From assembly GCA_000310025.1 (NCBI GenBank), contig FN649743.1, forward strand, positions 2,077,913-2,141,912: DNA of 64,000 bases, in the 5' to 3' direction. The notes below the pieces were generated by a model. It saw only the letters and a list, made by a program, of their open reading frames with translations, was not told where the DNA came from and ran no database searches. This document shows, one piece after another, positions 1 to 64,000 of the stretch (its first letter is position 1; every line of letters starts with the position of its first letter). This DNA comes from Ectocarpus siliculosus (taxonomy: Eukaryota; Sar; Phaeophyceae; Ectocarpales; Ectocarpaceae). The position numbers and the translations under genes are program-made.

Positions 1-1837
1 GGGGGCGCCGCGCGGGGGAGGCGAGCGGCGAGCTCCGGCGGCAACCCGGCGGCGGCGGGCACCGGGGGCGGGGGCAGGCGCGGAAAGGGCGGCGGCGGCG
101 CCGGGGCGGCGCAAGGAGAAGCCGCCGAAGAGGGAGAAGGTAGAGGGAAGCAGGACGAGGAAAGAGGGAGCGGCGGCGGTGCGGGCTACGTGTACCCGGC
201 TCTCAGCAGGCAGTCGACCCCCCGGGGGGAGCCCCTGTGCTGCAAGCGCCTGGCGCAGGTGCCGCTGAGCCAGGTGATGGTGGTGAGGGCCGGGGTGGTG
301 ACGCTCTGCGCCGAAGGGTTGCTAAAGCTCTGGGCGCGGCCGACGATGCCGCCGCCGCTGCCGCCGCTGCAGATGGACGGGGCAGACTTTGGGAGAGGAA
401 AGGTACATTGACGGTGACGGAGGGGGGGAATACGGGGTATTTTTACAGCCGATGGCAATTTTGTTGACGGTGGTGAGAAGAGCCGGATGCGTGAGTAACG
501 GGTACACTGCGTTGTCTTTTTCTATTCAAAGACTTTTTCTCAGAAAGTAAACATAACCTCACGGAAAGACTACCCGTTCGAGATATAACCTCAGTCAGTT
601 TTTTTTTCCTTCTTGAACCTGTTCATGCAGATGCAAGCAACGCAAAGTGTGGAGATTGATTGAGCTTGTAGAAGCGATGTGATGTGATGCGATGCGATGC
701 GATGCGATGCGATGCGATGCGATGCGACAGATAAGCGTCGCACGTCCTCGCTTCGGGTAGAAGCTGCGGGGGTGCGGGTCTCACTTCCCACCTTTGGCAC
801 TCTTATGCTGACAACGGCAGCAACCACCACCAGTTGTTGCCCCCGTCATATCCGGTTAATATACCTCGGTTCGACAAGAGGCGTATCGTGAATACGCCCG
901 ACGCACGCGTCAAACTCCCTGCCCCACCCCCGCCCGCCCTGGTGCCACTTCACCTTGCCTCCCTCAGGGAGACGACAGCGGTAGCGGCGGCACGAGCGCG
1001 GCAATGGACGGCCAGCAGGAAGAAGCAGGCACTGCGTCGCCGTCGCTCGAGTCTTCATCCCTCCGCAGCAGCCCCTCCTACCGCGGCAAGACCGTCGCCG
1101 CCTCTGTTGGCGGCGGGGGCGGCGGCGGCACCGCCGCCGCCGCCGCTGCCGTCCGAAACGCCACCTCTTCTTCGGCCCCTGGCGCTAGCGCTAGCGCTGG
1201 CGCCGCAACTACTACTACCGCGGTGGCTGAAGCAACGGCGGCCGGCCTCTCGGTGGTCGGAGTAGACCCGTCCTCTGGCGGGGGGAGCAAGAACGACCCT
1301 TCTTCCCGGGGGGGCAAGAACGCCAACGCGGCGGTGGTGTCCCCCTTGCAGCCCGCCGCCCTAGACGCGCTGATCAACACCGAGATCCTCACCCCTCGGG
1401 CGGACGGCGGCGGCGGCGGCGGCGGCGGCGGGGGAGCGACGGGGACAGGCGGGCCCGCCAACGGCAAGAAGAAGGGCTTCTTCGCCAAGGTCATCTTCTC
1501 CAAGAGCTCCGCCGGTCGAAATGGCGGTGGCGGCGGTACCGGCGGCGGCGGAAGCGGGGCAGGGTCGCGGCAGTACAACAACAACGACGACAACGGCGGG
1601 TTCTCCGCCTTATCGGCAGCCAACGCCAAGGGAAGAGACCCTTCCGAGCTGAAGGGGCGGAAGGCGGCATCCCCGCCCGACACCAGGGGAGGAAGCAGCG
1701 CCGTCGCCGCTTCCGATGGCGGCGAGGTGGCCGGGTCCGCCGCCGCTGCTGGCGGACGAGGGACACGTGGCGGCGGCGGCGGTGGCGGCGGTGCGAGAAG
1801 AGGTGGCAGCAGCGGCACGCGTAGGCTAGCGCGCTAG
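1..1837 (+). CDS. C-terminal part of a WD40-like protein (5' end outside window)
   Basis: Two exons, 1..402 and 968..1837, joined in phase 0 across a GTACAT donor and a CCTCCCTCAG acceptor; stop TAG at 1835-1837. The first exon is open from base 1, so the gene starts to the left. After a Gly/Ala/Arg-rich stretch, about 30 residues (around 240-345) read like the last blade of a WD40 propeller, ending in GLLKLWARP where the family has a G-x-V/L-K-x-W-D pattern. The second exon is very rich in Gly, Ala and Ser, with one ordered-looking patch (KKGFFAKVIFSKSS near 1465). WD40 propellers are protein-binding scaffolds; the partner cannot be guessed here. The WD40 call rests on one partial repeat. 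The second exon is supported mainly by the phase match. Confidence 0.5.
676..727. repeat. (GATGC)n microsatellite
   Basis: About nine pentanucleotide units GATGC, with GATGT variants at the left edge, inside the intron of the WD40-like gene. Confidence 0.95.
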
Positions 1838-3994
1838 GAGCATATACTGATTGGTTGTGGGCTGGGTCCAGGAGGGATTTGGCAGAGGATAGGCGTCGAG
1901 TTTTTCCTTTGCCCCGGGCTTGCTGTAGCGGGATGCTCGAAACTGTAGTCGTGGCGCTAGCTCCATGCGGAAGCGGCGTATACTGTCAGCAATATACATA
2001 AGTTTGCCATCACACGGGATGGCAGGTACAATGCTTTTTCTTTTTACGTTAGTTAGTCGACATCGTGCTACAGTACATGCTGGAATGCCAGCCGAGATCC
2101 GCCAACGTATAGTTGTGCAGGGCGCATTTTCACCTACTGCTGTCTTGTTGCAGTCGAGGGCGTACAAGCTGCTTCTCCTTGCTTTTCATCCATTGTCGGC
2201 ATACCCCTCGCGTGCCTTGGTTTTTCATTCTCTTGGTGGTGTTTTTTTCGTGTTCCACACGTGGGTGGCCGGCCTCTCTGTGCGTCGTTACGATGTGTTG
2301 TTTTTCCGGTTATAATTGTAAAGCTGTGCAGTGCAATTGTTTTTCGTCTTGCGTCTCTACGATCTCTTGGTGATACTAGTGTGTGGTTAGGCTAGGCTTT
2401 CTCTGCTGCTGTCGCGGGACGAGATTTCGATAATTTTTCGTGTTCCTTGGGTAGGTGAACCTTCGGTCGGGCACTCTTTTTTAACGAAAAGCATGGATGG
2501 CATCCCAAACATATATTTCTGCGTCTTGGTTTACGTGCTCGTGGCAAACGCTCGTCACAAAAATAATCGACCTTAGGTTGGGTGGGTGTGGGTGAGCCAA
2601 CACTTCTGCTGTGGTGCCCGTCTGGTTGTGCTGACGTAGCTCCTTAGGAGCCGTTGGTCTCTCTCAATAGCGATGTGTTGCGTTGTGCTCCAAGGTAAGT
2701 TCGGCCAACGACGGTTGTTTCCTTTGATAGGACTACTGTAATTTTCATCCAGCGGGCTAGCGTGCTAAATACTCACTTTTTGCGCGCGTGAAAGTTCGGA
2801 ACGTTTTTTAGTCCTATCGAAAGGAAGGTGTTACGATATCACGGTGCCTTAGCCCAGCAATGTTGCGGTATGTAGTTGCCAGTTGGGAAGCTGCGGCCCG
2901 CCCTGAAGCAGAAGTTTGGTGCGATCCTTCCGTCGAATGTTCCACCACACTCCCTCGCTGTTTTTGCACGCGAAGGTTGAGTCGTACGTGTGGTGGTATT
3001 ATATATATGCATGTTTTTTTCAAGTACAAGTAGTGGTGGTGATACACATTTATTTGCCTCTTTGGGTGTGGTGCAGTCTATAAGGCAAGCGCCTCTTGCC
3101 GCTCACAAGGAAAAAGAACGTCTGATACATTGTACTTGCTGGGCGAAAAGTAATTTCTGTTTCAAAACGCCGTTTATTGTGTGTGTGTGTGTGTTTTTTT
3201 TTTCTTGGTCTGCGCCAGAAGAAGCGTTCGGTAACTCGGGCCCTTTCACACAGACCAGACGGCTCCTTCGAGAGAACCACCGCCACCTTTGTATGTACAA
3301 GTATTCGTAGTCTTATCCGAACCAGCCGAGGCTCCTGCTGCTGCAGCTGCTGCTGTGTTGCTCCCATGGTGCCACTCCGACAGCAGAAGCTCGCATAAAC
3401 GAACAATGCAGTCCTCCCTGCCCATACATTACGAGGACATGTGGTCTCACAGGTGAAAGGTGGGTGAGACGTTTGGACTAAAATGTTTTTGTGTGTGTAT
3501 TATTTTTCCTAATAATCTACCCCGCAGTCCCAACTCAAAAGGGAATTAAGAATGTCGCGGGAAGATAGAGATGAACAGCAAAGATGACAACGGTGGATTC
3601 GCGACACCACCACAAGCGGACGCGATGAGGAGAGAGCCCTTCCTTTTGTCGAGGTAGACGACGCGAATGACGATCGGTGTTGGACGCGATCGACTACAGT
3701 TTCTTCTGTGTACTGCAGTACTTTGGAACCAGTCTGGTAAGCAGGCTCCGCTTCGACGTCTCTGCGCCGGCCTTCATGAGCACCAATCTTCACAGCATCA
3801 CGGCTTTTCATAGAGTGTCCGCCTGTGGAATCTCTCGGTAAACCAGGTATGCCCTACAAGGGAGGGCAGGGCAGTAAAATACCGTCCTCAACCACTATCG
3901 GCACGTTCACCTCCCTTTCTCAGCAGGATCATGACAACCTGAGAGCAGCCCTCTCGAAAGCGGGGGACATGATGCGAGGAGATCAATGTGGGTA
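1838..3994. other. Intergenic / 3' UTR, no gene seen
   Basis: About 2.1 kb between the WD40-like gene and a MITE. It is T-rich, with GT-rich tracts (for example 3179-3200). None of the short ORFs looks like a known protein or has matching splice sites. Part of it is probably the 3' UTR of the upstream gene. Confidence 0.5.
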
Positions 3995-4211
3995 CCGTAT
4001 ATGACACAAGATAACACACCCCCTTGGCCGATTTTCAAAGCTCGATTTCTCAACAGCAGGAAGAGTCACAGCGCCGAAACCGGCGGCGTTGGAACCGTCT
4101 CGTCGAGAGCTGTTCGAAAACGTATTGTTTCATTTATTCATCCTCTTCGTCGTGGAGTAATCGAGCTTTGAAAATCGGTCCAGGGGGTGTGTTATCTTGT
4201 GTCATATACGG
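3995..4211. mobile_element. MITE with 53-bp terminal inverted repeats, TA target site (copy 1)
   Basis: A 217-bp element starting CCGTATATGACACAAG and ending with its reverse complement. The 53-bp inverted ends differ at about two positions. It is flanked by TA on both sides (3993-3994 and 4212-4213), as expected for Tc1/mariner-type insertion. The core of about 110 bp is not palindromic and has no transposase, so it is a non-autonomous element. A near-identical copy of the same length is at 62670-62886. Confidence 0.9.
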
Positions 4212-4213
4212 TA

Positions 4214-5035
4214 AATACCTCTACTACGTACGGTACGCCGCCACCTACACCCACAGATGCGTTCCCTTGTGGCATCATGATGAGCGAAGAAGGACCGATC
4301 GCTCAAAGGGTCCCTGGGAGGAGTTAGGCCTCTTCGTCGGCTGCGGTTCTAGGAGCGCTAGCTAGGGGTGGCGAAGAACGTACGCTGGGTTTGGCAGATA
4401 TGATCTGATTGCGGGTGGATCATGTATTTAGTTACGCTTCGTATTATAGACCCCCCCGTCTTCTCGGTGATGTTTTTTTTCATGCACGGCACCCCCACAC
4501 GTCGTGACTTGTCGTCACCCGTGCTCCTTTTATCACACAATTGCAACCCAGCTCTGCTGCAATCGAATTCCCACTGCTAGACCACCACACCCACCAACAC
4601 ACCGGGAGAGAGGTTTGGTCTTGTCCAGGGCTCTGAAGAGGGTGAGTAGTGCGCCAGAGTTCTCGTCACCACGACAAGATACCAGAGAAGTGGTGTGCTG
4701 TGTCCGGTGCATACATGGCCTTGCGGCGTGTACAAGTATGTGTGCGGCGTTCCGGTGTGTGTAAAAGGTGTCGCCGTCGGCAAGCCAGCATCAACAGCAG
4801 CAGCAGCTTAGCGCTCCCTGTCGATGCCGAGTTGCTGCAACCTAGCCTGTCCTGCCCCGCATGCTTGGGTTCCTGCCATGTCCCTGCTGTACCAACCCAG
4901 GTTCTGTATTGTGTGCATATCCAGCATCATCCATCCGTCACGCACCAAGGTGACACCCGAAGTTCGTATTGCGTGCTGCATATATTCCAGGAGGCGCGTT
5001 GTTCCCGAAGCTAACTAGAAGCAGCCCGAGACAAC
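4214..5035. other. Intergenic / 5' region of the carrier gene
   Basis: About 820 bp with no recognisable gene. The last part probably holds the promoter and 5' UTR of the mitochondrial carrier that starts at 5036. No TATA box was evident. Confidence 0.4.
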
Positions 5036-8000
5036 ATGTCGAAGAAAAGCTCGAACCCGGTGGTGTCCCTGACTTCGGGATGCATCGCCGGAGCCGTGGA
5101 AGCCATGTGTGTGTGGCCGCTTGAATACGTCAAGGCAAGTGATGACCACTTGCACGAGTAGTAGTCCAGATAGCAAATTGCTGAGAAAAAAACGTGTTGG
5201 TGTGGTGTTGTGGTTGTCGACTCGTTACATGTAAACATCACATATATACACTGTAATAGCATCACCATGGTCTGTCATCTGTTTTGTAACGACAACATAC
5301 ACCGGGCGCAGCATTTTTGTGCATAAACGGACGTGTGCGCAGGCAGACATCAGTGATCGACGACTCGTTCGGTTAATATTACTTGTAATGCTTCTTGTTG
5401 GATTATCTTCGTTTTTGCCCGAAAGAAATTGCATTTGAATAATCCTCGAACTTGTACAGCAGTGCGCACCGCCGAAGCGTTTCGAGGCAGCAACCAGCGA
5501 TTTGTGCCCAACTTTATACTGCTGCTGCTGCTGTGGCGTTCGAGCGCGATGCACGGGTTCCAGCATATGTAGAGGAAAGAACGACACAATCGGTCATTTT
5601 TTTTTTTCCTTGTTCGAAGTTTGCTCGCGTTTACCTGTGTGGCAGCACACACACACGTACTGCGACATAAAAAACTACAGCAGCAGTAGGTAGACCAAGG
5701 CTTTAAAATGTCGAAAGTGCATCTGTACAGCGTAGATAAACATAGTGCACCGGTATCGTACATGCTGTGATGTTATGTAAGCATTGCACCACCACCGTAC
5801 ACGGAGAACTATGCATACAAGCTAAGTGAAAGTTGTTTATTCGCATGTATGCTCAGGACAGAGTAAAAAAGCATTGTTTGAGGACCGCTCCTGCACGGTG
5901 TGTGCAGGTTTTGCTCCTACCGAGTGCAGTTGTGCTAATGGCCTACTGTAGACGTAACTTCTGGAGGGAGATTTGTAATGCCGCTTGCAATGAAGCGGCG
6001 GCGGTGAAAGCTACACAGACACCTGCGGACGGATGAATTACTCCGCATGGTTGGCTTATTTGGGATGGCGGAGGAACAAAGTGACAATCAGCCCATCAGT
6101 CCGACTTGATGGTGGTGCTATGCATACTAGCGATAGCTGCTGCCGTATAACAGCAGGATGATGCGTGGTCGTACAGAGTATCCCGTGTCTCTCGGCTTGC
6201 CCACGTGCCTTCCACGCTACCTTGACTAACATATACTTCGACTGTACCAATTTTCCTTCCCAAGTAGGCAAAATTGTGTATTTACCTTTGTCCGAGCGTT
6301 GCGGCGCATGCCCGCTAAATTCGCAAGACACATCCTGCTTCCGCCCGTGCCAACACGTCCTCATCTTGTTGCTGGGATCGATCGAATCGCGCGTTTTTTT
6401 TTATGCTTCATGGTTGGCTTGGGCTGATGTGCTGCTGCTTCTCTTCCTGCTGCTGCTGCTGCTTCTCCTCCTGCTGCTGCTGCTCCTGCTCGCGTTGCGT
6501 GGCTCGGTGTCACTGCTCCTGGTGTACTGGGCTATCCTACTGCAACAGACCCAGCTCCAGCTTGCGGTGAGTACGATGACCCTGCGGAGTTGTCCTTGTG
6601 TTTGCTGTAGATGCGCGGGTGACTCGGTGTTTCAGCACTAGGACGGAAGGGAGGGGGGGGGTGTCGTACGCCTGTGATTGTGTTGCAGTATCCCCGCATT
6701 CCTGCCCCTTGCGGTTAGCGCCGACGTTGTTTTCGACGCCGTCTCTATTTCGTTTGTCTTCCTTGCCTCGCCGCCCCACACGATACCAACACCACTACCA
6801 CTACCAACAACAACAACAATAACAAACATCAACGTGTTTCTTATATCGGTAGACTTGTTTGAGTGCTGTATTAACTTGAGGAGAGGAGACAATGCCCGTA
6901 CCAGGGCGCGGCGTCAAGAGGGAGTGCTTGCGTGCCAGCACAGCAATCAACAAGGACCCCCGTGTATCATCATGGCACTATTATAGTAGTCTCTACCATC
7001 TGCGCAGCACAAAAACGTGCGGCAGGCATGTCCAACGAACAAATATCCGGACACCCACGAACACTCCGTACCACCTCCTTTTGCCCTTCCCTCTCGCGGC
7101 CCTCATGACGCGGCTCGTGTCCACAGGACAAGCTGCCGGCGGGCCAGAAGCCCAAGTACACCGGGGTGGTGAGCGGGCTCACGTACACCGTGCGGACAAC
7201 GGGGTTCTTCTCGCTCTACCGAGGGCTGGCGCCGACCCTCCTGGGCTCGATGCCCAAGGCCGGCATCCGGTTCGGGGGTAACTCGGAGCTCAAGAAGGTT
7301 TGTTAGTTAGCCTCTTCCCCGCTCTTTGCGACGCGCGTCGGCTGCGGTCATCGTTGAGCAATACCCTCGTCACGTTTAGCGCCGCAGACGCGACGGCAGC
7401 CGGGCGCCGTCGGGGTGTATTTACCGGATGGTTGTGGTGGGGACTGGTCAAGGGGAAAACGCGACTTATGTACATATGTATATATATATTCGCGTCCTCC
7501 TCTTGGAAGCCGTTATCTTTGGCGGTTTTCATGTTCTGCAGTGTGTCAACCGGACCAGCGTCCAGATTCTGGCGAGCGTAAGACGGGCTCTTCATGACTT
7601 CCGAACAGCAGGTCCAGCGCCAACATTCAAGAGTACTCCGCCTTAATTTTTGTCTCACCTTGCAAGGCCAAAAGAGCGTCGATTTGTTGGCGGAATCAAC
7701 ATTTACCGCTAGCCTGTCAGGTGCTGGAGGTTGAGCGAGGAAAACCTCAGGGAGCTCAGCCAAAAAGGGTCCAGTTGCATCATTTTAGTACCATGGTTTA
7801 AACTCGAAACCATGTTGTCTTGTGCTCCCACCCGTACGTACGGCGGTTCCCGCGTCGTTGCCGTGTTTTTCACGCCCGGTGGTGCACCGACAACCTGTGT
7901 CACGATGACGACGACGACAACGACCGCCGCGCAGATCCTCGCGGGCAAGGAGAACAAGAAGCTCTCCTCCGGGGAGCAGTTCCTGGCGGGCTTCGGGGCG

Positions 8001-9087
8001 GGGGTGCTGGAGGCCATCTTCGCGGTGACGCCCATCGAGACCGTAAAGACGAAGGCGATCCAGACCAACGCCCCCTTCATGCAGGGGGTCAGGACCATCC
8101 TCAAGAACGAGGGGCCCGCCGGACTGTACCAGGGTGTGTGGGCTACCATCGCCAAGCAGGGCTCCAACCAGGTGCGTGCGTGTTTTGGGTGTGTTTGGGT
8201 CGGTTGGTGCCTTGTGGAGGGGTGCGGGAGTTTAGGCGGAAGGCAGGGGTAGTGCGGTTGGTGTTGTTGCGGTTGTCCTCGATGCTGATGTCGTTATGGT
8301 GTTGTTGTATTTTCCTTCTCCTTATCGGTGCATGTTTCGGACTTAGATGGGCGTGTTCCACGATTGTGACGGATGAGTTGTACGGGACTGCTGTGACCTT
8401 TCACGCTGTCCCCGCTTCTGGTCGGCCCAACTCTCAAACCCTGCTTGGAATACTTGCGCTGTTGCGCACGCTCATGGGAGGGAATGGCACCTCACGCCCC
8501 ACTCACTGTCTGGTTGGCAAGCAATATGCCCCGCTCACCGCTTGCTGTTGCCCACGGGCCGCATGAGCTCACGTGCCGTGTTCATCATGCAAGAGTTGTG
8601 TTTTTTTTAGTCAACAAATGGGGGTGAATGTTAATGTTTTTTAACATCTCGGGCCGCTGCGGAGTTTTTTTTTTTTGTGCCGAGAGGGTTTTTCTTTGAG
8701 CGGCTTAATCAACATCTACAATCCTGACATTTTTCTCCGTCCACGCCACCCTCGACGCCCCCTCCCTTCGTCGGTGCAACATAGGGGCTCCGATTCATGT
8801 GGTTCAACAAGTACAAGGGGATCGTCAGCGACGACGGAGCGCGACCGCTGTCTGACATCGAGAACCTCTTGGGCGGCATGTCCGCCGGCTGCTTCAGCAC
8901 GCTGGGAAACAACCCTTTCGACGTGGTGAAGACGAGGATGCAGGGGGTCGACGCGGCCAAGTACAAGAGCACGGTCGACTGCTTCAGACAGGTGCTGTGC
9001 GAGACCGTTTTTTTTTTTTTTTCCCGGGTCGGTCGTTTGTGGTTTCTCCTGTCGTGTACTCTCTACGCCCGTCATGAGTCCCCTGCA

Positions 9088-9119
<32 letters not shown>

Positions 9120-9666
9120 CTCTCTCTCCGCTCTCTCTCTCTCTGTGTTTGTATCCGTATCTTTATGATTCTATCTATCCGTCTCTCTCTTCTCCTGTAC
9201 TCGCTCTTCCTCTTTTTCTCTCTTTGGAGTCTTCGAATTTTGCCGTGCAGTCGTGCCATGCCCCAACCTCTCGTGACCGTTAGGTTTCCATCACCATCGC
9301 CAACTTGTTTGTTTCCCTCGTCGAAGCTTTAGCATCAGATTCTCCGAACATCCGGTATGATTTCTCGCCGCGAGCACCTCCTGGCCCCGCCGCGTTCACG
9401 AATGAGCAAACAGCCTGCGTTCACCTTGTCCAGTGTGCAGGAGACGGTCTCCGACGCTTCCTCACCCCCCCCGCCCCCCGCCCCCCTGAAACGGCAAAAT
9501 GACACCGACATTTGAACAGATTATCAAGGACGAGGGCGCAAAGGGCTTGTACAAGGGGGTCGTGCCCCGGCTGGGACGAGTTGTCCCCGGGCAGGGTATC
9601 ATCTTCATGTCCTACGAGCGAATCCAGACGTTCGTTGCGGGGATAGTCGAGGGGCCAAAGAAATAA
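5036..9666 (+). CDS. Mitochondrial tricarboxylate (citrate) carrier, SLC25A1/CTP-like
   Basis: Six exons: 5036..5134, 6549..6566, 7127..7297, 7935..8171, 8785..8991 and 9520..9666. All junctions are phase 0. The 292-residue product has the usual length for a mitochondrial carrier. The three family repeats are visible, each with its Px[D/E]xx[K/R] signature: WPLEYVK (exon 1), TPIETVKTK (exon 4) and NPFDVVKTR (exon 5). Exon 3 holds the stretch typical of citrate carriers (YTGVVSGLTYTVRTTG, then LYRGLAPTLLGSMPKAGIRF). Members sit in the inner mitochondrial membrane and exchange citrate or isocitrate for malate or another tricarboxylate. The start was chosen because the first helix begins directly after a short MSKKSSNP leader. 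Oddities are an 18-nt second exon and a GC-AG first intron. The citrate assignment rests on motif resemblance; the exact substrate is untested. Confidence 0.9.
5135..6548 (+). other. Carrier intron 1 with GC-AG borders
   Basis: The exon ends GTCAAG and the intron starts GCAAGT, the standard form of the minor GC donor class. No GT donor near that point keeps PLEYVK in phase with the microexon. CTG-rich tracts (6425-6490) precede the acceptor. Confidence 0.75.
6549..6566 (+). other. 18-nt microexon of the citrate carrier
   Basis: Preceded by CTACTGCAACAG and followed by GTGAGT. It encodes TQLQLA and supplies the residues needed directly after PLEYVK of exon 1; the family reads PxEYVKTQLQL at this point. 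Both flanking exons are phase 0, and skipping the exon would lose exactly six residues without shifting frame. Confidence 0.85.
9094..9210. repeat. CT-rich microsatellite in carrier intron 5
   Basis: Near-continuous TCTC repeats with short interruptions between 9094 and about 9145, then more loosely to 9210. Confidence 0.9.
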
Positions 9667-12578
9667 GAACCGAATCAGTAACACCATCGTGCCTTCTGTT
9701 TTTGGTCAGGACCAGTGTAGCCAGCACACAAGCTAGCAGCTTTTATTAGCGTAGTTTTGGGGAGTTGTTCTGTTTTTGTGGGGTAGTATTGTTGGTTGTC
9801 GCTTCTTTTGGCTAGGCGGGATTTTCTTTCGGCGGCGGCCACCCTCTTGCCGATGCTTTCGATTGGTTGCCGGGGTTGATTTTTGTTTTTCCGCCGGCGA
9901 GAAGGAGCACCTAGGTCTTGTGTTTTCATCGTCGAAACAATGCTGCTGTTGGCGATTGACCCGCGGGGACAGACGTCGTTGAGCGCGCGAAATGACGCGC
10001 AGACGAGGCCACCCTTTTACTTGCGAGAGGTTTTCGTTGCAAGCTGTATCTCCCTCCAGTCGAAATCTACCCATGTGTATGTATCGCCTCCAAGGCTCTG
10101 CTCGAGAGCCTGCTAATAGGATGCGTCAAAATAAGCCTTGTTTGTGGGGGCAAACGCAGAAAGTATATGGTGGCGTGGCTCGGGTTTTCGAGTGTCTGGG
10201 CGGGGGAGGGGGGGCAGGCACAGCTTGAACTTGGGGTATGAGCGCGTTTTTCCATCGCTCAATGTAAGGTTGTAGCTCTGAAGAGCAGCTTGACCGAAAT
10301 GAGACGATGCGGTGATTGTGCCATGCACCAGCCACGGTGCGGCCAACGTACAACGAGTTTTTTTTGTTGATTTTGCTACCCCTTGGTGTGCACCGTAGTT
10401 CCCGACGGACGGCTGCTGCCTGAAGATATGGTATGCTGTGTCTCGGCGTTTGGTGAAAAGCGTCGTGTATCACGCAGACTCGGTATATTGTAGCCAGGGA
10501 ACGGCGGTGCCACATGATGTGCACCACAATTGTGGGTGCGCGTCCCCTGCGCACCAGCTTAGTGTGCGCACACGGTAGGAACGACGTGGGAAATGCAAAG
10601 GAAATCAGGTGTAACCATAAACAGGCTTGCTTCTCTGCCAACACAGCGCCCTTGACCGCCCTTCATAGCACCGGTGCTCAAGAGGTGCTCAAGAGGTGCT
10701 CAAGAGGAACACAGGTGCACCGAGGAGAGCGGGTTTTGGGGCGGTAGGGGGGGCATGTGCACCGGCATTTGAGCGCTCGGCGTTGCTGATGCATCGTCGG
10801 GTTTCATGTTTTGTGTGTGTTATTTTTGTTTTTTTCTACTCACAAGGGGTTGTGGTCTCTCGTTCGTTGTGTTTTTCTCTCTCCTACTTGGCAACAACCA
10901 GCTGGGCCAAACGAACTCTAGCATAATAAATGCCGTGTGTGTGCATGAGGCTGGAACAAAGCAGGATTTGTTTTGGAGTGCCGGGCATATCAAGGGGTCG
11001 TTCGTGCTGTGCCTGAGCGTTACGGTGTGCTTGCTCCTTTTAGGCCGTTTCCCTTTTTTTCTTACCGTCAAGTTCTGCGTCACACAGCCCACACAGCGAG
11101 CGGCAGACATTTTTCAGTGGTCGTCGAATCGCCAAGAGGCATGGCCCACCCATCTACGAGGCAATGCTGCTACCCTGACCGGATCATATACGACGCGCTT
11201 TTCTCATGGTTTTCTTGATGCCCCTCGGCGTCAAGTACCGTGCTTCATCGTCGAGGCAACGTCCTGTCAGCATCGGTTTTGATAGATCGATGTTGGGGAG
11301 GACAGGGATCTCGTCTCGAGCGCAGGTTATTCAGCAGCAAGCAGCAGCAGTACTTGCTGCATCTCACATGTATGTGACGTTTATGGGTCAAGTGTTTTTC
11401 AACCACGTGCCGTCCAAATCTTTGATCGCCGGCCCATACACACCATGTTGCATCGTGTGCTGAAAAGGTATAGGTGGCAGAAAACGCGACCTGGATTTGC
11501 TGCGAGGATTATTCCCTGCGGACGCCTCGCCGCCCGATGGAGCCGAGACGTGAAGGACTATACGGCTGTACGGCTGTACGTGGTCGAACAAAGGTGGCCA
11601 TGGTGAGTATCGAATGAAGATGGCCACGGTGAATGCATGCTGCCAATAGGCCACTGCACGAAGAGCCTTTCTCCCGCAACCCCGCGTTGCGCACCGCTAC
11701 GGTGGTGTAGGGCCATCAGAGAAGCAACCGCCACATGGGGTCGGGGTTTGCACTGGCGCGCCTGCTAAATATTTTCGTCCATGATTGAACTTTCCCGTTT
11801 TCTTCTGAGCGCCACGGAAAGGTGTAGGGCAGCAACACCTTCGCCGTCATCAACCGCAAATGTCACCTTGATTCCGGCCAAGATCTTTTCAACTTGAGAG
11901 GAGTCCTACAAAGCGATGTAGAAGAGGGTTTGATGTGCGTCTTCGTTGCGGTCCATCTCACTCAAAGATCTATGTACTTTTAGTTGTTGCATCTGTGCGA
12001 TCATGAATAAAAGAGCGGCTAAATCTGCTGCTACCTAGGTCGTCGGTGCCATTTCTGTTAGGGGAGGCACTGAGTGTATCTGACCTCTGCACAAAGACCC
12101 CAGGCGGGGAACGAGGAGCGCGGTGGGTGCAGGGTGGGCTTGTCTAGACCGCTTGTTGTCTACTGCTGTGTTGAACATTTGAGAAGTTGAGACGCGGCGC
12201 AACCGGGGGGACCCGTGGAATGAAAACCGGGGCACAGGACTCGACGTCCCACTCCAGCGCCGCCGCCACTCTGCAACAAGACAAGAGCAAGAGCAAGCAC
12301 AGCAAGTCCACCACTGAGCTCGAACTTTCACCCTGTACCCTGCACGAGTAGGGCATGCTCTAGGCCACGTTCTCTGGTTCCAAGATTCACGACTAACATT
12401 TTCGTGCCCTTCAGTCCGGTGGACCTAGCCGAAGAACTGAACCTCACAGGTGGAAGAGTAAGAACAACCGACAGCAGCAGCTGCAAGGAGAGGAGTCTAC
12501 GCAGTGACCTTCTCCGCTGCAGCACCTACCATCAGCCCAGAAGGCGCTATCTTCGCGTGGAGAGCCAACCCCACTCCG
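9667..12578. other. Intergenic, no gene recognised
   Basis: About 2.9 kb between the carrier and the EDR2_C gene. It holds the 3' UTR of the carrier, a short tandem repeat at 10672-10706 (three 11-bp units GGTGCTCAAGA) and CAG-rich bits near 11335-11350. ORFs here have no family resemblance. The end may hold untranslated exon sequence of the next gene, since a good GTAAGA donor lies near 12460. Confidence 0.45.
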
Positions 12579-15500
12579 ATGGTGGAGCCCTCGTCAGCGC
12601 CTCGAGATCTCGACTCGACTGGCGCGGCGGCGGCGGCGTCTCGCTCGGATCTAACCTTGCGAAGACGCAACAAGGATAACAGCAACGCCGGTAGCGTAGT
12701 AGAGCCCTCGCCGGCGCCTCGAGGCCTCGACTCGACGGGCGCCGCGTCTCGCCCGGAAGCCTCCGGTAGACGCAAAGACAAGGGTGGCAGCAGCAGCAAC
12801 AACACCGCCCCTACGCAGCGCCCCAGAACGCAAGCAGCAACGGACGCGACTTCGAGCTCCGCTGCTCCTGTTGCCGCCAGCAACAACAACAAACTTCGGA
12901 CCCCGCTGGAGCGCTACCTGCTGCTGTCTGTCATGCTGGTGGCGGCGGGCCTGGGCGTCCGGTTCCTGTGGCGGCAGCTCGCCGGCCTGGTCGGCGCGGC
13001 GCTCATCCTCTCCGCCGCCCGCCGCTGGAGCGGCGCCCCCGCTGTAAGAAAGCCTCCTCCCGATGCTCCTCCTTCCGCTGCCGCTCTTGGTGCTCCCGTC
13101 AGCGGCGGCGACCAGACGGTCGAGGCGACGGCATCATCTGCCGCAGACTGTGAAACGGCTGGGGACAGGGGGGGCGCCGCCGCCGCCGCCGGAGGCGAGG
13201 AGACGGGAAGAAGGGAAGGGGATGTTGTCGGGGATGGAGGAGGGACGTGTTTCGCGGACGCTCCCGCGGAGTTGCGGCGGTTCTGGAAGGATGGGGGCCC
13301 CGGGTGTCAGTTCCTCGTCAGGGGACCGAAGTACATCTCGGACAGGAAAAAGGTGAGAGTCATCTGTACATGCGGTGGTGTGTCTATCTGCCAGGTATAT
13401 ACCTGGTACACACAGTTTTGGTCTCCTTCGAGATGTGCGCTGCTGCTCGTCCTCTTGTGTGGATCCAGTGTTGTACGTAGTACATGCAGCTTCCAGGCGA
13501 GCCGGAACTTCATTTGTTTCGGGTCTTAACTTCTTGATGTTGGCACTGCTGCTGTATACTGTAGCGCGATACATACGTGCACTGCTGGGACGGTACTGCT
13601 CGGGTATTCAAGGAAAGACGGCTACAGCAGGCGACACTGACGTCGATACACATGCCGCTACAAGCACTTACAAAAACTCGTCTCAACTCCATGGGATGGG
13701 TTAACCTCTGGTGCATGATGACGGAAACCCATGCTGGCATGTTCCGTCAAGTTGGCCCAGCAGTCCCGTTTGACTGCGGGCTTGCGGCAGTGCTGTTGTA
13801 TCGGGGGCGAGCAGCTTGCAAGGTGCAAAAATTGCCGAAATCATGCAATCCGTTTCGATTCGTCAGGACCTCAGTGGCGCACAAGATTGTGGTTGCTAAG
13901 TAACTATCACAACCCCCAACTCAAAAACGAGCCGCACTCCGACGGACTTCGGCCATTGATGGAACAAGCCCATGCGCCCTCTTGGCCCGTATTCATGTGT
14001 AGCGGTCCCCTAGCTCCGTTTGCTTTGTTGTGCCCGCATCGGCCTAAATTTTCGAACCCACCACTCGGCAGTACGTACACAATCGCACCTACGAATCTCA
14101 TTGCGCATGTTTTGCCATACGTGGGGCGGTGGGCGCGTTGGGCCACAACTAACTGGCTGCTTCCGACAGGAATCTTTCTTTTGTTGATCGAGCTTCCGTC
14201 GTTTTTGTCGTCGTTTTTGTCATCGGCATCGGCGCAGATTCCCGCGGGTCCTGCGGCAATGCGTCTGGTTCACGTAGACTTCTTCTCGGTGGAGGGGGAA
14301 GTGTTCCACGTGGCTTCGAAGGGCAGGTGATGTTTTCTGCGGCAACTTTTTTGGGGGTTGATCTCCCTCGCTTGCGACCGTGTGAACCGTGTAGATAGTC
14401 AGATGCAGGCGCTGGATATCTCTAGCGCTATGATCTGGTAGTGCGTACAAGTACAGCACTGCTGGGAACCAATAAGGTTCTAGCCGATGCCAAAAGGCTG
14501 GTTGTGAGGAGCAAGCACTGGCGGGAACCAATGCGGTTCCAGCCCCTCCCCCTCCCGCGTGTTCATTTTACGTCCGTGTTGCGCCAAACGTTCGCGAACA
14601 GTCGTGTGTGTACCTCGCCCCTCCTGGTGCCACTACTGCCACGTATCTCTGTAAACTGCAGGTGCCGAGATCGCGTGTCCGCATTCCTGAAGAGCTACGA
14701 GGACAAGGGCGAGGCCGCCCCGTTCCTCTTCATCCTCAACATCCTGGTGCCCGGCAACCCCGTCGTGGCCACCGTAATGTACTTGGCCCTGGATCAGACT
14801 ACTCAGCGGAGGGACGGGGTTGGTCTCGGCGAGGAGGGGGTTTCTTCCCCCGTACCCGCGGGCGGCGGCGATAGCGCTCGCCACGACACGTTTCTTGCGA
14901 TGCTTGCGAGGTTAGACTCGGCTTGTGACGGATCTTTGTTTGCTGAAATTGGTGACGTTTGGGGTGGGTGGTGTTGTCGTAGAGAGGGAGGCGTGCGACG
15001 TGTGCAGCGTGGTTTTTATTTTTGCGCAGGGGCGGATGTTCGGGGTTTGCTTGGCTTGGGCGGGGCAAGGCGAGAACGAGGCGCAGGCCGAACCCGATCA
15101 CTTGCCCCCCCCCCCCCCCCCAATGTGTGCCTCGTTCACGTGGCCTTGTGCTGCTGCTGCTGCTGCTGTTGCTGTCACCAGGTACGCTGAGGTGCCCGGA
15201 TCGGGCTACAATAAGCTCGAACGCACCCGTTCTCCTTCCTCCCCTTCTCCCCCTCCTTGTATTTCTATTTCCTCCTCCTCTTCCTCGCCCCTTGCTCCGA
15301 CGGCGGCGAGCACCAGCGTTTCCTCCTCCTCTTCTGCCTCCCCGCCCCCGTTGTCCTCCTGCGCACCCCCACCAACCCCGTCGCCTCACCCACGAGAAGA
15401 AGAGCGACAGCCGCGGCAGGAGGAAGATGCTTCTTCTTCTTCTTCTTCTTCTTCGCCCCTTCCCCTTGCTGGGGTGGCCGGGCTTGAGGGGGGAAACGGA

Positions 15501-18500
15501 CCGCCGGCGGCCGAGGGAGCTGCGGGTGCTGGCGCAGAGGCGTTGTCGACAGGGGCGGCGTCGCGCGGAGGGGGTCTGGGCGGGGCGCCCGCGGATCGCA
15601 ACAGCGACCCCGCGGGGCTGTTGCCCGTGGATGACTTCCGGAACCAGCGGTGAGGTGTAGGCGCCTGCTGCTGTGCTTTAGCGATGACACGCAGAGGTTC
15701 ATCCAACAACGAGAGTGAGATACATATATTGAGAGAATGGAGAGTTGTGTGCTCAGTGTTCATCTCGCCGGGGGCGCCTGAAACGTGGTGGTGGTGGTGG
15801 TGGTGGTGGTGGTGGTGTGCCTAACACACGATTTGCCACACGGACAGGTTCAAGCTGATACCGAGCGTGGTCTCCGGGCCGTTTATCGTCCGCAAGGCCG
15901 TGGGAAACAAACCCGCACTGCTGGGGCGCAAGGTCAGCCAGAGGTACTTCCGGGGGCCCGGCTACGTGGAGACGGACGTTGGTGAGCCCGCTGATTCTGA
16001 GATGAGGTGTCCGTACGTAGAAGGTTTTGTTGTAACGACCCGTGGTGTGCTTGAGGTCCCCGCCTTCTGTAGGAAGGGGGGGGTTGGGGGGTTTGGGGCG
16101 ACAAGACGTGTTTGGTTCTGGCCACGTGTCGAAGTGGTATGTGTCGATCGAGTGGTCAAGGTCGGTCTACTTGGCTTCATCGTAAACCTCGAGGTTTGCA
16201 CTGGGCGGTCGCAACAAGGGAGGGCAGTCTGCGGTCTGCGTGGCATTCCCTTTTGCCATTGTGCGGGTTGTGAGTAAGCGGCGTTCAGAGTAGCTCCAAG
16301 TGGTCACGTCACCGAAAACTATGGCAGGTAGGTTGTTGGCAGCTGAAATATCAGACCAGTTTATGTGAGGACAGACGGAACTGGGAAGAGACAAACCCCC
16401 CCCAATAGCAACGTACGTCCTTCTTAACCTTTCACATGTCTTGTCTTCCTCCCTACGTTCGCCCTTCTTCTCCCCCCTGTCTTGCTTTCCTTTCTTTGTG
16501 TTTTTGGCTTTTCCCTGTCTCATCTTCTCCGCTATCGTCGTTTTCGCACACCTCTTGACGCGAACGGGCGTCTCAACAATGACGCGTCGCGCCTTTCGCT
16601 GGAAACGGAACGGTACTTCCTGTTTTCTGCGGCGTGGCGCGGTCGGATGATGAATGGCTTACGGACGGGGGTCTTGGGGGGGGGGGCGCAGACGTTGGGA
16701 GCTCGATGATCGCCGAGAAGATAGTGTCGCTGTGCAGGGGTTACGCGAAAGCTCTCACGGTGGAGCTCGGGATTTGCCTGGAAGGAAGGTGGGCTTTTCA
16801 CGTGAAGGACCTGTCTACGAATTGATGTTGCTGTTGCTGCCTCTCTGGGTGTTGCTGTTGATGCTGCCTCTGTTGCTGCTGTGGTTGTTGATGTTGCTGC
16901 TGCTGCCTCTGTGGGTGCTGTTGTTGTTGATGATGCTGCCTGTGCCGTTGTTGTTGTTGTGGGTGTTGCTGTTGTGTCGTTGGCTTCCCGTTGAACACCC
17001 TTGCGGCTTCTCCTTTGTATCCTTCGGCATCGCCCGAAGGGTGACGTTGATGATTGAGAGACGACATCTCCGTGATCCAAGGGCCTTAAAAGGTTTTTGT
17101 ACGGCAGCAAGGTATACCGATATGGGATACGGCATACATCGACACATGTATCATATCGCGCCGTTGTCCCTGCGAGCATGCATGGTACATGACACAGAAG
17201 AACAAGGGACAGGGGTGCATGTGTCAAGAAACACCCCTGTTAGGCTCTCTCAAATATGCCTTTGAGAAACCGCCCCCCTTGACACGCACAAACGCGAACA
17301 ACACGTGTGATGGTAGCGGTACAAGTGATGCGGACCGAGGTATGCCAACGAGTCTTCTACCTATCGTAGCAGAATATGCATCACCCCAAGACGGGGGGGA
17401 ACAATGGGGGGGGGAGTCGGGAGCTAGTCGTTTTGACCAAGCGATGCCTCTGGTGGACGTTCTTGTTTAGCGTAACTTCGCACACACAAGTCCGCTGCTT
17501 TCTCCCTTGGCTTCGAGGGCAATCCGTGCTCCCTTTTCCGACGCCCAAAACAGTAGTTACGAGGGTTACCGGCAAGCTCGAGGGTATAGGTGGTGATTGA
17601 TGCGCCTACTGAAAAAACGTATCCCCTGCACCAAAGGCTACCACATTCACCACGAACATCGCTATCCACGACAACCACATACTCCGAAACTGCAATGAAT
17701 CGCTGTGTGCTGCTCGGGGAAATCGTGGAAATACAGGTAGGTAGCCTTCGCTGACGCAATGGATTCATTGCTAATCTATCTTAGACTCTAGTAGGTATAG
17801 ATGGATGGATTCATTGCGTCATATTAAGAAAATAATACATAACAAGCTAATAACAAGAACACGAATCACTAGGGCTGTGTATCGGTAGCATAAAACGATA
17901 TAATATATTCCCGATATGTTGGCGCCAACATATCGGGATATCGGCGAGCGAAGCGAGCCTCCCTCAGCCCCCCCCGGCTGAGGGGGCCCCGCCGGAGGCG
18001 CCCCCGGAGGGCCCCGCTGGAGGCGCCCCGCCGGAGGCGTATTTTTACGCGATTTGGCTTCACTAGAGCTATTTTTTTGGGCGATTTTGGGCCTCTCAGA
18101 TGATGCCGGACTCGAGTGCGAAACACAAAAAAAATGAAGTTTGTAGTGGAAAATCAGAAATATTGTTGGGGAAATTTCCTTGATGTACACATTGAACATA
18201 TTCATGCCCAAGCTGCTCTGAAACATCTTGCTAGAACCAAGGAGAAAGCAGGTTTCAGGTTTCACAACCCATCCTCCTTCCTCTAGCCTCCGTCCTCACT
18301 TTCATTGAAACATCGTACGCAAATAAAAAGACAGAACAAACCCAGAACCCAAACCCAGCACAATCTCACAATCTCATGCAACCCAGCCTCACGCTGAGCA
18401 GACCTTCCGGTACTAACCGATCTTCGCAAGCAAGATGCATGCCACAGCCAAAAAGAAATGTAGAAATGTAAGTTCGTTAGGTTTCCGACTCTTCTAGACG

Positions 18501-18995
18501 CTGACGACAAAAACTGAAACCAGCAACCAGGTGTGCAGGTAAGATCTAAAATCTACTTGACAACTTTTTCTTGCGAGCAGCAGACTTCTTCCATTCATCG
18601 ACCACACCCAATACGTTGCGCAAGTACACGAGAAGCTCGACGCTGTCTGCCAGTGTCTGCGCACACAGCACCTGTGCTGTGCGGTGCTGTACGGGGGCTC
18701 CGTGTGCTATATAAATGATTCACGGAGCCCCTTATGCATTCACAGAACCCCCCCAGAATATCGTAATATCGACATCCCCCACGATAGATATACGATGTGA
18801 TATATATTGGTCCGATACTTTTGAACATATCGTTACCGATACAGCCCTACGAATCACACACTGACATGCAGGTGCGACGAGGAGCTCCCCGAGACAGTAA
18901 TGGGCGTGATTCGCCTGGTCAACGTCGACATCGACATGGCCGAACCGCTTCACCGGAGTCCCTCGTCACCTAGGGGGAGGGGAAGGGGGCGATAG
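12579..18995 (+). CDS. EDR2_C (DUF1336) domain protein with N-terminal membrane hairpin
   Basis: Seven exons: 12579..13352, 14238..14326, 14662..14910, 15182..15649, 15848..15981, 16692..16788 and 18872..18995, with codon phases agreeing at every junction; 644 residues. Residues 1-80 carry two tandem copies of a VEPS-APR-LDSTGAA segment. Residues 112-148 form two hydrophobic helices. From about residue 229 the protein follows the EDR2_C domain: QFLVRGPKYISDRKK, RLVHVDFF, FLFILNILVPGNP, FRNQRFKLIPS, GPFIVRKAVGNKPALLG and YFRGPGYVETDVDVGSS. Plant EDR2 is a lipid-binding negative regulator of defence with PH and START domains; neither is seen here. Exon 4 adds a Ser/Pro-rich loop of about 110 residues between the VMYLALDQ strand and FRNQRF. 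The first ATG after an in-frame stop was taken as start; an upstream coding exon is possible. Confidence 0.85.
15425..15455. repeat. (CTT)n coding for poly-Ser inside exon 4
   Basis: About nine CTT units read in frame as Ser (TCT) codons within the EDR2_C gene's low-complexity loop. Confidence 0.85.
15784..15819. repeat. (GTG)n microsatellite in an EDR2_C gene intron
   Basis: An uninterrupted GTG run of about eleven units, 30 bp before the acceptor of exon 5. Confidence 0.9.
16822..16980. repeat. CTG/TTG-rich imperfect minisatellite
   Basis: Repeats of the type TGTTGCTGCTGCCTCTGTGGG, with variable numbers of TTG and CTG triplets, about 30 bp after exon 6 of the EDR2_C gene. Confidence 0.8.
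17752..17821. repeat. 70-bp foldback sequence
   Basis: TGACGCAATG at the left end and CATTGCGTCA at the right end are perfect reverse complements. Similarity of the two arms continues for about 17 bp with a few mismatches. It lies 48 bp left of the hAT-type element. Confidence 0.6.
17870..18849. mobile_element. Non-autonomous hAT-type element, 8-bp TSD
   Basis: A 980-bp element with terminal inverted repeats beginning TAGGGCTGTGTATCGGTA on the left; the right end read inward is TAGGGCTGTATCGGTA. It is flanked by the perfect 8-bp direct repeat CGAATCAC (17862-17869 and 18850-18857). An 8-bp duplication and ends of this kind are hallmarks of hAT transposons. There is no transposase ORF. Inside are a GC-rich tandem patch (about 17965-18040) and an 11-bp-stem hairpin GGGGCTCCGTG / CACGGAGCCCC (18694-18704 with 18721-18731). 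It sits in the last intron of the EDR2_C gene, 22 bp from exon 7. Confidence 0.88.
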
Positions 18996-19109
18996 GAGAA
19001 CAGCACGTTCATGCGGACCGTCGATCAGCAGATTGAAACCGGTGGTACGCACGGTTTGTTTTGCGCTGGGTCGTTGCAGCTTCAGCAAGCAGCAGCTATG
19101 TAGCCGGTG

Positions 19110-19178
19110 GTAACGCTCTCTCTCGGGCCAATCGGTTTGTCGGGATCGAGATTGCTATGGCTGGACCCTACGCGTACC

Positions 19179-19224
<46 letters not shown>

Positions 19225-19335
19225 CCAATCGGTTTTCCGGGATCGAGGTTGATGAGGCCGGGTCCTATGCGCACTGTCCCTCTCTCTCGGACCTATCGGT
19301 TTATCGGGATCGAGATTGATAGGCTGGCCGGTCGC
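19110..19335. repeat. Three-unit tandem repeat with a (CT)n core
   Basis: Three copies of a 70-85 bp unit: CTCTCTCTCGG, then ACCAATCGGTTT with small changes, GGGATCGAG, TTGATAGG and a CCTATGCGCACTGTC-like end. The copies start near 19116, 19185 and 19270. The middle one carries a CT run of about 40 bp. Confidence 0.8.
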
Positions 19336-20900
19336 ACTGTGTCGGCGTTGTGGAGTGTGGAGCGGCAGCTAGGAGTGTTCGCCAGAGAGGGACAAGCGTT
19401 TCCCCGGCTCCGCCCGTTTCTCCGCCTCCTGGTGGATGGTGTACTACATGCTACATAGACAAGAGTCTTAGTTCCCTCTTTCGGTGTGCTTGTTGTTGTT
19501 GTTGTTGTTGTTTTTGTTGTTGTTGTTGTGTGGTGTGTACTATCGGCGCTTGGTTGAGAGTGCAGCGGTGCAGGACGTGGGTGGGTTACGTCCGTTGTTT
19601 GTTGTGTGTTGAGTCAAGAGTGGTCCGTGACTGTCAACGACGGCTGCAACAACAAAGGTGCGAGTGTGTGTGTGTGTGTGTGCAAGGCACTTGATTAATA
19701 GTTGGGCCCACCACCAGGTCGTTGCGGTATACGCTTTTGACGGCTCGTGGCGCTATTAATAGTCATGGGGGCGGTGCGTGCTCTGTCAACGTTCGCGGGC
19801 TTTCTGTGTGTTTCTGTCGCGTTTACAGCGGGCGGCTGTGGCCTTGATTGCCGCAATGCGTTGTGCTGTCTTTCGTTCGATCCTTGCCTGACTGGAAGAA
19901 CCACTGCCGCGTCTAGCCCATTTACCCGCCCGCCGTTGTTGCTGCGGTGTGTGGATGGCTGTAGCGCCAGTCATCGCTCCGTTTTTTTTGTGTATGTTCT
20001 CTCTTGTGTGCTCAGCTACGGCAGAGCAGTAACACCTGTTTTTTTTTTCTGATTCGTGTTAGCAACAAGTTGGTGACGTGTTGTTATAAGGGCGAGAGTG
20101 CGATTGAGGTCGTTCGGTCTATGCCGAGGGGCACTGGAGCTGCAGCTATCCTGTTTCTCTTCCGTCCCTCCTCTGGCTGGCGTGCCCAAGGGTGGAAAAT
20201 GCCGCTATATTAGCCCACTGAAGGCTTTCAGCACACACACCATGTTGTTGGCTTTTTTTACGATGTACTGGCGCTGCGGCTGTGGCTGTGGCGGTGGGTC
20301 ATAATTTCCTGTTGAGGACGCCTGCGCTCAACCCGCCGGGTGGATACGGTGGGGGGCAGCGCATTGTTTCGCGACGGTACATAGTGTCTGGTGAAAGTGT
20401 AGCTGGTGGGGGACGACGAGTCGCTACAGCGGGTGTAAAAGCAACAGAACAACACAAATTGCTCCTGATCTGGTTTCCATCAGGCATGTTTTTCTCCAGA
20501 GTCGTGAGACAGGTTGAGGCCAGGTGCCCTTTTCCTTCTTGTCGCGAAGAAATCAATGCGTCTGCGTGGCCCCGCTCCCCGCTCGGGGAGAGGCGGCAAC
20601 GCCCAACAACAGGGAGGGCAAGGTTGTGAAAACCAACAGTCAGAAGTTGCTCCCCGTTTTGTTTTTGTTCGTCCGAATCGGCAGCTGTTACACGCATCCT
20701 TCCCGTCTTTTTTTCTGACAGGCAAAAGAACCGAGAAATTCGAGGGCAAAGAGAGTGACCTTCTCTCCGCCGGCGAACTAGTGACGACGCTTTCCGCTCC
20801 CCGAAACCTTTGATTGCAATTGACGGGGTACCTTCAGCAAGAAAGACAAAACTCTTGGGGGGGGGGGGGGGGGGGGGAAAGGGGAAAAAGGGGGGGGGGG

Positions 20901-21000
20901 NNNNNNNNNNNNNNNNNNNNNNNNNNNNNNNNNNNNNNNNNNNNNNNNNNNNNNNNNNNNNNNNNNNNNNNNNNNNNNNNNNNNNNNNNNNNNNNNNNNN
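20901..21000. other. Assembly gap (100 N) in a poly-G tract
   Basis: The N run is bordered on both sides by G homopolymers broken by AAA and GAGA (20860-20900 and 21001-21027), so the gap probably marks a homopolymer that stopped sequencing. Confidence 0.95.
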
Positions 21001-23500
21001 GGGGCGAGAGGGGAAAGAGGGGGGGGGTCGACAACCTTCTTGTTTGGTGTAGCATGTAGTCTAGTATGCTTTCCGTGCGGCGCGTTTGAATCCTCACTTG
21101 AAGTTGCCCGTGTGTGTTGTGTAGGTTGTTGTCCTCTCGAGGAGGAGCATACAAAGTGAAAGGTAAAGGTGCACACTTGGCATGCACTTTTCGTTTGACA
21201 AAGCGCTATATACAACCCCCGTGACATTGCCTGTGGTGCCGTGGTGCGGAGATGCAAACCAAGGGTATCTCTCCCCTTTTGACGACTGCATGTTGTAGCA
21301 CAGTGACAGACGACCTCGAACGAAATTCGTTTGTGTCCAGGCCTTGTTGTCCTTCTTTCTTCTCGAAGGAGGATTGATAATATATATATCTGTTTCCCTC
21401 TACTCTCTAGTATGGCCTTTTTTTGTTCACGTCTGCCCCCGTCAACCAAGAAACCCACACTTTTGTATGCTATATATACGTACCGTAATTGGCGTAAGAT
21501 GCCACACCCCGTGGACAGGAGTTCCAAACGAAGAAGGTAAATATTCTAATCCTTCCATGTAAACATTAAGGAATAGTATAAACACACACAGAAAGACTAC
21601 CCATTCGAGATATACCCACAGTCGAACGGGATGTGGTGGAGTCTTTTCAGTGAGTGGAGGGAAACCGCCTGGGTACATCGAAGACAGTTATTATTGCCCG
21701 TTCTCCATGGCTGCTCGGATAATATTCGAAGGTAGGTATGCGCATGGAGTGTGTGTGTGGTACCTTATGCAACGCACTGCGCACCCTAAAAAAGACGGAT
21801 ATCAGATTCCTGGATTTGGCCACGGACGCCGTCGGGTCTTTGCTCGTCCACACTACGCCCGGCTACGGATGGTATAGTCTAAAGTGTGTAACAAACCCCC
21901 TCTCCCTCGCTCTCACACGATCTTCTTGTTTGTTTGTTTTCCCTTAGTTCTCTCCACGTCCTGCCACTCCGCTTGCTAGGAAGAACGAACATACGTACAC
22001 TTATTTCTCCCACAGCAGCAGTGTTCGGTGTGTGCTTTCTGAAGCCAACATGACTGCGTAGTGTCGGCGGTGATCCTGGCGGGTCTCTAAGAGCATCTAT
22101 CTCCTCTGTCTGGATGAAGTATGTCGAACCTGCTTGCTTTCTTCCGGAAAAAATATCAGAAACAAAGCCGTGAGCTTCCCCCGGTCCATTGTCATCACGT
22201 TGTCACTTGTACCCATAAACGAATTCAGTCAACGTTGCTAGTGAGTGTTCTCTGCGCTCAGAGCACAGATGGACGGGAAGGGGCATTGTTTGGTTACAAC
22301 GCAAGTGTTTGATGGATTCACGCTGCTCCTCACACCACCTCCGGTGCAATCCGGTGCGCTCTCATTGATCGGTGCAACCCCGATCCCCCCCCTTTGTCCC
22401 AAAGTGTTTTTTTTTTTCGAGATTGGCGGGGAAACTTCCATTTACTTCCGCATCCAAACAGCCGCGCCGCCGCTCTCGCTGACGGCAAACTGACAGCACT
22501 ATTTGATTGCCCTCGGTCTCTCTCTGCTGTCGTCCTCTCCTTTGATCCCTTTGGGCCGTTCTCTGCAGAAGCAGAGGGGCTGTACAACTTCTTGGCCTTC
22601 GGCGCTAGAACGCGTGAGATAGCCGCACTCCACGGCACGCTCATCAGGACTTGGGACAACCCGCCGGGTCGTTTCGACCGTCCAAGTCAGGAGAAAGGGG
22701 GACACCGTCTCATCTAGGTGAGAGAGAGACAAATATGCTTATTTGCCAACGTGCCAGCGTCAGCGATAGCAAGCAACACCCGCCGCTAGCGTACCGCACT
22801 CGAACACCCGCCGCCTTTCTTGGCGACCGGCTGGTGATCGAGCCTGGCAGCCAGCGCGGTCAGGCGAGGCTGCTGTCATCATCGGTCTTCTCTTTTTATG
22901 CTCTTCGAAAAAATTGAAACGTGACGACACGGCGGGTGTGCTGGTACACACTGCTGCAAATGCAGACTTCGGGGCACGACGAATTGAATGTTTGTGGCAG
23001 GACCGCGGGCGTTTCGATGCGTCACGCGGCGGCAGAGGACGTCGCGCTTTTGTAAGCACGCGTACGTACTTTTTAGTACTCGAGACGTGGTGGATTCTTC
23101 CGTGGAAAACTGCTGCGTCATGTCGGGAGGAGTTGATCCCTCATGTGCTCACACACACCACGTTGATTTGTTGTCGTTTGGCCACAGGCGGCAAAATTGC
23201 GGAAGAAAAACGCTCCACTGGCCGCGGACGGTACGTTGGAACGTTCCGAAGTTTGCTGACTTTTGCAGCAACCTGCCAACTGCTGCCGCCATCGATCATC
23301 CATACCGCCGTTGTTCCTAATTTGGTGTGCACACTGCTGTGTCTGTGGTCGTGCATTTTTGGTTCCGAACTTGTTGTGTGTTGGGAACACGGCAACAGAA
23401 GGGGTGGAGGCGGAGGCAGACGCGCGGCGGCGCCACCAAACCAGCAGTGACTGACGATCACGCACTCCTCCTCCCGTCAAGAGTTTCAGCGCCACGAGGA

Positions 23501-24397
23501 ATGGAACTAAGCGAGCTCTCTATGGAAATGATCAGCATGAGTTCAGCAGCGAACAACAAGATGGCCGACGGCAGCGGCGGCGGCAGCACGGCGGCGGCGC
23601 TGGGGCACCACTCCCAGTCCTCCACCAACATGAGCAAGTCCATCAGCGGGGCTTCCCTCTCCTCCTCTCAGGCAACGCACCGTACCCAGTGCAGCTCGGG
23701 GATGAGCTCGGTGTCCGCCCGCCTCGGGAACCTCTCGAGCTCGCCCGCCTCCCCGTTAGCGGACACCACCACAACAACTTCGGGCGCCGGCGCCGGCGGA
23801 GCGCCGGCGGTGGCAGCGGCAGCGGCGGGTCACCCACACCCGGTCGCCGCCGCCCCGGTCGCCGGCGGAGGCAAGACGGTGCTCGCGGGCGTCGCGCCGT
23901 CCTGCTTCGGGAAGCTGCGGCGGCGGGGCAGGTTCTCCAAGTGGCGCGAGTCCGTCTACTTTGAGCTGCGCAGCACGGCGCTGCTGGCCTTCACCGACAA
24001 CAAGCCCGGCAAGAACACGGGTACCACTGCTGGTGCCGCGGGCGGCGGCGGCGGCAGCAGCAGCAGCGGCGGAAGCTTCGCGTGCCTCGCCGCCAAGATC
24101 ATGCACCCGCGGCACTCGGCACACGCCGGGGTGGAGTGGGGCTGGAGCATGGACCTGTGCGGGGCGGAGCGGGTCGTCGAGCTTCCGGGGTCGACGAAGA
24201 AGGACACGTTTGCCTTCGCGGTTGAGTTTCCGGCCAGGGACAGGAAGAAGACGCTGGTGCTCGCCGCACCGACGGCGGTCGACCGGGAGAGGTGGATGGC
24301 GGCGATGGACAAGGCGAAGCGTTGCGTGCACGCGGAGGTGAGAGCAAAGAAAGCTCCTGCAATTGGTGTTGCTGCACAGCCAGAAGCAGAATCTTGA
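23501..24397 (+). CDS. PH-domain protein
   Basis: Single-exon ORF of 298 residues. Residues 1-120 are Ser/Gly/Ala-rich and look disordered. A pleckstrin-homology domain spans about 125-284: strand GKLRRRGRFSKWRESVYFEL, then LLAFTDNKPG, a Gly/Ser insertion of about 40 residues, WSMDLCGAERVVELPG, FAFAVEFPARDRKKTLVLAA, and the closing helix with the near-invariant Trp at about 275 (ERWMAAMDKAKR). PH domains bind phosphoinositides or proteins at membranes. ATG at 23501 is the first Met in the frame, although the frame is open further upstream. A strong donor (GAG|GTGAGA, exon end 24337) lies just after the domain in phase 0, so the C-terminus could be spliced to further exons. Confidence 0.75.
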   Translation: MELSELSMEMISMSSAANNKMADGSGGGSTAAALGHHSQSSTNMSKSISGASLSSSQATHRTQCSSGMSSVSARLGNLSSSPASPLADTTTTTSGAGAGGAPAVAAAAAGHPHPVAAAPVAGGGKTVLAGVAPSCFGKLRRRGRFSKWRESVYFELRSTALLAFTDNKPGKNTGTTAGAAGGGGGSSSSGGSFACLAAKIMHPRHSAHAGVEWGWSMDLCGAERVVELPGSTKKDTFAFAVEFPARDRKKTLVLAAPTAVDRERWMAAMDKAKRCVHAEVRAKKAPAIGVAAQPEAES

Positions 24398-27300
24398 GTT
24401 CGGTGCCAGCTTGAGGAACATGAATCGTGTGTTTTACACCCGTTTAGGATACCCGCTACGTAATATTGTTCTTATTGCGAACGAGCGTGCGCACACACAT
24501 GGATGTACCATTACTTGCGTGAACATGTACGTACCATATGCATATATCCATGAGGAGAGCTCCAAAATGTTTCGTGTACTACATATTTCATCACCTGATG
24601 CCGCAGCAGTACGCAAAGAAAAAAGTTTCATTGCGTGAAGTGTTCATTTTTTTGGCGTCCACCGGCCTGAGAAGAAGCCACGAAGCACTCGTCATGAATT
24701 TAAAGCGCTCTTGTGTGCGTCTCCCTCTACCGCCCCACGTTTTAAGAAGTATTTTTCTGTGTGTGTACTTATTTTAGTAGATTTACCGTGTCTGGCGTTC
24801 ATTCCCACCCGACAAATGTATATATTCTGAAAAGTGAGGGATGGGGGGAAAGCAAAAAGCACCAACGCGGCCGGCTTCAGCAGCCTCAGCAGCCGCAGCG
24901 CGAGAAGTCATCACGATTTGTCTTCTATTTAGTCTCCCGTCCTCATGACCGTTGCATACCGCTGCTGCGACTGTAAGAACAGCGCAAGCTCGGCTTGCAG
25001 GTCTTTTCGCAAAAAGCGAGAAGAGAGGACCGTATGTAGGTATTGAGACCCCTGTAGTGGCCCCCCGAAAATATATTGATACCATGGGTCGGCACGCTTC
25101 CGTCCCACGTACCACCCCTCTTCTGCCGGACAACATTATTTCCTACATGCCAGGTACTAGTATTTTACCAGGTTTGCATATATATGAAGTGAGTTTCTTT
25201 GCCAGGCCAAGCTGTCTGCTGCTGCCGCGTGATATCTAGCTTATGGGATACTCGAAGTATATAGAGATGACGACGATCGTCGAACAATTCCACAATTCCG
25301 CATCATCGGTCGGTCTCCAGACGAAAAACAGCGAGGCAGCAGCACGCGTGCGTGGTATGCTGCTGGCTGCACAGATAAACCTGTTCTCTGTGAACCTACG
25401 CTGCTGTTCTTTCGGCCACGCTTGATGTTTCTACGGACAGCCCCCCCTAAGGTACGTTAGGCCGTCCTTTCCAGATTATGTATAATTTACGGTTGTTGTC
25501 GGCGTTTTGTACTCTGCGGGATCGATCATGTGTCTGTCCAATCAGGAGCGCACACGCCTAGCTGGCATGGGAGCATGTTGGTGGCTGCTTCGCACGAAAG
25601 GGCCTGTATCGATCAGCAGCAGCACGTACACGTATATAAATGCGCCAGTGGCTCTTTTTTTCTCGAACAGATCCCGCCGCCGCAAGCGGAGCGATAGATA
25701 GCGTGCACCCGTTTGTATGCGCGTATTTATTAATATATATCTAAATTAAAAGAGGGACTGCTGTGTGTTTAATCGAGGCTGTCTTTTAGGCGTACGCATG
25801 CGCGGAATATGAGTTGGTGATAATTGACGTCACCTCTTGGCCTCTGGTACGTCCAGCCTGCCCTGCCAGCCGCCGCCTTTTTCTGCACCTGTACCGTTGG
25901 GTCAAGCGGCAGCCACGAGCACCTTTATTTCTTTTTCTTTTTTGACGCCGCGTGCACTACTGCTGTGGGGTCTACAAAGCGGGCAGACGACTGCGTTTAG
26001 CAAGACGAGCTGGCTCCTAACTAGCCTCCCCATTGTTATTATGTTATTGTGCAGTAGAGGGAGGTGGTAATAGAAGAAATTTGCTTGTATTTGTTAGATC
26101 CACCATGTTTTTCGGTGTGCAGGAACAATAGACGCCTGACGCCCCAGGCGTGAAAGGGCGGGAGACTCGCTGCCGCGCATGTCGACTCTCTACGGAGTCT
26201 ACTTCAAACTCTTGGGAGGGAAAAACACCCGACGCCGACGTTGGTTTGCCCGCCCGTCGAACGTGCCTCTTGTCTCTCTCTTGTCTCGGAAGGCATGCTT
26301 GTTGCGACGCCCGGCACGTATGCATATATGATAGCTTCGATGGTTGCCACCGCCCGTGTTTCGCGCGGTCTCGTGTTTTTAGCACGCACGATCTCGCCGC
26401 AGGGTGTATCGTGGTTGCGTCCATGGACGGTAAACAGCAATATTTGCAACTTCATTGATTATTTGGTGGATTCCTGAAAGGTCGGGTGTGCATTTTTCTC
26501 GCTGCATCTGCTCGACCCTCCATATTTTTATTTCCTGTCTGCACGGGCGGGAACAAACCAGCGGTTATACACACCTAGGGACAAGAGTCGCCCCATTCAA
26601 GCTGATCGGCACCCCCATCCAACCGAACGAGGTTTTGTGACACGTATTCAACAATGAAAAATACATGTAAAATATACGTTATGGGTGTGTTTGGGCGGGT
26701 TTGTCGTTGAGCAAGCAGGGAGAAGAGAACTGCCATAATTTTTTACTTTTTATTTGTCAGTAATTTTTTCGGCGAGCTGACTACCTCGAGTATTTAATAT
26801 TACCAAATGTTAGTGTGTTTCCGGACGGTTTGTGCTGTAGGTAACATGCGCCGAATGTACAGATGCACGACGTATGTATATTACTATTGTTAATGTGTTT
26901 CCGGACCAGCGACACGTCGCCAGAAATCCCTACTGAGAGCTGTTTATTTTTAGTCTCCGCGCATGCACATGCATGTCAAATTGCCTCTGACTATTTTTTT
27001 TCTTTGGTGCTTCATACATGTAGAGACGCTAATCCCCGTAGCCATACGCAATAAACCTGCCCCGCTTGTTACGGTCGGTTTCGCGTCTTGTGCCTACGGC
27101 TGCAGCGATTGGCCATGTGCCCGAAAAGCCATAAAGGGAGAGCTGCTCAAGTACGGCACTCGGACGTGGACACATTTTGTAAACACCACGTTATATTTTC
27201 CGCGCAATTTCTCCGCGACAGGATGGGAGAACTTCGGCGTAGCTGCCGGTTCGGGGAGAGATTTTGACGTCGTTTGTTGCTCTTGCAGTTAAATGGCACG

Positions 27301-27500
27301 GAAACATACGCGGGGGTCCACGTGACCTCCGTGCAGCAATCATTGTTTGCCCTATTGCGCCCACCCGCCGGCACCGGTCTCCTCGTGTTATCTATATCCA
27401 TCCGCGTTCTCATGGTACCCGCTGCTACTCAGGCTTACGTCTCTCTGCCTTTTCTTGTGCTTGTGCTTGTGCTTATGCTTGTGCTTCCGTGCCCACGACC
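24398..27500. other. Intergenic, no gene recognised
   Basis: About 3.1 kb between the PH-domain gene and the kinase gene, AT-richer than the genes. Only short ORFs with no resemblance to known families. The kinase frame is open upstream of its Met from about 27264, so a spliced 5' exon ending in this region cannot be excluded. Confidence 0.45.
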
Positions 27501-30500
27501 ATGTGCCAAAAACAACGGCCGCGAATTGCGCTTCAGAATTTTGAGCCCCTGTCCGTGATCGGAGAGGGCCACTTCGGCAAGGTGTTGTTCGTGCGCTGGA
27601 ACAACGGCGCTACCATCTCCTCCTCCTCTTCAAGCACCGCTGCCACTAGCAGAAGCAGCAGCGGCAGCAGCAGCAGCAGCGGCGGCGGCGGCGGGAGAGA
27701 TAAAAGGCCCTCGGCGGCGGCGGCGGCGGGATTGTTTTCCTCCGCAGCGACGATCGACGAGGGAGCGGAAGAGGGGGGCGGCAGGGAAGGCGGCGGCTAT
27801 GCGATCGGCGAGGACGTCGACAAGGCCCGTGCCGACGAGGCCGAAACCGACGCCGAGGACGCCGACACCGACGCCGAGGCCGCGGACGCCACCACCAAGG
27901 CCGCGGACGCCACCACCAAGGCCAACACCATAGCCAACACCAAGCCGGCGTCCTCCTCCAAGTACAGCGATCGCACCGTGGAGGACTCGATCTCCCGCAG
28001 CGGCCGGCACGGCTGCGACCGCTACCTGGCGGTGAAGGAGGTGGCCCTCCACAAGGGCACCTCCCTGCCGGGAGTCCTCAACGAGCGGCAGATTCTGGGC
28101 GTCCTGCAGGAGCACCCCTTCGTCGTGACCCTCCGCTGCGCGTGGCGCAGGGGCAACTACCTGTACTACGGCCTGGACTTCCTGCCCGGGGCGGACCTGT
28201 TCGAGCTGTTCCGCCGCAACGCGATAAAGATGGACCTGCAGTCCGCCAGGGTGTACGGCGGGCAGGTGGCGCTCGCGCTGGAGCACCTGCACAACCACGG
28301 CATCTGCTACAGAGATCTCAAGGTGCGTGTTGTGTGTGTTGTTGTGTGTGTGTAAGCGTGCACTCGACGGGCGGTTGCTTGGGCGTTTGTTTTGTTTTGG
28401 TTCCGTATCTGACGTCCTCCAATTGGTTCTTGTGCTATTGTGTGCTCGTGCTGTGCACGGGTGTCTGGTTGTTATCGTGTTGGTCGCTGTGTCGGCGTCG
28501 ACTCTGTTCTATAGCCGTCGTTTGGGGTTCTGCGGCAGGTGGCAAGTCTTGTCTCTCGAGAGAAGGGACAACGCGAGCGCTTTACATCTGGTTATCCTGT
28601 ATTTGCTTGTGTTTTTGCTGGCGCGCCGTCTTGCTGTGCATTGTATGCGTAACCCACTTCAACTTGGAAACGGTTATGTGGACTACTTGACTATGCATAC
28701 ATCTGTAGCAAGACTGCACACAGATTTGTAAATTTTTCTCCATGGTTGGTCGAGGTTCGAACATCAAAAACACGTCTGCTGTGGGTTGGTCCAGCCTGCT
28801 TACTTTATTTTCAACTTGCATCACACCCTTTTGATGACACTGCAGTGCTCTCATCGAGCCCGCCCCGGAGCGACCCCTTGTATGCATGTGATGTTTTGCG
28901 TATCCCCGGCAAGCGCACTGGCTCAGGCAGCAGTCGAGTTAGATCACGCGTGGGCCTCAGCCTGCAGTGCCGGTAGGCTCTATCACCAAATACTATTTTT
29001 TGTCTGCCTTGGGCCTGTGTTCTCTTAGACCCGTCCTGTTGTGGTTTTTCATGTGGCCCATCACGCAGCGAACTCTGAAGGCTCCCCCCCCACCGGCTGA
29101 CCCCTTTTTTTTTCGTATCCTGCGTCGCCCCCCTCTGTGTGTTCCTTGCTCGTTCCTCGTTCTTTTTCCGCGATCATCTTACAACGCGTACACGGTACAT
29201 TGCTACGATGACGGCCTCCGTTGCCGCCGGCTCAAAAACGAACCATAAAAACAAATAAAAAATCGAACGAACGAACGAACGAACGAACGAACAAACAAAC
29301 AAACAAACGAACAGCCCGAGAACATCCTTGTCGACGCCAAAGGCCACCTGTGCCTGGCCGACATGGGCCTCAGCAAGATTTTGGGCACGGGCGAGAACGC
29401 GGTTCGGACGATGACGGTGTGCGGCACCAGGGCCTACCTGGCGCCCGAGATGGTCCTTCGCAAGCCCTACGGCCTGTCTGTGGACTTCTGGCAGTTCGGC
29501 TGCTTCGTCTACGAGCTCTACGCGGTGAGTTGTTGGTTGTGTTTGTCGTAGTTATTTATAGATATCCCGCCCTTTTTGTTTTTTTTTCCGTTGATCTCGT
29601 TTGGGAACACATCGTGTGGTATGATAGTGCGTGTTTATTGTTTCGTCGACCGCTGTCCGGCTGACCAATGAAAAAACGTCAGTCTCGGTGCGGCTGAAAA
29701 AAAAAAACTTTTTAAGGTCGTGTTGTGTGTGCTTTTGTTTGATTGGCATCGACCGCGCTACTGCTGTGTAGCTGTGTACCTGACACTCCAGCGTTTGCAT
29801 CAGCAGCAGCACCAGGTGTTTCGTGTGACCCGCAAAGCCACTCGCTCTGGCCTACTCCTGCCCTGACGTGACGCCTCCATCGCGAACAAGTAATAGTGGT
29901 GGTGGTAGTGGAGTGTCTAGTGCGAGCGCATTTCTGGTGGTGGAAGGAATTTGGGCTATAATGACCGTTGATGCTTAGATACCGATCCCCAACTCCGAAC
30001 AAAACTCGGCCTCTTTCAAGTAAACGCGGCGTTCATATAATACCCGACGGAGCACGTTTCTTTGTTCATGTCGTGACCCTCCCCCTCCTTCCGACGTAAA
30101 AAATTCTCCCTCCACAGGGCCACTCCCCCTTCTGGAAGCCGAGGTCCGGTCCCCCGGGCCGCTCGCACGACCAGACCGTGGCCCTCATCCTGGCTGGCGA
30201 GATCCACTTCCCGAGATCCATCGGCCCCGTCGCCAAGGCCCTGATCAAGGACCTCTTGGGCAAGGAGGTGGAGGCCCGCCTTGGCTGCAGGCCTTCTTCT
30301 CCCTCCTCCTCGTCCGTCCCGCCGCCGCCGGCAGCACCGGCTTCTTCCGCTGCAGCGGCGGGGGCGGCGGGGGGCAGCAGCAGGGGCCCCGGGACGTTGG
30401 CCGCGCGGCCCGCCGCCGCCGCCGGGGGCTGGCTCAGCGTCAAGCAGCACGGGTTCTTCAAGGACATGGACTGGGAGGCGCTGCTGAGGGGGGACGTGGC

Positions 30501-30672
30501 CGCGCCGATCAAGCCCGCGGGGATGGGGCGGAGCATGGTGGGCAACTTCGCGAGGGAGTACACGAGGCAGCGCGCGGGGTGGGGCGGGGACCAGCAGGAG
30601 CTGCGCGACGTGGCCGAGAAGGAGGGGCTGTTCAAGCGAGAGCTCATGGGCTTCGACTTCGTGCGCGGTTGA
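27501..30672 (+). CDS. AGC-family serine/threonine protein kinase
   Basis: Three exons, 27501..28322, 29315..29524 and 30118..30672, all phase 0; 528 residues. The lead-in IALQNFEPL and glycine loop IGEGHFGKV (20-28) are AGC-like. The ATP-binding Lys is in YLAVKEV (about 179), the helix-C Glu in NERQI (about 195), the catalytic loop is YRDLKPEN, the metal-binding motif is ADMG instead of DFG (about 290), and the activation segment is TVCGTRAYLAPE. Subdomain IX reads SVDFWQFGCFVYELYAGHSPF. The C-terminal extension has FFKDMDWEALL, then IKP, and ends at FKRELMGFDFVRG, like AGC tails. About 135 low-complexity residues (Ser-, Gly- and Asp/Ala/Thr-rich) lie between the glycine loop and the Lys, and another insertion of about 45 residues follows EARLG. 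The subfamily cannot be fixed from the sequence alone. Confidence 0.87.
29265..29314. repeat. (GAAC)n/(AAAC)n microsatellite ending in a splice acceptor
   Basis: Tandem GAAC then AAAC tetranucleotides run directly into ACAG, the acceptor of kinase exon 2. There is no pyrimidine tract next to this acceptor. Confidence 0.9.
29645..29760 (+). repeat. Dispersed short repeat (GGCTGACCAATGAAAA family), copy 1
   Basis: In kinase intron 2: GGCTGACCAATGAAAA, then CGTCAGTCT and GTGCGGCTGAAAA, followed by GCATCGACCGCGCTA at 29744. The same motifs recur at about 59575-59650 on the minus strand and twice at 60045-60195 on the plus strand. Confidence 0.8.
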
Positions 30673-33233
30673 CCGATCGGCCGGTAGAACACGGGATTTA
30701 TTTCGAGTCTGTTGATATATGTATGTTTTTTTTCGGTGTGTGTGGTTTGTCTGTGAGTGTGTGTGTGTGTGTGTTTTGATGCTAGTTTCGGTCGGCTCCT
30801 GAGAAGGGAGACAGAATTGTGGCGGGCTCTCTCGACTAGACAACAGAGGCGAATCTGAATTTGGGGGGGGGGGCGGGGGGGAGGGGCTGCCCTAGATTTG
30901 TTGTGCTTGTGTTTTGCGGCCTCCCTTTCTTGCCCTCGACATTCCAGCCAACCAATCGCGTTTCCGAATTGAGTATTGGACGATGTACCACGTTGTTACA
31001 GACCACCCGCGGGTCTTCATTCACCCAAGCACGTAGCCTACGTTTTTGCTTCAGCGTCGGTGGATGTCTTGTGGCCGTGTTTGTTGCATGTCGATCCAGG
31101 CCCATCTAATACGCCTAAAAAAGCAAGCAGTAAGTGCCACATATCCTACGGCGGTCTCTTAAGAAGGGCAGCAACGCGAAGTTGCAGGCTTTTCCCGGCC
31201 TCCGTTTCGAGAGTTTCGTGTGTGTGTGTGCCGTGTGCCGTGTGCCGTGTGCTGTGGGGCTCGCGTCCGGTTCCGGGTCCGGTAGGATTTTTGGATGGAA
31301 CCTTACGTTTTTTCTCAGCACGCAATAACGACACTTTGTATTGGCGTTGATTGATTGGTGTTTGCGTGGATTGTTCGCTGTTGTGCTGACTTGCGTCAGC
31401 AGCAGCAGAGGATGATTGCGCAGATTTTGGGTTGTGCTTGTTGTGCTGACTTGAATCAGCAGCAGCAGGATCAGCAGCAGTGCGGCAGCGCCGAAGAAGA
31501 GATGGAGTCTTTGTACGTGTACAATATGTCTTGTGCTGTAGACCAGCGGACGAAGTGCGGTGCTGTCCCACCGTTCGGTTGTGTGTGTGCGCGCACGACG
31601 ACCCTTACGTACCACCGATAGGACCATTTTTGTTTTCGTTTTTTTTGTTTTTGTTTGCTAGTTCCATTCCGGTGGGTGTGTCGGTGTCGGTTTTGTTGTC
31701 GGGTGTTTTGCCACTCTGGCGCACGCGAGCGAGACACTGCTCACTCATTATATTCTCTCTTATGATATATTATTGTCGTTGGTCCACTACTATTGTAGTG
31801 CGGGGTTAGCGATCAATCACCTCGTCCCCGCGCGATTATTTGCCCTTTTTTTGTTTGTTTGTCGTCTTGTTTTGTGTCTTCCCCCCCTGTGGCAGTAGAG
31901 TAGGCGCCTCCGTCGATATTCGTTTTTTGGAGGGGGGAGAGCGTTTGGGATTTTGTCGGTTCCGCGATTTTGCGTAGCGCTACCACTGTTAGTGTTGTAG
32001 AAGCTGCACCTTGTGCTCGCTAAGCGTGCTTGCCAGCTGCTGCTTTTCCAACACCGCAGCAGCAGCAGCAGCAAGTGCCCTCACGGCCGTGTCTTGGTTG
32101 GTGGGAGAGGCCGCGCTCGTTTTGGTCGTGCACTTTTTGCGAGTGGCAGCCTGTTGCTGCGGCGGGGGCCATGCTCTTGTCATCCTATTGCTGGAGGGAT
32201 GGCAAGGTGTGTGTTCTGATTGTTTCTGCTCCTGCTTCTGCTGCTGCTGGCAGGTCGGTCTGCGTTTTGTTGTCTGCAGGACGCGTTGTCATGCCTCCCC
32301 TTTCCTTGTTGACGGGATTTTTTTGGGAACTTTCTTCTTGAGGAAAGAACCTCGTGCATGCATGGCGCCTCTCCTTCGTAGGTTTGCGACAAGATGTTGG
32401 GTGGTTTTGTGCGACGTGTGGGGGTGGGTGTGGACGTAGGGAAAAGGGTCCGCGGCCAAAGGGGGGCGTCTTGTTGGGAGTAGGAAGATATACCATGGAA
32501 ACGAAAAAAAATTAAAGCGGGCAAATAAAAAGTTGTAGACTGGTCTAATAGTACAGTAAACATGCTTTGGATGATTTTGATTACCTGTACCGGCTCGTGT
32601 TGGTGTAGACGACGGGCAGAGGTTGGCGAGAGGCGAGCATTCCCTTCGGGTGCCTGGCTTTTCATTTTTTTTTTGCGTTTGCGTTGGTTGCTGCCTCACA
32701 GCAAGAAAGTGCTCGTAGGAGTACGGTATCGCAAATAGAGAGCAGCTTATACGATGTAGAAAGCGCTGCTCGTTGATTGGATGGTGGTAACGTTTTTTCT
32801 TCTTTTCCCTCCATCTTTTTTTGGTTGTGTTTTTGCTTCCCGCCCACCTGTTGGTGGTTGTTTGGTGGCGGGTCTAAGGGTAGAAAAGCATGATCGTGAT
32901 CCTTCCTTGTTGGGTGGTTTTTTCTTGATCCGGGTGCGCAGATATTGTGCAAGGTTGTGGCTGGGGGTCTGTGAAGAAGAACGGGCGTCTCTCTTTGGCT
33001 GTGGAGAAGAGGAGACCACGGTGGTATCGGTAGCGTCATGGGCGTGGCCGTTGCCTCAGATATTGATGGCGGTACATTTCTTGCATGTCTTGCCAAACAC
33101 ATACAATACATGATTTCTTGAAGAAACCCGTGCACAGAAGACAAGAACGTTCTTCGGCGGACGTTGGGGAAGAGAGATGGAACCCCCTTTTGTCAAGGTT
33201 CTCATCTCAAAATATATTACCCCCCACACAACA
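30673..33233. other. Intergenic, no gene recognised
   Basis: About 2.5 kb after the kinase gene. It begins with the likely 3' UTR (GT run at 30755-30775). A duplicated patch lies at 31380-31470 (TTGTGCTGACTTG, two units, each followed by CAGCAGCAG). CTG/CAG-rich stretches occur at 32040-32080 and 32225-32255. No ORF resembles a known protein. Confidence 0.45.
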
Positions 33234-33650
33234 TTTTTGCGGTAACCATGAGTGGTGATCGAGTAGATCATGTTGTGCGGGGTTGAGAACCCTCACTCCG
33301 CGCCAAAAAGGATAACCGCATCACGTTGTGTTCAATTGGTCAAGCACCCTCGGGGCAGTCACACAGTGCTTCTAACTGTCTCTGGAAGTGAAAGCACCAG
33401 GAAAAAATAAATAATGTCATACGGAGCTGTCATCCGTACGCAAGGATGTAAGCACAAGATGCCGAACACCCTTAGCAGGATGCAGCGCACCCTTCATGCG
33501 ACTTGCCGAATACCTCACGGCGCTTCGCGCTTGGTGATGTGAGAGCCTGGTCCGGTGAGAACCCGGCGTGCTCCGTCCCGGTTTTGTAGGGATGCGAGGT
33601 CAATGGTCTATCGACTACGGCATGCACGACTGTGATTACACCCCCCCACC
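33234..33650 (+). mobile_element. SINE-like element, copy 1 (oligo-C tail at right)
   Basis: About 415 bp, repeated in inverted orientation at 40291-40314 plus 41625-42002 with roughly 85% identity by eye. The right end reads GGTCAATGGTCT, then GGCATGCA, then a C-rich tail, the same order as the 3' end of the LINE in this window. On the opposite strand the same stretch has a tRNA-like look (TAGACCATTGACC and GGGTTCTCACC about 45 bp apart), a weak hint of a polymerase III promoter. No coding potential. Confidence 0.7.
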
Positions 33651-33769
33651 CCCCACTCATGCGCTCACACATGTGTAAATTTCGGATTGGCTCTGTTGGC
33701 AAAGCGCTGTACAACAGCAACCCCAAATATAGCCCCCACGACGTGTGCGCTACAAAACAAACGCGCGAC

Positions 33770-34830
33770 GCATGGTCGAGTGGAGTGAGGATAGCTGCAC
33801 AATATTTGGATATCNNNNNNNNNNNNNNNNNNNNNNNNNNNNNNNNNNNNNNNNNNNNNNNNNNNNNNNNNNNNNNNNNNNNNNNNNNNNNNNNNNNNNN
33901 NNNNNNNNNNNNNNNNNNNNNNNNNNNNNNNNNNCAAGCATCAGTCAATTTATGAGATAGCTGCATACTGAAACTCCAATGACTGATTGGTGTGCGAGAG
34001 TGCCTTACACAACTCGCAAGGATAGCTGTATCATGAAACCTCACAGGTGGATTGATGTTTGTTTGAGATTGCCCAACACATAGATAGGCGCGTTGAGTGA
34101 GGGTAGCTGCATACTGAAACCTCACGGGTTGATGGTTGCTTGGGATTGCCGGACACATAGACGCGTTGAGTGAGGATAGCTGCATACTGAAACTCCAATG
34201 ACTGATTGGTGTGCGAGAGTGCCTTACACAACTCGTAAGGATAGCTGTATCATGAAACCTCACAGGTGGATTGATGTTTGTTTGAGATTGCCCAACACAT
34301 AGATAGACGCGTTGAGTGAGGGTAGCTGCATACTGAAACCTCACATACTGAAACCTCACGGGTTGATGGTTGCTTGGGATTGCCGGACACATAGACGCGT
34401 TGAGTGAGGATAGCTGCATACTGAAACTCCAATGACTGATTGGTGTGCGAGAGTGCCTTACACAACTCGTAAGGATAGCTGTATCATGAAACCTCACAGG
34501 TGGATTGATGTTTGTTTGAGATTGCCCAACACATAGATAGACGCGTTGAGTGAGGGTAGCTGCATACTGAAACCTCACATACTGAAACCTCACGGGTTGA
34601 TGGTTGCTTGGGATTGCCGGATACATAGACGCGTTGAGTGAGGATAGTTGCACACTGAAACCTCACGGGTGGATTGGTGTTTGAGACGCCAGGACACATA
34701 GACGTGTTGAGTGAGGATAGCTACATACGGACACCTCATGGTTGATTGTTGTTTGAGATTGCCGGACACATAGACGCGTTGAGTGGAGGGTGCTGCATAA
34801 TGAAAACCCACAAGTAACATAGTGCAGCAT
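33770..34830. repeat. Satellite array with three-unit higher-order structure, broken by a 120-N gap
   Basis: Basic units of about 73 bp read GATAGCTGCATACTGAAAC, a variable middle, then TAGACGCGTTGAGTGAG. Three unit types alternate in a fixed order. The composite repeats at 219 bp (34021 to 34240) and 234 bp (34240 to 34474); the 15-bp difference is an internal duplication of CATACTGAAACCTCA. N fills 33815-33934. The right end decays into diverged single units (34640-34800). Both periods are divisible by three, and the minus strand is open over most of the array; this looks like a property of the satellite, not a gene. Confidence 0.9.
33815..33934. other. Assembly gap (120 N)
   Basis: Unresolved bases inside the satellite array; sequence on both sides belongs to the same repeat. 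Confidence 0.98.
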
Positions 34831-35603
34831 TATGAAAACCCGATCCCGTACCCGACCCCCCCTGGAAATAGAGCCCCCCCCCTCCCCTCACCCCCCTCTC
34901 TCCCTCCCCCAGAGTCAGAGGGGGGCACAGTCCAAAATAGGCGCAAGCCTACCCAAGGTTAATGCCTATTCAGATACTAGTCTCCATTAGGCGGTGGAGG
35001 ACTTCAGAGTTAAGACACCCCGAAACTCTCCGGCGTGAGATCCAAAATTGATCGGACGGTGAAGGGGGGGGGGTGTTCGTTGCCGGAGGTGGATCTAAAA
35101 AACATGGAGCCACCAAAGCAAAGCGTATTTACTCACGTCGAGAACAGACTGACAAACGAATGACCAACCACGCAAGAAATGCGGAGTTAGATCTATGTGC
35201 GGCACGCACAATGCATTGTTTTTCGATTGGAGAGAGGCGAGTAAAAGCAGTAGGGAATTGTTGGCCAAACTTTCGGCTGATAGGTCTACTCGGGAGCGTA
35301 AGTGGGGTAGCAACCCATGGTGGAGCGTATATGAGAAGCTGGACGTTGGTGTACGCTCCATCTCGGCGTGTGAGTAGGATCTTGGGCTATGCAAGTCATC
35401 CCTGAACTTATTGTGGTGAAAATGGCCTCCCAGGAGGAAAGTAGCCTGTACCGCGGGAGTTCGGAGATGATGAATTGAGTGGTCGGGGGACATCTGGGCG
35501 TTTACTAAGCAGAGCGCCAGGCACAAGACTGGGATACTTGTGCCAGGAGGTGGGAACTTGGATGTAGACTACGAGCCCATGTTGGAGGCGTTATTTAGCG
35601 CCG

Positions 35604-37020
35604 GTGAGCCGACAAAAGAAGCTAAAGGGACCACAACCCCCACCGGACACTCGGATTGGGAAGGTCGAGTATTCCGTATACCTTCCTGAAAACACACGAA
35701 AGTCAAGTGGCCCCGGCCCAGTTGACGTAGAGATCATGAGGATGGTGAAGAAGTCGAGAGGTTGCATGCAGAAGCTGTGGAAGGGAGAACGGATGGAGCT
35801 GCTGCTGTTTGGGATTCCAAGGGACATGAAGAGGATAGACTTTAAGAACTGCTGTGACAAGGAGGGACGGCACTGCCTAGCAAGGGGAGAAGTAGGCAGA
35901 GAGCATGAACATTTGCGGGTGACCTTGACCAAGGGAGACAGCAGAGAGTGCATGGATGGGTGTTGACATCGAGAAGCTGTCGAAGTACGTAAGGAAGGTT
36001 GATTGGAGGGTTTGCATCGCGAACATGACAGAAACAGAAGAAGGAAAGGAGACAAGAGGCGAGGGCGATGGAGGCGAAGAAGGGACCGAGCGGGGTAGGC
36101 GAGCAGGCAAGTCAGAAGAACGCCTAGAAGAAGCGGAAGGCGAACGATAGGGTGCGCAAAATCTCCAATAGGGAAACGCACAAGCTGAGAGTGGGATCGT
36201 GGAACGTGTGTGGGTTCGCAAGGAGTGAGCGCAAACGGTTGGAAATAGTGGACCAAGTAGAACAAGGCGATCTAGATGTAGTGGGGCTCCAAAAGACGTG
36301 GGAATTGAAGGATGGAGACACACGAGGTAAGCAAACTACAGGGAAATACCAGTGGGTAGGGAAGGCAAGAGAGGGCGTACACCTGAAGAAAAGGGGGGAG
36401 GGGAGAGGCGGATTCCTGATCAAGGAACACTTCTTTGACGTGGTGTAAGTAGTGGTGAAAACGGAGTTCGACTAAAGCCTATGGCTTAAGATACTTGGGG
36501 AGCGTGGTGAGAAAGATTTGTTCCTAGGGAACGTGTACGTACCACCGTCGTCGAAGAAAGTCGCAAGCAAGGCGAAGGAGAACTTTGGACAAACTGGGGA
36601 AGATGTCCAGAGGTTCAAGAAGGGAGAAGTTGTCATGGTGGGCGATTTCAACTCCAGCTTAGTGACAGCTTCCAGTAGAGGACAGGTGATCGGGCAACAC
36701 GGAGAAGACAAAGTAAATGACAACGGAGTGAGGATGCTTGAATTCTTGGGAAGCAACGAGCTGATGGCGTTGAACGGTAGAAGGGAATGCGCTAAACCGG
36801 AGTTCACCAGACAGGGCAGTTTGCAAGGAGTACTCGATCCTCGAGTACATCCTAGCAGATAGAGGGAGCACGCAGATCCCAGAGTTGCACGAAAGTGCGG
36901 TAGATATAGGTTCGACCGACCGCTTCCTCATATGGGCCAACATCGACCGATCTAGGAAGGAGGTGGAGAGTAAGAAACAGAGGAAAGTGTTCCGGTGCAA
37001 AAGTAGAGCGTTTGGGAGAC
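35604..37020 (+). mobile_element. 5' portion of a LINE (upstream ORF and AP-like endonuclease), degraded
   Basis: From 36185 the + strand encodes an endonuclease/exonuclease/phosphatase domain as used by non-LTR retrotransposons: LRVGSWNVCGF, DLDVVGLQKTW, LGNVYVPPSS, VMVGDFNSS and, further on, STDRFLIWANI. The catalytic Glu of the usual LQE motif is Lys here, and the usual SDH is TDR, so the domain should be inactive. The frame is interrupted at 36446 and again before the last motif. A Lys/Arg/Glu-rich ORF (35604..35966) lies upstream and could be the end of ORF1. The sequence stops near 37020 before any reverse transcriptase. Confidence 0.75.
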
Positions 37021-38640
37021 GAGGGACACGGGGGTGAATTCTTCCTGTGTAAGACGGGGAAAAAAAACTGCAAAGTTTCCCGATCTCTTCATCCATCCAC
37101 CAACCGTCCAAAACACTTGAAAACACTATCCACGGCTGTGTACGGTTGAATGCACGGTTCCAAATTGCCTACCAACCGTGCCAAAAAAGTGGGTGGTTCC
37201 CTGAATTGTATACCTCCGCTGGCATCTCTTGGACTCGCGCATTTCTCCGCGACACCTGCCCCGTTTTCGCTCGAAAAAACGTGCAGCAGGTGGATCGGCA
37301 AACAGGGTAGGGAGAACAAACGCGTTACATTTCATGGTCATCGGGTCATTGGCCAGGCCAGAGGGCGCAAAACGTGGCCAGGGGGGGGAGGGGGTGGATG
37401 CGAAAATACTGTAATGGGCGCAAGGTTGCGCCAAATGATTCGATTTTGCTCATTTTTTCGCGGAAACATGTTTCACAAGCTCGCGCCCACCCGCATGACA
37501 ATTTCAAATTGCTGTACGGGTCATCTCAACACCTCCTGCAAGGTTTAATGGCTATGTGGGCAGGTGGGGATGAGTTACACACATTGGTGTTTAGACTTTG
37601 GGCCGGGCATACTCAAAAGGCTTCATAATTGACACAAGCAGTCAAAAGGCAATAAAATTTCACCAAATAATCGGATTGGCCTCAAACCTTTTGCGAGACT
37701 GCTGCAGGGGTCAACCACACCCTCCTGCAAGGTTTGAAGGCTATACGGGCAGGTGGCGACGAGTTACACGCACACCCCAGGGTTCAGACTTTGGACCGGG
37801 TTCCTCGGATTCTGCTGCACAAAAAGCTGACCCAAGCAATGAAATTTACACAACTTGCGCCGCATTCCCGCCATGCCCCCAAAACATTGAACCGGGTCCG
37901 TACAGGACATACGTGTATCATGCGAAAACCCAGCGTGGTGCTACTACTGTATTCGGGGCCGGGGATGTACCCTCGCGACGAAATATACAGGGAGACGGGG
38001 GGTGGTATCTTCCGCTACATATGAACACAACCACACCACAACACACGACGAACGCCGGTAGCCACACACGTCTCCAAAACAAACCAACATGTGTACAAAC
38101 GACACGGAGTGCTCGAGAACCGAAATCCTACGGTGCGGGGATGTCTGGCGAGTGGTATCGGGTCCCTTATTTTTCACATGATGAGCGAGCGTACTACGGT
38201 CAAACGAGGAACCCACTCATCATGCGTGGTTCTCTCTCGCCCTCTCTTTCCCCGTGCCGCTATTGCTGCTGTGCTGGTGTTTCCTCGCCTGCTGCTGTCG
38301 TGCTGCTGCCATGCCGCTGCCGTGCTGCTGCTATTGTGCTGGCGTGTGATGAGTCACCATGGGCAGCGCGGCAGCGCGCCGCGGGGCCCAAACGCGGCGG
38401 GTTCAGAACAGAGAAATGTTCCCTTTCGGCAGGGCCGGCGACCGGGAAAATGCGGAGAACTGCTGTAAGCTCGTCACCAGCGACGCCGAGGGTGTGCCCT
38501 CGCGACGAAATGTACAGGGAAGAGGCGTTCTCGTCCGCTATATATGATCACAACCACACCACAACACGCGACGAACGCCGCTAGCGATACAAGCCTATAT
38601 TGAGGAACAAACTTTGAAAGAAAATAGCCCGCGTGCAAAC
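37021..38640. repeat. Non-coding block with two pairs of direct repeats
   Basis: Two copies (37535 and 37720 onward) share CCTCCTGCAAGGTTT, GGCTAT, GGGCAGGTGG and GAGTTACAC, about 185 bp apart. A second pair (37965-38070 and 38490-38595) shares CCCTCGCGACGAAAT, TACAGGGA, CACAACCACACCACAACAC and GACGAACGCCG. No gene was recognised; the ORFs across it do not resemble known proteins. Confidence 0.6.
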
Positions 38641-38699
38641 ATGTCCCGGGCGCACCCATGCGACGATTTTTATTTTCGAGGTTTAGAAGTATAAATAAC

Positions 38700-38852
38700 A
38701 TGCAGTGGTTTGACGATTCTTCCGTGTGCGATGATTCTTCCGCCGATGGAGAATATGAATGGGTGCCAATCGGTGTGCTTTGTAGTACGCCAAATTTCTT
38801 GATCGGTGTGCTTTGTAGAACGCCAAATTTCTTGTATACTGTAGTCTTGTAG
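38700..38852 (+). CDS. Small uncharacterised ORF with an internal repeat
   Basis: A 50-residue ORF starting MQWFDDSSVCDDSSADGE. TATAAATA lies 10 bp before the ATG. It contains a tandem duplication, IGVLCSTPNFL then IGVLCRTPNFL, from a repeat of about 32 bp. Not recognised. It starts an AT-richer island reaching to about 40050. It may not be a gene. Confidence 0.25.
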   Translation: MQWFDDSSVCDDSSADGEYEWVPIGVLCSTPNFLIGVLCRTPNFLYTVVL

Positions 38853-39336
38853 GGCGTATCAGAAATTCATCGAGGCGGCAACAAAAGGAGGAGATTTACA
38901 TTACAACAGGAGCCACTGGTCCCGATCCAAGCTCGCTAGTTTTCGACGGCTACATGTTCCACGTACACGACCCACGGGTTGACTTAACCATCTTACCCGA
39001 CACAAATGAGTCAAGGAGCGAGTGTTGGCAAACACGTGGTGTGCGTGTCGAAGGGATACATACATACTATACATGGAAAATGTTTATGCCACTTGGCGAA
39101 GCAATACAGTAGTAGTGATGTTTCGGACACGAGGCATGATCTTCGAAACAACAATATTATTTCCGGGTTTTGAAGATGACGCACTGTATGACTATTACGT
39201 TGAGTCGATGATGAACATTACTCGTCGATGAACCACTGAAAAAAAAAATCAAACGAACGTGCTGCATCCTCGTCGGAACATCGTCTTTCAAAGAAACCCA
39301 ACACATAATAATTAGAAATCTACAGACGGAAATTAA

Positions 39337-39741
39337 ATGCGAGAAGTTCCCACCACCGATGACGACGGATATATATGTGAAAGCCATTGTGAACTTAATC
39401 CGGGATACGATCGTATGCCTGTCAGATGGCCTTTTCCTGGAGAAGACTCGTGTGGAAGAGAAAAAGGACTACTTGGAAACAATGGAAAAAGTCAGCATGT
39501 AACACAGGAGCTTTATACAATACATACATATCGAAATGATCGAGTCCTGCCTGTGCGGCCATTATTACTGTATCATCTTTGGGGGCCATATGCAATGCGA
39601 GCTATGTACATAGTACACGAGCCAAATGATAGGTATCCTGCGGAAACAAGCCGGCGGTTGATATGTTCGCTACGTACAGTCCTTCCCGAGGCATCAAGCA
39701 CGGGACGATTCGTTTCAAAAGGGGCCCCGCCTTCCGTCTGA
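39337..39741 (+). CDS. Uncharacterised ORF in the AT-richer island
   Basis: A 134-residue ORF of mixed, protein-like composition (MREVPTTDDDGYICESHC at the start, HLWGPYAMRAMYIVHEPND in the middle), without the Gly/Ala/Ser runs typical of this window. Not recognised. Neighbouring short ORFs (38887-39108 and 39061-39231) have a similar composition in other frames. It may be a remnant of an unknown element or gene. Confidence 0.3.
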   Translation: MREVPTTDDDGYICESHCELNPGYDRMPVRWPFPGEDSCGREKGLLGNNGKSQHVTQELYTIHTYRNDRVLPVRPLLLYHLWGPYAMRAMYIVHEPNDRYPAETSRRLICSLRTVLPEASSTGRFVSKGAPPSV

Positions 39742-40290
39742 ATGATGGTTTGACGCCTATTGTACATCGAAGCCGTATCGATATCGTATCTAATTATATC
39801 GATGTTCGAACCGATATCGGTTCGAATATCGAACGCCCCGTGGCCACATCGTCCGAAGCGGAATTTTGCTTCGATATGCAACACTAATAATAACATATGT
39901 GTGTCGCATGCCTCAAACAGCTTGGGCATCGCATGATTGCGGTCCTCCTGTGAAGCGTTGTCTCCTCTTTTTATTTTGGTGTTACGCTTTTGTTACAGTC
40001 CTCCACGAAGAAACACTTAACTTTGGGTGTGTTGTACTTCGACGTAAATGTTAATGTTTCAATCGTTTACACCATTTGTCGATTCCATGGAACCCCATAG
40101 AATCCATACGAGCCCCACGGAGTGTCATGGAACCCCATGCCACTCCAATCAAGACGGCCGGAAAGAAACGGCATTTTTATTCGCTCTCGCCACCGGGGCC
40201 AGCGGGCGCGCTGTCCGAGTACCCAATGAAGGATCCATCCTGCTTCTTGTTCAACGTGTAGATAAGGCGCGGGGTGGGGGGGGGGGGGGG
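39742..40290. other. Non-coding stretch with a TATCGAT-rich patch and a palindrome
   Basis: It contains repeated ATCGATAT-type motifs at 39775-39835, a perfect palindrome at 39805-39826, a short doubled CATGGAACCCCAT motif near 40087 and 40127, and a poly-G run (about 40275-40291) that borders the SINE-like remnant. No gene seen. Confidence 0.5.
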
Positions 40291-40314
40291 GTACTCACAT
40301 TCGTGCATGCCGTA

Positions 40315-41624
40315 CAGTGGGGGCTACGGTTTATGAGAGGGGTGTGCATGACCAAGAAGACCTCTCTTAAACACGACCTTCTCTTAGTCCGATTTAAGAG
40401 AGGTTGTCTCTTAAACAGGGATTTCGGTTTACGAGAAAACCAATCCTAAACCGATTATATGGCTATACTAACAGGGTCTAGCCTGATCGAAGTGATGAAA
40501 GGTATTGTTTATTTGTGTTGCACAATGTTTTCGTTCGTTTATAGGCCCTTACCCAGCGTGATTCCTTTATTGTTGTACGAAGCACAACAACACAGCAGCA
40601 GTAGGAAACATGCAGCAGAGTAGCAAATACAGATAGGTGTAATTCATTGGTCTCCAAGGTGTACAGCAGTGTATTCTGGCATGGGTGGTTTGTAAACAAT
40701 GAGGCGGGGGGCGGGGGGGGGGGTACTTTTTATGTTTTGCACGCCTTACTTAGCGGTTAGACCATTGACGACGCGTCCTCGAGAGGACACAGCATAATTC
40801 CCGCAAGACCGATCACCGATGGCCAATCGTTTTCCTTCCTACTTTGCCACAGACAGACGTGGCTCAAAATAAATGTCGACCTATCCTATCGATGTCACTT
40901 CCCGCCTTTTCACCCCACTTCCTATGCGTATGCCCCATACAGCCCCGCCTTCTCCCGGTTACTCCATGCCTTAAACATCTCCCTGTAACCCCGTTCTACG
41001 TTTTCGCCACAGCTCAGTCATGTACACCTACCTCCCTTTCCTTGTACAACGGACAACATTCGTTCCGCAAGCAAGTACTGACCCCGGTCTTCGCACTCGG
41101 AGCCGCAAGCACATTTATTTGAACTTATTCTTGTCGTCTTCATCGTCTACCTTCTTCCTAAATCTTTGTCTACGTTCTCGAAGGCCAATGTCCCCGATCC
41201 TGAATTTGACCTTCAGCTTTGGCCCATTTGGTCCATGTAGGTACTCCTTCAACCCGATTCCTTTTTTCAACATTCCGTACACATCTAGACCCTCATTATC
41301 CTTTGTTTCTTTGGTTAAGTATGCTCTCCTCTCTCGGCAAGAGCAACAGTGTGTGCGTGTGTGTGGTCCGGCGCCCCGGGCATTCGTGGGAGCTGTTTGT
41401 CTCGCTACCTATGATCGCATGTACAGTGGTGGGGGACAGGTGGTACAGCAAGAGGTGGGGGCTACGGTTTAAGTGGGCTGCAGAGGGGGGGGTGGGGGAG
41501 GGGGGGGCAGGTTCGGTTTAAGAGAATCGGGGTTCGATTTATGAGAGGTGTGTCTAGCTATTTTGACCTCTCTTAAGCTGGCAATTCTCTTAAAGTGAGC
41601 TCTCTCAAACTGCAGCCCCCACTT
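40315..41624. mobile_element. pogo-like (Tc1/mariner-type) non-autonomous element
   Basis: The left end is CAGTGGGGGCTACGGTTTA; the right end read inward is AAGTGGGGGCTGCAGTTTG. The inverted ends of about 25 bp differ at about five positions. TA flanks both sides (40313-40314 and 41625-41626). Sequence near the ends repeats GAGAG and CTCTCTTAA motifs. No transposase ORF was seen. A LINE fragment (40724-41353) lies inside, and a second similar end at 41453-41480 suggests a partial internal duplication or a nested relative. Confidence 0.65.
40724..41353 (-). mobile_element. LINE 3' fragment, nested in the pogo-like element
   Basis: The reverse complement matches 50870-51464 over its length: the segment coding for the post-RT region, the Cys/His knuckle region and the 3' end (GGTCTAACCGCTAAG, then GTAC and a C run, here seen as poly-G at 40703-40723). 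The reading frame is broken, so it is older than the copy at 50472. Confidence 0.85.
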
Positions 41625-42059
41625 TAGTCGTTAGACCATTGACCTCGCATCCCTACAAAGCCGAGACGGAGCACCCCGGGTTCCCACCGGACCAGGCTCT
41701 CACATCACCAGGCGCGAAACAACGTGAGGGTTCGGCGAGTCGCATGAAGGGTGCGCTTCATCCTGCTAAGGGTGTTCGGCATGTTCTGTTTACTTCCTTG
41801 CGAACGGATGACAGCTGCGTATGACTTAATTTATTTTCTGGTGCTTTCACTTCCAGAGACAGTTGTAAGCACTGTGTAACTGCCTCGAGGGTGCTCGACC
41901 ATTTCAACACAACATGGTACGATCATCCCCTTTGCGCAGAGTGAGGATTCTCGACCCCGCACAACATAATCTACTCGACCACCATTATGGTAACCGCAAA
42001 AACAAAAAAGAGGAAAAAAAAGAAGCGGTAACCTGGTTGCCGAGCTCACGAAGTGGATC

Positions 42060-42200
42060 GGCTTGTTTTACAACGTCGTTGCCAAGCGACAAAAACCCAA
42101 CCCCGATGGCAAACACCGAAGGGGGGGCTTGTTTTACAACGTCGTTTCCAAGCGACAAAAACCAAAAACCCAACCTCGATGGCAAACACCGCGGGGCGGG
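42060..42200. repeat. Two-unit tandem repeat of about 70 bp
   Basis: CTTGTTTTACAACGTCGTT, CCAAGCGACAAAAACC and GATGGCAAACACCG occur twice in the same order, next to the SINE-like element. Confidence 0.8.
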
Positions 42201-42662
42201 GCGGGCGCAGGGTGGGGAAAGTGTATTGAGCGTACTGTTTTACTTGAGTGGTTTTGCCCGCAACACACGCCCAAATAATTAGATCACACCACGCACCTGA
42301 ACAGGGCCGCCAAGAGCTCGGACAGGAGGTTCACAGTGGCCGAGCTCCAGCCGAGAGCTAGGATGAGACATCGTCCACGTCGACGTCCTTCACCGCGCGA
42401 AGACCAGACTCACCCCTTGGACACGCGTTATACTGCGCCAGCTACACGGGGAACATGACCCCAACGTTTCCTGCCTCAGGCTGCGCCCCTTCGTCGATGG
42501 GTGACGCGGAGGTGCCCGTGGGTTGTCAGTGGTACGAGGGGCTACGCAGTGCGCGACATGGTGAGGTCTCTCGATGGTTAAACGACCATGCCTCCCACGT
42601 CAGGGGCGTCCTACTGTAGTTCTACATGATGAGAACGTCCGCCTGATCGGCGCTGATGGAGT

Positions 42663-43037
42663 ATGTCGTCCCTGGAGTTGCTAGGAATCACGGAGGGAGC
42701 AGGAATTTCTTCATCACCCCGTGAGAGCTACCGTTTTTCCGCCATTGCGGCGTATCTCCAGGATTACGACGTCGACGAGGTGGAAGGGCACAATGAGCTC
42801 TACCGCCTCCTCATCTACTGGTTGCACTCGGGGAGGACGCCGCCCGCTTGGGTGGACCGCAGGGCGGTCGCCACCGGCCCTTGGTCGGTGCCAATTATCT
42901 ATCAGCCTGACGGCACCGCGGCCGCTGCCCGCCGGAGGAATCTTCCAAGGTGTGCAAACACCCAAGGGAGCCACGCACCCTGGATCAACGAGGCTGATGG
43001 GAAGGAACATTTCGTGTGCCGGGGTTTGTCATGCTAG
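42663..43037 (+). CDS. Uncharacterised ORF
   Basis: A 124-residue ORF starting MSSLELLGITEGAG, with an acidic and aromatic middle (AAYLQDYDVDEVEGHNELYR, LLIYWLHSGRTPPAWVDRR). Not recognised; no splice partners found. It lies between repeats and may be a remnant. Confidence 0.25.
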   Translation: MSSLELLGITEGAGISSSPRESYRFSAIAAYLQDYDVDEVEGHNELYRLLIYWLHSGRTPPAWVDRRAVATGPWSVPIIYQPDGTAAAARRRNLPRCANTQGSHAPWINEADGKEHFVCRGLSC

Positions 43038-43418
43038 CCTCTCACCCATTGTTGTGATGCATTTCATGTGTTGGGGTTTTGTCGTGCCCAACCTACGTCA
43101 TCAACGGCTAGATTGTTCGTGGTTCAACAGTAGTACATGATGATGTATATGTGCGTGCCGCTAGGGGCCTCTGGCCACGGGCAACGCTGAGCGCCAAGCT
43201 CGCAGCACTGCCAAAAGCAATGTGCTAGCGCAGTGCAGAGCACGCGCATCGTCCATCGGACGAAAAGACACATGTGCCACATGGCGATGTTTCGTGGCCA
43301 AAAGGCTCTTCTTGTTTTTCATTATTTTTCCATCACTGCAGGCCCCCCTCAACAGCGAAGCACACGCAGTCAGCATCTTCCAACTTGCGATGTTACCCAA
43401 AACGCAAAAGCAAGATGA

Positions 43419-44216
43419 CTACGGCAAGCTCGAGATGTGGGTCTTGGCGTTCTGCAGCGTGATGTGGTTCCGCGTCCAGAACTCGAAAAACTGCACCACG
43501 GCGCCATAGCATGCGACGATCACGAAGGTGATACTGGGAGTAACTGAAACACCATTCCAACGCTGGTCAAGGGCAATACCAGAAGCGATGTGACTGCCAA
43601 CAAGGTTCCCTCCGGTAGCGACTAAAGCACTGGCCGCTGCCCCCATCACCGGCGTTGCCGACATCCCATCCACCGCGTTCTTAATCCCAGTAAGGACAGA
43701 TAGCAAGGCTGCGAAATAGGGCGTGCTCTCCGGGAACTTAGTGCCAAGGGCGAGCACGATGATCACCGACGTCGACAACCAGCTGACCGACTGCGCACCA
43801 AAGTGTGCCTCTCCCATCTGAACGAACGTCCGCAAAACTACCTTGCTAAGATACTCCGTGAGAGTAGCGCTTTTGCGGTTGATCTCGAACCTCCATGATT
43901 GCACGACCATGCCGTTGTTCGCGATGCTAAGGATGTAGAACTCGTCATTGGGGACTTTGGCGTTGTTGTTAACACTCGTTGTGCCAGCCAACGCGGCAAC
44001 GATCTCAGCCAAACGTTGTTGGGTCAGCCGTGGGGACAGGCCTACAACTAGCTGAAGCCTGCCAAAGAGACGAAAAGATCCCTCTATCGCCTCAATCGTG
44101 TCTGCGGTGAAATTCTGGAGCCCCTGGTTCTTTTCGTGCTCGATCTCTTCCTGAAATTGCTCCCTGCTGCCTAGCTCACCCGACTTCAGAAAGTACTGCT
44201 CAGCCAGCTGCCCCAT
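43419..44216 (-). CDS. Uncharacterised intronless membrane protein
   Basis: A 265-residue ORF without introns. ATG was chosen at 44216 because the sequence upstream in the same frame, though open, is Pro/His-rich and unlike the rest. The N-terminal half is hydrophilic and partly helical (QFQEEIEHEKN, TQQRLAEIVAALAG). The C-terminal half has three or four hydrophobic segments: about 143-159, 165-177, 190-214 and 227-246. It ends in a short polar tail. No family was recognised. It is divergent from the ORF at 44500, with 283 bp between the start codons, suggesting a shared promoter. Lack of introns is unusual among the genes here. Confidence 0.55.
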   Translation of the reverse strand: MGQLAEQYFLKSGELGSREQFQEEIEHEKNQGLQNFTADTIEAIEGSFRLFGRLQLVVGLSPRLTQQRLAEIVAALAGTTSVNNNAKVPNDEFYILSIANNGMVVQSWRFEINRKSATLTEYLSKVVLRTFVQMGEAHFGAQSVSWLSTSVIIVLALGTKFPESTPYFAALLSVLTGIKNAVDGMSATPVMGAAASALVATGGNLVGSHIASGIALDQRWNGVSVTPSITFVIVACYGAVVQFFEFWTRNHITLQNAKTHISSLP

Positions 44217-44499
44217 GTTGGTGTTGCTGTGGACGTAAATGAAAGGACGTCGAAGAAGTTGAGAGGGGAGATGTGAGTTGTGAGCAGGCTGGGCGTGCGC
44301 GAGGGTGGTGTGGCAAAAAGTGATCTCGGGTTTGACGGGTGCCCATCCATCCGTTATACCGTTGGATTTAAACCGATCAGAGTGCACACGTGCACGCGTA
44401 AAATCTTTTATCAATCTCGCCCCCTCACGCACCCACCCTCCTCACATCTCACATATGCTCTTCTTCCTCTCCTTCCTTATCAGCAAACAAGCTATCAGC

Positions 44500-44964
44500 A
44501 TGGACATTGCGAGTATGAAGGGAGCTTTGTCCGATCTGGCGGCGAAAGAGGCGCAATCGACCGTCGCTCGTGTCGAGATTGCCGAGGGGGTCTTCAGAAG
44601 CCAGTCCAGAAGCGCGTCCGAGGATGCTGTCGACACGGATCTGCTGAATACTTTTAGAGACTTTTGGGTGCTTTGGCAGGGGTATGGCGGCACGGTTAGG
44701 ATTCTGTACAGGCCGAGCAATGAGAACTCTGTTTCACGTGCAAGGGCAATCACGAGTGAGTGTGTTGGTGTCGAACTCGTTGATGAAGGCCATGGCATGA
44801 GCGCTGTGGATGAGACTGCAGTGCGTTTTGTTCCGGTCGGTAGCTCCCGTTTTCCCCAGAGAGTTGTTTTGGTTGGCGATCCAGCCCACGACGATGCAGG
44901 CGTGTTCCCGCCCGTGCCCATCACTCACACTGCTTTCAAGTCCCTAGTGCAAGGTCTTGCTTAA
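44500..44964 (+). CDS. Uncharacterised intronless ORF, divergent partner
   Basis: A 154-residue ORF starting MDIASMKGALSDLAAKEAQ. An in-frame ATG at 44455 would add 15 hydrophobic residues (MLFFLSFLISKQAIS), which could act as a signal or anchor; the choice between the two starts is open. The N-terminus is helical. The middle has LNTFRDFWVLWQGYGG and the C-terminus is strand-rich (RVVLVGDPAHDD). No known domain was recognised. It faces away from the membrane-protein ORF at 43419-44216. Confidence 0.5.
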   Translation: MDIASMKGALSDLAAKEAQSTVARVEIAEGVFRSQSRSASEDAVDTDLLNTFRDFWVLWQGYGGTVRILYRPSNENSVSRARAITSECVGVELVDEGHGMSAVDETAVRFVPVGSSRFPQRVVLVGDPAHDDAGVFPPVPITHTAFKSLVQGLA

Positions 44965-45059
44965 AAGTCAAGGTAGCAAGAGCGTCTTCCCGATGCTTTA
45001 GCTGTGGCGCACCAATTGCGTAGCAAGTTGGAAGGGGCTTGTATGCGTGCGTATGTATG

Positions 45060-46240
45060 CGTTGCTGTAGACGGGTGTCCTGCGGTGCTGTAGATTCTGT
45101 GGTGTATGTTCTTTGCGGGAGGTTTTTGCTTGTGGGACGAGTTTCCTCCCGCCAATTGTCGTCGGTGAGCTTTTGATACGGGAGGAGGATATATGTAGGC
45201 ATTGCTTGTTTTGACTCTACACCGTGCTCGTGAGGGTGATTCATTGTGTCATCCTTACGGAGGCTGCTGATGTAGTTACTCAGGTGCGATGGTTTGTACC
45301 CTGGAGCAAAGTGACCGTCCAAGGGGCGGGCGTAGATCTTCGGGGTATGTTCTGATAGCCCGGAATTCTGTATCTTTGGCATGTTGAGTAATCTTCCGAG
45401 TTCTGAGTTCCTTGCCACTGCTGTGTGTGGAGCGGGTGATTGCCACCTGATGCCCACTCTCCTTCTCTTCCTTTTCGACAGGGCACCCTAATCGACGACT
45501 TTATTATTACGATATCAACATCTTTTCACGCCTATCTATTTGGCCAGCCTTGCTCCAGCAGCACTAGGCTTGGGACAATCAAACACACCATGTACACCGT
45601 GCAAAGAGCCATGGAGGCCGTAGGTGCGAAGGTCTCGCATCGGTTCGGTACAACGGTACAACGGTACAACAATAAGGGTCCAAAGACTGCGCGAATGGGC
45701 GCCTTTTCTTCTGTCTTTTTCTCTTCTCGTTCTCGAACGGAAGGAAGGGCGTTTCGCTCGTTTTTACCCCGTCCGTGTTGGTCGGTGCTGTGGATATGTT
45801 TTGCGAGAGGTTTTTGCTTATGGGACGAGCTCCCTCTCGCCAATTGTCGTTGGTGAGCTTTTGATGTAGGAGGAGATAGGCATTGCTTGTCTTGACACTA
45901 CACCGCTGCGTGAAGAGCCGGGAAGCGTGTCGGTGTGATCGCTCCAGCAATGACGATTCCGTGCCGGTTCGGGAGTACAAGCGGGAAACAGCCAACAGCA
46001 GTATGCCACTGTCCTTTCTCTGTTGTCTTTCTGTGTCCGTCTCTACCTGGTGGGACGGCGACTGTGAATACATTACATACACCCATTGACTCATTGACTG
46101 ACCAGCAGTCTAGGCCAACCGGCCTTGGGCTACGAACATGTATCGGCAACGGTCAAAAGAAACCGCGCGAACGGGCGCCTTTTTTTTCGCCGGCGCGTTG
46201 TCGCCCGTTTTTTACCCGTCCGGCTTGGTCGGCCGCTTGG
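45060..46240. repeat. Diverged direct duplications
   Basis: About 140 bp at 45090-45235 recurs at 45780-45910 (shared GAGGTTTTTGCTT, TGGGACGAG, CGCCAATTGTCGT, GGTGAGCTTTTGAT). A second block at 45685-45785 recurs at 46150-46235 (CGCGCGAA-like, GGGCGCCTTTT, TTTTTACCCGTCCG). No coding function seen. Confidence 0.65.
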
Positions 46241-49200
46241 CACTGACACCGCGCGTACAGAGCAATAGAGCAGCCTCGCTTGTTTGGAGAGGGAATAAGG
46301 CCCCCAGGACCGCAGAATCAGCAGCCATGGCCCTGTCCTAAAGCCCCGAGGTGCAGAGGCCAGGTTGCTGGCTTGACTGCGGGGAATGGAGTGGACAGCA
46401 CCGCCGCCACAACAATGACCTCCCGCCCTTGAGTGCATGTCGTTCTCTCTACCGTTGGATGCGGAGAGTCGCCCCGCTCGCAGCCGTCTCTCTGTTCATA
46501 CGTGGTCCCGTATCACAACAGCAGCAACAGCAGAAGGGTGCCGCAGCTCGAACCCAACAAATCAGCACCCGTGCGCCACGTACGCGTCGTGAACCCAGTA
46601 TCACGATGTGGGATACCTATTTACAGTATCTACCAGGTATTCCGCTAGGGACAACTTCCCTGTCGACCACAATGTCGACCAGGTTTACCCTTGGATACAC
46701 TTGGCGGAGCCATACAAGAAATCCCCTCTGCTTATCGATGCAGGACAGGACAACTGTGAGGCAAGCGTGAGGTGAGACGGCGAGCTTGACGATGGGTGAT
46801 TGGAGCTGGAGGCATGATCGGGGGTTGCGTCACACTGAGACACGACAATGGTCACGCAGGTTCCCCGTGCAAGCTTTGCTATACGCTCAAGATACGCTCT
46901 GTGCTTCTCTTCCGATACAGGCAGAGAGAGCTGATGTCCTTATTTTGGTGTCTGCAAGGTGTGTGCGTCAGACAGCGGGCTCCTGCCGCTGGCTCTCTTT
47001 GTGTGTAGAGGCCCGTGTTTGCCAGCGGCCGTCAGATTCAGAATTCATTCGTAGCAAATGAAATCCGCAACCAACAAGGGCCATTGAATGATCCGACTTC
47101 TGCTGCCTATACAGCCTCTGAATCTAACGAGACTTAGTTCCATTTTCTGGTGCTCGGCGCGGCCATGTGTTCGTGAGCAGGGACCGAAGTCTATTCACGC
47201 GTATCCTTGAAAAAGTGTTTGGCCTTTTGAATCGAGTCACTTTAGGATTGGTGGGGTGACGTATATCCTATGCGTGCATCAATCAATGCGTTTCTTATCT
47301 TTTATTCTTCTTCCTTTTTCAAAATCACAACAACACAAACCCATCCCACAGAAGATAAAAGTTCGCGATAGAATGCATTTGTAAATGATTATCAACCTTG
47401 CTTCTACGATTCCCCGAGCAGGACGTCGCGATATCTCCTCTGTGGGTAACGGGCTGAAGAAAAGACAGTAGGTGGCCATGTTGTATCTGCGGAGTATAGG
47501 AGGCAGGAAACTGAGGGGGTGAGATCAAGAACAGGTCGAAAACCCCTCGGGGGAAACCTGCTCTTTTTTCCTTTGGTTGTTCGGTAATTCCTCCCCACTG
47601 GCTGCAAGGACAGCAATGACGAAGTTATCACCCACGAGATATATATGTGCATGGTACGACTTTGTGTTGTGATTGATACAGAGCCCGGAAATATATAATC
47701 GAGAGTGCTGAAATTGATCTACCGCCTCAGGGTTGTGAAAAAGTTCCCCGCACACCTACATGTAGGTATAGTCTAAGTACAACCCCCAGCCCAATTGAAG
47801 AAAAGGGAAATGAATGGTCGACGAACTCTGAGACTATGCCAGGAAACGCGAAAATGAATGATGGAACGAAGGTGCCTCAAAAGTACAGCGTACGTACCCA
47901 GAACAAGCCAGACCGCGGGCGCTTCGTTCGATTCCTCGGTGTTTCATCGTTTCATCTTGTTGTTTTCCAATTTGCTTCGTGGAATCCTCCGCATTAGAAT
48001 CCTGGCCCGTCAAGCACCTGTGGCCTCCGTTTGCGCAATCTAAATCAAAACAATCAAACATTTTAAAGCATGAGGAGCGTCAAGATGGCTTTCTTGGACA
48101 AGTACGGTACTGCGAAGTTCGCGACATTGTACTGAGCAGTAGCATTCCGGCTGCACAACAGCTACAGAATGTCTGCAGCCTCGATTCCCTGTGATCGGCG
48201 CCATGGAGCATCACGCCAAATTTCATCCCCCAATGCTCGGTGATTTGTCATTGGTTGTGTAGAGACTCCGCCGCGTTTCTACGTACGCGCTGCCTCTGGT
48301 GCTGGTGTTGGTGTGGCGCTCTTTGCGTCCGTTCAATGCATAGGTGGGAGGTGGACGGCGTTAGGCTGGGTACAGGTACTTTTGTCGAGACGATTTTTCG
48401 GTCGCCAGGGATCTACCCGTTGAGCAACCGCTCGAACTAACGTGTCGCGCGTTTACCGCCAACATTTTAATACAAGTGCCATTTTGCGGCGCCTCAAAAA
48501 GTACCGTTTTGGGGGCTCTGCCAAAGTTTGTTTCGTCTTGCCTCCCTGTCTCTGCGAACGTGGGAATTACCACGGATTCTCCCTTGAAGAGCACAACAGA
48601 TGTTTCTCGTGTGTTGGTCGGGACCCCAAAGAGCGTGCAACGAGAGCGCATATCTTGATGCTCTCTGCCGTACAAGGTGGACAACTTGGCGTAAAAGGGC
48701 ATGACAAACTCTACTGCCGTTGCTGGACCCTTTGTGCTGTCGACGCGCCGATGGTGGTCGGTTTGTGTTCTGCCTGGTCTTCCTCCAGATAGAGTAGGTC
48801 TGGCGTAGAGGCGACGCCCCGTTTACCAGAGTTGGTGCGTTGTCGAAGGTCCGCTTCCTCCAGGCTTTCAACAGCTGGTGTACACGCTAGTATTCTACAA
48901 CGGTTCTTCCGCCACTATAGTGCGCCTTGAACCCGCCCTGTCTGATCCTCTTCCTATAAACTTGATGACTCGGCCCGATAAGACGCACGTACATTACCAA
49001 GAGGCCAGTCGATCTGCCTATCTGCCTACCGTGGCGTGCACTTCGACTCCCTCGGTCTCCCACCCGCTTGCCATCATCCACGGATGTGTGTTTTCCGCCG
49101 TCGTTTCCTGATCGGCCGCCATGTGAGCCCCTTTCACAGTACTTTCACAGCACAACGCCCTCGATATTAGCACGTCTGCTGTCGGTCTGGTTGTTCTCCC

Positions 49201-49252
49201 TCCACGTTCTCCTTTGCTTCTTTGTCCTGCTAACAACACGACACGACGACAG
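46241..49252. other. Intergenic, no gene recognised
   Basis: About 3 kb before the tyrosinase-like exons. Several ORFs of 60-125 codons on both strands (for example 48361-48702 minus and 48442-48792 plus) overlap each other, and none resembles a known family. The missing 5' exon(s) of the tyrosinase-like gene may lie here; none could be picked with confidence. Confidence 0.4.
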
Positions 49253-52200
49253 TGCACGGTCACCGTGTCCTACCCCCAGCCCCCCCTTTCGGGAGGGCAA
49301 GAGGACGACTCCCCGCAAACCTCTGGTTCTCTCGGCACTTTGACCCACGAACTCGAGGTGACCGTGAAGTACGTCCGGCGGGAGATTCGTGACCTGACGG
49401 ACCGGGACCGGGAGACGTTCTTCAACGCGGTGTCGGTGCTGCAGCGCGTGCCCAGCGCCGTCGGGCGCGAGATCTACGGCGATAAGTACTACAGCAAGGG
49501 TTACTTCAACCGGCTTCATATTTTCTACGGTGGGTGGTGTCGTGACGCTTGAGAGCTCTGCTGTCGGCCCGAGAGTTGCGCTCTTGCAGTGGTGCTCGAT
49601 CCCTCTCGCGGGGGTGCGACGCTGCGAGTACTAAGCTACCGTATAATTGTAACCGTAGTGGATCACCCCGCCCCCGAACTTGTGACCCCTGGATAAAGGT
49701 TATTTTGTCGGGCTGTGTCCTGTCGGAACATCATACCAACCCTCCGACGCGGGAATACTGGTCGTTTATGTGGACCCATTGTTACATATACATGAGGACA
49801 ACGGCAAGGGCAACGGTCGCTTAAACCGACATGGGACGTGGTGACCGATTCCCCTCCCCACGCCTGGCGTTAGAGAGAAAATACCTGAGTAGGACTCACC
49901 AACCCCTCGCTCCTCCCACCCGCCCGCGGTCAAAAACACTCCGGCCTACTCAGGCGGGCATAGGGACTGCGACCACTAGTACGACGGGGCTGGTTTCGTC
50001 ACCTCCCACATCGCCCTCTCTCTCATGTACGAGCAGGCCTTGCAGTCGGTCAGCCCCTCGATCGCGCTCCCCAACTGGGACTTCACCATCGAGGGCATGA
50101 CCTACGACTGGAGCGACTTCCGGACGAGCAGCGCGTTCTCGGACGATTGATTTGGCGAGGCGTCTCCTCGCAACGTGAGGGGGGGGCAGACCCTTTGTGT
50201 ATGTCTGACGGGTTGAGACGCTAGTACATGCAACTTCGAGCCTATAAGACCACAGGCCAGACGCATTTTCCTTTCCCGAACCCCGTTAAATGTCTTTCGC
50301 AAACATCACGCCGTTCACCCCTGCTCAACACAAATTCTGTAACGAATCGTCCCCGAGGCCGCCTCGTCTGCCTCTCTCCGCACATGGAAGCCACCTTCCT
50401 TCTCGTCCTCCCCTCTTCGTTCTCCTTGTGCCCTCGTAGAGTCCAACGCGGGAAAACTACCCCCCCCCATCAGAGCGTAATCGTACCGCCGCTGGAGTAC
50501 GCCGGAGAAGTATGGGAAGGAAATAAGAAGGTAGTGAAAGAACTCGAGGCGGCGCAGATGAAAGCAGCGAAAATTATCCTAGGATGCTCCAAGCGCACAA
50601 GTAATGCAGCAGTCAGGGCAGAATTGGGGATCCAATCCCTACGGTCGGGAAGAGACGTAAGGAAGCTGACATGGCAGTACCGCATGTGCGGGATGGGAGA
50701 GGAGAGGTTGCCGAGAATAGTATGGGAGGCGAAGTGGGCCAACAAAAAGAGGGGTAGACAACCCACGGAATGGGTCAAGGTTGTAGAGGACGTATGGAAG
50801 GGATTGGACATCGACGAAGATGAAACGCTGGAAACGGAGGGTCTACAGGGGTTCAAGAAGAAGATATCTGTTGCTTGTGCCGACAGAGAAGAACAGAATC
50901 TAAGGAAAGAATCCAAGGATAAGGAGGGTCTAGAAGTGTACGGAATGTTGAAAGAAGGAATAGGGTTCAAGGATTACCTACATGGACCAATGGATGCAGG
51001 GACAAAGCTTAAGGTCAAATTCAGGACCGGGGACATAGGCCTTCGCGAACGTCGACGAAGACATAGGACGGTAGACGACGAAGACGACAAGTTCAAATGT
51101 CATTGCGGCTTCGAATGCGAAGACAGTGTTCATGTAGTCGCGGAATGTCCGTGGTACGAAAAGGAGAGGGAAGTGTACATGACTGAGCTGGGAAGAATAC
51201 AAGGGACGTACAGGGAGATGTTTGAGGCATGGAATAGAGAGGAGAGGACGGTAGCGGTACTGGGGAGTAGGAAGTGGTTTGAAAAGGCGGGAAGTGACAT
51301 CGGTAGGATAGACAGACTAGGGAAGACATTTTTGAGCCACCTTTGGCAAAGTAGGAAGGAACGATTGGCCATCGGTGATCGGTCCTGTGGGAACAATGCT
51401 CCGTCCTCTCGAGGACGCGTGGTCAATGGTCTAACCGCTAAGGCATGCAAAGCATAAGAGTACGCCCCCCCCCCCATCCGCTCGCAACCGAACTCCTTCT
51501 ACCGCAACCCTCCTCCACGTTCAGTTGCTCCGACTGAAACCTTCAACTGTGTTTTGAGACGATCCCTACTTCCCCCCTTCCCCGTCAACGGCATACCATG
51601 CTTTACTCGCTGATGAGCCTGGCAGGGGACGTTTCGGTTTCATTCCCGTCATGGCGAACGCCACCGAGTATTCGACGTTGCACAACCCGTACGGGTTGCT
51701 GCGGTCCCCGTGGAAAACGCACCGGAGCCCTTCCTGACGCGGCACGACCGCCTGTTCGGGTACAAGAACAACCGCGAGCCGGCCGGGTGCAAGCAGTACC
51801 GAGACGCGGCGATGCAGGATACTTGGTGAGAGGACTTCGCGTTGCGGCCGTCGCTGCCGTAGCCACATCAACACAAGAGCGGAGTATGAATACATGAATA
51901 CAGAACGGGTCCGTCGAATTTACTCAAGGCTCAGTTTCATATTTCATCGCCCCTGTCGGACATAGGTTGTTCCATTAAGTTTAGTCTAGGGTCCACCACA
52001 GAGCTGTGTTTCTTATATCCTGTTGTTCGCGAAAGCTTGAGCCTCTGTTTCTTATATCGAAATGTTTCTTTAACTGCGGGCCCGTTCTGTAGTACACGAA
52101 TACCTTCGCCCGATCCTGCCCCTCGCCTTCGCTTTCGGTGTGAGAAAAAATCGTGTTCTGCATGTACAATAGCGGATCATCGCCTGTTGACGGGGGTGTT

Positions 52201-53230
52201 GTGTCCGTGATCCCTCGGTGCGAGTCTCTTCGGCATCACGGAGGTAAACGGGGCGTCCGTCGCCGCCGATGTTGTTGTGTGGCTGAGGACACGTTGACGC
52301 TGCTGATGCGGCTGCCGATGTGGGGCTTGGGTGTTCGTGCTGCCTTCACCATCTTCGCTTTCGCAACTTGTGTCCTTGTCGTCGTCGTCATTTCCCTGAC
52401 CTCACCCACGGAACCAGAGAAACACCATTTTCGATTCACACTTTCGGGCGTTTTTTGTAGCTCCCGCCCACGCATGGTTCGGCTGTCGACAATGCGCTGA
52501 CAAGCAAACGCCGCGCCCCTTCACCCGCGCAGGATGTTGCTGACGGACTCGATGAACGCCGGCGCGCACGGGCACATCCGCGAGCTCCTCGACGGAACGT
52601 GGTCCTCGTACTGGTCCGGATTTTACAACCGGACGGAGGAGATCGTCCTCCCGTTCGTGCACACGATTTTGGTGAGCACGAATGAATCTTGGTTTGTTGC
52701 GCATGGTGAACCTCTTGTTATTGTTGTGATTGTCGTTGTTGTTGTCGTTTCTGTCTTGCGGTGGTGCTGCCCTGTCGTCCGTGACGATTCGGCCAAGAGA
52801 CCGGCTCAGAGCGGACAGCTTTTGCCGACGGCAGTTTTGGGCTGTTCAAGCAACCTACGGTGGTAGCATTCCATGCTTGTGGCTTTCCTGCAGCATGAGG
52901 TAGAGCGTTTTTTACCTCACCGCCCCTCCTCACCGCTTGCTACGCATCATCGACTCGAGCTTACGAGGGCGTCGAACCAAGTAGCGCTGCTTTTCTGAAG
53001 CTCTTCCGTGTTGAGTTCCTGTGGCTTGAACGTCCGCCGCCCGCCACTTCCGTGTCCCCTCTGTGCGTTCTTGCCGTCCCTGTCTTCACCAAAACCAGCC
53101 TCTGATGGAATATCTTTGGAGAGCGGACTACCTGCAGTGCAAGACGACGTACGAGCTTCAGCGTCTCGTGGGCGGATTGCAGGTGTGCACCCTCAGCGCC
53201 GAAGCGGTGGCGGGGCAAACACCATCAGAG
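49253..53230 (+). pseudogene. Tyrosinase-like copper protein gene, probably inactivated
   Basis: Five exons recognised: 49253..49529, 49954..50174, 51618..51825, 52533..52671 and 53099..53230. They read as one tyrosinase central domain: EIRDLTDRDRETFFNAVSVL, YFNRLHIFYG, GHRDCDH, FVTSHIALSLMYEQALQSV, ALPNWDFTIEG, FGFIPVMANATEYSTLHNPY, FLTRHDRLFGYKNN, AGAHGHIRELLDGTW, LPFVHTIL and LMEYLWRADYLQC. Tyrosinases oxidise phenols at a two-copper site held by six His; several are visible. Damage: in-frame TAG at 49977-49979 (after DCDH) and TGA at 50148-50150 (after FSDD), both where relatives probably carry Trp, and a one-base loss near 51705-51715, since exon 3 has 208 instead of the 209 bases its phases need. 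Splice sites look intact. The 5' end was not found; sequencing errors remain possible. Confidence 0.72.
50472..51464 (+). mobile_element. LINE 3' end (5'-truncated), frame intact, with oligo-C target duplication
   Basis: It lies in an intron of the tyrosinase-like gene. Its single open frame, ending at 51457, encodes the C-terminal part of a non-LTR retrotransposon polyprotein after the RT core: LEYAGEVWEG, ELEAAQMKAAKIILGCSK, AAVRAELGIQSL and a Cys/His knuckle CHCG...HVVAECPWY. The end of the ORF overlaps a potential hairpin (GTCCTC / GAGGAC near 51402-51415). The element is flanked by a C run plus ATC on both sides (50460-50471 and 51465-51478). The open frame suggests a recent insertion. 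Confidence 0.88.
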
Positions 53231-54337
53231 GTATGCGCTCGGTCTCCCTGAATTCGTCAACAAAGCTCGTGTCTTCGCGGTAGAAAGGTCAAGGCGGGAG
53301 AACATGGCATTTGCGATTGTTTCAGGCTTGGTGCTCTGTTCGTTCCGCCAACACAATGCTTCCATTTCGCCACGTCTAGTGCACTTCTTGGGTTGTTCGA
53401 CGAGTCCGAGCCAATGGCTGTTTGTTGCTCTTTCGATCGCACGGAACGAAGAGGAACATAACACGAAAGGCGTTGGCCTGGCCTTCATGATGCGCCCTGC
53501 TCACCGCAGGATAAACACGACAACAGCACTTTACCCGGGAGCAAGCACCGCCCCGTCGAGATTGTTGAGCGCGCCTCGAGCCGCCCCACATTTGCGGGGG
53601 CCCGCAAAGCCACACCAGGGTGCTGAATCTTCAATCTTCTCACACACACTCCTCGGCACTGTAGATAAACTCTGGGTTGGGCGATCTCGGTGTTGCAAAC
53701 TGGTCACACGTCACGGTTGCTCCAGAAACCGTTGGGGTGTCAAAGCTTTGTCTTCCCTCAAAAGCGTTTGCACAGACACACACACCAAATGCTTTGTGCG
53801 TTGGTGCAGCATTGATCGTAAGTTTCCTTCACAAACGAGCATCGCAGGTGCTTCACACTACCTCAGGGGCGCGCGTGGCAGGCCCCGAAAGGAAACATCA
53901 ACATTTGTCATTGTTTTCAGTCGTGGTATTAATTGCATGCGTTTCCTCCGGCGAGTTTACTCTGCGGCGATCAGTGCTTTTTACGTTAGACAAGTGATAC
54001 AATTCTCATGCAGGGTACCAAGGAAAAAAAATGCACACAGACATACACACACCGCGCTTGTAGACGACGGAAGCAGTACTTCGCGCACGGTCGTTCATGG
54101 GACCCCGAGAGTGTTGGTTTGCACATGGGTGAAGGGAAGAAAAGGAAAAGGAAAACGAAAACGAAAACGACTACATACCCTGACTGGTTTCGGGCTGAAC
54201 CGTAGCCGGCGCAACCGCAGGAGATAGCGCCATCACAACTGGTCCCGATGGCCGTCACAAGCGGGACCGGTGCCGTCGCGAGGGGGCGTGTCGTCGCCAC
54301 GGAATGAGGTAGAACTGTTTTTGTTGTGGCACGGGGG
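53231..54337. other. Non-coding, possibly the end of the tyrosinase-like gene
   Basis: A GTATGC donor at 53231 suggests further exons downstream, but none could be recognised. The long ORF at 53304-54227 has no family resemblance and is Arg/Lys-rich by chance at its end. Tandem AAAACG/AAAAGG hexamers occur at 54137-54172. Confidence 0.4.
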
Positions 54338-54708
54338 GGGGGTACTCTTATGTTTTGCATGCCTTAGCGGTTAGACCATTGACCACGCGTCCTCGCGAGG
54401 ACGGAGCATTGTTCCCACAGGACCGATCACCGATGGCCAGTCGTTCCTTCCTACTTTCCCAAAGGTGGCTCAAAAATGTCTTCCCTAGTCTGTCTATCCT
54501 AACGATATCCCTTCCCGCCTTTTCAAACCACTTCCTACTCCCCAGTACAGCTACCGTCCTCTCCTGTCTACTCCATGCCTCAAACATCTCCCTGTACGTC
54601 CCTTGTATTTTTCCTAGCTCAGTCATGTACACTTCCCTCTCCTCTTCGTACCACGGACATTTCCGCGACTACATGAACACGGTCTTCGCATTCGAAGCCG
54701 CAATCACG
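54338..54708 (-). mobile_element. LINE 3' fragment with perfect 18-bp target duplication
   Basis: The reverse complement matches 51100-51464. It is flanked by the direct repeat TTTGTTGTGGCACGGGGG (54320-54337 and 54709-54726). In the LINE's own direction the duplication begins with CCCCC, directly after the 3' end. Five additional G at 54338-54342 extend the tract. The frame is open over most of the fragment. Confidence 0.9.
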
Positions 54709-57459
54709 TTTGTTGTGGCACGGGGGAGAGAGAAAATGAATAAGAATGGAACTGAGGAGATAATACACACATATCAATTCAAAAGTCATCCAAACATTTC
54801 TACCACTTCGGTTTTCTGCCAAACCCGCCTAAAAATACTTCCAACAACAAATGCTCACCTCCGCCAATACACGGGCGCTCGGCTGAAGCTACCGTTCCCT
54901 GAGTTGATGGACACAATGGACTGAAGAATTCCCCGGTGGCGACCTTCGAAGAAAGGGTTTTTCTTCCTCCTGGCATTATCATAAAACCTCGCTGGCGTGT
55001 CTCTCCCGTGCATCACTGGCTCCCTAAAGCTGTTACACTTGGGTCGTCCAAGGATATTCCTTGTGCCACAGCATCACCGTGAACGAGGGTGATGTACTCC
55101 GTCCGTGCGATGTGGGGGGCCCAGTTGGGAATGACAAAGCACTGGCGTCCGATGTATTTCATAGGATCCCGGTACCACTTGCCACCGAAGCACTTGCCGT
55201 TGACGTCAAATGGTCCCGTTGTATCGCCGAGCTTGCTCTTGCTAGCAATCTCCATGCGCTTTTGCAAGGTCTTAAGCTTTTCTGCTGGCAATTTTCCCCG
55301 GATGTTTCGCCTCCAGCTTCCTCAGCTGCCCCAGCAGCTCCGACCTCTTCGTGCCAAAAGCTCGCTCATGAGCGGACGACACACATGACCACGAACACAG
55401 AGAAAGTTTCTCCACCATCTCGCTTTTCTCGTCGTGAATTACCGCACCTGAGTCATGTCACGATGGGGGTGCTCGATATTTTGTTTGAGTCTCAAGCAGC
55501 AGAATGTCGATACTTCGGCATCTTAGAGCTGACATTGGTCTTGTTTGTCTGATTTCCTATTACCCAGACAACAACACGAGAAACGAGGTGCACACCTTTC
55601 TTTGTTGGAATGACTCACCGTTCTGTGCGTTTTCGACTTCTTGCAGACCAGATCCCGAGCCACTCCGCCGTGTACATGTGAATTTCGTGCCAAGCACCTC
55701 AGCGCACACTGGGACCGCGTGACCGCGCTGGTCACACGGTCCGTGTAGCCATATGCGTGGCTGAATGAAGACACGTCTTGGAGAGAGATACCTTGTGTGA
55801 TCAACCGCTCGACGACGGGGGTTATCCAGTCCGCTTCTAGGTGACTCTCGTCCGTCTTCCGCCAGTACTTCTTGTTTTTGGCCCGAATTTCCCAACACAT
55901 GTCCACCTCCTCGGTGTTCACCTTGGACATGATAGGAAGTATGCCATTCGTTTCTAAGATGCTGTGCGCCATATACAGCTGCTGTCTCCGCTCCTTCGGT
56001 TCGACGGTGGCATCGAGTCTACCTCGGTCGTGTTTCCTTCCATTCCCATATTGCGGATCGCAGTTTTCGATGTCCGTCGTAATTTCTTCTTTTGGGCAGC
56101 CACCGTCTTGTAACTCTCGTAATAGGTGATCACAATCTGCTCCCCTTTGATATCTGGTTTCGCGCAATCTCGAGGCAATGTTAAAGAATTGGTCGTTTTT
56201 CCGCGTGGGCGCCACTTTCGACCTGCGTTCCGACGTAGCCCTGATGCTTCCGAGGTGAACGGGTCTCGTCGGCAAAAGGAGGCGGCTTAATGGGACTTGT
56301 GTGTACCAACTGAATCTCCGATCCTTTTCCTTCTCCTTGCCATTGGATGCTCTGGCCAAAATCGTCCTCATGGCTAGACAATGCCTAGCTGACTCCGAAT
56401 TTTTCATTTTTCAACTTTATCTTATCACCCTACCCTTGGTCCAATACATAGCCACAAGGAAGCTCGCTGAAAAGGCCACTAGCGACGGGTGTAACCCATG
56501 AATCGATGCTAGTGAAACGCCCCAACTTCCACGACTCCTGTGCCCCTCTCAATATATGCTTGACGAACACTAGGTGATTGTCGTGAAACCCTGTGCCAGA
56601 CTCTCCCAAAAGCCCATCCTTGTTTTCTGACACCCCCAGCATCTCCAAAAAAGATCCTTCTTTCTTAATGTCCCTCGCCAGATCTTTGTCCGCAGAAACC
56701 AGATCGCGTTCATGAGCGCTCACAGTATCCACCCGTCTAAGATTGTGTACGGTGTCCCAGATGAACTTTCGTAATATACCCTCTTCCTCCTTGTCTGTCC
56801 CATCCACTAGCTTCTTACCAGGCAAGGGTTCCTTGTCGAGATTGGCGTCTTGAATCACGAAGTTGTAAACGTGTACATACGCTATGCACAGGGCAGCGCA
56901 AAGAAATATGTTAAAATCTGCGCTTCTCGTCTTGGAGCGAAACGGCACCCTGGTTGTCGACGGCGTGCTCGTGAACTTCGGACGTGGACCGCTTGCTATC
57001 ATCGGAGCCATCATCCCAGCATACAGAGTACAAGACGGTGGGGCTCTTGCCAATCGCAACACTTTTGACAACCCCCTCTCGTTTATGGTTGCAACCCGAC
57101 CGTACACGCGTCCCGCCGACCCCAGCCCCTGGGGGTATATTTCCGTATAGCCGCACGTCATACTTTTCACACTTACGGTAAACTTCCATCGGAAAACACC
57201 TCTTCGCAATCTTCGCAACTGCAGCATGGCATGATGAGTTTCTAATAAAGTTATGCCTCGGAGGTCTGGCGGGGCTGATCTTTCTCTCTCATCATCAACC
57301 TCGCCGGCTCTCTTCTTGCTCGACTCCACCAACTCGTTTTGTTCTACAGTGAGAATCTTGAAAAATGTGTCTGAAAGAACTCTTATTCGCGGTCCCTCGA
57401 CGATCCCCCTGCTTTTTCTCACCAGCCTTGTCCGCGCCCTTATCCTCTCTGCTCTCCTC

Positions 57460-57480
57460 CTCCTCGTCCTCCTCCTCCTC

Positions 57481-57511
<31 letters not shown>

Positions 57512-57520
57512 TCCTCGCCG
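57460..57520. repeat. (CTC)n / poly-Glu microsatellite
   Basis: A CTC triplet run, read on the minus strand as Glu codons within the PHD-containing block. Confidence 0.9.
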
Positions 57521-59574
57521 TTTTCCCCCACACAAGACCTCTGGCACTCGGGGGCAAAACCACTGTATCGCAGGACAGGACGAAAACAAGTTGTGCAGAA
57601 ACGGTTTGTTTGTGGCCAGGATGAATCACATGTCATTAATTGTACTCCAAAATGAGCAGATCTGGTCTGGTATCCATTTATCAGGATTCACCCACCTTGC
57701 CATCTGGTTCCTCGTCGAGGCCGACATATGCAAAGTGATACATGTAGGCTTTGTCACAATACCGGCCACCGCCAAGCTCGTTATCACAAAGCACCATCTT
57801 TTCGAGCCCGTCGCTTCCACACGCCATGCACGGTCGATCGTCATTTTCCTCGCTGCTTTCCTCGACCGTTTTCGCCACTCCCCTCGACACAGCCGCAGCG
57901 ATGGCTTCAACATCAGCGGCGGTAGGGGCAGCAGCTACAGCCTCCTTCTCCTTCCGTTCCTCTTCCTCCAGCTGCTTCTGCCTGGTCGCCACCCTGGCTT
58001 CCGCCGCTGCTTTTTCTTCATCTGTCCACGCTTACCGGTGTGTATCGTACTTATCGGGTTGTCTGCCGTCGCGGATTGCTCGACGTGCTCCTCTGCCTAC
58101 CAACACTACATGCTCGCCACCACCAGCGCTCCCCTGGGTAAATGCGGACAAGGGTTGATAATATGTCGTGGTTCCGGGTAGCTTGGTTCGCCATCACGGT
58201 CAACATATATCTTTACCTTTTTGCTTTACCCGACCACCCGACTTCAAGAATAATTTAGCTTACCGCTTCATCCTCTTCCGTTGTCACCACCGCCCCTGAG
58301 GTTATTGCGCGAGTGCCGCAGAGCATCCTCTTCTCTCGCGCGCCCTCGCCTGCGCCTGTATCCGCGGCTCAGCTTGCCGCTTGTGCCCTTACCACGCCTA
58401 CCTCTTCTGTGCCGGCGACCCCTGCCGCAGCGACCACGCCAACCACGGCCGCGCCAGCCGTGAAGGCTCCCGCGGTTGTTGCTGCGGCGGTGGCAAAGCC
58501 GACGAGACTTCTTGGTCCGAGGCCGGGTAGGATCCACGGAAGCCTGTTCGCTCTCATCCACGTCCATGCCAACCCCCTCCCCGCCCACAGTTGTCCCCTC
58601 TTCCCGCTCATCGCCCTCGACCGCCTCCGCCCCCCGTGCTGCTTCAGCCTCTGCCTTCCGCGCCTCGCACGCTTTCTTCCTCGTTACCGCACGCTTCTCG
58701 TTCTTCTTCTTGCTGCGAATGGTGCTGGCGTTTGCCACAGCTACTTTGATCCTTGCCCCCAACTGTTTGCATAGGCGTGACGAAAACAATAAACACAAAA
58801 TGAGCCTCATATTTCCTCCTGTAACATTTACTGCCCGTGCAAGCGCGACCGCAAAAAACTAGAAAAACCGAAAAAATAACATCAACTAAGTAATCACCTC
58901 GGCATGCCTGCGGGTTCGCTGGCTTCCAGTAGTCGTTTCGCCAGTCCTGGGGTTGACCACGTGTGTGTACGGATAGAGGCACATTGAATATCGCGGAGAA
59001 GGGCTCCGATGCAGGCTCCGAGGAACCAGGTGCCGAGGCACCAGGCTCTGAGGCAGGCGCAGGGATAGCCGGTGCGAAGACGTTGCTGGGATCGTAGGAA
59101 AGGAGGGTTGCTGTGCACAAGGACGCCGCGATTTCCTTGGCCTCCGCGGACATCTCGGGGTCCCGGTCGAAGAAATTCGCCTGAAAATGGCGCAATAGCG
59201 TGCACGCGAGGGGTGTGTCACTTTGTGAGCCGTGGACTCGAAGCGGTTGTTTTCATGCAGAACACATCCAGCGTGCTCCAGGGGCTCCGTCCTGCCGTCG
59301 ATGTCTGTTAGCGAACCACGTTCTGCCACAATCCGCGTGTATCATATTACGCGTTCTTTTTCGGGATCTCTTGCTCCCATATCTCCCGTAGATCGGACGC
59401 CATCTCCTCCATCTCGCCACCACCCGTTAAGGCCCCAAACGCTTCTTCGTCGTCAAGGAACGTCCGCCCCGCGTGCACGGTCATCTCGGTCCAAACTTGG
59501 ACCCGGTCGATGCCAATAAGAAAGACACACACACCATGCCGCCCCCTCACGGGGTCCCAGTTAATGGCATTTAG

Positions 59575-59650
59575 AAGTGGTTGTGTTTTCAACCGCACTG
59601 AGACTGACGTCTTTTCATTGGTCAGCCGGTTAGCGCGGTCGATGCTAATA
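59575..59650 (-). repeat. Dispersed short repeat (GGCTGACCAATGAAAA family), copy 2
   Basis: The reverse complement carries GCATCGACCGCGCTAACC, GGCTGACCAATGAAAA, GACGTCAGTCTCAGTGCGG and TGAAAACAC. It is followed by an ACAC-rich tail on the + strand. Confidence 0.85.
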
Positions 59651-59856
59651 ATAAAAAAAAACACTCACACACACCCCGCCTTCAACCCCCCTCACCTCCC
59701 CCGGCCATACCTACCTGCCCACCCTTCCCTCACCTCGCCTCAGTTTTAAGCCCCGATTGTACGTAACCAAGGTCAGAGCCAGTAACACTCTTGTACTGAT
59801 CCTCACCACGGTTGTCTCTTCCTTCGCTCCAAACTTTACAAGATGACACGTCCAGC

Positions 59857-60045
59857 ATGGCGGAGGCACAGAAGCAACACGAGGAACGGTCGAGGAACCT
59901 CCTCAACTGGCAGAGGCTCAAGAACTTCGCCAATGGTTCGTGTGGACCGTACGCCCTGCTTCAGCAACTCCTGGTAATTGTTCACGGGATGCATCCACGC
60001 GACGCCGAGTCGATCTTCGTCTCGAAGAACACCCCGACCATACGT
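59857..60045 (+). CDS. Short uncharacterised coding-like segment
   Basis: From ATG at 59857 about 60 residues read MAEAQKQHEERSRNLLNW, NGSCGPYALLQQLLVIVHGM and HPRDAESIFVSK before the frame enters the short dispersed repeat. Composition is protein-like, but no family was recognised. It may be an exon or a remnant. Confidence 0.25.
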
Positions 60046-60198
60046 CGCCTCGCTAACCGGCTGACCAATGAAAAGGCGTCAATCTCAGAGTGTGTGTGTG
60101 TGTTTATCGTAGTGTGTGTCTTTATCATTAGCATCGACCGCGCTAACCGGCTGACCAATGAAAAGACGTCAGTCTTAGTGCGGCTGAAAACACAAAAC
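60045..60198 (+). repeat. Dispersed short repeat (GGCTGACCAATGAAAA family), copies 3 and 4 in tandem
   Basis: CGCTAACCGGCTGACCAATG occurs at 60052 and again at 60141, separated by a GT-rich spacer with TTATCATTAGCATCGACC. Confidence 0.85.
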
Positions 60199-60329
60199 AC
60201 TTCTATCTGAGTGTGTGTGTATGGCGAAGGCTGTTAAGGTAGGTTTGCCTAGGTCTACCTTTGTGTGGGGTGTGTGTGTAAGAGAACCCGGGGGATATTT
60301 TGTTTTGGATTAGGGTAAGCCCGGATGGC

Positions 60330-61067
60330 GTGCACGGGCCAGCAAAAGCGGGGGAGACAACCCACGGAGTGGGTCAAGGTTGTAGAGGACGTATGGAAGG
60401 GGTTCGAATTTGGCGAAGGTGAAACGCTGGAAACGGAGGGTCTGGAAGGGTTCAAGGAGAAGATATATATCTGTTGCTTGTGCCGAGAGAGAAGAGCATA
60501 ATCTAAGGAAATAAACCAACTATAAGGAGGGTCTAGAATTGTACAAATGTTGAAAGAAGGAAAGGGCTCAAGGATTACCTACATCGATCAATGGATGCAG
60601 GGACAAAGCTGAAGGTCAAATTTAGGACCTGGGACACTGGCCTTCGAGAACGAACATAGACGAAGATTTCGGAAGGGAGATGATGAAGACGCCAAGTTTA
60701 AATGTGATTGCCCCGCCGAGTGCGAAGACCGGGTTCATGCAGTTGCGGAGTGTTCGTTGTACAAGAAGGAGAGGGAAGTGTACATGACTGAACTGGGAAA
60801 AATAGAAGGAAGGTACAAGGAGAGATGTTTGAGGCATGGAATAGCGAGGAAAAGACGGTAGCCGTACTGGGGCATATAGGAAGTGGGTTGAAAACGTTTA
60901 TCATATGTGGATAGACAGACTAGGGAAGACATTCTTGAGCCACCTTTGGCAAAGTAGGAAGGAACGATTAGCCATCCGTGATCGGTCCTGTGGGAACAAC
61001 ACTCCGTTCTCTCGAGGACGCGTGGTCAATGATCTAACCGCTAAGGCATGCAAAACATAAGAGTACG
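60330..61067 (+). mobile_element. LINE 3' end, degraded
   Basis: It matches 50730-51464 over its length, ending CTAACCGCTAAGGCATG, CAAAACATAAGAGTAC and a C run, then CACACACAC. Small indels break the frame, so it is older than the copy at 50472. The left border and target duplication are unclear. Confidence 0.85.
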
Positions 61068-61079
61068 CCCCCCCACACA

Positions 61080-62164
61080 CACACTCATGTTTTGTTATAG
61101 AGCCTCTTTCGTATGTGCTACCGAAGAAGAGAAGGCTTCCAGGTGTGGGAAATCGGCTGTCGCGCCGTGATCAAACGGAAACAAACGCGGTGAACGAAGC
61201 AAAATCGGTCGGAAATAAAGTGCAAAACTCCCAGCCTTATCATTTTACGTCGAGAACCGGTGCCCATTCTGCACGTACTGTTTCATTCCCAAGAAGGATG
61301 ATATTGTGTGGGACATGAACCATGTGTAGTAACACTCATGAACCCATGAGTTAAATAGTACCAGGGCTGAGGGACTGCTCCAGGAAGACCAGAGACAGTT
61401 TTTCGTACACAACACACAAAATACCGTTGCAGGCGTACGAGGTTGTTATCTCAACACGAGGTTACACTTGCACGCAACACGACAAATAATCAGTATCTCT
61501 GTTCTGCGGCCCTCTTGTCATCACGTGTTGGTAGGTGGCGGGCGGGATTTGAACCCGGGTTTTCTGCCGCAAAAATCAAGGCGTACCACGGGTTGTAGGG
61601 ATACATGTCTTCGTCGTCGGCAGCGCGAAAAAGAAGAGCGGAGAATCGTTCGTCCTCGACGGACATTTTGGAGGAAATGTGAACTCTCTGTAAAGCTCTC
61701 ACCTCCACCACAAAACTCTGGATTTCTTTTCCCCCGATAAAACGGAGGGCGAAATTGTTGTGGAATCACGAGGCTACTGTAAGTAGGCCTGATGCCTTCG
61801 CTCCTCTGTTCATGGCATACTTGGCACGTTGAAGTGACACGAGTACGAAGAGCAACACAAGAGATTCTCACGAACCCACCCCAAAGTCGGTGTTTACGGT
61901 ATACTCCACTCTTCAGCGCAAGGATGCGCAAGATAATAACTATCGTTAGTGTGTAAAGTGTCAACACAAGTAGTCAGCTCCAGGTCATGAGCCCGGACCA
62001 CAATAGCGAATCGCATCCGTAACATATCCCATGCATGGGCTACGACGTACCCGTTGCTATCAAAATTCCGTGGTACTACATCGGCATAGGACGACTTGAC
62101 GTGGTTCTTCGACGACCCCACAGCGTGCCGCCTTCCTTGCTACCATTTTACGGTACGACTTCTT
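61080..62164. other. Intergenic, no gene recognised
   Basis: About 1.1 kb between the LINE fragment and the MAK11-like gene. A short stretch near 61255-61325 reads CPFCTYCF and then NHV, like part of a zinc-binding site, but stops at once. A T-arm-like GATTTGAACCC lies at 61545-61560. Neither is convincing. Confidence 0.4.
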
Positions 62165-63251
62165 CTAGACCTTCGCCCCGCTCTTCTTGCCCACACCCGT
62201 CCCGTTCTCTCGCCCCCCCCCTTCCCCCGCCCCCACGGTGCCGTTGGAGGCGGGGTCACCTTGAAACTGAACCTCCTTCGCCTTCTTGCGTTTCGACTTT
62301 TTCTTCTTTTTGTTGCTGCCGCTGCCGCCCGCGCCAGGCGCTCCTTCTTGACCCCGCCCCTCCTCTCCCGGCGGGCCTTGTGTTTGTCCGTCACCGGTGG
62401 CCTCCTGCTGCTGCCGCTGGCGCCGTTTTCGCTTCTTGGAGTTTTTGCTTTTTCCAGGGGCCGGCTCCGTGACGTCCCCGCACAAGCACGCCGTTACGCA
62501 CGTGAACCGGGGCTCCCCCTGCAGAACCCAAACAGCAGTCATCGGGAAATACCACACAGCGCAGAAGAGTTCAACCGCCAGGGGGGTCGGTTACGGCGAG
62601 AGCCCTGGTGTCGGGGAGGAATACGATTCGCTATTTGCCGGAATAGCGGCCACTAGTAGTGCCGTGCTACCGTATATGACACAAGATAACACACCCCCTG
62701 GGCCGATTTTCAAAGCTCGATTTCTCAACAGCAGGAAGAGTCACAGCGCCGAAAACGGCGGCGTTGGAACCGTCTCGTCGAGAGGTTTTCGAAAATGTAT
62801 TGTTTCGTTTATGCATCCTCTTCGTCGTGGAGTAATCGAGCTTTGAAAATCGGTCCAGGGGGTGTGTTATCTTGTGTCATATACGGTATTCTTGTGGCCC
62901 CTACACACGCTGGGCATGCCCGCTAAACAGGGAGGGTCGCTAAATCGGGCCCACCCACCACTATAGCATTACCGCAAAATCATCGTCCCCCTAGCGTACC
63001 TTCAGCGAGTGCGTCGAGAGCAGTGGCACCGTCAGCTCCGCCCCGGAGCCCTCCGCACCGACGCCCTCCAGTGTGGGAACTCCCCACACGTGCACCCCCC
63101 CCGTGGATGTAACCGTCGCCAGGGAACCCCCCCCCGAACAGGCACGGTCTCCGCCGCCGCCGCCGTCGGCGTCGGCGTCGGCGTCGGCTCCCACGTGGCA
63201 CATGTCGCGTATCCGTCCCGTAGGACACACGTCGCTAACGTCCACCTTGCC
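62165..63251 (-). CDS. MAK11/PAK1IP1-like WD40 protein, 3' end of gene
   Basis: Two minus-strand exons, 63251..63000 and 62518..62165, joined in phase 0 (GTACGC donor, TTCTGCAG acceptor); 201 residues to the stop, with more exons expected at higher coordinates or beyond the window. The first exon contains the last WD-type blade (GKVDVSDVCPTGRIRDMCHV, then SLATVTSTGGVHVWGVPTL). The second starts GEPRFTCVTACLCGD, matching the ARxTCLxV strand that closes the propeller in MAK11/PAK1IP1, followed by a long Lys/Arg-rich tail (KNSKKRKRRQRQQQ, KKKKKSKRKKAKE), also typical. Family members act in the nucleolus in 60S ribosomal subunit assembly. An Asp/Ala run (ADADADADGGGGG) sits inside the blade. The call rests on one blade, the closing strand and the tail. 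Confidence 0.62.
62670..62886. mobile_element. MITE with 53-bp terminal inverted repeats, TA target site (copy 2)
   Basis: A 217-bp element like the one at 3995-4211, about 95% identical by eye, flanked by TA (62668-62669 and 62887-62888). It lies in the intron between the two MAK11-like exons. Confidence 0.9.
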
Positions 63252-63430
63252 CTGCACAGCAGCCGACGAGCAACAGTAGTGGAGGTATTGTCGGTGAGGA
63301 GGAGGTTACTTCGGATGCTGAAGGCTAACTTCTTGCGCCTGCGTGTACCTCTCCCACCTCCCATCCAAAGACTGCACGTATCATACGCCGCGGGGAAGAA
63401 GCGTCTCGTGGTCGGGAGGGGGGGTGGGGG
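63252..63430. other. Intron or upstream part of the MAK11-like gene
   Basis: Directly upstream (minus strand) of the acceptor at 63252-63257. Blades 1-5 of the propeller should lie upstream but are not recognised here, so they are probably beyond an intron that holds the LINE fragment. Confidence 0.35.
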
Positions 63431-63529
63431 CGTACTCATTGACCACGCGTTCCCGAAAGGACGGAGAGAGCATTGTTCCCACAGGACCGATCACCGCTGG
63501 CCAATCGTTCCTTCCTACTTTGCCAAAGT
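63431..63529 (-). mobile_element. LINE 3'-terminal fragment (about 100 bp) with G-rich target duplication
   Basis: The reverse complement matches 51360-51450 (CTTTGGCAAAGTAGGAAGGA-type start, CCATCGGTGATCGGTCC-type middle, GGTCAATG end). Both sides carry TCGGGAGGG followed by a G-rich run (63412-63430 and 63530-63552), an imperfect target duplication. Confidence 0.8.
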
Positions 63530-63552
63530 TCGGGAGGGCGGGGGGGGGGGGG

Positions 63553-64000
63553 TGAATGCCTAGCGGTAGTCGCCTGGCAGCCCAACAACCAACTATCCAA
63601 AAACGGAGCACCACTGAGTCCATCGAGCACAAGTCCAAAGCAAGCCCCGCAACATCAACGCGCAAGGTAAGTGCTAAAACTGGCCTACCGGTGTCCGAAA
63701 GCGTACCAATTAAAGGACCACCAGCCAACAAGCAGAGCCCGCTTACTCCCAATCAACACCGTCCAACTGTCGACCTGTCCACCACGATAACGTCACGAGA
63801 GCTTGGCCTCAAGTTTTATCAACACCGCCCCAACTGTCGACCTTGAGAACACGACGAGAGCTTGTCCTCAAACCGACAGCACTCATCTACCAGAACGCTA
63901 GAAACCGATCGGGTTCTCGCCCCGTGAAGGGACAGGGATGGGGTTTGGGAAGATCGCGCCTGCCTCCGACCTACCAGCAGCGTTCCCCCCTCCGTCCGAA
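63553..64000. other. Window end, no gene recognised
   Basis: A loose repeat (CACCGYCCAACTGTCGACC near 63759 and CACCGCCCCAACTGTCGACC near 63824, with CACGAGAGCTTG after each) and short ORFs only. It may be intron of the MAK11-like gene, which would continue to the right. Confidence 0.4.

Follow-up and report, generated by a model that had tools for sequence, protein, structure and literature searches.

Repeat families in the window

The window, that is the whole 64,000-nt stretch of DNA that was analysed, contains five copies of a LINE-like family (A), all of which are kept in the counts, and members of a short, SINE-like family (B) of ∼410 nt that carries an A-like stretch close to its 3′ end. 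The copies are listed below; percent identities come from a comparison of each copy with A51, and the identities from an A-only profile, in which overlapping pieces are summed, are set aside.

50472..51464, + strand: A51, 5′-truncated, the longest of the five A copies
54343..54708, − strand: A54, 5′-truncated; 95.3% identical to A51 over 380 aligned positions; ends in GAGTA, then C10
63431..63529, − strand: A63, 5′-truncated; ∼30 nt missing immediately before the terminal AGTACG
60337..61067, + strand: A61, 85.7% identical to A51 over 748 aligned positions; broken frame; C7 after the 3′ end
40724..41349, − strand: A40, 77.0% identical to A51 over 657 aligned positions; broken frame; ends in GTA, then C11GC6
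33234..33640, + strand: B33, in which 33548-33626 resembles the A 3′ end; ends in GATTACA, then C7AC6
41623..42002, − strand: B41, which starts with TTTTTGCGG as does B33; extreme 3′ end replaced by other sequence
40276..40315, − strand: isolated B-like 3′ end, GTACGGCATGCACGAATGTGAGTA, then C16

Family A is characterized by five differing 5′ ends and a single 3′ end common to the five copies (GGTCAATGGTCTAACCGC...GAGTAC(G)Cn), with an internal loss in A63. The coding part of A51 comprises ∼325 terminal codons of a LINE-type ORF and includes CHCGFECEDSVHVVAEC, which we take to be a CCHC-type motif; its TAA stop codon (51455-51457) is followed by GAGTACG and thus stands 7 nt ahead of the C run. 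Truncation, the common 3′ end, target duplications and this C-terminal motif together suggest that family A is a LINE. No reverse transcriptase or endonuclease domain was seen in the A copies, the longest of which spans only about the C-terminal 325 aa, and searches of Pfam and of PDB sequences with the A protein returned no match. A structure model of the C-terminal part of A51 was uninformative (mean pLDDT 41.5, pTM 0.27) and was left unused.

Relatives were sought in collections of viral contigs and genome contigs, in which exact 3′-end patterns had 0 matches. Protein scans gave 5 stretches fitting the pattern in the viral contigs and 20 in the genome contigs, none of which was confirmed, and neither blastn against phages nor tblastn against plasmids found a match. 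Because these collections hold mostly prokaryotic and viral DNA, the absence of relatives says little about eukaryotes.

The A-only profile recovers B33 (E 3.2e-6) and B41 (E 1.4e-5) and misses the isolated B-like 3′ end, which is weak when taken alone (E 0.071). As to the SINE character of family B, ARAGORN detected no tRNA gene and Rfam gave no match at gathering scores. Family B is probably mobilised by the same kind of machinery as family A.

C runs and target duplications

In all five A copies, a run of at least five C on the element strand directly follows the 3′ end, and at each of these ends it stands after GTA or GTACG in place of a poly-A or A-rich tail, which is absent. The five-of-five count, to be set beside a background of 0.59% of positions abutting C5 or longer outside family copies, is descriptive only, because the copies were singled out by their C runs. 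Both B-type 3′ ends present (B33 and the isolated end) likewise abut a C run of at least five; this count includes the isolated end and excludes B41, which has no intact 3′ end. A sequence-only reading of the window had placed homopolymers next to the 3′ ends at 40724 and 61067, and these are indeed runs of C11 and C7.

Target duplications are found in three of the five A copies (A51, A54 and A63), with exact matches of 12, 18 and 9 bp, and a probable one accompanies B33:

50460..50471, + strand: left target copy of A51, C9 ATC
51465..51478, + strand: right target copy of A51 with the tail/target run, C11 + ATC
54709..54726, − strand: left target copy of A54, exact 18-bp duplication, TTTGTTGTGGCACGGGGG
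54320..54337, − strand: right target copy of A54, TTTGTTGTGGCACGGGGG, reading CCCCCGTGCCACAACAAA on the element strand
63530..63552, − strand: left target copy of A63, CCCTCCCGA (TCGGGAGGG) at 63530-63538, with C13-G upstream
63412..63420, − strand: right target copy of A63, TCGGGAGGG, reading CCCTCCCGA on the element strand, with flanking G runs
33219..33227, + strand: ACCCCCCAC, probably the left target copy of B33, with its right counterpart at 33648-33656

A C tract lies within or adjoins every A duplication detected in the window (3/3). The three insertions with C-tract duplications described earlier are present, their coordinates being slightly corrected to those given above.

The duplications of A54 and A63, whose non-C part fixes the insertion site independently, are the strongest independent evidence. 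That of A54 was equalled by none of 5000 random flank pairs and none of 4000 random left flanks, in tests for which the boundary used took in 17 of the 18 duplicated bases; five extra C (54338-54342) separate its right target copy from GAGTA. The 9-bp duplication of A63 has a p value of 0.0018 against random flank pairs and was equalled by 14 of 4000 random left flanks. It starts with CCC, the longer C tracts agree with two mismatches when compared by eye, and C5-A-C4 separates GTACG from the right target copy. For A51, C7ATC occurred in none of 3000 random 735-nt stretches; the 5′ boundary of this longest copy is without independent support, the non-C portion of its duplication being just ATC. 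The ACCCCCCAC duplication of B33, equalled by 4 of 4000 random left flanks, was identified after the C run had been noticed and lies 6 nt from the start shared by the B copies. No duplication was found for A61 and A40, whose best exact flank match is 3 nt; these are the two copies farthest diverged from A51. Within the window, no repeated empty sites were found, since the flanks of six insertions matched themselves and unrelated repeats. The duplications thus number just three for family A and one for family B, one of them with an unproven 5′ boundary.

The presence of a C tract in the target-derived left copies (3/3 for A, 1/1 for B) means that target sequence makes up at least part of the run, as had been proposed for these tails devoid of poly-A. 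The 3′ end nevertheless holds more C than the left target copy in A54 (C10, a count that includes the C of GTAC, versus C5) and in A51 (C11 versus C9), a surplus compatible with slippage or with a tail carried by the element itself. The terminal C runs look to be part target and part element tail or slippage, in a division that is only approximate because run lengths mutate.

Homopolymers are frequent in the window as a whole, with 47 C/G runs of 7 or more where 8.3 are expected and 41 A/T runs of this length, also against 8.3. The suggestion that the LINE family accounts for the many poly-G tracts was rejected: 9 of the 47 C/G runs belong to A or B ends or target sites, and A/T runs exceed expectation to a similar degree. 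The general excess of C/G runs provides abundant targets for insertion, and this counts against the reading favoured below.

Probable insertion at C/G tracts and its alternatives

Family A is probably a LINE for which C/G tracts serve as sites of target-primed reverse transcription. In such a scheme, the bottom strand would be nicked at or inside a G run, and the exposed 3′ end of the G tract would pair with the element RNA at its C-rich 3′ terminus (...GAGUAC(G)Cn). Reverse transcription would begin at this G-tract primer and would frequently stop early, giving 5′-truncated copies, while a second nick roughly 9-19 nt off would produce a duplicated target with the C tract on its left edge. The process would mirror mammalian L1, whose poly-A tail is primed from a T tract, with C/G replacing A/T. 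Of this scheme, the window itself shows the common 3′ end with its C runs, the truncation and the duplications with C tracts; where and in which order the nicks are made, that tail pairs with primer, that the RNA carries a C tail and that family B is dependent are what we infer. Copies with readable target sites lie beside C runs, as though tail-target base pairing contributed to site choice; with so few copies, this is a promising lead short of proof. A homopolymer-specific rather than homopolymer-preferring LINE is at most a candidate interpretation, given just three to four duplications and two of the five A copies devoid of one. We propose more tentatively that the A/B lineage may have replaced the A-tail/T-primer pairing of L1 by one of C tail and G primer, together with an endonuclease that would prefer G tracts, C/G homopolymers then being its landing pads.

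A 3′ stem-loop is unsupported in the five 3′ ends folded as RNA (z 1.00 to −0.60 versus shuffles). A small hairpin, GTCCTC...GAGGAC, is seen by eye and carries no statistical weight.

Other explanations differ in how much they leave to the target. The element could carry a short C tail, which amounts to a 3′ repeat of one base, and use a weakly selective endonuclease; in a genome rich in homopolymers, the C tracts of its targets would then reflect weak microhomology to that tail. The surplus of C at the 3′ ends of A54 and A51 and the 47 long C/G runs of the window are in line with this, as are the LINEs with TAA or TGTAA repeat ends mentioned in the accessible text of PMC3747384. It is nonetheless an unlikely account, since a random site starts with C5 or longer in ∼0.46% of draws, yet the left copy has C5 in A54 and C13GC3 in A63. 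These tracts imply a strong microhomology preference at the minimum, which comes close to the favoured model.

Growth after insertion, in which C tail and target tracts, both short at first, would have been lengthened by replication slippage with little original target preference, would agree with the strong excess of both homopolymer base classes in the window. It is rendered quite improbable by the left target copies, which stand apart from the tail and still hold C9, C5 and C13; the C5 of A54 is most simply older than the insertion because it is present in each copy of the exact 18-bp duplication. The repeats might finally not be LINE insertions but belong to a rearranged family of host genes or to a dispersed repeat of another type, given the lack of Pfam and PDB sequence matches, the structure model of low confidence and the copies devoid of reverse transcriptase. 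This appears the least probable account of all: the 3′ end is constant while 5′ truncation varies, the duplications differ in length, and the ORF finishes at the end of the element and presumably carries a CCHC-type motif.

Comparison with known LINEs

The roles of tail-primer pairing and endonuclease preference in LINE siting have been argued mainly from A-tailed elements and T-rich targets. If insertion at C/G tracts is true, a C tail primed on G tracts would offer a natural exchange of bases that separates pairing from endonuclease preference, and the rule for siting could be tested on a single genome assembly.

In mammalian L1, a poly-A tail lies on a T-tract primer, so that tail and target are complementary homopolymers, the duplications start with the tail base and copies are 5′-truncated. 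Family A resembles L1 in its putatively complementary tail and target homopolymers, in duplications opening with the tail base and in its 5′ truncation, and differs from it in using C/G for A/T and in a 3′ UTR of only ∼7 nt. According to the accessible text of PMC3747384, mammalian L1 3′ ends have only poly(A) in common with SINEs; unlike this pair, the short partner B has 3′ sequence in common with A.

LINEs specific for microsatellites have been described, among them some HERO families, which encode a restriction-like endonuclease, and Togen, which is related to the NeSL clade and inserts at (TG)n (PMC4640811, accessible text). Like these, family A would insert at simple repeats, but at a single-base tract where that text names a two-base repeat. 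In stringent-type LINE/SINE pairs such as UnaL2, a common 3′ sequence is followed by a simple repeat (PMC3747384, accessible text). The A/B pair shares this arrangement, with the differences that its repeat unit is C and that a 3′ stem-loop is unsupported. Among the best-ranked open-access papers, judged by titles and abstract openings, none describes a C-tailed or C-tract-targeting LINE, and mononucleotide C/G tracts do not occur there as a LINE target type; Fig. 1C of PMC12477816 may show such a terminal motif.

In the brown alga Ectocarpus, RTE-X LINEs (RTEX-1, RTEX-2_Ec32) are abundant and accompanied by a non-autonomous RTEX-N1_Ec32 with a common 3′ end, in the text available from PMC12477816. 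That text makes no mention of a C tail or C-tract target for these elements. RTEX-N1 measures ∼600 bp versus ∼410 nt for family B (same text). Family A likewise has a short partner with a similar 3′ end, a likeness that is not diagnostic of the RTE-X clade. Compared by description, the Ectocarpus RTE-X LINEs with their short partner are a plausible counterpart of the A/B pair.

Family A and the C runs at its 3′ ends

The LINE-like family A is represented in the window (54% G+C, two N gaps) by five copies, collected by blastn with 50460-51500 as the query against the window. Their 3′ end is common to all five, while their 5′ ends are all different.

Copies of family A: identity to A51 (best alignment) and C run at the 3′ end (element strand)
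50472-51464, + strand: A51, reference for identities; C11 after GTACG
54343-54708, - strand: A54, 95.3% over 380 positions; C10 after GTA, counting the C of GTAC
60337-61067, + strand: A61, 85.7% over 748 positions; C7 after GTACG
40724-41349, - strand: A40, 77.0% over 657 positions; C11 after GTA, counting the C of GTAC
63431-63529, - strand: A63, 91.3% over 92 positions; C5-A-C7 after GTACG

The G following GTAC is found in A51, A61 and A63 and is missing from A54 and A40. The sequence-only reading, in which these LINEs adjoin C runs, is borne out at five of five 3′ ends. Outside the copies, 0.59% of positions have a C5+ run starting no more than 2 nt away. The five-of-five count is descriptive only, because the copies were first singled out by their C runs.

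A51 retains roughly the 325 C-terminal codons of an ORF, including a CHCGFECEDSVHVVAEC motif of the CCHC type; such motifs are found in many LINE ORF2 proteins. Its stop codon (51455-51457) is separated from the C run by GAGTACG alone, so that the conserved 3′ segment of the family is mostly coding. The ORF had no match in Pfam or among PDB sequences, and its structure model was of too poor quality for use. A63 is without about 30 nt (GTCTAACCGC...CATAAG) just inside the common 3′ end (63431-63470), yet it still ends in AGTACG followed by the C run and is flanked by a duplication. Should this loss be older than the insertion, the most conserved 3′ motif of the family would be dispensable.

Target duplications and the make-up of the terminal C run

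Target duplications with C tracts, as had been read from the sequence, are present in three insertions. That of A54 is an exact 18-bp repeat (CCCCCGTGCCACAACAAA, 54320-54337 and 54709-54726). Among 5000 random flank pairs and 4000 random left flanks no match as good turned up, in randomisations whose script boundary took in 17 of the 18 duplicated bases. In A63, CCCTCCCGA is duplicated exactly (p 0.0018 for random flank pairs; 14 of 4000 random left flanks), and the C tracts upstream of it in both target copies match except for two mismatches. A51 has C9ATC on the left, with a boundary not fixable by homology, versus C11ATC on the right; C7ATC or better occurred in none of 3000 random 735-nt stretches. 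A C5+ tract stands at the start of a random site (offset ≤1 nt) in 0.46% of draws. No duplication was found for A61 and A40 (best flank match ≤3 nt). These two have diverged furthest from A51, a pattern that would be consistent with decay but proves nothing.

Since CCCCCGTGCC is common to both copies of the A54 duplication and TCTCTCT precedes the left one, the simplest reading is an original target tract of C5. From GTA to GTGCC there are now ten C, including that of GTAC. Given this change and the unequal tracts of A51, the terminal run is made up of target sequence and some C contributed by the element end or by slippage, and the earlier proposal that the tail is at least partly target stands.

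It is well established for target-primed reverse transcription that the 3′ end of the element adjoins the first nick. A duplication opening with C on the element strand implies a priming strand with a terminal G. At such a target, a family A RNA with a C-rich end would pair with the priming strand, an arrangement that would be that of mammalian L1 with the bases swapped.

A short family with an A-like 3′ stretch

A profile built from four family A 3′ ends alone matches 33548-33626 (E 3.2e-6) and 41694-41622 (E 1.4e-5), both near the 3′ end of a short SINE-like element, B.

Family B
33234-33640, + strand: B33, ends GATTACA, then C7AC6
42002-41623, - strand: B41, 3′ end replaced by sequence starting GTGGGGGCT and ending AGCCCCCAC
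40315-40276, - strand: isolated B-like end GTACGGCATGCACGAATGTGAGTA, then C16

The isolated end is weak alone (E 0.071 with an A+B profile) and was missed by the A-only profile. B33 and B41 start at identical TTTTTGCGG, as would be expected of a full-length short element. The probable duplication of B33, ACCCCCCAC, for which 4 of 4000 random left flanks were as good, was spotted after the C run was known and sits 6 nt from the start common to B copies. Stops seen by eye in the A-aligned frame of both copies make B look non-coding. ARAGORN called no tRNA gene, Rfam gave no match at gathering scores, and no Pol III promoter was established.

Two sequences ending TAAACCGTAGCCCCCAC (41455-41622 and ~40317-40500) are each fused to a piece of B, the head at one and a B-like tail at the other. 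They may represent a TIR element that has GTGGGGGCT...AGCCCCCAC ends and inserted into B. In a blastn comparison of one with the other, for which the inputs stopped a few bases before the common end, there was no match at E 1e-3.

Homopolymer tracts and known counterparts

The window contains 47 C/G runs of 7+ and 41 A/T runs of 7+, versus 8.3 for each in 40 dinucleotide shuffles of the window. Only 9 of the 47 C/G runs lie at A or B sites and A/T runs are also in excess; family A therefore does not account for the C/G tracts, and the suggestion that it explains the poly-G tracts of the window is abandoned. More likely, the tracts supply its targets. At 20857-21027, G runs of 21 and 11 lie beside a 100-N gap, where the assembly breaks at a homopolymer.

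Other repeats are also present. A 221-nt fold-back element, likely a MITE, occurs twice (3993-4213 and 62668-62888, 97% identical), each copy having inverted arms of 62 nt separated by 97 nt. A further dispersed family (CCGGCTGACCAATGAAAA...CGTCAGTCT) has direct and inverted copies (29651-29708, 59581-59665 and 60051-60198), and a tandem array (33891-34831), whose units are 234 nt or shorter, adjoins an N gap.

No relatives were found in the viral, phage, plasmid and genome contig collections searched, which are mostly of prokaryotic and viral DNA, so all the evidence comes from this one window. The available text of PMC3747384 describes LINE/SINE pairs with common 3′ ends and names A, TAA, TGTAA and TTG-type repeats as LINE tails and T as a SINE tail; poly-C is not among the tails named there. 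PMC4640811 lists microsatellites as one kind of target used by specific LINEs and gives (TG)n as that of Togen. PMC12477816 reports that RTE-X has the highest copy number of the LINE groups in Ectocarpus and describes a ~600-bp non-autonomous family that has an RTE-X 3′ end. The RTE-X library may already contain family A, and RTE-X with its short partner is, by description only, the best match in kind found for A and B.
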